37,668 bases of DNA, from contig DAIEHA010000009.1 in the NCBI GenBank assembly GCA_027355945.1, forward strand, positions 1 to 37,668, read 5' to 3'. This document shows positions 1 through 37,668 of this stretch, piece after piece; the stretch's first letter is position 1, and each line of letters starts with the position of its first letter. Below the pieces are notes generated by a model that was given only the letters and a program-made list of their open reading frames with translations, did not search any database and had not been told where the DNA came from. A program made the translations under genes and the position numbers. Source of the stretch: Candidatus Parcubacteria bacterium. GTDB taxonomy: Bacteria; Patescibacteriota; Minisyncoccia; UBA6257; 2-01-FULL-56-20.

Positions 1-160
1 GAAGCCATTTATAACAAGGCCGCATCGGCCGATATAACAATGAGAACATCTATGACTTTTGTTTGCTTCGCGAACAAAGAGCGGGTCCAGCCTAAGCTCG
101 GTGACATGGGCTAAGTCGTAACAAGGCACGCGTAGCGGAAGCTGTGCGTGGATCAATTAA
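1..160 (+). rRNA. rrs: 16S rRNA, 3' end (partial)
   Basis: AAGTCGTAACAAGG (113-126) followed by a perfect helix-45 hairpin CACGCGTAGC-GGAA-GCTGTGCGTG (127-150) and GATCA. The exact 3' end is uncertain because the usual CACCTCCTTT tail is absent. Confidence 0.88.
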
Positions 161-292
161 ACTACTACAATTGAATTGTAGTGATGTCGAGCTTGTCTCT
201 CTTTTGCCCGCGATCGATCGCGGATGGAAGAAAGTCAGGTGATTGGGACAACTAAAAAGCTCTTTAAATCGGTGGATTCAGGCGGACGGTCG

Positions 293-301
293 TGCTATCA
301 T
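293..301 (+). promoter_or_regulatory. Extended -10 promoter element TGcTATCAT, 9 nt before the ATG at 311
   Basis: TG-n-TATCAT; spacing to ATG implies a leaderless or near-leaderless transcript. Confidence 0.5.
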
Positions 302-310
302 ATAAGTATT

Positions 311-694
311 ATGGCCGAAGGAGCGAAGAAAGTGATGATCGTGGAGGATGACAGATTCCTGTCCTTCCTGCTGAAATCCCGCCTTGAGAAGGATGGCTTT
401 CTTGTCGAACAGATGTTCGATGGGGAAGAAGCGATCCAAAGGCTCAAGCAGATGGTTCCCGATCTCATCATCCTCGATCTCATCATGCCGAAGGTCACCG
501 GTTTTGAAGTGCTGAAAGCCATCTCTGTCACCCCGCAGCTTGTAAAGGTGCCGGTGGTGATCGTGAGCAATCTTGCCCAGGATTCCGATATCGAAAAGGC
601 GAGAGAGCTTGGTGCAAAGGAGTATTACGTGAAGGTGAAGGTTTCCATCGACGATCTCGTGGGGAGGATAAAGACCCTTGTCGCGACGCCGTAA
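311..694 (+). CDS. CheY-like response regulator receiver protein (start at internal ATG 311, not 224)
   Basis: KVMIVEDDRFL...PDLIILDLIMPKVTGFEVL...K receiver pattern; MAEGAKK start fits the promoter position. Confidence 0.9.
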   Translation: MAEGAKKVMIVEDDRFLSFLLKSRLEKDGFLVEQMFDGEEAIQRLKQMVPDLIILDLIMPKVTGFEVLKAISVTPQLVKVPVVIVSNLAQDSDIEKARELGAKEYYVKVKVSIDDLVGRIKTLVATP

Positions 695-732
695 CGGCGG
701 ACCCACCCTCATCACTATCTATTAAAATTTCC

Positions 733-1035
733 ATGATCGCTGACGCAATCATCAATAAAATAAAGCCGGGAGCCAAGGTGAAGGTCTATGAGGGCAAGAC
801 CCCGTTCACGGGTGTCGTTATCGCGCGAAAGCACGGGTCGGAACCCGGCGCAACTTTCACGGTTCGCACTATCCTTGCCGGCGTGGGCGTGGAGAAAGTC
901 TATCCTATTCATTCGCCTGCCATCGTCAAGGTGGAGGTGGTATCCAGCCCCAAGAAAGTGCACCGTGCAAAGCTTTACTTCATCCGCAAGATCTCCGGGT
1001 CTCGCATCCGTCAAAAGTTGGGAACCTCGCTCTAA
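733..1035 (+). CDS. rplS: 50S ribosomal protein bL19
   Basis: FTGVVIARKHG..ATFTVRTILAGVGVEKVYPIHSPAIVKVEVV...RAKLYFIR matches the bL19 signature. Confidence 0.95.
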   Translation: MIADAIINKIKPGAKVKVYEGKTPFTGVVIARKHGSEPGATFTVRTILAGVGVEKVYPIHSPAIVKVEVVSSPKKVHRAKLYFIRKISGSRIRQKLGTSL

Positions 1036-1060
1036 GGGTTACCGCCCAAGGTTTTCCCGC

Positions 1061-1090
1061 AAAAAGACCCCATTCAGGGGTCTTTTTTTT
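1061..1090. terminator. Bidirectional intrinsic terminator between convergent genes
   Basis: AAAAAGACCCC-ATTCA-GGGGTCTTTTTTTT; T-tract on both strands. Confidence 0.93.
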
Positions 1091-1121
1091 GCGCGCAGCA
1101 ATCGGCACGTTCATCCCCCTC

Positions 1122-4100
1122 TCATGGCACGGTGCTTGTGGGTCGCGGCTTGCAGCGGCGAGGAGGAGGATTCCCCGCGGGCACCTGCACCACGGTCGGG
1201 GTAATCGTATCTTTGGCGACCTCGAAAGAAAGCATCGCCGTGCGTTCATTGCCCGCTCCATCTATCGCATCCACCGTGAGACGATGGCCACCCTCCGTGA
1301 GTGATCCTCCATCCGTACTGCGTGCCATGGGGATTCCATCCACGGAAACGGATATGATGCCGATTCCGGACCCCGGATCGCGTACCGTGAAAAGCGAGGC
1401 GAGCACCCCGCTCTTTTGAAGCACGTGGGTGCCTTCAGAGAATTCGATCCGGGGCGGTTCTGTGTCCGCGGCCTCATTGGCGGAAAGGATTGCGGTAGGC
1501 GGTATCGGCGTCCCGGCGCTTCCATCCGCGTGCACGAGGGAGAGCGAGGGAGAAGGTGCGCGAGGATCGGCCATGTTTTCCGATGAGATCGAGATCTCCG
1601 CCGTATCCGATGCCGTTTCGAACGGTATCCCGATGTATGAGGCCGCACCTTGGAGTCGTGCTGCGTCGTCGTATGCGCGGATCACGGCGATCGCCGATCC
1701 GGAAGCGGTTGCGCGAAGGATCATGCGATATGTTCCCGACGCGGGCAGGAGGAGCGAGGTACTGTCGCCGATACGTTCCATGGAGCTCCCCGGGATCCCG
1801 TTCTTCCCCTCGTCCGTGCGCGCTCCATCATAAGCGTCCGCCTCAAGGAGTACCGATCCCCGCACCGCCACTTCAATGGTCGTCTCGCGGCGAGCAGTGT
1901 TGCGACGGCCGTTCATGCAGTCTTCCGTGGAGGTGGACATTCCGAACGCATCGAGCGCAAGGGCTCCCGCAGTATCGTTCAGGAGGGCATCGATGAACGT
2001 GAGCGGGTTCGCATCTTTTATAAGGCCTAGATGATCCGCTCCGTTCTCGGAATAGAGCGAGAAATAGGTCTCATCCGCCCCTCTCGAACCCATGGCCGAG
2101 ATGGCGGGAACGGTGCCATCGCCGTTTCCCCGCATGAGGCTCATGCCGCCATCCTCCCGAAGTACGAATCCGCCGATGGTGGCGGGGTCGCCGCATCCTA
2201 TGATCTTTATTGTTGTTGCGCCTTTTGCGGGCGTCGCAGCGTCCCGTGCCGCATGGAATGTCTCGGCCGCATCGAGCAGGAATGCATTCCTTCCTCCTTT
2301 CGTCCCGGATCCCGTCGTCATAAAGTTCCGCATTTCCCCGAATCCGAGCGTACGATGGCCGCCGTTTCGGTTGTCGATGAGATATCCTCCCACCGCATCC
2401 GTATAGCGTTCGGAGGGAATGAGCTGATATGCCGCAGGCATGTTCTGGGCTATCGATTTCGTCTTTGAGGGATCGAGAAGCGGCAGGGGACCTATGCGGA
2501 ATCCTAGATCGTCGCCGTATTGGAGCATTTTGAACATCTTCGGCGTTCCGAGGTTCGGCGGCGCAACAAGGATCGCCTTGTTGACCGAGGAGGCATTCTC
2601 CTCATGCGCAAGGAATTCCTCCGCAAGCAGCGATCCCATGCTGTGCGCAATGATATCAATCGTGCCATCAAGAGAAAGCCCCGCCGCCCGCTCCATGACG
2701 GGGGTGATCGCCTTTGCGCCCTCTTCCACGGAAAGCCGCCAGTCGTAGGGGGCGACGAAAAGATCGGTTCCTTCCCGGTATCCCATTGCTGCGAGCGAAT
2801 CGAGAAGCGGTCTGTAAAAATCCATGGAGACGAAGGGGATCGATGTGGTGACCGTGCGTATGATATCCGTTGCATCCGCCTCTTTGCCGGAGATCTCCCT
2901 TCCATCCGGTCCGAGCGCCAGGTCTTCAAGATATGCATCAGAGCTTGAGGCGATCAGCATGTCTGCGGCAGGCCATAATTCGCGCCCGTCGGATTCCCGC
3001 GCGATCCTCGAGCCAAGCATTCCCGGAACGATCACGATGGGTCTGCGGCGTGCGGATGCACCGGATCCCGATGCATCTTCCGAGGGCGCGGTTTCTCCCG
3101 ATGGCGTGGAGCTGGGAGATGCGGATGCGGGGGGATCGCTCGCGAATATGCCATGGACCGTCACATTCGCCACACGCACGTCCGCACCTCCCTGGAGGAC
3201 CCCGTCGAACGCCCCGAACGTGAGAAGGAACCGTGCCGGCACGATCTTGTTTCCGAAATCCAGTTCACCTGTCCCTTGTTCGCCCCGGCCGCAGCCGAGA
3301 TATACATCGTTCGTTGAGGTTGCGATGATCGCCTCCGGCATTTCAATGGGGGCGATCACCGCGCCATAACGCCCGTAACCATCGCAATTATTGCTCCCAA
3401 GATTCATCCAATCGAAGGTGATCTTCGTCATGGTGAATGGACCGGGAACCGCATAGGGCGTCGATGAGGGGATGAGGGCGCATGCACGCGGAGATCCATC
3501 CCCGAAGCAGGGATCGGGTTGGGTGTTTTTTCTGTAGATCGTGGATCGGTCCTCGAGTACGGCATCTCCCCGCACGCCATCTTCGATGAAGATGGCCGGT
3601 CCTATCGGATCTCCTTCGGGCGCGACCCAAGGAGAAGTATTGCCGAGCCCATCGACGGTCCGCGCCTGCCAATGATAGCCTCCATTCGGAAGCTCTCGCG
3701 CGAATACGCGCATGATCGAGGTGGTCTCGACCCTGTTCATGAGGGATACGGCGTTCGCAGCCCCGGAAAATCCCACAAAGGATGGTTCGACCTCGACCTG
3801 AAGGCCGAGGTCGTCAGGAAGCGGCGTTCCCACCCTGGCCGTGAAGGCGATCGTGGATACGGGAGAGGTTCCTGACGGGGGGACGAGCGACCCTCCATCG
3901 GAGGATCCCGGGTCCATTCCCTGGAACTGTCCCGCAGGGGACGGCGGTGGGATTTCCGCATATATCATGAACCTCGCTTCCGCGAGAGGAGGAAGGCTGA
4001 AGGTTTCGCCCGTCTCTCCGGTTGTGGATCCAAGGAACGATATACTGGAGAAATTCTGCCCGCCGAACACGTAGTCCCATCGATATCGCGTTCCTTCCGT

Positions 4101-4493
4101 GAGGAATGGATGCGAATCTTTGAATGTGAACATGAGGTCGCCCGCGCATCCATATCCCGAGAAACTATTGTCCGATCTGCCAAGCAAGGTGCCGTCAGCA
4201 TCGTCCCGGACCGTGAGGTAGCAGCTGTTCGTGTCCGGATACCGACTGGAGGTGCCGAAGTTCGTTGTGAATATCCTGATGGTTCCCACGACCCCCGTTG
4301 CGGCCGCCATGAAGGTCTGGGTGCCCGCCGTGATGTCCGTACAGCGGTTATCGCATGATGTGCGCATTCCTGCCGATGCCGAACCGTCGTCCTGTTGCGC
4401 AAGTAGCGCTGCGGCTCCTGCGGAATGGAGGGGAGTGAGGAAAAGGATGCATCCCGAAAGCACCGTAAACGGCAGATATTTTCGTATGGACAT
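1122..4493 (-). CDS. Large secreted LCAT/lipase-like alpha/beta hydrolase with C-terminal Ig-like/accessory domains
   Basis: N-terminal signal peptide; RPIVIVPGMLGSRI, IDIIAHSMGSLLAEEF (nucleophile elbow), GNGDGTVPAISA and ADHLGLI motifs typical of LCAT-family hydrolases; 1123 aa. Confidence 0.85.
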   Translation of the reverse strand: MSIRKYLPFTVLSGCILFLTPLHSAGAAALLAQQDDGSASAGMRTSCDNRCTDITAGTQTFMAAATGVVGTIRIFTTNFGTSSRYPDTNSCYLTVRDDADGTLLGRSDNSFSGYGCAGDLMFTFKDSHPFLTEGTRYRWDYVFGGQNFSSISFLGSTTGETGETFSLPPLAEARFMIYAEIPPPSPAGQFQGMDPGSSDGGSLVPPSGTSPVSTIAFTARVGTPLPDDLGLQVEVEPSFVGFSGAANAVSLMNRVETTSIMRVFARELPNGGYHWQARTVDGLGNTSPWVAPEGDPIGPAIFIEDGVRGDAVLEDRSTIYRKNTQPDPCFGDGSPRACALIPSSTPYAVPGPFTMTKITFDWMNLGSNNCDGYGRYGAVIAPIEMPEAIIATSTNDVYLGCGRGEQGTGELDFGNKIVPARFLLTFGAFDGVLQGGADVRVANVTVHGIFASDPPASASPSSTPSGETAPSEDASGSGASARRRPIVIVPGMLGSRIARESDGRELWPAADMLIASSSDAYLEDLALGPDGREISGKEADATDIIRTVTTSIPFVSMDFYRPLLDSLAAMGYREGTDLFVAPYDWRLSVEEGAKAITPVMERAAGLSLDGTIDIIAHSMGSLLAEEFLAHEENASSVNKAILVAPPNLGTPKMFKMLQYGDDLGFRIGPLPLLDPSKTKSIAQNMPAAYQLIPSERYTDAVGGYLIDNRNGGHRTLGFGEMRNFMTTGSGTKGGRNAFLLDAAETFHAARDAATPAKGATTIKIIGCGDPATIGGFVLREDGGMSLMRGNGDGTVPAISAMGSRGADETYFSLYSENGADHLGLIKDANPLTFIDALLNDTAGALALDAFGMSTSTEDCMNGRRNTARRETTIEVAVRGSVLLEADAYDGARTDEGKNGIPGSSMERIGDSTSLLLPASGTYRMILRATASGSAIAVIRAYDDAARLQGAASYIGIPFETASDTAEISISSENMADPRAPSPSLSLVHADGSAGTPIPPTAILSANEAADTEPPRIEFSEGTHVLQKSGVLASLFTVRDPGSGIGIISVSVDGIPMARSTDGGSLTEGGHRLTVDAIDGAGNERTAMLSFEVAKDTITPTVVQVPAGNPPPRRCKPRPTSTVP

Positions 4494-4500
4494 GGCCCGA

Positions 4501-4509
4501 ATGCTAGCA
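4501..4509 (-). promoter_or_regulatory. Extended -10 element TGcTAGCAT for the hydrolase gene, 7 nt before ATG
   Basis: Reverse complement reads TGCTAGCATTCGGGCCATG. Confidence 0.45.
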
Positions 4510-4555
4510 TGCGCACCATCAAAAAAACCTTAAGGGTGGACGAGGCCGCATCCAT

Positions 4556-4583
4556 TTGACATCTTTCCGGGTTTTGCTATACT
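4556..4583 (+). promoter_or_regulatory. Strong sigma70-type promoter for the ribosomal protein operon leader
   Basis: TTGACA - 16 nt - TATACT with TG extension (4575-4576). Confidence 0.85.
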
Positions 4584-4597
4584 CTCAACCAAGGTTT

Positions 4598-4730
4598 CCT
4601 CGGAGTTTTATGCGAACAACCATCATTGCGGGAAAACGGGATTCATGTATCCTTCACCGCTGCCCTTCGTAAGGGAGCTGTGTTCCTTAGGTGGTTCGAG
4701 CAGACTCCGGGGTGCGCCCCGATTTTTTTT
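4598..4730 (+). promoter_or_regulatory. 5' leader RNA with putative attenuator (antiterminator/terminator) upstream of rplC
   Basis: CCTCGGAGT (4598-4606) can pair with ACTCCGGGG (4704-4712), which overlaps the 5' arm of a terminator hairpin at 4708-4721. Confidence 0.6.
4708..4730 (+). terminator. Intrinsic terminator inside the rplC leader
   Basis: CGGGG-TGCG-CCCCG-ATTTTTTTT. Confidence 0.75.
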
Positions 4731-4771
4731 GAGCTCGATCAAACGGTCAAGCTTCGACATTATTCAAAGCG

Positions 4772-5335
4772 ATGTCTTTCATACTCGGCAAAAAACTTAG
4801 AATGACCCAGATCTGGAAGGACGGCAAAGTCGTTCCGGTTACGGTAATCCATGCGGAACCCAACAAGGTCTCCCTTGTTCGCAATCAAGAGCGTGACGGG
4901 TACGAGGCCGTGCAGGTTTCCCTTGGCAAAAAGAAGCGCGAATTCCGCAATCTTTCCCATGAACCCGTTGTGATCGCTGATTTTTCTGCGGATGCAGAGG
5001 TTACTGTTGAGGCATTCAAAGAGGGGGAGCGGGTCCGCGTGAGCGGCGTGATGAAGGGAAGGGGCTTTCAGGGCGTGGTAAAGCGCCATAATTTCGCAGG
5101 CGGTCCCAAGACCCACGGACAGAAGAATCGCTTCCGCCACCCCGGTTCCATCGGCTCCACCGCGTTCCAGCGCGTCGTTCCCGGAAGGCGCATGGCAGGA
5201 CATATGGGTGTCACTCGCATCACTTTGAAGAATCTCATCGTTGCGGCGGTGGACAAGGAGCACAATCTGATCTTCCTCAAAGGAGCGGTCCCCGGCGTCA
5301 CCGGAGGGCTTATAGAGATTTCAAATCTTAAATAA
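4772..5335 (+). CDS. rplC: 50S ribosomal protein uL3
   Basis: FxxxGKKLRMTQIW..., GRGFQGVVKRHNFAGGPKTHGQ..RHPGSIG. Confidence 0.98.
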   Translation: MSFILGKKLRMTQIWKDGKVVPVTVIHAEPNKVSLVRNQERDGYEAVQVSLGKKKREFRNLSHEPVVIADFSADAEVTVEAFKEGERVRVSGVMKGRGFQGVVKRHNFAGGPKTHGQKNRFRHPGSIGSTAFQRVVPGRRMAGHMGVTRITLKNLIVAAVDKEHNLIFLKGAVPGVTGGLIEISNLK

Positions 5336-5362
5336 GTATTCGCATCACGCGGGAACACCACC

Positions 5363-6007
5363 ATGAAGATTGACGTCTATAATCTGAACAACGAAGTCGT
5401 GGGCTCGATCGATCTCCCGAAGGAGGTGTTCGAGGCGAAGTGGAATGCCACCCTCGTGAAGCAGGTGCTCGATGCCCAGGTCGCGAATCGCCGTGCACCG
5501 TGGGCGCATGTCCGCGATCGCAGCGAGGTTTCGGGCGGAGGAAAGAAACCCTGGCGTCAGAAGGGCACGGGCCGTGCGCGACACGGATCGACCCGTTCAC
5601 CGCTCTGGGTGGGTGGAGGAAAGGCCCATGGCCCTCGGAACGACAAGGATTATTCCCAGAAGGTGAACAAGAAGATGAAGCGGGTGGCGCTCTTTTCTGC
5701 GCTTTCACGGAAGGCGAAGGATGGCGAGATCAGGATCTTCGATTCCCTCGCGCTCGAAAAGCCCAAAACGAAAGAGCTTGCAGGCGCGCTTCATGGTGCG
5801 ATCTCCCTTCCGAAGGGCGGAACGCGTTATGATGTCCTTCTTGTTTCCGATGTGACCAACAAGAACCTTTTCCGTGCGGCATCCAATCTTGTGAAGACGA
5901 AAGCGATCGCCGCGGATTCGCTCAATATTTTCGATATTTTGAACCATAAGAATCTTTTCATCGATAAAGAGGCGGTCGAAGCCATCGGAAAGCATTATAA
6001 GATCTAA
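5363..6007 (+). CDS. rplD: 50S ribosomal protein uL4
   Basis: RDRSEVSGGGKKPWRQKGTGRARHGSTRSPLWVGGGKAHGP. Confidence 0.98.
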   Translation: MKIDVYNLNNEVVGSIDLPKEVFEAKWNATLVKQVLDAQVANRRAPWAHVRDRSEVSGGGKKPWRQKGTGRARHGSTRSPLWVGGGKAHGPRNDKDYSQKVNKKMKRVALFSALSRKAKDGEIRIFDSLALEKPKTKELAGALHGAISLPKGGTRYDVLLVSDVTNKNLFRAASNLVKTKAIAADSLNIFDILNHKNLFIDKEAVEAIGKHYKI

Positions 6008-6021
6008 TACGCACCACTCCT

Positions 6022-6303
6022 ATGGCGAACACACTCCTCATCAAGAAGCCTTGGGTCACCGAGAAAGCGACTGCGGTCGCCGAAAAGGCCAACCAGTATA
6101 TTTTCCTGGTTGACAAGGGTGCAACGAAACCCGAGATCAAGAAAGCCGTCGCGGCCCTTTATAAGGTTGAGGTGACGGCCGTGAACGTAGTGAATCGCCC
6201 GCCCAAGCGGAAGCGTTTCGGGGGTTCGCGCAAAGGCGTTCAGGAAGGATACCGCAAGGCCATTGTGACCGTAAAAAAGGGACAGAAGATCGACATCCAC
6301 TAA
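6022..6303 (+). CDS. rplW: 50S ribosomal protein uL23
   Basis: PWVTEKATAVAEK.QYIFLVDKGATKPEIKKAVAALYKVEVTAVN. Confidence 0.97.
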   Translation: MANTLLIKKPWVTEKATAVAEKANQYIFLVDKGATKPEIKKAVAALYKVEVTAVNVVNRPPKRKRFGGSRKGVQEGYRKAIVTVKKGQKIDIH

Positions 6304-6307
6304 TCCC

Positions 6308-7150
6308 ATGAAATCCTATAAGCCGACAAGCGCTTCGCGCCGCAGCATGACCTCCCCGGATTACCGCGTCCTTACGAAAGGCGTGCGTCCCCATAAGCCG
6401 CTCCTCAAGCGATTGAAGACCCATAGCGGAAGGAATTCCCAGGGCCGCATCACGACCCGTCATCAGGGCGGAGGGAACAAGAAGCTTTATAGGATGATCG
6501 ATTTCAAGCAGAATCGCATGAACCAGAAGGCGGTGGTTCAGAGCCTTGAGTACGATCCTTATCGTACGGCGTTCATCGCCAAGGTTACGTACGATGACGG
6601 CGTTATCTCATATATCATTGCGCCCGAAAAGCTCAAAGTGGGCGATGAGATCGTCACTGCGGAATCTGCTCCTTTCAAGACCGGCAATAGGATGCTCCTC
6701 AGGAACATTCCTGTCGGCACGCAGGTCTATAACATCGAGATGATGCCGGGCCGCGGCGCCCAGCTTGCCCGTTCGGCAGGTCTTTATGCAGAAGTGCTTG
6801 CGAATGCCGATGGATATACCGACCTTAAGCTCAATTCGGGAGAGGTGCGGCGCGTGCCTTGGACGTGCCTTGCATCGATCGGTCAGGTTTCGAATGCGGA
6901 GTGGAGCCTCGTTACCCTTGGCAAAGCCGGCCGTTCACGGTGGCTCGGCATCCGTCCTACCGTACGCGGAAGCGCGATGAACCCCGTCGACCACCCGTAT
7001 GGAGGAGGCGAAGGCGCCCAGCCGCGCGGTACCCGCAAGCCGAAGACGCTGTGGGGCAAGGTCACCGGTGGAAGGAAGACCCGCAACAAGAAAAAGAAGT
7101 CGAACAAATTCATCGTGAAGCGCCGCGTAAGCAAGCGCAACCGAAAGTAA
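6308..7150 (+). CDS. rplB: 50S ribosomal protein uL2
   Basis: GRITTRHQGGGNKKLYR..., VDHPYGGGEG.....GRKTR. Confidence 0.99.
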   Translation: MKSYKPTSASRRSMTSPDYRVLTKGVRPHKPLLKRLKTHSGRNSQGRITTRHQGGGNKKLYRMIDFKQNRMNQKAVVQSLEYDPYRTAFIAKVTYDDGVISYIIAPEKLKVGDEIVTAESAPFKTGNRMLLRNIPVGTQVYNIEMMPGRGAQLARSAGLYAEVLANADGYTDLKLNSGEVRRVPWTCLASIGQVSNAEWSLVTLGKAGRSRWLGIRPTVRGSAMNPVDHPYGGGEGAQPRGTRKPKTLWGKVTGGRKTRNKKKKSNKFIVKRRVSKRNRK

Positions 7151-7168
7151 GACTCCATTATCCCTATC

Positions 7169-7507
7169 ATGTCTCGTTCGCTCAAAAAAGGACCATTTGT
7201 AGATCCAAAACTTCTGAAGAAGATCACCGGTGTTCGCCCGGGAAGCGGTGTTGTCATAAAGACCTGGTCCCGTGCCTCGGAGATCGCCCCGGAATTCGTG
7301 GGATATGTGTTCGGCGTCCATAACGGCCGCGCGCACGTGGAGGTGCGCGTCACGGAGGAGATGGTCGGCCATCGCCTCGGAGAATTCTCCCCGACCCGCA
7401 AATTCCTGCGTCACGGCGGTAAGATGCAAAAGGAGCTTGAGCTGAAAGCCGCGGAAACGCAAAAGGCCCAATCTCAGGCGGCGAAAGCATCACCCGCAAA
7501 GAAGTAA
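7169..7507 (+). CDS. rpsS: 30S ribosomal protein uS19
   Basis: [16 protein letters not shown]...[13 protein letters not shown]. Confidence 0.97.
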
Positions 7508-7531
7508 TATCCTTCCTATCAATTCAAACCC

Positions 7532-8071
7532 ATGGCGACAGAGTATACGGCGAAACTGAATTATCTGCGAATGGCGCCCAGAAAGGTGCGCAGCGTTGGC
7601 GACCTCATCAAGGGCCTTCCGGTCAACGAAGCGGAAGCACAGCTCCTCATGCAGACCCGCCGTCCCGCGAAGCCGCTTCTCAAACTCTTGCGCTCTGCGG
7701 TCGCAAATGCTAAAAATAACGGGCTTACCAACGTGGATCATCTTTTCATCGCGAGTCTTCGCGTCGATGGAGGTCCGATGCTGAAAAGGATCCTTCCTCG
7801 CGCTCGAGGAAGCGCATCGCCGATCGAGAAGAAGATGAGCCACGTGACCCTCCTGCTTGGCGTGAACGAGGCACTCAAGTCCCGCTTCACCATTGCTGCC
7901 CCCAAGAAGCGCAAGACCGGCCTCGGAGAGACTGGAAAGCGTTCTGCAAAGAAGAGGACGATGACCCCCAAGACGGGAGAGTCTGAATCTCCTGATATGA
8001 AGCAGAAGGAAAAACGGGGTGGCAATTTCTGGAAGAGGACATTCAACCGTAAAGCAGGAATGGGAGAATAA
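7532..8071 (+). CDS. rplV: 50S ribosomal protein uL22 with basic C-terminal extension
   Basis: NYLRMAPRKVRSVGDLIKGLPVNEAEAQL... core, then ~60-70 aa Lys/Arg-rich tail. Confidence 0.95.
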   Translation: MATEYTAKLNYLRMAPRKVRSVGDLIKGLPVNEAEAQLLMQTRRPAKPLLKLLRSAVANAKNNGLTNVDHLFIASLRVDGGPMLKRILPRARGSASPIEKKMSHVTLLLGVNEALKSRFTIAAPKKRKTGLGETGKRSAKKRTMTPKTGESESPDMKQKEKRGGNFWKRTFNRKAGMGE

Positions 8072-8080
8072 CACACGGAC

Positions 8081-8821
8081 ATGGGACAGAAGATAAATCC
8101 AAATTCATATCGTTTAGGGGTTACGAAGGGATGGCCGGTGCGCTGGTTCCTTAAGGGCGGCTATCCGAAGTTCCTCGAGGAGGATGAGGCGATCCGCAAT
8201 ACGATCAACAAGAAGATCGGTCTCGCGGGTATCGCGAACATCGAGATCGAGCGTACCCAGGGCAATCTTCGCGTCTATATCCGTGCAGCACGGCCGGGCC
8301 TCGTCATCGGACGTGGCGGAAAGGGGATGGAGGATCTCAATAAGGCGATCAGCGATGCGCTTCGCAAGGTACGCGGCACTGCGGCATCGGGGAAGGTTGC
8401 GCTCAGCCTCAATGTGGAGGAATTGAAGCGGACCGAGGTGTCTTCCAAATATATCGCCCAGCAGATCGCATGGGATCTTGAGAAGCGCATTCGTTTCCGC
8501 AGGACAATGAAGAAGTACCTTGAACAGATCATGCAGAATCGCGACGTGAAGGGGGCGAAGGTGGCCCTTTCGGGACGTCTTGATGGCAATGAGATCGCAC
8601 GACGCGAACATCTTTCCCAGGGTTCCCTTCCGCTTGCCACGCTTCGTGCGGACATCGATTATGGCACCGCAACCGCTTTCACCACCTATGGTACGATCGG
8701 TATCCGCATATGGATCTATAAAGGCGAGGTGTTTGCAAAAAAGTCATCCGATGAGCGGGAGGAGCGGTCTTCGCGCGAGGGCCGTCCGCCGATGGGACGC
8801 CGTCCCGAGCCGCGCGCATAA
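8081..8821 (+). CDS. rpsC: 30S ribosomal protein uS3
   Basis: MGQKINPNSYRLG, GLVIGRGGKG (KH), GRLDGNEIARRE. Confidence 0.98.
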   Translation: MGQKINPNSYRLGVTKGWPVRWFLKGGYPKFLEEDEAIRNTINKKIGLAGIANIEIERTQGNLRVYIRAARPGLVIGRGGKGMEDLNKAISDALRKVRGTAASGKVALSLNVEELKRTEVSSKYIAQQIAWDLEKRIRFRRTMKKYLEQIMQNRDVKGAKVALSGRLDGNEIARREHLSQGSLPLATLRADIDYGTATAFTTYGTIGIRIWIYKGEVFAKKSSDEREERSSREGRPPMGRRPEPRA

Positions 8822-8835
8822 CGAACACCACTGAA

Positions 8836-9246
8836 ATGCTTATTCCCAAAAAGGTAAAACATCGCAAGTGGCAGAAGGGGCGTTCGCGCACCCGCGCCGT
8901 GGAGACCCGCGGTCTCGATCTGAGCTATGGACAGTTCGGCCTCAAGTCGACCGAGTCGGCCTGGGTGAACTCGCGCCAGATCGAAGCTGCACGAAAGACG
9001 ATCACCAACTTCCTTCGCCGCGAAGGACGCCTTTGGATCCGTATCTTTCCCGATAAGCCCATCACCATGCAGGCCCCCGAGAAGACGCTCGGAGGTGGAA
9101 AAGGCTCGGTGGACCACTATGTGTTCCCCGTGAAGCCCGGACGCGTCCTTTTTGAGATCGATGGCGTCGCTGCCGAGAAGGCGAAGGAGGCCCTCAAACA
9201 TGCATCCTATAAGCTTCCGGTAAAAACCCGCATCGTCACGAAATAG
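8836..9246 (+). CDS. rplP: 50S ribosomal protein uL16
   Basis: MLIPKKVKHRKWQKGRSRT...RREGRLWIRIFPDKPIT. Confidence 0.98.
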   Translation: MLIPKKVKHRKWQKGRSRTRAVETRGLDLSYGQFGLKSTESAWVNSRQIEAARKTITNFLRREGRLWIRIFPDKPITMQAPEKTLGGGKGSVDHYVFPVKPGRVLFEIDGVAAEKAKEALKHASYKLPVKTRIVTK

Positions 9247-9262
9247 CATTAAAGGAAATCCC

Positions 9263-9484
9263 ATGAAGAAGAAAGATATCCAGGAAATGAAAAACAGGTC
9301 GTCGGCGGAGCTCACGAAGCTCGTCGAGGACAGTGCGGAGAAGCTTCGTGCGCTTCGATTCGATCTCGCGGCGGGCAAGGTGAAGAACGTCGCCCAGCTC
9401 CGGGAAGTGAGGAAGACGATCGCGCGCGCAAGGACATTCCTTCATGCGCGGAATGCCGCCGCGATAAACGGGACCTCCAAATAG
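9263..9484 (+). CDS. rpmC: 50S ribosomal protein uL29
   Basis: MKKKDIQEMKNRSSAELTKLVEDSAEKLRALRFDLA; position between L16 and S17. Confidence 0.95.
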   Translation: MKKKDIQEMKNRSSAELTKLVEDSAEKLRALRFDLAAGKVKNVAQLREVRKTIARARTFLHARNAAAINGTSK

Positions 9485-9499
9485 GGAACAATGACCATC

Positions 9500-9754
9500 A
9501 TGAAAAAGACCGAGGAAAAGAAAACAAGGAGGATCGTAGGCGTCGTCATATCCGACAAGATGATGAAGACCCGCGTGGTTGCGGTGGATCGTCTCAAGAA
9601 GCATCCCAAGTACCAGAAATACTACCGCGTGACGACCACATTCAAGGCGCACGATGAGGCGAATGAATATAAGGAGGGCGACAAGGTGACCATCGAGGAG
9701 ACCAGGCCGATCTCCAAGGATAAGCGCTGGAAGATCACCGGTAAGGCATCATAA
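9500..9754 (+). CDS. rpsQ: 30S ribosomal protein uS17 (alternative start 9491)
   Basis: [54 protein letters not shown]. Confidence 0.96.
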
Positions 9755-9756
9755 CC

Positions 9757-10125
9757 ATGATACAGGAACGTTCAATATTGAAAGTCGCGGACAACAGTGG
9801 CGCCAAAGTGGTGCGGTGCTTCCGTGTTCTTGGCGGCAGCAAGCGCCGGTATGCGGGCGTCGGCGATATCGTCGTGGCATCGGTGCAGTCTGCGGAACCG
9901 CGCAAGCCGGTGAAGCGGAAGGATGTCGTAAAAGTGCTCGTGGTGCGTTCCAAGAACGCCATCCGGCGCAAGGACGGCTCATATGTGCGTTTCGATGAGA
10001 ATGCCGTCATCCTCGTCGATGCGAAGAAGGAACCCGTGGCGACGCGTATCTTCGGTCCTTTGCCGCGCGAGCTCAAGGAGAAGGGATACGAAAAACTCAT
10101 GACGATGGCGGAAGAAATAGTGTAA
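9757..10125 (+). CDS. rplN: 50S ribosomal protein uL14
   Basis: MIQERSILKVADNSGAKVVRCFRVLGGS.RRYAGVGDIVVASV. Confidence 0.98.
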   Translation: MIQERSILKVADNSGAKVVRCFRVLGGSKRRYAGVGDIVVASVQSAEPRKPVKRKDVVKVLVVRSKNAIRRKDGSYVRFDENAVILVDAKKEPVATRIFGPLPRELKEKGYEKLMTMAEEIV

Positions 10126-10144
10126 TCCTTGCCATTTTATTACC

Positions 10145-10450
10145 ATGAAGATCATCAAAGGAGATACTGTGAAAGTGATGTCCGGAAAGGACCGTGGAAA
10201 GACCGGGGCTGTTTCGGCGGCGTTCCCCGATACCGGGAAGATCGCCATCGAAGGGGTCAATGTCTTCAAGAAGAACTCGCGGCCTCGCCTTCAGGGCGAA
10301 CGAGGACAGGTGGTGGAGGTTTCCCGCCCTCTTGTGGCATCGAAGGTCATGATCATCTGCCCGAGCTGCAAACAGCCCACCCGTATCGGTACGCGCATTG
10401 AAGGCAAGCGAAAGGTCCGTTATTGCAAGAAGTGTCAGTCGACGATCTAA
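10145..10450 (+). CDS. rplX: 50S ribosomal protein uL24 (with CxxC...CxxC)
   Basis: MKIIKGDTVKVMSGKDRGKTGAV KOW motif; C-terminal CPSCKQPTR..CKKC. Confidence 0.96.
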   Translation: MKIIKGDTVKVMSGKDRGKTGAVSAAFPDTGKIAIEGVNVFKKNSRPRLQGERGQVVEVSRPLVASKVMIICPSCKQPTRIGTRIEGKRKVRYCKKCQSTI

Positions 10451-10470
10451 TCTTTTCGAAACCCATTACC

Positions 10471-11040
10471 ATGCCGGAAGCAAAGAAAAATCATAATGAT
10501 CGTGTTGCCATACGCTCCCTTCTTGAGAAGGCGGTCATTGATGCGGGCGTAGGCCGTTTGAGCCAGCAGCCGAATTTCGAGGAAAAGATCCTTCCTCAGG
10601 TCATGCGCGATATCGCCGCGGTCACGGGCCAGCAGCCCCAGATCCGCAGGGCGAAGGAGTCGATTGCAGGCTTCAAGATCCGGGAAGGACAGATCGTGGG
10701 CCTTCGCGTCACCCTCCGCGGGGCGAAAATGGTTGATTTTTTTGAGAGATTGGTTACAATAGTGTTGCCACGCGTACGCGACTTCAACGGAATCGAGCGC
10801 TCGGCGGTTGACCAGGGCGGTACTTTGAATGTGGGCGTGCGCGATCATATGGTGTTCCCGGAGATAAGCCCCGAGAAATCTTTGATCTCATTCTCCCTTG
10901 GCGCGAGTATGGTGCCGAAGAAGAAGAATCACGATGCATCCTTCGCAGCATTTGTCGAGCTTGGCGTCCCTTTCAAAAAGGAGACGGCTGGCAAGACGGG
11001 AGCCAAGAAGAAAAGTGCAGGAAAAAGAAGGAGCAAATAA
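10471..11040 (+). CDS. rplE: 50S ribosomal protein uL5 (start at internal ATG 10471)
   Basis: TGQQPQIRRAKESIAGFKIREGQIVGLRVTLRG..M..F..RL......RDFNG. Confidence 0.96.
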   Translation: MPEAKKNHNDRVAIRSLLEKAVIDAGVGRLSQQPNFEEKILPQVMRDIAAVTGQQPQIRRAKESIAGFKIREGQIVGLRVTLRGAKMVDFFERLVTIVLPRVRDFNGIERSAVDQGGTLNVGVRDHMVFPEISPEKSLISFSLGASMVPKKKNHDASFAAFVELGVPFKKETAGKTGAKKKSAGKRRSK

Positions 11041-11043
11041 GAT

Positions 11044-11229
11044 ATGGCAAAGAAATCCGTCATCGCGCGATCGAAAAAGCGCCCCAAGTTCAGCAGTCGT
11101 ATCGTACGCCGATGTTTTCGCTGCGGACGCAAGCGCGGATATATGCGGGACTTCGGCCTTTGCCGCATCTGCTTCCGTGAGATGGCGACGAATCAGCAGA
11201 TCCCCGGAGTAAAGAAAGCATCCTGGTAA
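11044..11229 (+). CDS. rpsN: 30S ribosomal protein uS14, zinc-binding type
   Basis: [26 protein letters not shown]...IPGVKKASW. Confidence 0.97.
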
Positions 11230-11230
11230 C

Positions 11231-11608
11231 ATGCATTACACAATCCTCCCCGAACTTAAGAACGCGGTCCGCGCAAAGAAGGATAAAGTGATCTTCCCTT
11301 ATTCGAAGATGGATTTGGCGATCCTCAAGAAACTGGCCGATAACGGCTATGTGAAGAGCGCCGAGCGGGAGGCTACGGGCAGAAAGAGCATCATCGTCGT
11401 GAAGCTTGCGAAGACGACGGTCTCTCCCATCAACGACTTCAAGATCAAGAGCAAGCCGAGCCGCCATATTTATACTGATTACCGAAGCTTGAATTCCGTG
11501 CGGCAGGGCCATGGACTCGCGCTGCTTTCCACCTCCCAGGGGATCATGACCGGCCGCGAGGCGAGAAAGGGGAAGATCGGCGGAGAATATCTTTTTGAGA
11601 TCTGGTAA
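11231..11608 (+). CDS. rpsH: 30S ribosomal protein uS8
   Basis: SKPSRHIYTDYRSLNSVRQGHGLALLSTSQGIMTGREARKGKIGGEYLFEIW. Confidence 0.96.
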   Translation: MHYTILPELKNAVRAKKDKVIFPYSKMDLAILKKLADNGYVKSAEREATGRKSIIVVKLAKTTVSPINDFKIKSKPSRHIYTDYRSLNSVRQGHGLALLSTSQGIMTGREARKGKIGGEYLFEIW

Positions 11609-11630
11609 TACCATTCATAACGGAACCATC

Positions 11631-12176
11631 ATGAGCAGACTTATTAAAAAATCCATCACCGTTCCCGAAGGCGTGGCCGTGGCCGTGGCCGAGGGAGAGG
11701 TGCGCATCAAAGGCCCGAAGGGCGAGATCGTTATTCCGGTTGCGCGGGAGGTTGAGGTGACCGCTGATGCGAAGGAGCTTTGGGTAAAGACCCCTGTTTC
11801 AAGGAATGCGTCTACCGCGATGCACGGGACGATCTGGTCCCTTTCGAAGAACGCCATAGAGGGCGTGACGAAAGGATTCGAGAAGATCCTCGAGATCGAA
11901 GGCGTAGGCTACCGCGCGACGATCGAAGGGAAGGAGCTCGTTCTTTTCCTTGGATATGCGCTTCCGGTCCGTATGCCCATTCCCGATTATGTGGCGGTTT
12001 CCGTGGAAAAGAACACCATAAAGATCACGGGTATCAATAAAGAGCAGGTAGGACAGGTTGCCGCAGAGATCCGCGCCCTCAAGAAGCCCGAGCCGTACAA
12101 AGGAAAGGGCATCCGCTATCGCGGCGAGGTCATCCGCAGAAAGGCGGGCAAGAAAGCGGGAGCTTCAGGTTCGTAA
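11631..12176 (+). CDS. rplF: 50S ribosomal protein uL6 (start at 11631)
   Basis: MSRLIKKSITVPEGV...IKGPKGE...GVTKGFEKILEIEGVGYRATIEG...YKGKGIRYRGEVIRRKAGK. Confidence 0.97.
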   Translation: MSRLIKKSITVPEGVAVAVAEGEVRIKGPKGEIVIPVAREVEVTADAKELWVKTPVSRNASTAMHGTIWSLSKNAIEGVTKGFEKILEIEGVGYRATIEGKELVLFLGYALPVRMPIPDYVAVSVEKNTIKITGINKEQVGQVAAEIRALKKPEPYKGKGIRYRGEVIRRKAGKKAGASGS

Positions 12177-12200
12177 CGCATAATCCCAGTCATCACTATC

Positions 12201-12578
12201 ATGAACGCAGCAAAGAAATTGAATAAACGGAGGATGCGCCGGATCGCCAGGACGAGGGCCCGCATCAAGGGTACCGCTGAGCGCCCCCGCCTTGCCGTGC
12301 ACAGGACGAACCGCTATTTTTACGCCCAGCTTATCGATGACCTGAAAGGCGTCACTCTCCTTTCCGCTTCGAGCGCAGCGCTCCATAAGGGTGGGACTGC
12401 CGGTGCAAAGGCCAAGACGACGAAGACCCAGGAATCCTTTGCGATAGGGGAGATGCTTGGGAAAAAGGCATCGGAAAAGGGCATCGCGTCGGCGGTATTC
12501 GATCGCCGTTCGTATAAGTTCCATGGCCGCGTAAAGAGCTTCGTCGAAGGCGCGAAAAAGGCAGGTCTTACGATATAA
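12201..12578 (+). CDS. rplR: 50S ribosomal protein uL18
   Basis: RPRLAVHRTNRYFYAQLIDD..., FDRRSYKFHGRVKSFVEGAKKAGL. Confidence 0.96.
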   Translation: MNAAKKLNKRRMRRIARTRARIKGTAERPRLAVHRTNRYFYAQLIDDLKGVTLLSASSAALHKGGTAGAKAKTTKTQESFAIGEMLGKKASEKGIASAVFDRRSYKFHGRVKSFVEGAKKAGLTI

Positions 12579-12585
12579 CATAATC

Positions 12586-13143
12586 ATGGCACCCATCACC
12601 TCCAATCCTTCGGTTCAGCAGCGCCCCGGTATGCATCAGGGTTCCGGTCAGTCGGGTTTCCGACGCGGAGGCCCGGGATCCCGCGGTCCGCGCCTTCCTC
12701 AGGGACCTCGCGATGATTTTCGCGAGCGCGTGCTTGATATGCGCCGCGTCACCCGCGTCGTGGCGGGCGGCAAACGTTTCCGTTTCCGCTGTACGCTTGT
12801 GATCGGCGATGAGAAAGGACGTGTTGCGATCGGCGTTGCGAAGGGTCTCGACGTGCAACAGGCCGTTGCGAAGGCCAAAGCGGATGCGAAGAAGCACATC
12901 ATCCAGGTCAACCTGAAAGATGGACGCACGATCGCCCATGAAGTAGATGCGAAATACAGCGCCGCAAAGGTGCTTATAAAGCCTGCAAGCAAGGGGCACG
13001 GTCTCCGCGCCGGCGGTTCGGTGCGTTTCGTGCTTGCGTTCGCGGGTGTGAAGGATGCTACGGCAAAGGTGCTCGGCCGCACGCCGAACAAGCTTACGAA
13101 CGCAAAGGCAACGCTCGAGGCACTTAAAAAGCTTAAGGCATAA
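12586..13143 (+). CDS. rpsE: 30S ribosomal protein uS5
   Basis: DFRERVLDMRRVTRVVAGGKRFRFRCTLVIGDEKGRVAIGVAKG. Confidence 0.97.
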   Translation: MAPITSNPSVQQRPGMHQGSGQSGFRRGGPGSRGPRLPQGPRDDFRERVLDMRRVTRVVAGGKRFRFRCTLVIGDEKGRVAIGVAKGLDVQQAVAKAKADAKKHIIQVNLKDGRTIAHEVDAKYSAAKVLIKPASKGHGLRAGGSVRFVLAFAGVKDATAKVLGRTPNKLTNAKATLEALKKLKA

Positions 13144-13149
13144 CCGACC

Positions 13150-13596
13150 ATGAAACTCCATCAACTTTCCACATTGAGGACCCGGAAGGTCCAGCGTATC
13201 GGCCGCAGCGGCAAGCGCGGCAGTTATTCGGGGCGCGGCGTGAAGGGACAGCGTTCCCGTTCCGGCCATCGCATCCGTCCTGCGGAGCGCGATCTCATTC
13301 TCAAACTTCCGAAGATCCGCGGTTTCCGCAACAAGCCGAAAGACGAGGTTCCTGAGGTGTTCAACCTCGGTGCGCTCGCCGCGAAGTTCGCGGATTTGGC
13401 GAAAGGCGGCAAGGGCGGCGCGATCACGATAGATCGGACGCTTCTCCGCTCCGTGAAGCTCATCAAAAAGGATTATAAGGGGATCATAAAGATCCTCGGC
13501 ACCGGCGAAATATCGTTTCCGGCATCCTTCGAGGGCTTCCAGATTTCGTCCGCCGCAAAGGCCAAGATCGAGAAGGCCGGGGGAAGCGTGAAGTGA
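13150..13596 (+). CDS. rplO: 50S ribosomal protein uL15
   Basis: RIGRSGKRGSYSGRGVKGQRSRSGHRIRP. Confidence 0.96.
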   Translation: MKLHQLSTLRTRKVQRIGRSGKRGSYSGRGVKGQRSRSGHRIRPAERDLILKLPKIRGFRNKPKDEVPEVFNLGALAAKFADLAKGGKGGAITIDRTLLRSVKLIKKDYKGIIKILGTGEISFPASFEGFQISSAAKAKIEKAGGSVK

Positions 13597-13618
13597 GTAT
13601 AAGGATCGCCTCATCCCT

Positions 13619-14890
13619 ATGGAACGATTAGTCCAGATATTCAAAGTAAAGGAGCTTCGGAACAAGATACTCATCGTACTCGGGCTTCTCGTGGCGTATC
13701 GGGTGCTTGCGGCGATCCCCATCCCGGGAGTGAACGCCCAAGCGCTCCAGAATTATTTCAATTCGAACCAGCTCCTCGGATTCCTCAACTTCTTCTCCGG
13801 AGGGGGACTTGCCACGCTTTCCGTCGTGATGCTCGGCGTGGGCCCCTACATCACCGCCACGATCGTGATGCAGCTCATGACTATCATCTTCCCGAGGATG
13901 AAGGAACTGTATTACGAGGAAGGGGCCCGTGGGCAGGCGAAGTTCAACCAGTATTCCCGGCTTCTCACGGTTCCGTTCGCATTCGTGCAATCCTATGGAT
14001 TCCTCAAGCTCCTTATTTCGCAGGGGGTCATACCTCAGCCCAATCTTTTCAGCATGTTGAGCAACGTTATCGTGATCACCGCGGGCTCGATGGTCGCATT
14101 GTGGCTCGGTGAGCTTATCAGCGAACAGAAGGTGGGCAACGGCATTTCCCTCATCATCCTTGCGGGAATCCTGAGCCGATTCCCCACGACCGTAGGGACC
14201 GCGATTGCGGCCTACACCCCCCAGATGCTCACCTCGTACCTCGTCTTCATCGTGATCGGGTTCCTTCTCATTGCCGGTATCGTGTATCTGAACGAAGGTG
14301 AACGGAAGATCCCCGTCGCATATGCGCGGCGCGTCCGCGGCAATAAGATGTATGGAGGAGACCAGAGCTATCTTCCTCTCAAAGTGAACCAGGCAGGGAT
14401 GATCCCGCTCATTTTTGCGATATCGGTCCTGCTCTTCCCGCAGTTCCTTGCGCAAATCGTCATCCTTTTCTCGCAGAAGTGGGGGCTTGCGATCAGCAAT
14501 TTCGCGCAGGCATTCGTTGCGAATCAGCTTTACTATGGGCTGTTCTACTTCCTTCTCGTCTTTGCATTCACGTATTTCTATACCGCGATCACCTTCAATC
14601 CCGAGGAAGTCGCGAAGAATCTTCAGCAGAGCGGAGGATTCGTTCCGGGTATCCGCCCGGGAGAGAGCACCGAGCGTTTCTTCGGCAGCATCGTGAACCG
14701 GATCACTTTCTGGGGTGCGGTGTTCCTCGGTATCGTAGCGATCTTCCCGATCTTGATCCAGTTTGCAACGGGGATCTCGGTGGTCACCATCAGCGGGACG
14801 GCGATCCTTATCGTTGTTGCGGTGGCGCTCGAAACGATGCGCATGGTGGATTCAGAGCTCACCGTCAGGGAATACGAGGGGATAGAATAA
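13619..14890 (+). CDS. secY: Preprotein translocase subunit SecY
   Basis: Multi-TM protein; RIPVAYARR-like KIPVAYARRVRG, GFVPGIRPGEST, PYITATIVMQL. Confidence 0.97.
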   Translation: MERLVQIFKVKELRNKILIVLGLLVAYRVLAAIPIPGVNAQALQNYFNSNQLLGFLNFFSGGGLATLSVVMLGVGPYITATIVMQLMTIIFPRMKELYYEEGARGQAKFNQYSRLLTVPFAFVQSYGFLKLLISQGVIPQPNLFSMLSNVIVITAGSMVALWLGELISEQKVGNGISLIILAGILSRFPTTVGTAIAAYTPQMLTSYLVFIVIGFLLIAGIVYLNEGERKIPVAYARRVRGNKMYGGDQSYLPLKVNQAGMIPLIFAISVLLFPQFLAQIVILFSQKWGLAISNFAQAFVANQLYYGLFYFLLVFAFTYFYTAITFNPEEVAKNLQQSGGFVPGIRPGESTERFFGSIVNRITFWGAVFLGIVAIFPILIQFATGISVVTISGTAILIVVAVALETMRMVDSELTVREYEGIE

Positions 14891-14900
14891 GGCTTATATA

Positions 14901-14930
14901 AAAAACGGAATGGACGAAGCGTCCATTCCG
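14901..14930 (-). terminator. Intrinsic terminator on - strand (11-bp stem plus T-run)
   Basis: CGGAATGGACG-CTT-CGTCCATTCCG-TTTTT read on the - strand; no T-tract on + strand. Confidence 0.75.
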
Positions 14931-14949
14931 GTGCGTGGCGAATGCGAGA

Positions 14950-15135
14950 TCAATGGCGGCGAGGCTGCTGCCATTTGAGACGGCGATCGGGAAGTGCGTC
15001 CGTTTCCCGCTGGGTTTGGGCCTTTTCGAGCGGTTGGCCGTTTGCCGCATATCCGTTGGCGCGGAGGATCTCCGTTGCCTGTCTATAGCGGCCCACTTCA
15101 CGATGCGAACACGATGCGTTTTTCGTATCCTTCAT
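14950..15135 (-). CDS. Putative small protein, 61 aa, unknown
   Basis: ORF MKDTKNASCSHREVGRYRQATEILRANGYAANG...; stop lies ~20 nt upstream of the - strand terminator. Confidence 0.45.
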   Translation of the reverse strand: MKDTKNASCSHREVGRYRQATEILRANGYAANGQPLEKAQTQRETDALPDRRLKWQQPRRH

Positions 15136-15260
15136 GTCAATGATGCCGCGGAGGATCGTCAGAGCTTTTTAGAGTGTAATACGGTTTTTCGGCGCATGCA
15201 ATGCCGGAGGCTCTTATCAAGTGGATTTTTTTCTGGTATGATGGTCACATTCTTCCTCCA

Positions 15261-15842
15261 ATGACGCCTGATTTCGATGTCATTTTCATGACCGGTCCCC
15301 AAGGTTCGGGGAAAGGAACCCAGGGGAAACGGCTTGCGGCAAAGCTTGATTTTTTTTTGTGGGACACGGGTGCGGCGCTCCGTGCGATCGCATCGCAGGA
15401 TACCCCGCTTGGTAAGGAGGTGGCGGGCATCATCAATAATGGCAATTTCCTGAGCGATGATCTTCTGATCGAGATCCTAAAGGACCGCCTGCCTGAGATC
15501 CTCAAAGGGAGGGGCGTTATTTTCGATGGCGTCCCGCGCCGGATAGGCCAAGCCGAATATCTCTTGAACTATCTGAAGGAGCAGGGGAAGCATCGCATGA
15601 TGACGGTCTCGATCGACGTTCCGCGCGAGGAATCGCTGAAGCGCCTTCTCCTCAGGGCTGAGACCGAGGGACGGGCCGATGATACGCCCGAGCGCATCGA
15701 GAAGCGATTGCGATTTTTCGAGGAAGTGGTGAAGCCGATGATGGAATATCTGAAGAAGGAGACGAAGTACGTCGAGATCGATGGGACGCCGTCGGTCGAC
15801 GAGGTCGAACGGGAGATCGATGCCGCACTTGGGATACTATGA
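15261..15842 (+). CDS. adk: Adenylate kinase, short-LID type
   Basis: GPQGSGKGTQGKRLA, DTGAALR, DGVPRRIGQA, GRADDTPERIEKRL; start placed at MTPDFDV after TGgTATGAT (15237-15242). Confidence 0.85.
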   Translation: MTPDFDVIFMTGPQGSGKGTQGKRLAAKLDFFLWDTGAALRAIASQDTPLGKEVAGIINNGNFLSDDLLIEILKDRLPEILKGRGVIFDGVPRRIGQAEYLLNYLKEQGKHRMMTVSIDVPREESLKRLLLRAETEGRADDTPERIEKRLRFFEEVVKPMMEYLKKETKYVEIDGTPSVDEVEREIDAALGIL

Positions 15843-16486
15843 CCCGTCACCCCGTAGAGGTGTCCGATAGCGCGCCTTTCAATATCATCCTGCTCGGCGA
15901 CCCCGCATCCGGAAAGGGCACGCAATCGGCGCATCTTGCCGCCCGCTACGGTATGTATGATTTCGACATGGGGCGGGAGGTGAAGAAGCCTGAGAATCTC
16001 AAGTTATACGATTATGCCCATACAACCGCCGTCGGTAAGCTCACACCGACGGCGGTAGCGAGAAAGATCTTCAGAGAGAAGATCCTCGGCACTCCTGCCC
16101 GCGAGGGCATCGTCTTCAGCGGCACGCCGAAGATGATCGGAGAGGCGAATCTTGTGGAACGCCTCCTTCGCGAGCGCGGAAGGAGGGATCCCCTCGTCAT
16201 CTATCTTCATATCCCGCTCAAGGAGGTGCTTGTCCGGATGCGGGGACGAAGGGTGGAGGTGCAGGGAAAGGCCATCGTGCGGGATGATGATAATGAGCGG
16301 GCGCTCATGAATCGAAGACGCTACTATCGGGAGCAGGTTTCGCGCGTCGTCGATTTCTTCAGGGAGCGGTATGAATTCCGGCGCATTTCCGGCATGGGCA
16401 CCGAGAACGAGGTGGCGGCGCGGATCGAGGCCGCCATAGCGTCCCATTTGAAGAGGACGTCCCGGAAGGGAAGGTCGGCGCATTGA
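15839..16486 (+). CDS. Divergent adenylate kinase-like NMP kinase
   Basis: GDPASGKGTQSAHLAARYG P-loop; overlaps the upstream adk by ATGA. Confidence 0.8.
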   Translation: MTRHPVEVSDSAPFNIILLGDPASGKGTQSAHLAARYGMYDFDMGREVKKPENLKLYDYAHTTAVGKLTPTAVARKIFREKILGTPAREGIVFSGTPKMIGEANLVERLLRERGRRDPLVIYLHIPLKEVLVRMRGRRVEVQGKAIVRDDDNERALMNRRRYYREQVSRVVDFFRERYEFRRISGMGTENEVAARIEAAIASHLKRTSRKGRSAH

Positions 16487-16496
16487 ACCATCCACA

Positions 16497-17267
16497 ATGG
16501 ACCTCATCAAGACAAAGGAGCAGATCGCAATAATGGCTGAAGGAGGCCGTCGCCTTGGAGCCGTTCTCAATGTGCTCCGCAAAGAGGTGCGACCGGGCAT
16601 TACAACCTTGGAACTTGACCGGATCGCCCGTTTGCGCATCGAAGCGGGTGGGGACAAGCCCGCCTTCCTTCATTATCGTCCCGCAGGAGCGGCGAAAGCC
16701 TATCCTTATACTCTCTGTTCATCCGTGAACGACGTCGTCGTCCACGGGCAGCCTTCGCATCACGTCCTTCGGGAAGGCGATGTCATTTCGCTCGATCTCG
16801 GCCTTCGGCATGAGGGTCTTTATCTCGATGCGGCCATCACGGTCCCCGTAGGTCCCGTATCCTCACTGGGAAAGGATGTCCGGGCATTGCTTGATGCAAC
16901 CGAAGATGCGTTGTATGCGGGTATTGCGGCCGCAAAGCCGGGAAAGCGTCTCGGTGACATAGGATACGCGATAGAACGCGTTGCCCGCAACGCAGGACTT
17001 TCCGTGGCAGAAGGGCTTACCGGCCACGGAATCGGCGAATCGCTGCACGAGGAGCCATCCGTGTTCAACTTCGGCGAACGGGGCACGGGCATGGTGCTCA
17101 AGGAGGGGATGGTGCTCGCGATCGAGCCCATGTTCACGCTTGGAGGCGGGGAGATAGTCCAGCTCCGCGATGAGAGCTATGGCACCGAGGACCGTTCGTG
17201 GGCGGCGCATTTCGAGCACACGATCGCGATCACGGCAAAGGGACCGAAGATACTCACCGCTGCGTGA
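16497..17267 (+). CDS. map: Methionine aminopeptidase type I
   Basis: SVNDVVVHG, GDVISLDLG, LTGHGIGESLHEEPSV, EGMVLAIEPMF, FEHTIAIT. Confidence 0.97.
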   Translation: MDLIKTKEQIAIMAEGGRRLGAVLNVLRKEVRPGITTLELDRIARLRIEAGGDKPAFLHYRPAGAAKAYPYTLCSSVNDVVVHGQPSHHVLREGDVISLDLGLRHEGLYLDAAITVPVGPVSSLGKDVRALLDATEDALYAGIAAAKPGKRLGDIGYAIERVARNAGLSVAEGLTGHGIGESLHEEPSVFNFGERGTGMVLKEGMVLAIEPMFTLGGGEIVQLRDESYGTEDRSWAAHFEHTIAITAKGPKILTAA

Positions 17268-17299
17268 TATAATCCCAATATAGCCCTCATCCGCACCCC

Positions 17300-18055
17300 A
17301 TGGCCCAGCCATATCTTTCCGTAGTAATTCCCGCCTATAACGAGGAGGCTCGCATCGCCCAGACGCTTGTGACGATGGACAGGCATCTTTCGGGCGCGGA
17401 ATATTCCTATGAGATCATCGTCGCGGATAACGGTTCCACCGATGGAACCGCCGCCATCGTCCGCAACATGGAAAAGATCGTGAAGAACCTCCGCCTCATC
17501 GATGGGGGCCGTGGCGGCAAGGGCGTTGCAGTCCGCAATGGCATGCTCCAGGCAGCCGGACACGTGCGCCTTTTTGCGGACGCGGATAATTCAACGCCCC
17601 TTGAGCAGTTCGACGCCATGATCCCGTATTTCAAAGAAGGATATTCCGTCGTGATCGGGTCCCGGGCGGTCCGCGGAGCGTTCCTCGACCCTCCCGAACC
17701 GCGTTTCCGAAGGATCGCCGGAAAAGGATTGAACCTCCTGGTCCAGATGCTCGTGTTGCCCGGAGTGCGGGACAGCCAGTGCGGATTCAAGGCGTTCACG
17801 GAGGATGCTGCGGTTGCCGTATTCGAGGAATCAAGGATCCCGGGATGGGCCTTTGACGTCGAAATTCTCGCGCTTGCCAAACGGAAGGGGTATCGCATCA
17901 AGGAAATGCCCGTCCGCTGGGTGAACGATCCCCGTTCCCATGTGCGGTTTGCGGCAGGGTTCCATTTCCTTGCCGAGCTCTTGAAAATACGGCTGGATTT
18001 CTGGCGCGGGTCCTATGGCCCTTCCGGACTGGACAAAGGCCCGCATTCGCATTAA
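17300..18055 (+). CDS. GT2 glycosyltransferase (dolichyl-/polyprenyl-phosphate hexose synthase-like)
   Basis: LSVVIPAYNEEARIAQTL, ADNGSTDGT, LFADADNSTPLEQ, DSQCGFKAFT. Confidence 0.92.
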   Translation: MAQPYLSVVIPAYNEEARIAQTLVTMDRHLSGAEYSYEIIVADNGSTDGTAAIVRNMEKIVKNLRLIDGGRGGKGVAVRNGMLQAAGHVRLFADADNSTPLEQFDAMIPYFKEGYSVVIGSRAVRGAFLDPPEPRFRRIAGKGLNLLVQMLVLPGVRDSQCGFKAFTEDAAVAVFEESRIPGWAFDVEILALAKRKGYRIKEMPVRWVNDPRSHVRFAAGFHFLAELLKIRLDFWRGSYGPSGLDKGPHSH

Positions 18056-18077
18056 AATGAAGCCCAATAGCATCCAA

Positions 18078-18105
18078 AAGCCGCTTCATATTTCGTAAGC
18101 GGCTT
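18078..18105. terminator. Hairpin downstream of the GT2 gene (weak terminator)
   Basis: AAGCCGCTT-N10-AAGCGGCTT; only a short T-run, better on - strand. Confidence 0.4.
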
Positions 18106-18157
18106 CGCTATAAATAATAACGACCCCATCGTCGAACCAATCATATATACCCCTTCT

Positions 18158-18619
18158 ATGGGAAAGGAATATCTCACCAAAGAGAGGCTGGAAGAGTTCA
18201 AACATGAGCTCGAATCCCTCAAAAATGAAAAGCGGAACGAAGTTGCGCAGCGTTTGAAGCAAGCGAAAGAGTACGGGGATCTTTCTGAGAACTCGGAGTA
18301 TGCGGAGGCTCGCGAGGAGCAGGCGAATGTGGAGAACCGCATTTTCGAGCTCGAAGATCTTCTGAAGAATGCCGTGACGATCGAAAAGCCCTCCAATCAT
18401 GCGGATACCGTGCAAGTAGGTTCCACTGTCACCATCAAGAAAGGCGGTAAGGTTTCCACGTATACCATCGTCGGTATGTATGAGGCCAAACCGGAGGAGG
18501 GAAGGATCTCCGATGATTCGCCCCTCGGAAAGGCCTTCATGCACCGCAAAGCGGGAGAGGTGATCGATGTGGCGACCCCTGCAGGTACTGCGAAGTACGA
18601 GATCACGAAGGTGGAATAA
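18158..18619 (+). CDS. greA: Transcription elongation factor GreA
   Basis: YLTKERLEEFKHELESLK...AKEYGDLSENSEYAEAREEQ..., SPLGKAFMHRKAGEVI. Confidence 0.97.
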   Translation: MGKEYLTKERLEEFKHELESLKNEKRNEVAQRLKQAKEYGDLSENSEYAEAREEQANVENRIFELEDLLKNAVTIEKPSNHADTVQVGSTVTIKKGGKVSTYTIVGMYEAKPEEGRISDDSPLGKAFMHRKAGEVIDVATPAGTAKYEITKVE

Positions 18620-18646
18620 GGGACGGAGCGGCGGTACAATAAGTCC

Positions 18647-20242
18647 ATGCTGGAAGACATCATCCGCGAACGCCGCAAGAAGATGGACCTTCTCAAAGAG
18701 AAGGGTATCGATCCATATCCTGCCCGCATCATGCGGACCGGGGATATGCTGGATGCACTCGATGCATTCGAGCGTCTTGCCGCCGAGCACACGGAGATCT
18801 CCCTCGCCGGACGCGTGAGGAGCCTCCGGGACCAGGGGAAGATCATCTTCGCCGACCTTGAGGATGAGACAGGGAAGATCCAGGCGGTGCTCCGGGAGGA
18901 TATGCTGCCAGACCTCGCATTCTGGCGGTCGGTGATCGATACGGGCGATTTTCTTTCCGTGACGGGAACCCTTTTTCTTACGAAGCGCGGCGAGAAGAGC
19001 ATTGAAGCGCATACGCTTCAGTTCGCCGGAAAGACCCTTAAGCCCCTTCCTGACAAATGGGACGGCATCCAGGACGTGGAACTTCGCCTTCGAGAACGTT
19101 ATGTCGATCTGCTTGCGCACCCGGACGTGCGGGAGATGTTCGTGCGGAAAAGTCTTTTTTGGGCGAGCGTGCGGGAGTTCCTTGAGAACGAAGGTTTCCT
19201 CGAAGTGGAAACGAGCGTTCTTGAACCGGAGGCGGGAGGTGCCGAAGCGGAGCCCTTCAAGACCCATCATAACGCCCTCGATACCGATTTCTATCTTCGC
19301 ATCGCCCTTGAACTGCAGCTCAAAAAGCTCGTGGTAGGGGGCTTTGACAAGGTTTTCGAGATCGGACGCGTGTTCCGCAACGAAGGCATCGACAGGGAGC
19401 ATCTCCAGGACTTCACGTTCATGGAGTGCTATTGGGCGTATCATGATTACCGCGATCTCATGAAGATGCTTCAACGCATGTTCCGCTTCGTCATCGAACA
19501 TACGATGGGCACCCTTTCCACGCACTGGCACGGCCACGAGATCGACTGGAGCGGGGAATGGCCCGAGGTGGATTACGTCTCCGAATTCACCAAGGTGAAT
19601 GGATTGAATCCCATCAAGGCCACGCGGGACGAACTTTTCATGAAAGCAAAGTCCCTTGGGCTCGCACCCGAGGGATCCCTTGAGAAGGGGAGGCTTATCG
19701 ACCTTATTTACAAAAAGACCGTGCGTCCCACCCTCGTGCAGCCCTGTTTCCTCACGGGAACCCCCATCATCGTCTCGCCGCTTGCAAAGGCCTCTCCGGA
19801 GAACCCTGATATCGCCGAGCGATTCCAGATCGTGGCATGCGGCACCGAGCTTGGAAATGGATTTTCCGAGCTTAATGATCCCGATGAACAGCGGCGGCGT
19901 TTCGAGGCTCAAATGGCCCTTCGCGCGAAAGGCGACAATGAGGCGATGCTTCTTGATGAGGACTTTTTGAACGCCCTTTCCCATGGACTTCCTCCCACCG
20001 CAGGCTTCGGCATGTCGGAGCGCGTGTTCGCGGTGCTCGTGGACCGTCCGATCAGGGAGACGGTGTTCTTCCCCCTCATGCGCCGCATGAAGGAGGATGT
20101 GCAGGACCATAAAGAGCCTTCCCCCGTCGAAGGGGGCGACCCCAAAGGAAAGTCCGAGCGAACCTCGGAAAGGAGCTCATCGGCAGCGAACGCCGCAGGT
20201 GCCAAAAAAACCCCGGTGAAGCGGGGAAGAAAGGAGGATTGA
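18647..20242 (+). CDS. lysS: Lysyl-tRNA synthetase, class II
   Basis: GRVRSLRDQGKIIFADLEDETGKIQ, RYVDLLAHP, FLEVETSVLEPEAGGAEAEPF, GFGMSERVFAVLVDRPIRETVFFPLMR; low-complexity C-terminal tail. Confidence 0.94.
   Translation: MLEDIIRERRKKMDLLKEKGIDPYPARIMRTGDMLDALDAFERLAAEHTEISLAGRVRSLRDQGKIIFADLEDETGKIQAVLREDMLPDLAFWRSVIDTGDFLSVTGTLFLTKRGEKSIEAHTLQFAGKTLKPLPDKWDGIQDVELRLRERYVDLLAHPDVREMFVRKSLFWASVREFLENEGFLEVETSVLEPEAGGAEAEPFKTHHNALDTDFYLRIALELQLKKLVVGGFDKVFEIGRVFRNEGIDREHLQDFTFMECYWAYHDYRDLMKMLQRMFRFVIEHTMGTLSTHWHGHEIDWSGEWPEVDYVSEFTKVNGLNPIKATRDELFMKAKSLGLAPEGSLEKGRLIDLIYKKTVRPTLVQPCFLTGTPIIVSPLAKASPENPDIAERFQIVACGTELGNGFSELNDPDEQRRRFEAQMALRAKGDNEAMLLDEDFLNALSHGLPPTAGFGMSERVFAVLVDRPIRETVFFPLMRRMKEDVQDHKEPSPVEGGDPKGKSERTSERSSSAANAAGAKKTPVKRGRKED
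20204..20226 (-). terminator. Intrinsic terminator on - strand embedded in the lysS 3' end
   Basis: - strand: CCCCG-CTTCAC-CGGGG-TTTTTTT. Confidence 0.5.
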
Positions 20243-20243
20243 T

Positions 20244-20660
20244 ATGAAACGCGTGATGGTATTCGGCGTGTTCGACGGCGTCCACGAGGGGCATCGCGCG
20301 CTTTTCCGGCAGGCGAAGGAGCACGGAGATCGTCTCATCGTCGCAGTGGCGCAGGACGCGGTCGTCAAAGGGCTCAAGGGATCCGCGCCGGCACATTCCC
20401 TCGAGGAACGCATGGCGCTTGTGCAGGCGGAGCCGATCGTCGATGAGGCGATTCCCGGTGACGAGGCACTCGGTACCTACGGGGTCATCAAGGCTCATGC
20501 GCCGGACGTCGTCGTGCTCGGATACGACCAGCGGACCCTTGCTGCCGATCTTTTCATAAAACGCGCCGCGCTCGGACTTTCATGCGACGTGTTCATCGCT
20601 ACGGCCCATGAGCCGGACAAGTATCATAACAGTATCCTCAACGATCGGGATCCGCGGTGA
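20244..20660 (+). CDS. Cytidylyltransferase-like nucleotidyltransferase
   Basis: VFGVFDGVHEGHRALFRQAKEHGD (HxGH motif), GYDQRT. Confidence 0.88.
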   Translation: MKRVMVFGVFDGVHEGHRALFRQAKEHGDRLIVAVAQDAVVKGLKGSAPAHSLEERMALVQAEPIVDEAIPGDEALGTYGVIKAHAPDVVVLGYDQRTLAADLFIKRAALGLSCDVFIATAHEPDKYHNSILNDRDPR

Positions 20661-23600
20661 TCATTCGATCCGTTTCGCATTCTCGCAGAGAAGCTTGGTT
20701 TCTCCGTCCCGATGGGACATGTGGCCGTCCACGATCACACACGCATTGTCGGCCCATGCCTGCGATGTCTTTTCGAGCACGCTATTGAACACGACGACCT
20801 CGATCGATGACCCCGCAGCATCCTCAAGCGTCGCAAATATCATCGGTTGCCCGCTTTTCGTCGTTATCTTCTTCATTTTCGCCACAAGACCGGAGGTGCG
20901 CACGGTCTTTTTCTCGTCCGTGGTGGAGGCTATCTCGGCGATAGGACGGCACTTATAACGTTCAAGCGTCTCCTTGTGGGCGTTCAAAGGATGATCGGAG
21001 ATGAAAAATCCTATGAGCTCCTTTTCCCATACGAGCTTCTCGCCGCGGCTTGCAGGTTCAACGGGCTTCATTTTGAGCGTGAGGGTGGGGGCTTGGAATC
21101 CAAAAAGGGAGTTTGCCGCATCCGCCCCGCTCTTCCGCATCATACCTGTGAACTTGATGATTTCCTCCATATTCTCGAGCGCCTGTTTGCGTTCCACGGC
21201 GAGGGAATCGAACGCCCCGCTTTTGATGAGGCTTTCGAGCGATTTCTTATTGAGATCCTTATGCTGGACACGGCTCAAAAAATCCTCAAACGATCTGAAG
21301 GACCCGTTGCGCGTACGCTCTTCGATGATGATGCGGGTGATCTCGCTGCCCACATTCTTTATCGCACGCAGTCCGAAGCGGATCTTTTCCCCTTCCGGAG
21401 TGAAGTTCACGAAGCTCATGTTCACATCGGGTGCGAGGATCGAGACGCCCGATTGCCGCGCCTCCTGGATGAGGAACGATATCCGTTCGATGTCGTTCAT
21501 CTCCGAATTGAGGAGCGCCGCCATGAATTCCTCGGGATAGTGCGCGGAGAGATATGCGGTGCGGTAGCTCGTCATGGCATAAGAGGCCGCGTGGGATTTG
21601 TTGAATCCATAGCGTGCGAAGGGAGGGAAGAGCTCCCAGATCTCCTTCGCCGTCCTTTCCGGGATCCCGTTCGCGATCATGCCTTTCACGAGCGTCACCT
21701 CCTGCTCGTCGAGGAGGGATTTTATCTTCTTACCGATGGCTTTCCGGAGCGTATCCGCCTCCGCGAGCGAATAGCCCGCAAGGTCGCGCGCGATCTGCAT
21801 CATCTGTTCCTGATACACGCCGATGCCATACGTGTTCTCGAGGATCGGTTTGAGCTTGGGATGGAGGTAGGCGATGCGTTCCTCGCCGCGTTTGCGCTTG
21901 ATGAATGAGGGGAGGAGGTCCATCGGTCCCGGACGATAGAGAGCCACCATGGCGATGATGTCCTCGAACACGGTCGGTTTGAGGTCTTTCAGATAGCGTC
22001 GCATCCCCGACGATTCGAGCTGAAAGACGCCCGTCGTATCGCCCCGCTGGAGAAGCGCGAAGGTCTTTTCGTCATCAAGCGGAAGTTTGGACATGTCGAT
22101 CGTCTCACCCCGTACCTCCCGCACGAGACGCACCGCTTCTTCGATGACGGTGAGGTTGCGAAGCCCAAGGAAGTCGATCTTGAGGAGGCCTATGTCCTCC
22201 ACGGCATGGCCCTCGAACTGGGTGATGATGGTGTCCTTTTCCTGAGGCGCGAACTGTACGGGGACCCGCTCAACGAGAGGCTCTTTCGCGATCACGGTGC
22301 CGCAGGCATGGACCGAGGCATGGCGACAGACGCCCTCGAGATGGCGCGCGGTGTCGATGAGCCTCTTCGCCTCCGTATTCGTGTCGTAGAGCTGCCGGAG
22401 CTCCTGCACGTTCTTGAGGCATTGATCAAGCCATCCTTCCTTCATGCCCTGGGTGGGATTGAAGGGGATGAGCTTTGCGATCTGGTCGCAGAACGTATAG
22501 GAATAGCCCATTGCGCGGCCGGCATCGCGGATCGCGGCGCGTGCAGCCATGGTTCCGAACGTGATGATACGGGCCACATGGTCCTCCCCGTATTTCTCGC
22601 GGGCGTAGGCGAGCACCTCGCCGCGGCGGGCGTCGGAAAAGTCGATGTCGATATCCGGCATCGAAATGCGTTCCGGGTTAAGGAAACGTTCGAAGAGGAG
22701 TCCGTATGCAAGGGGATTGATGTCCGTGATGTCGAGCACGTAGGACACGAGCGAACCCGCAGCCGAGCCGCGTCCTGGTCCCACGGCGATGCCGTGCTGC
22801 TTTGCCCACCAGATGAGGTCCTGGACGATGAGGAAATAGTCCGCGAACCCTGTCTTTTCGATGACGCCGATCTCATATTCAAGCCGTTCCCGCACCTCTT
22901 TCGCATGCGCGCCGTCCGCCATCGTTTCAGCGGGGAATTTGTTCGGGAGGCGTTCCTCGACGAGTTCGCGCAGATATTGGTTCGCGCTCTTGCCTTCGGG
23001 TTTGGGGAAATCGGGAAGGAGCGTTTTCCCGAGCTCCATCGTCACGTTGCAGCGATCGGCGATTTCCGCGGTGCGAGCGACCGCTTCGGCGCCGCCGGGG
23101 ATCGCGGAGAATTTTCGGAGCATATCCTCTGCGGAAAGGATCGAGAAGTCATCCGATTTCATGGTCATGCGATCGCTGTCGGAAAGCGTGTTGCCCGTTT
23201 GGACCGCAAGCAGTACATCGTGGTATTCCGCATCCTCGGAATGGGTATAGTGGCTGTCCTGCGTCGCCACGAGAGGGATGCCCGTGTCTTCCGAAAGCCG
23301 TACGAGAAGGGGTTCGATCCTTTCCGAATCCGGAATACCCAGATGCTTCTGTATCTCGAGGAAATAGTACCCCTTGCCGAAGATATCCTGGTATTCGAGT
23401 GCGCATTTCTTCGCATCATCGTAGCGCCCCGAAAGGAGATGCTGTGCCACTTCGCCGCCAAGGCACGCTGAGAGCGCGATAAGGCCTTCGTGGTGCTCGC
23501 GGAGGAGGTCCTTATCCATCCTCGGTTTGTAGTAATAGCCCTCAAGGTGTGCCTTCGAGACCAGCTTGATGAGATTCTTCCATCCCGTGTCATTTTCGGC

Positions 23601-23879
23601 GAGAAGGATGAGGTGGTGATATCGCTCGCCCGATTCCTTCGCAAATCGGTCCCGCGGTGCGATATATGCCTCTACGCCGAGGATGGGCTTGATGCCGGCC
23701 TTCTTCGCCGCTTTATAGAACTCCACGGCGCCATATAGGACCCCGTGATCGGTGAGTGCGATCTGATCGACCCCTATCTCTTTGGCGCGCTTCACGAGCT
23801 CATCTATTTTTGTGAGTCCGTCGAGCAGCGAATAGTGCGAATGAATATGAAGGTGAGTGAAGCGGGGAGTGGTAGGCAT
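20661..23879 (-). CDS. dnaE: DNA polymerase III alpha subunit (start set to internal ATG 23879)
   Basis: FTHLHIHSHYSLLDG PHP domain, LTDHGVLYG, GPGRGSAAGSLVSY, PDIDIDFSDARR, ACGTVI; -10 TATAAT at 23893-23898 (-). Confidence 0.97.
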   Translation of the reverse strand: MPTTPRFTHLHIHSHYSLLDGLTKIDELVKRAKEIGVDQIALTDHGVLYGAVEFYKAAKKAGIKPILGVEAYIAPRDRFAKESGERYHHLILLAENDTGWKNLIKLVSKAHLEGYYYKPRMDKDLLREHHEGLIALSACLGGEVAQHLLSGRYDDAKKCALEYQDIFGKGYYFLEIQKHLGIPDSERIEPLLVRLSEDTGIPLVATQDSHYTHSEDAEYHDVLLAVQTGNTLSDSDRMTMKSDDFSILSAEDMLRKFSAIPGGAEAVARTAEIADRCNVTMELGKTLLPDFPKPEGKSANQYLRELVEERLPNKFPAETMADGAHAKEVRERLEYEIGVIEKTGFADYFLIVQDLIWWAKQHGIAVGPGRGSAAGSLVSYVLDITDINPLAYGLLFERFLNPERISMPDIDIDFSDARRGEVLAYAREKYGEDHVARIITFGTMAARAAIRDAGRAMGYSYTFCDQIAKLIPFNPTQGMKEGWLDQCLKNVQELRQLYDTNTEAKRLIDTARHLEGVCRHASVHACGTVIAKEPLVERVPVQFAPQEKDTIITQFEGHAVEDIGLLKIDFLGLRNLTVIEEAVRLVREVRGETIDMSKLPLDDEKTFALLQRGDTTGVFQLESSGMRRYLKDLKPTVFEDIIAMVALYRPGPMDLLPSFIKRKRGEERIAYLHPKLKPILENTYGIGVYQEQMMQIARDLAGYSLAEADTLRKAIGKKIKSLLDEQEVTLVKGMIANGIPERTAKEIWELFPPFARYGFNKSHAASYAMTSYRTAYLSAHYPEEFMAALLNSEMNDIERISFLIQEARQSGVSILAPDVNMSFVNFTPEGEKIRFGLRAIKNVGSEITRIIIEERTRNGSFRSFEDFLSRVQHKDLNKKSLESLIKSGAFDSLAVERKQALENMEEIIKFTGMMRKSGADAANSLFGFQAPTLTLKMKPVEPASRGEKLVWEKELIGFFISDHPLNAHKETLERYKCRPIAEIASTTDEKKTVRTSGLVAKMKKITTKSGQPMIFATLEDAAGSSIEVVVFNSVLEKTSQAWADNACVIVDGHMSHRDGETKLLCENAKRIE

Positions 23880-23983
23880 GGATGTTGCCCTCATTATAAT
23901 GGAGGATCGGCGGGGAATACAGCAGGGCATCTATCCGCTTGTTTTCCCTCGCCGGCTTCTCTAATATATTCATGAAGATCATC

Positions 23984-24056
23984 GCCACCTTAGCTCAGCT
24001 GGCAGAGCAACGCTTTTGTAAAGCGAAGGTCCCCGGTTCGATCCCGGGAGGTGGCT
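23984..24056 (+). tRNA. tRNA-Thr(TGT)
   Basis: Acceptor GCCACCT/AGGTGGC; anticodon loop TTTGTAA; T-loop TTCGATC; CCA not encoded. Confidence 0.96.
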
Positions 24057-24057
24057 C

Positions 24058-24477
24058 ATGAAAGAAACAATGCTTCAGGTCGGGGTAAAGGTCTTCCTCA
24101 GGAACCCCGACGGGAAATACCTGCTTCTCCGGCGCTCGCGGGAAAAATATCCGGATATTGACGGCGAATGGGATATCGTCGGTGGGCGGATCGTTCCGGG
24201 GTCGCCCCTTATGGACAATCTTCGCCGCGAAGTGAAGGAGGAGACCGGGCTCGAGATGACGTCGGAACCGTTGCTCATTGCCGCCCAGGACATCATTCGG
24301 AGTGCGGACCGGCACGTGGTGCGCCTTTCCTATGTCGGTACCGCCGAGGGGGAACCGATACTGGATGAACGTGAGAATGTGGAATATCGCTGGATATCCC
24401 TGGAAGAATTGAAAACGCTGGATAATCTGGACGTGTATGTGAAGGCTATCCTCGACAAAGGACCCCTCCGCGAATGA
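24058..24477 (+). CDS. NUDIX hydrolase
   Basis: GGRIVPGSPLMDNLRREVKEETGLEMTSEP Nudix box. Confidence 0.95.
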   Translation: MKETMLQVGVKVFLRNPDGKYLLLRRSREKYPDIDGEWDIVGGRIVPGSPLMDNLRREVKEETGLEMTSEPLLIAAQDIIRSADRHVVRLSYVGTAEGEPILDERENVEYRWISLEELKTLDNLDVYVKAILDKGPLRE

Positions 24478-24525
24478 TATGGTGGACTTTTATAGGAATT
24501 TCCTTACAATAAAGCCTTGATGGTC

Positions 24526-24598
24526 GCCGTTGTAGCTCAGCTGGTAGAGCAACTCCATGGTAAGGAGTAGGTCGCCGGTTCAATTCCGGCCAACGGCT
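24526..24598 (+). tRNA. tRNA-Thr(GGT)
   Basis: Acceptor GCCGTTG/CAACGGC; anticodon loop ATGGTAA; T-loop TTCAATT. Confidence 0.96.
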
Positions 24599-24659
24599 CA
24601 ATAGAAAGCGCGGCTCGCAAGGGTTGCCTTTTTAGAGAAGGCATAGTAAAATAGTCCCC

Positions 24660-24839
24660 ATGGCAAAAGTAAAGCGTTCCGACAGGCTTATCACCCTTCG
24701 CTGCTCCGTGTGCAAACGGCGGAATTATTATACGAATAAGAACAAGAAGCAGGTGGAACGGAAGATCGAATATCAGAAGTTCTGCAACTGGTGCCGCGTA
24801 AAGACGCTTCACAAAGAGGGGAGGATCAGCGGGAAATAA
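24660..24839 (+). CDS. rpmG: 50S ribosomal protein bL33 (59 aa, missing from the ORF track)
   Basis: MAKVKRSDRLITLRCSVCKRRNYYTNKNKKQVERKIEYQKFCNWCRVKTLHKEGRISGK; promoter TTGCCT-17-TAAAAT, 7 nt before ATG. Confidence 0.93.
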   Translation: MAKVKRSDRLITLRCSVCKRRNYYTNKNKKQVERKIEYQKFCNWCRVKTLHKEGRISGK

Positions 24840-24861
24840 AATGCGCCCCTCGGCGCATTTT
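24838..24861 (+). terminator. Intrinsic terminator overlapping the rpmG stop codon
   Basis: AAAATGCGCC-CCTC-GGCGCATTTT. Confidence 0.8.
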
Positions 24862-24898
24862 AAATTCCAGGAATTGCGAGTAGAATGGAAAAGTCCGA

Positions 24899-24969
24899 GG
24901 GGGCATCGTTCAGAGGCAGGACGGCGGTCTCCAAAACCGCTAACGTAGGTTCGATTCCTACTGCCCCCG
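24899..24969 (+). tRNA. tRNA-Trp(CCA)
   Basis: Acceptor GGGGGCA/TGCCCCC; anticodon loop CTCCAAA; T-arm GTAGG-TTCGATT-CCTAC. Confidence 0.95.
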
Positions 24970-24974
24970 CAAAA

Positions 24975-25550
24975 ATGGATCTAAAAATAATCTTCGCAGG
25001 CATTTCCTCGATCGTGGGAATTACATGCTTTATTCCCTACATACGTGATATTTTTCGTAATACAACAAAGCCACATATTTACACATGGTTTATTTGGGCG
25101 ATGCTGCAAGCTATTGTCGCTGCGGCAATGTGGAGCAGCGGCGCAGGCGTGGCAATCGCCTCATCGCTAATTGGCGCCGTGTTGTGTGGCTTCATCTTTG
25201 TACTTTCGTTTAAATACGGAACAAAAAATATAACTCGGTTTGACACACTCTGTCTTTTTGGTGCATTAATCGCTCTTATCGCATATCTCCTTTTCCGTAA
25301 CCCATTGCTCTCTGTTATTGCGGCGGCACTGACCGATTTTATCGGCACGATGCCGACAGTGAGGAAGGCGTACAAAGAACATCAGACCGAAACCGCCTCC
25401 ACGCATATCTTGAGTGGTGTCTCCAGCGCATTTGCCCTCGCGGCAATTGCAAATTTTACGTTTACGACCTCGCTTTATCTTTTTGCAGTTACAATTTTAG
25501 ATACCTCTTGCGGTATTCTTGTTTGGATTCGTCAAAAAATGCATCAATAG
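24975..25550 (+). CDS. Multi-TM integral membrane protein, unknown function (start at internal ATG 24975)
   Basis: 191 aa hydrophobic protein with several TM helices; the ORF track start lies upstream of the tRNA. Confidence 0.75.
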   Translation: MDLKIIFAGISSIVGITCFIPYIRDIFRNTTKPHIYTWFIWAMLQAIVAAAMWSSGAGVAIASSLIGAVLCGFIFVLSFKYGTKNITRFDTLCLFGALIALIAYLLFRNPLLSVIAAALTDFIGTMPTVRKAYKEHQTETASTHILSGVSSAFALAAIANFTFTTSLYLFAVTILDTSCGILVWIRQKMHQ

Positions 25551-25577
25551 AAAATGTTTCGCTTGGGCGAATATTTT
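25551..25577 (+). terminator. Probable intrinsic terminator
   Basis: AAAATGTTTCGC-TTGG-GCGAATATTTT imperfect stem. Confidence 0.5.
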
Positions 25578-25653
25578 GAAAAATAAGTCCCAACGTCCTT
25601 TAGAAGCCCCCGCAGCGCGAGAGATCCTTTTGGGCAAATAGAGGTCGCAATAG

Positions 25654-25659
25654 TATAAT
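25654..25659 (+). promoter_or_regulatory. -10 TATAAT, 6 nt before ATG 25666
   Basis: TTGGGC (25630-25635) - 18 nt - TATAAT. Confidence 0.6.
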
Positions 25660-25665
25660 CACGAT

Positions 25666-26940
25666 ATGGAGAAACGAGGATTTAGGTGGCTCGCATTTGC
25701 CGCCGTTGCGGCAATAGCGTTGAGTGGGGCCGGCATCTGGTACTATTACGGCCGCGCCGCATCCAACACGTCTCAATCAGCGTCCTCAAATAGCCAGAGC
25801 GGGCAGTTCACTTTGCCCATGCATACAACCTCATCGTATGTGTTGGTGGGCGAGGATAGGACGGTCGCTGGCCAAGAGAGCACAACCCAGCTTGAGATCT
25901 ATGATATCCAGGCAAATCGCTGGAGCGAGATGAGCTTGTATGATTCCACGGGATCCGTTACGGCGAGCGCACGGAGCATCCTTTCGCACGTGATCAGCCA
26001 CCCGAGCGTTCCCGCGTGGGGTGGTGTTGGTTCGAGTAGCCTACCCTCCGCTGTGAATGCCGTCGTGGGATCGGGGATGACACGCAATGCGGTCGCGATT
26101 TCTCCCGATGGCAATTTCATCATCTTCGATGTTTTCAAGGATCTGTGCGGCACGCAGAAGGGAACTACGTGCGGCTCGCCGGCAGATACGAACATCAGCG
26201 CATTTTACATCTATTCAAAAAATGACGGAACAGTCGTGCCTTTGAGCTCCATCAAAAATCTCCCGTTCAAGATCATTGGCACGTTAGTATGGAGCCCCGA
26301 TCAAAGAACGCTTTATGATATTCCGGCAAATGGGCTGACGTTCTATGCGATCAACTGGAATGGACGGGCCTATGCGCGGAGTTATACCATAACGCCGGAT
26401 CACACAGTGCTGTACCATACCCCCAGTATCGATCCTCGGGCATTCGCCCCCTCTCACGACGGAACGAAAATCGCGGTAAGCGTCGTATGGTCCGGCGTGA
26501 GTAATGACCTGTCCCTTTGGCAGCAAATGCGACCGACCTCGACCTATGGTTTCTACAGTCAGGCGTATATGTATGTTTTGAACGTGAGTACGGGAGAGAA
26601 TTTCAAATCCATTGAATCGGGGTATCAGCTGAGGGGGATCGCGTTTTCTCCCGATGATTCGAAAATTGCCGCAAGTGTGTGGCGTCGCGAGCCTGTCGAT
26701 GCGACAAATCTTGAGGTATTTGACGCCTCAACCCTTAAAATGATTTGGTCTTCTGCTACGGATACGCAACAATTACCTACCGATCTCGAATTCTCCCCTG
26801 ATTCAAATTATCTCTATATCGGAGATGGACGGAACCTTCAACTGCTTAAATTTAACGGCGACATCACGAGCCAAATCGCACCCTCGCGTTCGAGTGCGCG
26901 TACGCCTTTCTTCGTGGGGTGGTTGCCGATCAATAAGTAA
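25666..26940 (+). CDS. Membrane-anchored beta-propeller (PD40/WD40-like) protein
   Basis: N-terminal TM; repeated AISPDGNFIIF, VWSPDQRTL, AFSPDDSKIAASV, EFSPDSNYLYIGD. Confidence 0.8.
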   Translation: MEKRGFRWLAFAAVAAIALSGAGIWYYYGRAASNTSQSASSNSQSGQFTLPMHTTSSYVLVGEDRTVAGQESTTQLEIYDIQANRWSEMSLYDSTGSVTASARSILSHVISHPSVPAWGGVGSSSLPSAVNAVVGSGMTRNAVAISPDGNFIIFDVFKDLCGTQKGTTCGSPADTNISAFYIYSKNDGTVVPLSSIKNLPFKIIGTLVWSPDQRTLYDIPANGLTFYAINWNGRAYARSYTITPDHTVLYHTPSIDPRAFAPSHDGTKIAVSVVWSGVSNDLSLWQQMRPTSTYGFYSQAYMYVLNVSTGENFKSIESGYQLRGIAFSPDDSKIAASVWRREPVDATNLEVFDASTLKMIWSSATDTQQLPTDLEFSPDSNYLYIGDGRNLQLLKFNGDITSQIAPSRSSARTPFFVGWLPINK

Positions 26941-27063
26941 AAAGATCTGAGAGGGTCGTACGATACCCGTTGTCATTCAGGGGATGAAGATCCCGATGGA
27001 CAGCGCGGCAAGGTATCCTCCCAAAATGGCGCCGAACGTCCCCTGTGCGTTTTTTCCGTGTGT

Positions 27064-27137
27064 GTGCCCCCGTAGGGAGTTGAACCCCAACTTCATGGTT
27101 CGAAGCCATGCGTGATATCCGTTTCACCACGAGGGCA
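27064..27137 (-). tRNA. tRNA-Arg(TCG)
   Basis: - strand TGCCCTC...GGGGGCA acceptor; anticodon loop CTTCGAA; T-loop TTCAACT. Confidence 0.93.
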
Positions 27138-27189
27138 GAGGATTGCGCCGTTCGCCTGCATACGGCAGACGCGACGCCTGTCTCAATGG

Positions 27190-27195
27190 TATAAT
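27190..27195 (+). promoter_or_regulatory. Extended -10 TGgTATAAT, 7 nt before ATG 27203
   Basis: AATGGTATAATCATTCCTATG. Confidence 0.65.
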
Positions 27196-27202
27196 CATTC
27201 CT

Positions 27203-27898
27203 ATGAATATTGCAATCGCATTCTTCGAGTTCATCGTGCTCATTTTTTCCGCGGTGCTCCACGAGGTCGCCCATGGGTTCGAGGCGCAGCGCCTCGGCGA
27301 CGATACCGCGGAACGCGCCGGACGCCTCACCCTGAACCCCCTGAAACATCTCGATCCCTTCCTTTCGGTGATCATGCCGCTCCTTCTCTGGCTCGGTACC
27401 GGTTTCTTTTTTGCTGGCGCGAAGCCGGTGCCTTACAATCCGAACAATCTGAAAAATCCTCGGATCGACAGCGTGAAGGTCGCGTTTGCGGGACCTATCA
27501 CGAACTTCGCCATCGCGCTCATCTTCGGGATCCTGAGCATCCTCATCCCGATCGGAGGTGCGGCGAAGAACCTCATCTGGGGTTCCATTGCGAATCCTTC
27601 GGTCATGTCGCCCGCGTTCTCCTCGCCACTCGACGTGCTTTTCTTCCTTTTCCTCATAATCGCGTATATCAACATCCTCCTTGGCGTGTTCAATCTCGTG
27701 CCCATTCCGCCGCTCGACGGTTCGAAGGTCCTCTTCGTGATCCTTCCGCCGACGCAGCGATCGTATCGCATCATGTATTTCCTCGAGCGCTGGGGATTGC
27801 TCCTTGTGCTTCTTTTCGTCTTTTTCGGCTATTCGCTCATCATTCCGCCGATCAACGGCATTTTCAGTCTCTTTACCGGACATATCTGGGGGCTCTGA
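27203..27898 (+). CDS. Site-2 protease family (M50) membrane protein (start at 27203)
   Basis: VLHEVAHGFEAQRLGD (HExxH), FNLVPIPPLDGSKVL. Confidence 0.93.
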   Translation: MNIAIAFFEFIVLIFSAVLHEVAHGFEAQRLGDDTAERAGRLTLNPLKHLDPFLSVIMPLLLWLGTGFFFAGAKPVPYNPNNLKNPRIDSVKVAFAGPITNFAIALIFGILSILIPIGGAAKNLIWGSIANPSVMSPAFSSPLDVLFFLFLIIAYINILLGVFNLVPIPPLDGSKVLFVILPPTQRSYRIMYFLERWGLLLVLLFVFFGYSLIIPPINGIFSLFTGHIWGL

Positions 27899-27972
27899 TC
27901 CGTTGGATGGGGGAACGGCCGCATATATTTACTGGCGCCTCCTTTTTTGGTACTCTTGTCTCGATGAACTTC

Positions 27973-28043
27973 GGGCCCGTAGCTTAGTGGTAGAGCAATC
28001 GGTTTGCATCCGATAGATAGGGGTTCGATTCCCCTCGGGTCCA
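27973..28043 (+). tRNA. tRNA-Ala(TGC)
   Basis: Acceptor GGGCCCG/CGGGTCC-A; anticodon loop TTTGCAT; T-loop TTCGATT. Confidence 0.96.
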
Positions 28044-28053
28044 CATGGTGTGA

Positions 28054-28082
28054 TTGACCGTTTTATGTATATGTGATATTTT
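28054..28082 (+). promoter_or_regulatory. Promoter TTGACC-17-TATTTT with TG extension
   Basis: Upstream of the 28107 ORF; leader carries AGGAGG at 28097-28102. Confidence 0.55.
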
Positions 28083-28106
28083 AAAGTCTGTGTGTGAGGA
28101 GGTTCC

Positions 28107-28583
28107 ATGGGAAATCCTACGTACGGCGGACTTCAAAGGCTTCAAAAATATTTTGAGGGAACGCGGTTTCCTCTCGTGGAATTCAGGGTAGACATCCATG
28201 CCGAGGCCGTGCTGTATACATGCGGTCTCCCGACATGGAAGCCGATCTTTTCCAAAGGAAATGAGGAGGACCTCTCCTCTCTCGCAATGCGTGCGCCTCG
28301 GATGGAGGTACGTGACGTTGCCCTGTGCTGTTTGAAGGACGGCTATGGGATCCGCTTTGTCACAGAGTACTTCCGGGACACATGCACGCTCAATGAGGGA
28401 TACGAGCCGAACCGGCTCGTATTCATGGATGCGTACGGCCATCCTGATTTCGTGGGATATGTGCAATCCCACGAGGATGAGCTTTGCACAATGGCCCGGT
28501 ACGGGAACATCTCACCGACGTTCATCGATCGCGTGAAGCTTCAGTTCTTCCCGGGTCTGTACGTATTTCCTTCCATGGAATAG
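28107..28583 (+). CDS. Hypothetical protein, 158 aa, no recognised family
   Basis: ORF with promoter, SD-like AGGAGG and downstream intrinsic terminator. Confidence 0.8.
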   Translation: MGNPTYGGLQRLQKYFEGTRFPLVEFRVDIHAEAVLYTCGLPTWKPIFSKGNEEDLSSLAMRAPRMEVRDVALCCLKDGYGIRFVTEYFRDTCTLNEGYEPNRLVFMDAYGHPDFVGYVQSHEDELCTMARYGNISPTFIDRVKLQFFPGLYVFPSME

Positions 28584-28601
28584 ATCCATCGTTCGGGTTT
28601 C

Positions 28602-28636
28602 AGGCGCACCTTTCCATCGCGAGGGTGCGCCTTTTT
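28602..28636 (+). terminator. Intrinsic terminator
   Basis: AGGCGCACC-N13-GGTGCGCCT-TTTT. Confidence 0.85.
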
Positions 28637-28645
28637 CATGCCCGC

Positions 28646-28674
28646 TTGAATTCATCCGAGGTTTCTGATATCAT
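28646..28674 (+). promoter_or_regulatory. Promoter TTGAAT-17-TATCAT (TG extended), 8 nt before ATG 28683
   Basis: Near-consensus spacing; ATG at the expected TSS. Confidence 0.7.
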
Positions 28675-28682
28675 TGCTTCCT

Positions 28683-29936
28683 ATGAGGCGCCACCCAGGC
28701 CTTTTCCTTTCGCTGATCGTGATCGTCGCCATTGCGACGGGGTTTTTTGTATGGCCGAAAGGGATAGGGCAGAAGGTGCTCCCCTGGAAGGAGGGGCTCG
28801 ATCTCGTAGGGGGCAGCCATCTCGTATATCAAATCGATCTTTCGAACGTTTCCTCGAGCGACCAATCATCGGTCGTTGCAGGCCTTAGGGACGTCATTGG
28901 ACGGCGTATAAACCTGTTTGGCGTGAGCGAGCCCAATATCTACACCACGCAGTCGGGGAATCAGGTTCAGCTTGTCGTGGAGCTCGCAGGCGTGAAGGAC
29001 CTTTCCCAGGCCATCAGCGAGATAGGACAGACGCCATTCCTGCAGTTCGAGGACGTCCAGACGAACGGTTCAAGCACGCAGTACATTCCCACGAACCTTA
29101 CCGGGCAATACGTGACGGGCGCGACCCTTTCATTCAATCCCACGACGAATGCGCCGGAGGTGGACATCAATTTCAGCAGCGAAGGGGCCCAGATATTCCA
29201 GGAGATGACGAAGGCTGATGTGGGTAAGCAGATCGCCATTTTCCTCGACGGCCAGCTTCTTGAGGCGCCCGTCGTACAGGAGGAGATCACCGGCGGCAAG
29301 GCCACCATCAGCGGCAATTTCACGATCGCGACCGCTCAGCAGTTCGTCCAGCAGTTCAATGCCGGCGCGCTTCCTGCCCCGATCACCCTCATCAGCCAGC
29401 AGACCGTGAGCCCCACCCTTGGTGCGGATTCCATGAAGGAGGTGCTCTTTGCGGGACTCGTGGGTACGATCCTCGTCATGCTTTTCATGATCGCGTATTA
29501 CCGCTTGTTCGGGATTTTCGCGGCGCTCGCACTCGTGCTTTATGTGGTACTCACCCTCGGGGTGTTCAAGCTTTTCGGCATCACGATGACGCTCGCGGGC
29601 CTCGCGGGCTTCATTCTTACCATCGGCATGGCGGTGGACGCGAACGTCCTCATTTTCGAGCGCATCAAAGAGGAGCTTAAGAGGGGACTTCCCCGCGCCT
29701 CCGCAGTGGAAGAAGGATTCCGTCGTGCGTGGCCCTCCATCCGCGATTCGAATGCATCCACGATCATCACCGCGATCATCCTCTACTATTTCACCTCGAG
29801 CTTCGTCCGCGGTTTCGCACTGACGCTTCTCATCGGCGTGCTCGTGAGCCTTTTCAGCGCGATCACGACCACGCGCCTCTTCCTTCGGATCTTCATAAAG
29901 GACAGGCCATCTTCCGGAAAAACCGCTTCGGCATAA
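28683..29936 (+). CDS. secD: Protein translocase subunit SecD
   Basis: GLDLVGGSHLVYQID, ...GMAVDANVLIFERIKEELKRG. Confidence 0.96.
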   Translation: MRRHPGLFLSLIVIVAIATGFFVWPKGIGQKVLPWKEGLDLVGGSHLVYQIDLSNVSSSDQSSVVAGLRDVIGRRINLFGVSEPNIYTTQSGNQVQLVVELAGVKDLSQAISEIGQTPFLQFEDVQTNGSSTQYIPTNLTGQYVTGATLSFNPTTNAPEVDINFSSEGAQIFQEMTKADVGKQIAIFLDGQLLEAPVVQEEITGGKATISGNFTIATAQQFVQQFNAGALPAPITLISQQTVSPTLGADSMKEVLFAGLVGTILVMLFMIAYYRLFGIFAALALVLYVVLTLGVFKLFGITMTLAGLAGFILTIGMAVDANVLIFERIKEELKRGLPRASAVEEGFRRAWPSIRDSNASTIITAIILYYFTSSFVRGFALTLLIGVLVSLFSAITTTRLFLRIFIKDRPSSGKTASA

Positions 29937-29952
29937 TCGCATACATCCCACA

Positions 29953-30858
29953 ATGAACATCGTCGGACATAAGAAAATCTGGTTCGCCATCTCGATCATC
30001 CTCGTTGGCGCGGCACTCGTGTCGGTGGCGCTTTTCCGCTTCAATGCGGGAACGGAGTTCACGGGGGGTACGCTCTGGGAGTTTACCGTTCCCGGTCAGA
30101 GCCTTTCCGTAGGCGAGGTTCAGCGCGAGTTCACGACCGGCCTCAAGATCGCCGACGCGAACGTCGAATACGATACCACCAACCATTCCTTCCTCGTCAC
30201 CTTCGCCGCACTGAATGAGGCGCAGCATCAGACCAACCTTTCCTCGCTCAAGGCGGTATGGCCCTCCCTTACCGAGCTGAGCTTCCAGTCGATCAGCCCC
30301 TCCGTGGGACAAAGCCTCCTGCAGAGCTCCATCATTGCGATGATCCTCGTGCTTGTGGGCATTTCGCTCTACATCGCATTTGCATTCCGCAAGGCATCCC
30401 GGCCGATCAGTTCCTGGAAATACGGATGGATCACACTCCTCACGCTTTTCCATGATGTTTCCATCCCCGCAGGGATGCTCGCCCTTCTCGGCCATTTCAG
30501 GGGCGTCCAGATCACGAGCGATACCATCGTTGCCCTTCTCGTCGTCATGGGCTTTTCCGTGCATGATACGATCGTCGTGTTCGACCGGATCCGCGAGAAT
30601 CTCCTGAATTACCGGGGCAAGGAGCCGTTCCCCCAGATCGTGAACGACAGCGTGAATCAGACCCTTGCCCGTTCCATCAACACCTCGCTCACGCTCATCC
30701 TCGTGCTTCTCGCGCTCTATTTCGCAGGACCCGCGGACCTGCAGTATTTCGTACTCACGCTCCTCGTGGGGGTCATCACCGGTATTTATTCGTCGATCTT
30801 CATTGCGAGTCCCGCTCTTGTGATCGTGAGCCCCAAGGAGGAAAAGGCGAAGGCATAA
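29953..30858 (+). CDS. secF: Protein translocase subunit SecF
   Basis: GTEFTGGTLWEF, GFSVHDTIVVFDRIREN. Confidence 0.96.
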   Translation: MNIVGHKKIWFAISIILVGAALVSVALFRFNAGTEFTGGTLWEFTVPGQSLSVGEVQREFTTGLKIADANVEYDTTNHSFLVTFAALNEAQHQTNLSSLKAVWPSLTELSFQSISPSVGQSLLQSSIIAMILVLVGISLYIAFAFRKASRPISSWKYGWITLLTLFHDVSIPAGMLALLGHFRGVQITSDTIVALLVVMGFSVHDTIVVFDRIRENLLNYRGKEPFPQIVNDSVNQTLARSINTSLTLILVLLALYFAGPADLQYFVLTLLVGVITGIYSSIFIASPALVIVSPKEEKAKA

Positions 30859-30909
30859 CGAGGTTCAGTATGGGAAGGATGCGCGATCGGAAGGGAAAGA
30901 GCGAATTCC

Positions 30910-30938
30910 TTGACTTATATTGTTTTGTTCCCTATAAT
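30910..30938 (+). promoter_or_regulatory. Near-consensus promoter TTGACT-17-TATAAT
   Basis: Followed by a short AT-rich leader to ATG 30969. Confidence 0.85.
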
Positions 30939-30968
30939 AGAAACTATATATAAGATAACATCGTATCC

Positions 30969-32006
30969 ATGGCGTCCATTACGAAGCTCGTCAATGCAGC
31001 GGTGATAGGTCTGAGTCCTCGGCAGAAAGAAGTCATTTTTTCTCGTTTCGGGCTCGACGGAAATTCCCCCAAAGGAGGGCAGACTCTTGCTGCGATCGGC
31101 GAAACGCTTCACGTCACCCGCGAACGGGTGCGCCAGATCGAGAATGGGGCCATCACCATCATCAAGCGCAACATTTCCCGGAATTCCGATCTTGAATCGA
31201 TGCTCCGAAAGATCGCAGTATTCATCGAGGAAAAAGGGGGTATCGCCAAAAAGGAAGCCGTGGTCAAGTATGCCGCGACCCTCGCATCGGGCATCAAGGA
31301 GAACCATGTGGATTTTCTTGCGGATGCATCGGGAACCTTCCATCTTTACCGCGAAGATGATGCGTTCCATCCGTTCTATTACGTCACGGATCGCGACCTG
31401 AAGACGGCAAAGACCTTTGTTGAGGGATGGGTGGCATTCCTCAAGGGCCGCAAGGAAAAGGTTCTCATCGAATCCTATGCGGTGCAGCTCGCGGGCTTCC
31501 TCAGATCGAAGACGATGGCCCACGAGGTTGCGGAAAACTACCTTTCGATCTCGAAGCACATCCACCAGAACCCTTACGGCGATACGGGACTCCGTGAATG
31601 GCCCGAGATCAGCCCTTCGACCGTGCGCGATAAGATCTATCTTGTCCTCAAGAAGCGGGGAGAGCCGCTTCACTTCGAGGACATCGCGAAGCATATCAAC
31701 CTCGCCAAGTTCGATTCGGAAAAGGCACTTGCACCTACGGTCCACAACGAGCTCATCAAAGACCAGCGTTTCGTGCTCGTGGGACGGGGCCTTTATGGCC
31801 TGAAGGAGCATGGCTACGAACCCGGTACCGCACGGGAGGTGATCGCCAAGATCCTGAAGACGGAGGGCGCCATGAATACCGCAGAGGTGATGGAAGCGGT
31901 GAATCGCCAGCGGTTCTTCAAACCCAACACCATCCTGATCAATCTCCAGAACAGGAACTTCTTCGAACGGATGCCTGACGGAAAATATAAGGTCCGCGAA
32001 TCCTGA
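30969..32006 (+). CDS. Sigma-70 region-4-like HTH fused to a HARE-HTH (RpoE-delta-like) domain
   Basis: LSPRQKEVIFSRFGL..TLAAIGETLHVTRERVRQIENGAI; later VLKKRGEPLHFEDIAKHI...TVHNELIKDQRFVLVGRGLYGLKE. Confidence 0.85.
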   Translation: MASITKLVNAAVIGLSPRQKEVIFSRFGLDGNSPKGGQTLAAIGETLHVTRERVRQIENGAITIIKRNISRNSDLESMLRKIAVFIEEKGGIAKKEAVVKYAATLASGIKENHVDFLADASGTFHLYREDDAFHPFYYVTDRDLKTAKTFVEGWVAFLKGRKEKVLIESYAVQLAGFLRSKTMAHEVAENYLSISKHIHQNPYGDTGLREWPEISPSTVRDKIYLVLKKRGEPLHFEDIAKHINLAKFDSEKALAPTVHNELIKDQRFVLVGRGLYGLKEHGYEPGTAREVIAKILKTEGAMNTAEVMEAVNRQRFFKPNTILINLQNRNFFERMPDGKYKVRES

Positions 32007-32013
32007 CCCCCTG

Positions 32014-32042
32014 AAATATCCGCGCAGACGCGCGGATATTTT
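32014..32042 (+). terminator. Intrinsic terminator abutting the next promoter
   Basis: AAATATCCGCGC-AGAC-GCGCGGATATTT-T. Confidence 0.75.
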
Positions 32043-32044
32043 GT

Positions 32045-32050
32045 TATAAT
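32045..32050 (+). promoter_or_regulatory. Extended -10 TGtTATAAT, 8 nt before ATG 32059
   Basis: TTGTTATAATCACCCTATATG. Confidence 0.65.
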
Positions 32051-32058
32051 CACCCTAT

Positions 32059-33411
32059 ATGGATATTGTGTGGGGCATTCTTCGTGAGACGGGGGTCGTG
32101 CTCTATTACACCTGGTGGATGTGGGTGTTCATTCTCCTGGGGCCGATCTTCGTGGAGGTGTGGCTTTTTTGGAAGCAAGAGACCTTCAAGCATGAGATCG
32201 ACTGGGTGCTTCTCGAGCTCCGCATGCCCCGCGAGGTGCGAAAAAGCCCCATGGCCATGGAACAGGTGCTTGCCGCGCTGTACGCCCTCCGCAATGCGCC
32301 GGGGGATTTCCAGGAGAAATATCTTTCCGGGGAGATCACTCGATGGTTCTCGCTCGAACTTGTGAGTATCGGCGGCGAGGTGCATTTCTACGTCCGCGCG
32401 GTGCGCGCCCAGAAAGACCTCATTGAAGCGGCATTCTTTTCGTATTATTCGGATGTGGAGGTGGTGGAGGTGGATGATTATGTGAAGAATCTTCCAGAGA
32501 CCATGACGGAGGCCTATGAGCAGGGCTATGAGCTCTGGGGGACCGAGCTCATTCTTGCGAAGAACGAGGCCTATCCCATCAAGAGCTATCTTGATTTCGA
32601 GGCGCCCGAGGAGGAGAAGCAGTACGATCCCATCTCCCTCTTCCTCGAGGTGCTTGGCAAGACCAAACGGGAGGAGTTCGTGGGGATCCAGTTCGAGATC
32701 GCACCCGCCGGCGACGAATGGAAGAGGCATGGTGCACATGTCGTGGAGGAGCTCCGTTCCAAGAAATCCGAAAAGGGACATGGACCCGGCGCTTCCATGG
32801 GCGTCGAATTCCCCCATATCCTTCCTACCTTCCCCGTGGAAAAGCATGACGGGAAGGAATCGAGCGAGTTCTCGAAGATGTTCATGCGGACCCCGGGAGA
32901 GACCGACGTCCTGAAGGCGGTGGAGGAAAACCTGTCCCAGGCCGCCTTTGAGACGGTCATACGGTTCATCTATCTTTCTCCGAAGCAGCTCTACACCGAC
33001 ACCTTTGCCCGCCGTGGCGTGATCGGCGCCTTCAATCAATACGCATCGAACGACCTCAATGCGTTCATACAGAACCCGGATATGAGCACCCGTGCGAAAG
33101 TATGGGCATGGCCCCATCTCTTTCCCGCCCGGCGCGTATATCTCCGCCGTGAGCGCATCCTCAGCTACTATCGCCATCGCGAGGTCCCGCCGCACGTTCC
33201 CATAGGGAAGTATTTCATGGGACGATTCCTGAACGGCGAGCACTCGAAGCATTTCATCCTTACGTGCCGTTCGCTCGCGACGCTGTTCCATCCGCCGACC
33301 TATCTCGTGCTCACTGCGCCGCACGTCCGCCGTATCGAGAGCCGCAAGGCGGGTCCACCCGCAGGGCTTCCGATCTATGGAGGGGAGGAGACCATAGAAA
33401 AATACCACTGA
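32059..33411 (+). CDS. Membrane-anchored protein encoded with a VirD4-like ATPase
   Basis: N-terminal TM; LELVSIGGEVHFYVRAVRAQKDLIEAAFFSYYSDVEVVEVDDYV; operon with 33416 and 33945 ORFs. Confidence 0.8.
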   Translation: MDIVWGILRETGVVLYYTWWMWVFILLGPIFVEVWLFWKQETFKHEIDWVLLELRMPREVRKSPMAMEQVLAALYALRNAPGDFQEKYLSGEITRWFSLELVSIGGEVHFYVRAVRAQKDLIEAAFFSYYSDVEVVEVDDYVKNLPETMTEAYEQGYELWGTELILAKNEAYPIKSYLDFEAPEEEKQYDPISLFLEVLGKTKREEFVGIQFEIAPAGDEWKRHGAHVVEELRSKKSEKGHGPGASMGVEFPHILPTFPVEKHDGKESSEFSKMFMRTPGETDVLKAVEENLSQAAFETVIRFIYLSPKQLYTDTFARRGVIGAFNQYASNDLNAFIQNPDMSTRAKVWAWPHLFPARRVYLRRERILSYYRHREVPPHVPIGKYFMGRFLNGEHSKHFILTCRSLATLFHPPTYLVLTAPHVRRIESRKAGPPAGLPIYGGEETIEKYH

Positions 33412-33415
33412 TCCA

Positions 33416-33940
33416 ATGCCGCAAACCTCGCTCGCCTCGACCCTCTGGGAGGTCTACGATATCATCGCCGGGATATTCATCATCTTCGATATCGCGCTCA
33501 TCATCGGTCTTGTGTATTCGCTTGTAAAATCATGGAAGTTCAGGCCCAGGTTCCATGCGAGCGATGCACATGATCATCCTGCAGCGGCCAAGGGGCCCCA
33601 CAAACCCACCATGCATGACGTGGTCATGCGGGAGCGCTGGAAGACCATCCTTGGAAAGTTCAACTCGGGAACCCCCGAAGCGGCGCGTCTTGCCATCATC
33701 GAGGCCGATGCACTCGTCGACACCGCCCTTAAGAACATGAGGATCGAAGGGGAGCACCTCGCAGACCGCCTTTCGAACCTCGAGGATGAGGATCTGAAGT
33801 CCATGCCGAAAATCTGGCGTGCGCACCGTGTGCGCAATGACCTCGTCCATACGCCGGGATTCGCCATTGCGCCGCATGATGCGGATCGGACCATGCAAGA
33901 CTACGAAGCATTCCTGAGGGAGATCAACGCAATCGAATAA
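33416..33940 (+). CDS. Small single-TM protein, unknown
   Basis: N-terminal TM (IIAGIFIIFDIALIIGLVYSLV) plus soluble helical domain; operon context. Confidence 0.8.
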   Translation: MPQTSLASTLWEVYDIIAGIFIIFDIALIIGLVYSLVKSWKFRPRFHASDAHDHPAAAKGPHKPTMHDVVMRERWKTILGKFNSGTPEAARLAIIEADALVDTALKNMRIEGEHLADRLSNLEDEDLKSMPKIWRAHRVRNDLVHTPGFAIAPHDADRTMQDYEAFLREINAIE

Positions 33941-33944
33941 CATC

Positions 33945-35426
33945 ATGCCAAAACCCGGAAGGATCCAGATAATCAAATATGCGCCGCCGCCGCCCGAACT
34001 CCCCATATACGGTCAAGTGGACTCTGCCGAGGCGTCGTTCATAGGCCGCACGAATTACGTCGCCGCACTCGAGGAGAAGAAGTTCGTGTTCGGCATCAAA
34101 CGCGTGGACCGCAGGCGCCACCTTTACGTGATAGGGAAAAGCGGCGTCGGTAAGTCAAAACTGCTGGAGCTCCTCATCCGACAGGATATCGGCTATGAAT
34201 ACGGGCTCTGCCTGATGGATCCCCATGGCGACGTGATCGATGCGATACTCGATTTCATTCCCGAGGATAGGATCAAGGACGTTGTGATCATAGATCCCAC
34301 GGACCTCGATCATCCGGCATCATTCAATCCGCTCCAGAATATCGATCCGTCGTTCAAACATCAGCTTGCACAGGGGCTCATCGAGGTCATGGAAAAGCAG
34401 TTCGGCGCCAATTGGACCCCGCGCCTCGAACATGTATTCCGCTTCACCGTGCTCGCGCTGCTTGATTATCCCCACGCGACGATGCGGGGCATGATTTCGA
34501 TGCTCACCGACCGGAACTATCGTCAGAAGGTTGTCGAATATATCGATGACGACATGGTGAAGCGGTTCTGGGCGATCGAGTTCGCCGATTGGTCGGAGAA
34601 GTTCGATACCGATGCGATCATCCCGCTCGTGAACAAGCTCGGCCAGTTCCTGTCAGACCCGCTTCTGCGGAACATCTTCGGCCAGAGGGAGAACAAGATC
34701 AATCTTGAGGAGCTGATGAATCAAAAGAAGATCATCCTCATCAATCTCTCGAAGGGACGCCTCGGCGAGGAGAACGCATCCTTCCTTGGCGCGATGTTCA
34801 TCACGAAGATCAAACAGGCCGGCATGGCGCGCGCGGCGATCCCGCAGAAGGACCGCCATGATTTCTATCTTTACGTGGATGAGTTCCACAACCTTGTGAC
34901 GGAGACGTTCGAGAACATCCTTTCCGAGGCCCGCAAATACGGCCTTTGCCTCACTGTGGCGCACCAATATATGGGCCAGCTTATGCCGCGCGTCCAGATG
35001 GCCGTGCTCGGCAACGTGGGCAGCATCATCATATTCCGCGTCGGCGGGGAGGATGCCGTCCATCTGAAGCCGGAGATGGCGCCGATATTCGACGTGAAGG
35101 ACATGATCAACCTCGGCATGCAGGAGTTTTACATCAAAATGATGATCGACGGGGAGAGCTACGATCCATTTTCGGCGGAAACGCTCAAGGTCCTTGAGCC
35201 GCCGCACCGGTCATTCCGCAAAGAGATCATCGAGGAGTCGAGGCGCAAATATACCATTTCCGCCGATGCGGCGAAAAAGCTCATCCAAGAGGAAGAGGCG
35301 GGTATCCTGAGGAGCGCCCAGGAAAAAAGCATCATCATGGGAGGGAGGGGTTCCTCGCGGAACGCTTCCGGACCCGTCCATGGAAACGATGCGGGCATTG
35401 ACCAGCCTCCCGAGCCATTGATATGA
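33945..35426 (+). CDS. VirD4/TraG/TraD-like (HerA-FtsK superfamily) ATPase
   Basis: VIGKSGVGKSKLLELLIRQDI (Walker A), DPHGDVIDAIL, FYLYVDEFHNL (Walker B), SEARKYGLCLTVAHQYMGQL. Confidence 0.9.
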   Translation: MPKPGRIQIIKYAPPPPELPIYGQVDSAEASFIGRTNYVAALEEKKFVFGIKRVDRRRHLYVIGKSGVGKSKLLELLIRQDIGYEYGLCLMDPHGDVIDAILDFIPEDRIKDVVIIDPTDLDHPASFNPLQNIDPSFKHQLAQGLIEVMEKQFGANWTPRLEHVFRFTVLALLDYPHATMRGMISMLTDRNYRQKVVEYIDDDMVKRFWAIEFADWSEKFDTDAIIPLVNKLGQFLSDPLLRNIFGQRENKINLEELMNQKKIILINLSKGRLGEENASFLGAMFITKIKQAGMARAAIPQKDRHDFYLYVDEFHNLVTETFENILSEARKYGLCLTVAHQYMGQLMPRVQMAVLGNVGSIIIFRVGGEDAVHLKPEMAPIFDVKDMINLGMQEFYIKMMIDGESYDPFSAETLKVLEPPHRSFRKEIIEESRRKYTISADAAKKLIQEEEAGILRSAQEKSIIMGGRGSSRNASGPVHGNDAGIDQPPEPLI

Positions 35427-35457
35427 TATAACTATCAACCCCTAACACACTTGCGCC

Positions 35458-35649
35458 ATGTTTGTATCCTGGTGGGTCATCGTTCTTGTGGGATTGGTGC
35501 TTATGTATCTCGTGATCATGAACGCGCATCTCCATAAGCGCGTGAAAAAGCTTGAAGCCGTCGTCCGCCGACTCGAAGGGGTGAGCGAGGAGGAGGTGAA
35601 GAAGCAGATCAAGGAAAGGATGACGCAATACGATGCCGGAGGAGATTGA
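35458..35649 (+). CDS. Small TM plus coiled-coil protein, 63 aa
   Basis: MFVSWWVIVLVGLVLMYLVIMNAHLHKRVKKLEAVVRRLEG...; overlaps the next ORF. Confidence 0.65.
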   Translation: MFVSWWVIVLVGLVLMYLVIMNAHLHKRVKKLEAVVRRLEGVSEEEVKKQIKERMTQYDAGGD

Positions 35650-37438
35650 TGATGCGCCCGGCGAGTCGCGCGTGTGTGTGAATTGCGGCGATTCATTTGC
35701 CATCGGATCCGACGACCTCTCGTTCTACCGACGGATGAAAGTTCCGCCGCCCACCTTCTGTCCGGAATGTCGGATGAAGAGAAGGATGGTCTGGCGCAAT
35801 GAACGGACGCTTTATAGGAGGAAATGCGATGCTCCGGGGCATTCCGAGGAGGTCATCTCCGTCTTTTCGCCCGAAACGCCTTATGTGGTCTATGATCAAG
35901 CCGCGTGGTGGTCCGATGCGTGGGACCCTTTGGAACACGGGCAGGATATCGATCGTTCGGTACCGTTCTTCACGCAGTTCGGGAAGCTTCTTGCCACCAC
36001 GCCGCTTATCGCCGTCGTGAACGGTACGGCGACGCATACGGAGTATGCGAACCACGCATATGAAAGCAAGGATTGCTATCTTGTGACGGCAGCGTTGCGG
36101 AATGAGCACGTCTTGTATTCGAACCGTACGTCGAACAACCGCGATTCCTCCGATCTCTATCTCTGTGGAAAGATGGAAGGTTGCTATGAGGATGTGAATT
36201 GCGGGACCTCGTATAGACTTTCCTTCAGTGCGTTTTCCGAGGATTGCAGGGATTCCTCATTCCTTTATGATTGCAGGAACTGCGATCATTGCATCGGCTG
36301 CGTCGGACTCAGGAACAAATCGTACTATATCTTCAATGAACCCTGTTCCAAGGAGGATTTTGAGAGGCGCTCCCGCGAACTCCATCTTGGAAGTCATGCG
36401 GCCATCGAGGGGATCCGGGAGAAGCAGCGCCATCTGATGGCCTCGTTCCCACGGAAATATATGTATTCCTTCAAAACGACGGACGTGACGGGTGATATTG
36501 CGGGAGAGGCGAAGAACTGCCACTATTGTTTCGATGTGACGGGGATCCAGGATTCGAAATTCTGCGTGTGGGGAGGATTCAATATGAAGGATTCCTATGA
36601 TGGTTACGGGATGGGCGACAGCGCCGATCTTTTGTACGAGGTGGTGGACGTCGGCATCCAGGCGGCGAACGTGAGATTTTCGATCATCGCGTGGGGATGC
36701 CACGATGTGCAGTATTCCTATAATTGCCACGGCTCCTCGAATCTTTTCGGATGCGTCGGCCTAAGGAACAAGCAGTATTGCATCTTGAACAAGCAATATT
36801 CAAAAGAGGAGTACGAAACGCTCGTGCCCATGCTTATTGCGCATATGGATGCGGCACCGTATACGGATGCCCATGGCAGGAAGCATGGCTACGGTGAGTT
36901 CTTTCCCGAGGAACTATCGCCGTTCGCATACAACGAGACGGTCGCGCAGGAATATTTCCCTGTGACGCGGGACGAAGCCAAAATAAGGAACCATCGATGG
37001 AAGGAATCGGATGCGAAGCGGTATGTGATAACAATGGAATCGGCCGACATCCCGGATGATATCTCGCATGCCGACGCAGGCGCGATCGCCGATGCGATCC
37101 TTTCCTGTTCGCATGGCGGCGCATGCACGCATCAGTGCTCTCGCGCGTTCCGCATCATTCCGGATGAATTCGCGTTCCTCAAGAGGATGGGTCTCGCGCT
37201 GCCGCGACTGTGCCCCAATTGCCGACATTACGAACGCCTGGCGCAGCGGAATCCCTTGCAGCTATGGCACGGGAAATGCGCCTGCGCTGGGACCGCCTCC
37301 AAGGATGGGGCGCACATCAATTCAGCAGCGCATTCCCACGGCAAGGATGCATGCCCGAACGAGTTCGAGACGTCCTATGCGCCCGATCGCCCCGAGATCG
37401 TCTATTGCGAGCAATGCTATAACAGCGAGATCGCCTGA
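35633..37438 (+). CDS. Cys-rich zinc-ribbon protein with internal repeats, unknown function
   Basis: CVNCGDSFAI..FYRRMKVPPPTFCPECRMKRRMVWRNERTLYRRKCD; internal GCVGLRNKSYYIFNEPCSKEDFE and GCVGLRNKQYCILNKQYSKEEYE; second zinc-ribbon-like region near the C terminus. Confidence 0.85.
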   Translation: MPEEIDDAPGESRVCVNCGDSFAIGSDDLSFYRRMKVPPPTFCPECRMKRRMVWRNERTLYRRKCDAPGHSEEVISVFSPETPYVVYDQAAWWSDAWDPLEHGQDIDRSVPFFTQFGKLLATTPLIAVVNGTATHTEYANHAYESKDCYLVTAALRNEHVLYSNRTSNNRDSSDLYLCGKMEGCYEDVNCGTSYRLSFSAFSEDCRDSSFLYDCRNCDHCIGCVGLRNKSYYIFNEPCSKEDFERRSRELHLGSHAAIEGIREKQRHLMASFPRKYMYSFKTTDVTGDIAGEAKNCHYCFDVTGIQDSKFCVWGGFNMKDSYDGYGMGDSADLLYEVVDVGIQAANVRFSIIAWGCHDVQYSYNCHGSSNLFGCVGLRNKQYCILNKQYSKEEYETLVPMLIAHMDAAPYTDAHGRKHGYGEFFPEELSPFAYNETVAQEYFPVTRDEAKIRNHRWKESDAKRYVITMESADIPDDISHADAGAIADAILSCSHGGACTHQCSRAFRIIPDEFAFLKRMGLALPRLCPNCRHYERLAQRNPLQLWHGKCACAGTASKDGAHINSAAHSHGKDACPNEFETSYAPDRPEIVYCEQCYNSEIA

Positions 37439-37447
37439 GACCCTTCC

Positions 37448-37668
37448 ATGAACGCCGAAGAAAGGACTTGTCAGAATTGCAAAACGGCGTTCACGATCGA
37501 ATCGGAGGATCTCTCATATTATGAGAATGTGAAGGTGCCGCCGCCGACGTTCTGCCCGGACTGCCGGCTGCAACGGCGGCTTGCGTTCATGAATCTCTCG
37601 AACCTTTACCGCAGGAAATGCGATCTTTGCAACAAGGAGGGGCTATCCATGTTCCACCCCTCTGCGCC
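37448..37668 (+). CDS. Tandem paralogue of the Cys-rich zinc-ribbon protein (truncated by window end)
   Basis: MNAEERTCQNCKTAFTIESEDLSYYENVKVPPPTFCPDCRLQRRLAFMNLSNLYRRKCDLCNKEG. Confidence 0.85.
   Translation, partial: MNAEERTCQNCKTAFTIESEDLSYYENVKVPPPTFCPDCRLQRRLAFMNLSNLYRRKCDLCNKEGLSMFHPSA

Follow-up and report, generated by a model that had tools for sequence, protein, structure and literature searches.

A 16S rRNA 3' tail without the anti-Shine-Dalgarno in an order of Paceibacteria

Introduction

Few sequences in bacterial rRNA are as conserved as the anti-Shine-Dalgarno (aSD), and the locus described here raises the question of whether a group of bacteria has dispensed with it. The DNA analyzed, referred to below as the window, is a stretch of 37,668 nucleotides from a Candidatus Parcubacteria bacterium. 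It opens with the 3' end of a 16S rRNA gene in which, according to an initial annotation, an intact helix 45 (h45) is followed by a tail lacking CCTCC. We propose, with a probability of about 0.85, that this tail is that of a genuine, functional 16S rRNA and that the order of Paceibacteria (Patescibacteria) it comes from has lost the aSD for good, as part of an independence from Shine-Dalgarno (SD) pairing that includes leaderless-type promoters. Bacteria without an aSD are an established kind; what is new here is the extent of the loss, which is fixed across the order, and the features linked to it.

Results

The 16S rRNA 3' end in the window

Because the window begins at the edge of its contig (C27), the 16S gene is represented only by its last 160 nt or so (1–163, + strand; part of h44, h45 and the tail), as delimited by an SSU model and by full-length 16S genes of the same genus. 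The match of this stub to the SSU model is cut off at its 5' end by the contig edge, and its best Rfam match is the eukaryotic SSU model. The letters of h45 at 127–150 (+), read directly, are CACGCGTAGC-GGAA-GCTGTGCGTG; the helix is intact and folds as a 10-bp stem with the GGAA tetraloop that is the target of KsgA, the gene for which is present. It is followed by GATCA at 151–155 and by ATTAAACT at 156–163, the latter at the site where bacteria have CCTCCTTT after GATCA. The tail at 151–163 (+) is therefore GATCAATTAAACT where the canonical one is GATCACCTCCTTT, a sequence of 13 nt (PMC6107228). CCTCC is absent from the 50 nt following the tail region; on the + strand, the window has its first CCTCCT at position 2293. 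The first description of this junction was exact.

Directly 3' of the tail lies the hairpin ACTACAATTGAATTGTAGT (ACTACAATTG-AATTGTAGT; 164–182, +), which was identified by folding and by comparison with relatives. Its sequence varies among relatives, many of which keep a hairpin, and several trailers have none; it is probably part of the pre-rRNA trailer. A GTCGA motif at 186–190 (+) is found in 28 of 55 relatives vs 3% in shuffles. Its distance 3' of the tail is variable and it often stands behind a lineage-specific hairpin (loci L031–L085); it possibly pairs with the 16S leader for processing. Sequence comparison identified a further trailer element common to relatives, GCTCTTTAA at 259–267 (+), which we take to resemble boxA. 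Since the hairpin, GTCGA and the boxA-like element together look like a pre-rRNA trailer, the mature 3' end of the 16S rRNA would lie near 163, that is, at ...GAUCAAUUAAACU plus or minus 2 nt. Neither 23S nor 5S follows the 16S gene in the window (183–310); downstream of the boxA-like element are a response-regulator gene from 311 and rplS (L19) at 733. The rRNA genes appear to be unlinked here.

Conservation of the replacement tail

Comparison of the 3' end with those of relatives, a check suggested along with the initial observation, covered 61 relatives and 131 genomes of the order and recovered the same junction between h45 and tail across the order in independent assemblies. A helix-45 match was obtained in 82 of the 131 genomes, none of which has a CCTCC of its own. 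The sole CCTCC tail of the order came from contig C31 of genome G049; the 16S on it differs from that of the lineage, the same genome has GGATTAATTAAATACAA on another contig, and C31 looks like a foreign, contaminating contig. Two bins contain 16S copies of different lineages, G018 (C42, C46, C49, C54) and G049 (C31, C33); both are probably contaminated and unfit for tail surveys.

Nearly every family member found carries GGATCAATTAAACT or close variants of it. A pattern scan of a named genome collection with GGANCAATTAAA returned 55 stretches labeled as Liptonbacteria, Harrisonbacteria, Colwellbacteria, Jorgensenbacteria, Wolfebacteria, Parcubacteria, Patescibacteria, Paceibacterota or simply 'bacterium'. 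The order concerned is the Liptonbacteria/Harrisonbacteria/Wolfebacteria order of the class Paceibacteria, which is a large group of uncultured, tiny bacteria. With tail positions counted from the G preceding GATCA, GATCAATTAAACT is conserved in 67 different loci at 0.9–2.0 bits per position up to tail position 14; from position 16 on, two bases beyond the tail end, the information content is at most 0.3 bit. Across most of the order, the length of the tail has been kept at 13 nt while its core has changed, with ATTAAACT in place of CCTCCTTT.

We tentatively suggest, at somewhat below even odds, that the conserved tail AUUAAACU has a function of its own in a 30S subunit that works without SD, perhaps by giving the 3' terminus a new contact with the processing machinery, the platform or a ribosomal protein, and that it arose while the order as a whole shifted to translation that is largely leaderless. 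Alternatively, the tail could be a neutral remnant that was left after loss of the aSD and is conserved by common descent alone. The quite different tails of other aSD-less families and the variability of tail positions 13–14 would fit such a remnant, but conservation stops sharply at the 13-nt boundary and the adjoining trailer is randomised in the same genomes. As this pattern points to selection on the tail, we regard neutral descent as unlikely.

Start codons lack a Shine-Dalgarno signal

Start codons were taken by a simple ORF rule as the first ATG of long ORFs with no other in-frame ATG within 60 nt. Complementarity to SD at these starts was 19.0% vs 17.9% in shuffled sequence for the window's genome and 10.5% vs 11.7% for 55 relatives; an E. 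coli control, small at 25 starts, gave 60% vs 15%. There is thus no enrichment of SD motifs before start codons in the window's lineage. The ribosomal-protein operon from L3 to SecY (4772–14890, +) has start contexts without SD, and the stretches upstream of its starts are mostly G-poor, as in taatccc|ATG and cataacc|ATG. Inside genes of the window's genome there is no avoidance of AGGAGG, which occurs at 1.16 of the synonymous-shuffle expectation. It is avoided in the aSD-bearing genomes G166 (0.68) and G654 (0.71), with the aSD-bearing G302 as an exception that shows little avoidance (0.96). Internal SD avoidance is uneven, as GGAGG is still slightly avoided inside genes of the 55 aSD-less relatives. 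G654, which belongs to another class, has a moderate SD excess at its starts (21 vs 11%). In G302 (L206–L225), T precedes 76–87% of start codons at position -1 (UAUG). This holds for operon-leading as well as internal genes and may reflect pairing with A37 of fMet-tRNA.

We considered whether the new tail could be a re-coded aSD, with AUUAAACU pairing, upstream of genes, with an altered SD such as AGUUUAAU. Its conservation over many genera and families might be expected of such an element, but the upstream regions carry no signal complementary to it. Their mean pairing energy with the tail was 0.04 vs -0.04 kcal/mol in shuffles, 0.8% of them fell below -3 vs 1.3% in shuffles, and the k-mers enriched upstream are -10-like (TATAAT) rather than AGTTTAAT. 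A re-coded SD was rejected on these grounds as very improbable.

Leaderless-type promoters

The upstream signal is instead a promoter element close to the start codon. In the window's genome, TATAAT with at most one mismatch ends 6 nt before the ATG (gap 6) at 11.0% of starts, compared with 0.46% of internal ATGs; the 55 relatives gave 10.5% vs 0.32%, and G400, from another aSD-less family, 10.3% vs 1.06%. The -10 peak lies exactly 6 nt before the ATG and has the extended form TGnTATAAT, as TG is found at -15/-14 in 54–76% of gap-6 sites that were selected by the hexamer only. No -35 element was seen at these sites. An example from the promoter scan is located at 25654–25665 (+), where the ATG stands at 25666 and TATAAT ends 6 nt upstream of it. 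In the aSD-bearing G166 and G302, the -10 peak is weaker and broader. A -10 element at this distance would place the transcription start on the A of the ATG, and the mRNAs from gap-6 genes should thus be leaderless. Since a near-consensus -10 element is found at gap 6 in about 11% of clear starts and at gaps 5–9 in 21%, leaderless mRNAs would account for part of the genes only.

Integrity of the 16S gene

Could an insertion or intron separate h45 from a downstream CCTCC, the two being joined in rRNA maturation? rRNA introns are frequent in CPR bacteria, and a group I intron does interrupt the 16S gene at locus L005; a hairpin also comes right behind the tail. Against a displaced aSD, the downstream sequence is variable and has no common CCTCC within 60 nt in the 55 relatives, the tail is conserved at canonical length, and the hairpin is missing from several related trailers. 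This explanation was rejected as highly improbable.

The initial annotation had named a second rrs copy with CCTCC, an assembly break at about position 155, or a pseudogene as findings that would undo its observation. No second rrs was found: the h45 motif occurs once in the window's genome, also when two mismatches are allowed, although this genome is a draft MAG of 735 kb and 91.8% completeness, which leaves some room for a missing copy. Nor is there a break, as dozens of independent assemblies read through the junction. Full-length 16S genes of the same genus, of which the window itself has the 3' end only, fit the bacterial Rfam model with 1353–1368 bits over nearly its whole length, as is not expected of a pseudogene. 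Although the contig starts inside the 16S gene and the genome is an incomplete draft, we therefore give next to no credence to an assembly error, a contaminating contig or a pseudogene copy, considering the identical junction in so many assemblies of the order, the ribosomal-protein operon on the same contig and the intact 16S genes of the genus. The intact genes and the tail common to the order bear out the initial suggestion of a functional 16S without aSD.

Repeated loss of the aSD in the class

Within Paceibacteria, many families keep GGATCACCTCCTTTCTA, and many others carry different tails without CCTCC, such as TTATCTAAACT, TTTTTTTAAAA, TATCCAATTGG and TTTCAAATTGA; intermediate tails, CACTTCTTATCTA and CACCTTCTTTCTA, are found as well. 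Outside the class, nearly all Patescibacteria sampled have CCTCC or close variants such as TCTCC and CTTCC. On a 16S tree made without the tail (112 rows, 1278 columns), 8 changes are needed for CCTCC and 9 for CTCC, at least 5 of which are forced by starred branches; this is a quick tree of a chosen rather than random set, with few columns in some intron-bearing rows and some long branches. The window's order has its core in a starred clade of its own that is aSD-free throughout, with a few rows of the order falling elsewhere. The aSD has been lost repeatedly within Paceibacteria.

Translation and maturation factors

IF3, KsgA, a short S1 homologue and bS21 are all present in the window's genome. 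Given that the first three are retained, a lack of initiation or maturation factors was rejected as an explanation. Most of the window's order keeps bS21. It went undetected in about half of the other aSD-less families sampled vs 3 of 26 aSD-bearing genomes of the class, a comparison that ignores kinship; the families without a detected bS21 include G299, G241, G411, G141, G371, G400, G434, G346 and G224, all outside the window's order. Co-loss of bS21 with the aSD is possible there. No convincing orthologue of Era was found in the order, nor in the aSD-bearing G166 and G104, and absence of Era was therefore rejected as the cause of aSD loss. The negative result for the window's genome agrees with a report that Paceibacteria are mostly without Era (PMC12641178).

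Discussion

The initial annotation held that a functional 16S rRNA without aSD would be a major change in translation initiation. The functional aSD-less 16S stands; the loss itself seems to have come late, as a consequence of SD-independent initiation and not its cause, because the aSD-bearing Paceibacteria G166 and G302 show little or no SD excess at their starts. From these few genomes, SD independence probably preceded loss of the aSD. In the mechanism we propose, operon-leading mRNAs would often be leaderless or nearly so, and the 30S or 70S ribosome, together with fMet-tRNA and initiation factors, would bind the AUG at their 5' end. At internal genes, initiation would be coupled to the stop codon upstream or would take place in unpaired leaders poor in G. 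With pairing no longer of importance, CCTCC would have eroded several times in the class; in the window's order, another sequence may have been fixed under a different constraint such as 3'-end processing, protein contact or platform packing.

Whether the lineage had already been reported to lack the aSD was left undecided at first, and the case is not unprecedented. SD-scarce genomes without CCUCC have been described for Candidatus Wolfebacteria, Campbellbacteria, Absconditabacteria (SR1) and Peribacter (PMC10783764); Table 4 of that study (2024, PLoS One) lists one Wolfebacteria (GW2) and one Campbellbacteria genome in its category iv. The features of this category are found here, namely a CCUCC-less tail with intact h45, a state common to relatives, no SD enrichment and a 16S that is otherwise functional, and a Wolfebacteria record also matches the present tail. 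Category iv, however, consists of single complete genomes with few or no SD, whereas here the loss is order-wide, the replacement tail is conserved, the class shows repeated losses, and the promoters carry a leaderless signature. Among the 128 taxa with variant or absent aSD (Amin et al. 2018, PMC6107228), such as Chryseobacterium, Mycoplasma, Carsonella and Hodgkinia, SD likewise vanishes along with the aSD and the 13-nt tail frame is shared; these taxa belong to other phyla, and the tail of Hodgkinia varies between copies while the new tail here is conserved. As in Flavobacterium and other Bacteroidia (PMC9976891, PMC8710568), most genes here appear to initiate independently of SD, but Bacteroidia keep their aSD hidden by bS21, bS18 and bS6. 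Sequestration of that type does not apply, as the aSD sequence itself is gone here and bS21 is present in the window's genome. Eukaryotic SSU rRNA (tail GGAUCAUUA, no aSD) similarly keeps GGAUCA and lacks CCUCC, but this is convergence only, as the full-length 16S of the genus fits the bacterial model. For this group, neither the pattern across the class nor the conserved replacement tail nor leaderless promoters were found described in the open-licence papers searched.

As one large class contains both families with an aSD and families without it, the order in which SD use and the aSD were lost becomes testable, as do the replacement of the aSD and other constraints on the 16S tail. There are practical consequences as well: gene callers that expect SD may misplace starts in these genomes, and a 16S annotation that stops at CCTCC will cut the gene at the wrong place. 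A 2025 survey of CPR ribosomes noted that the 16S 3' end is often not fully annotated (PMC12641178).

Other genes in the window

Three further genes in the window were noted. Adjoining the rplS region, 1122–4493 (-) encodes a 1123-aa protein with an LCAT-like acyltransferase/lipase domain and a weak Ig-like match. A 601-aa protein with many cysteine pairs, encoded at 35633–37438 (+), matches no Pfam family, and the product of 30969–32006 (+) has a sigma-70 region 4 domain fused with a HARE-HTH domain.
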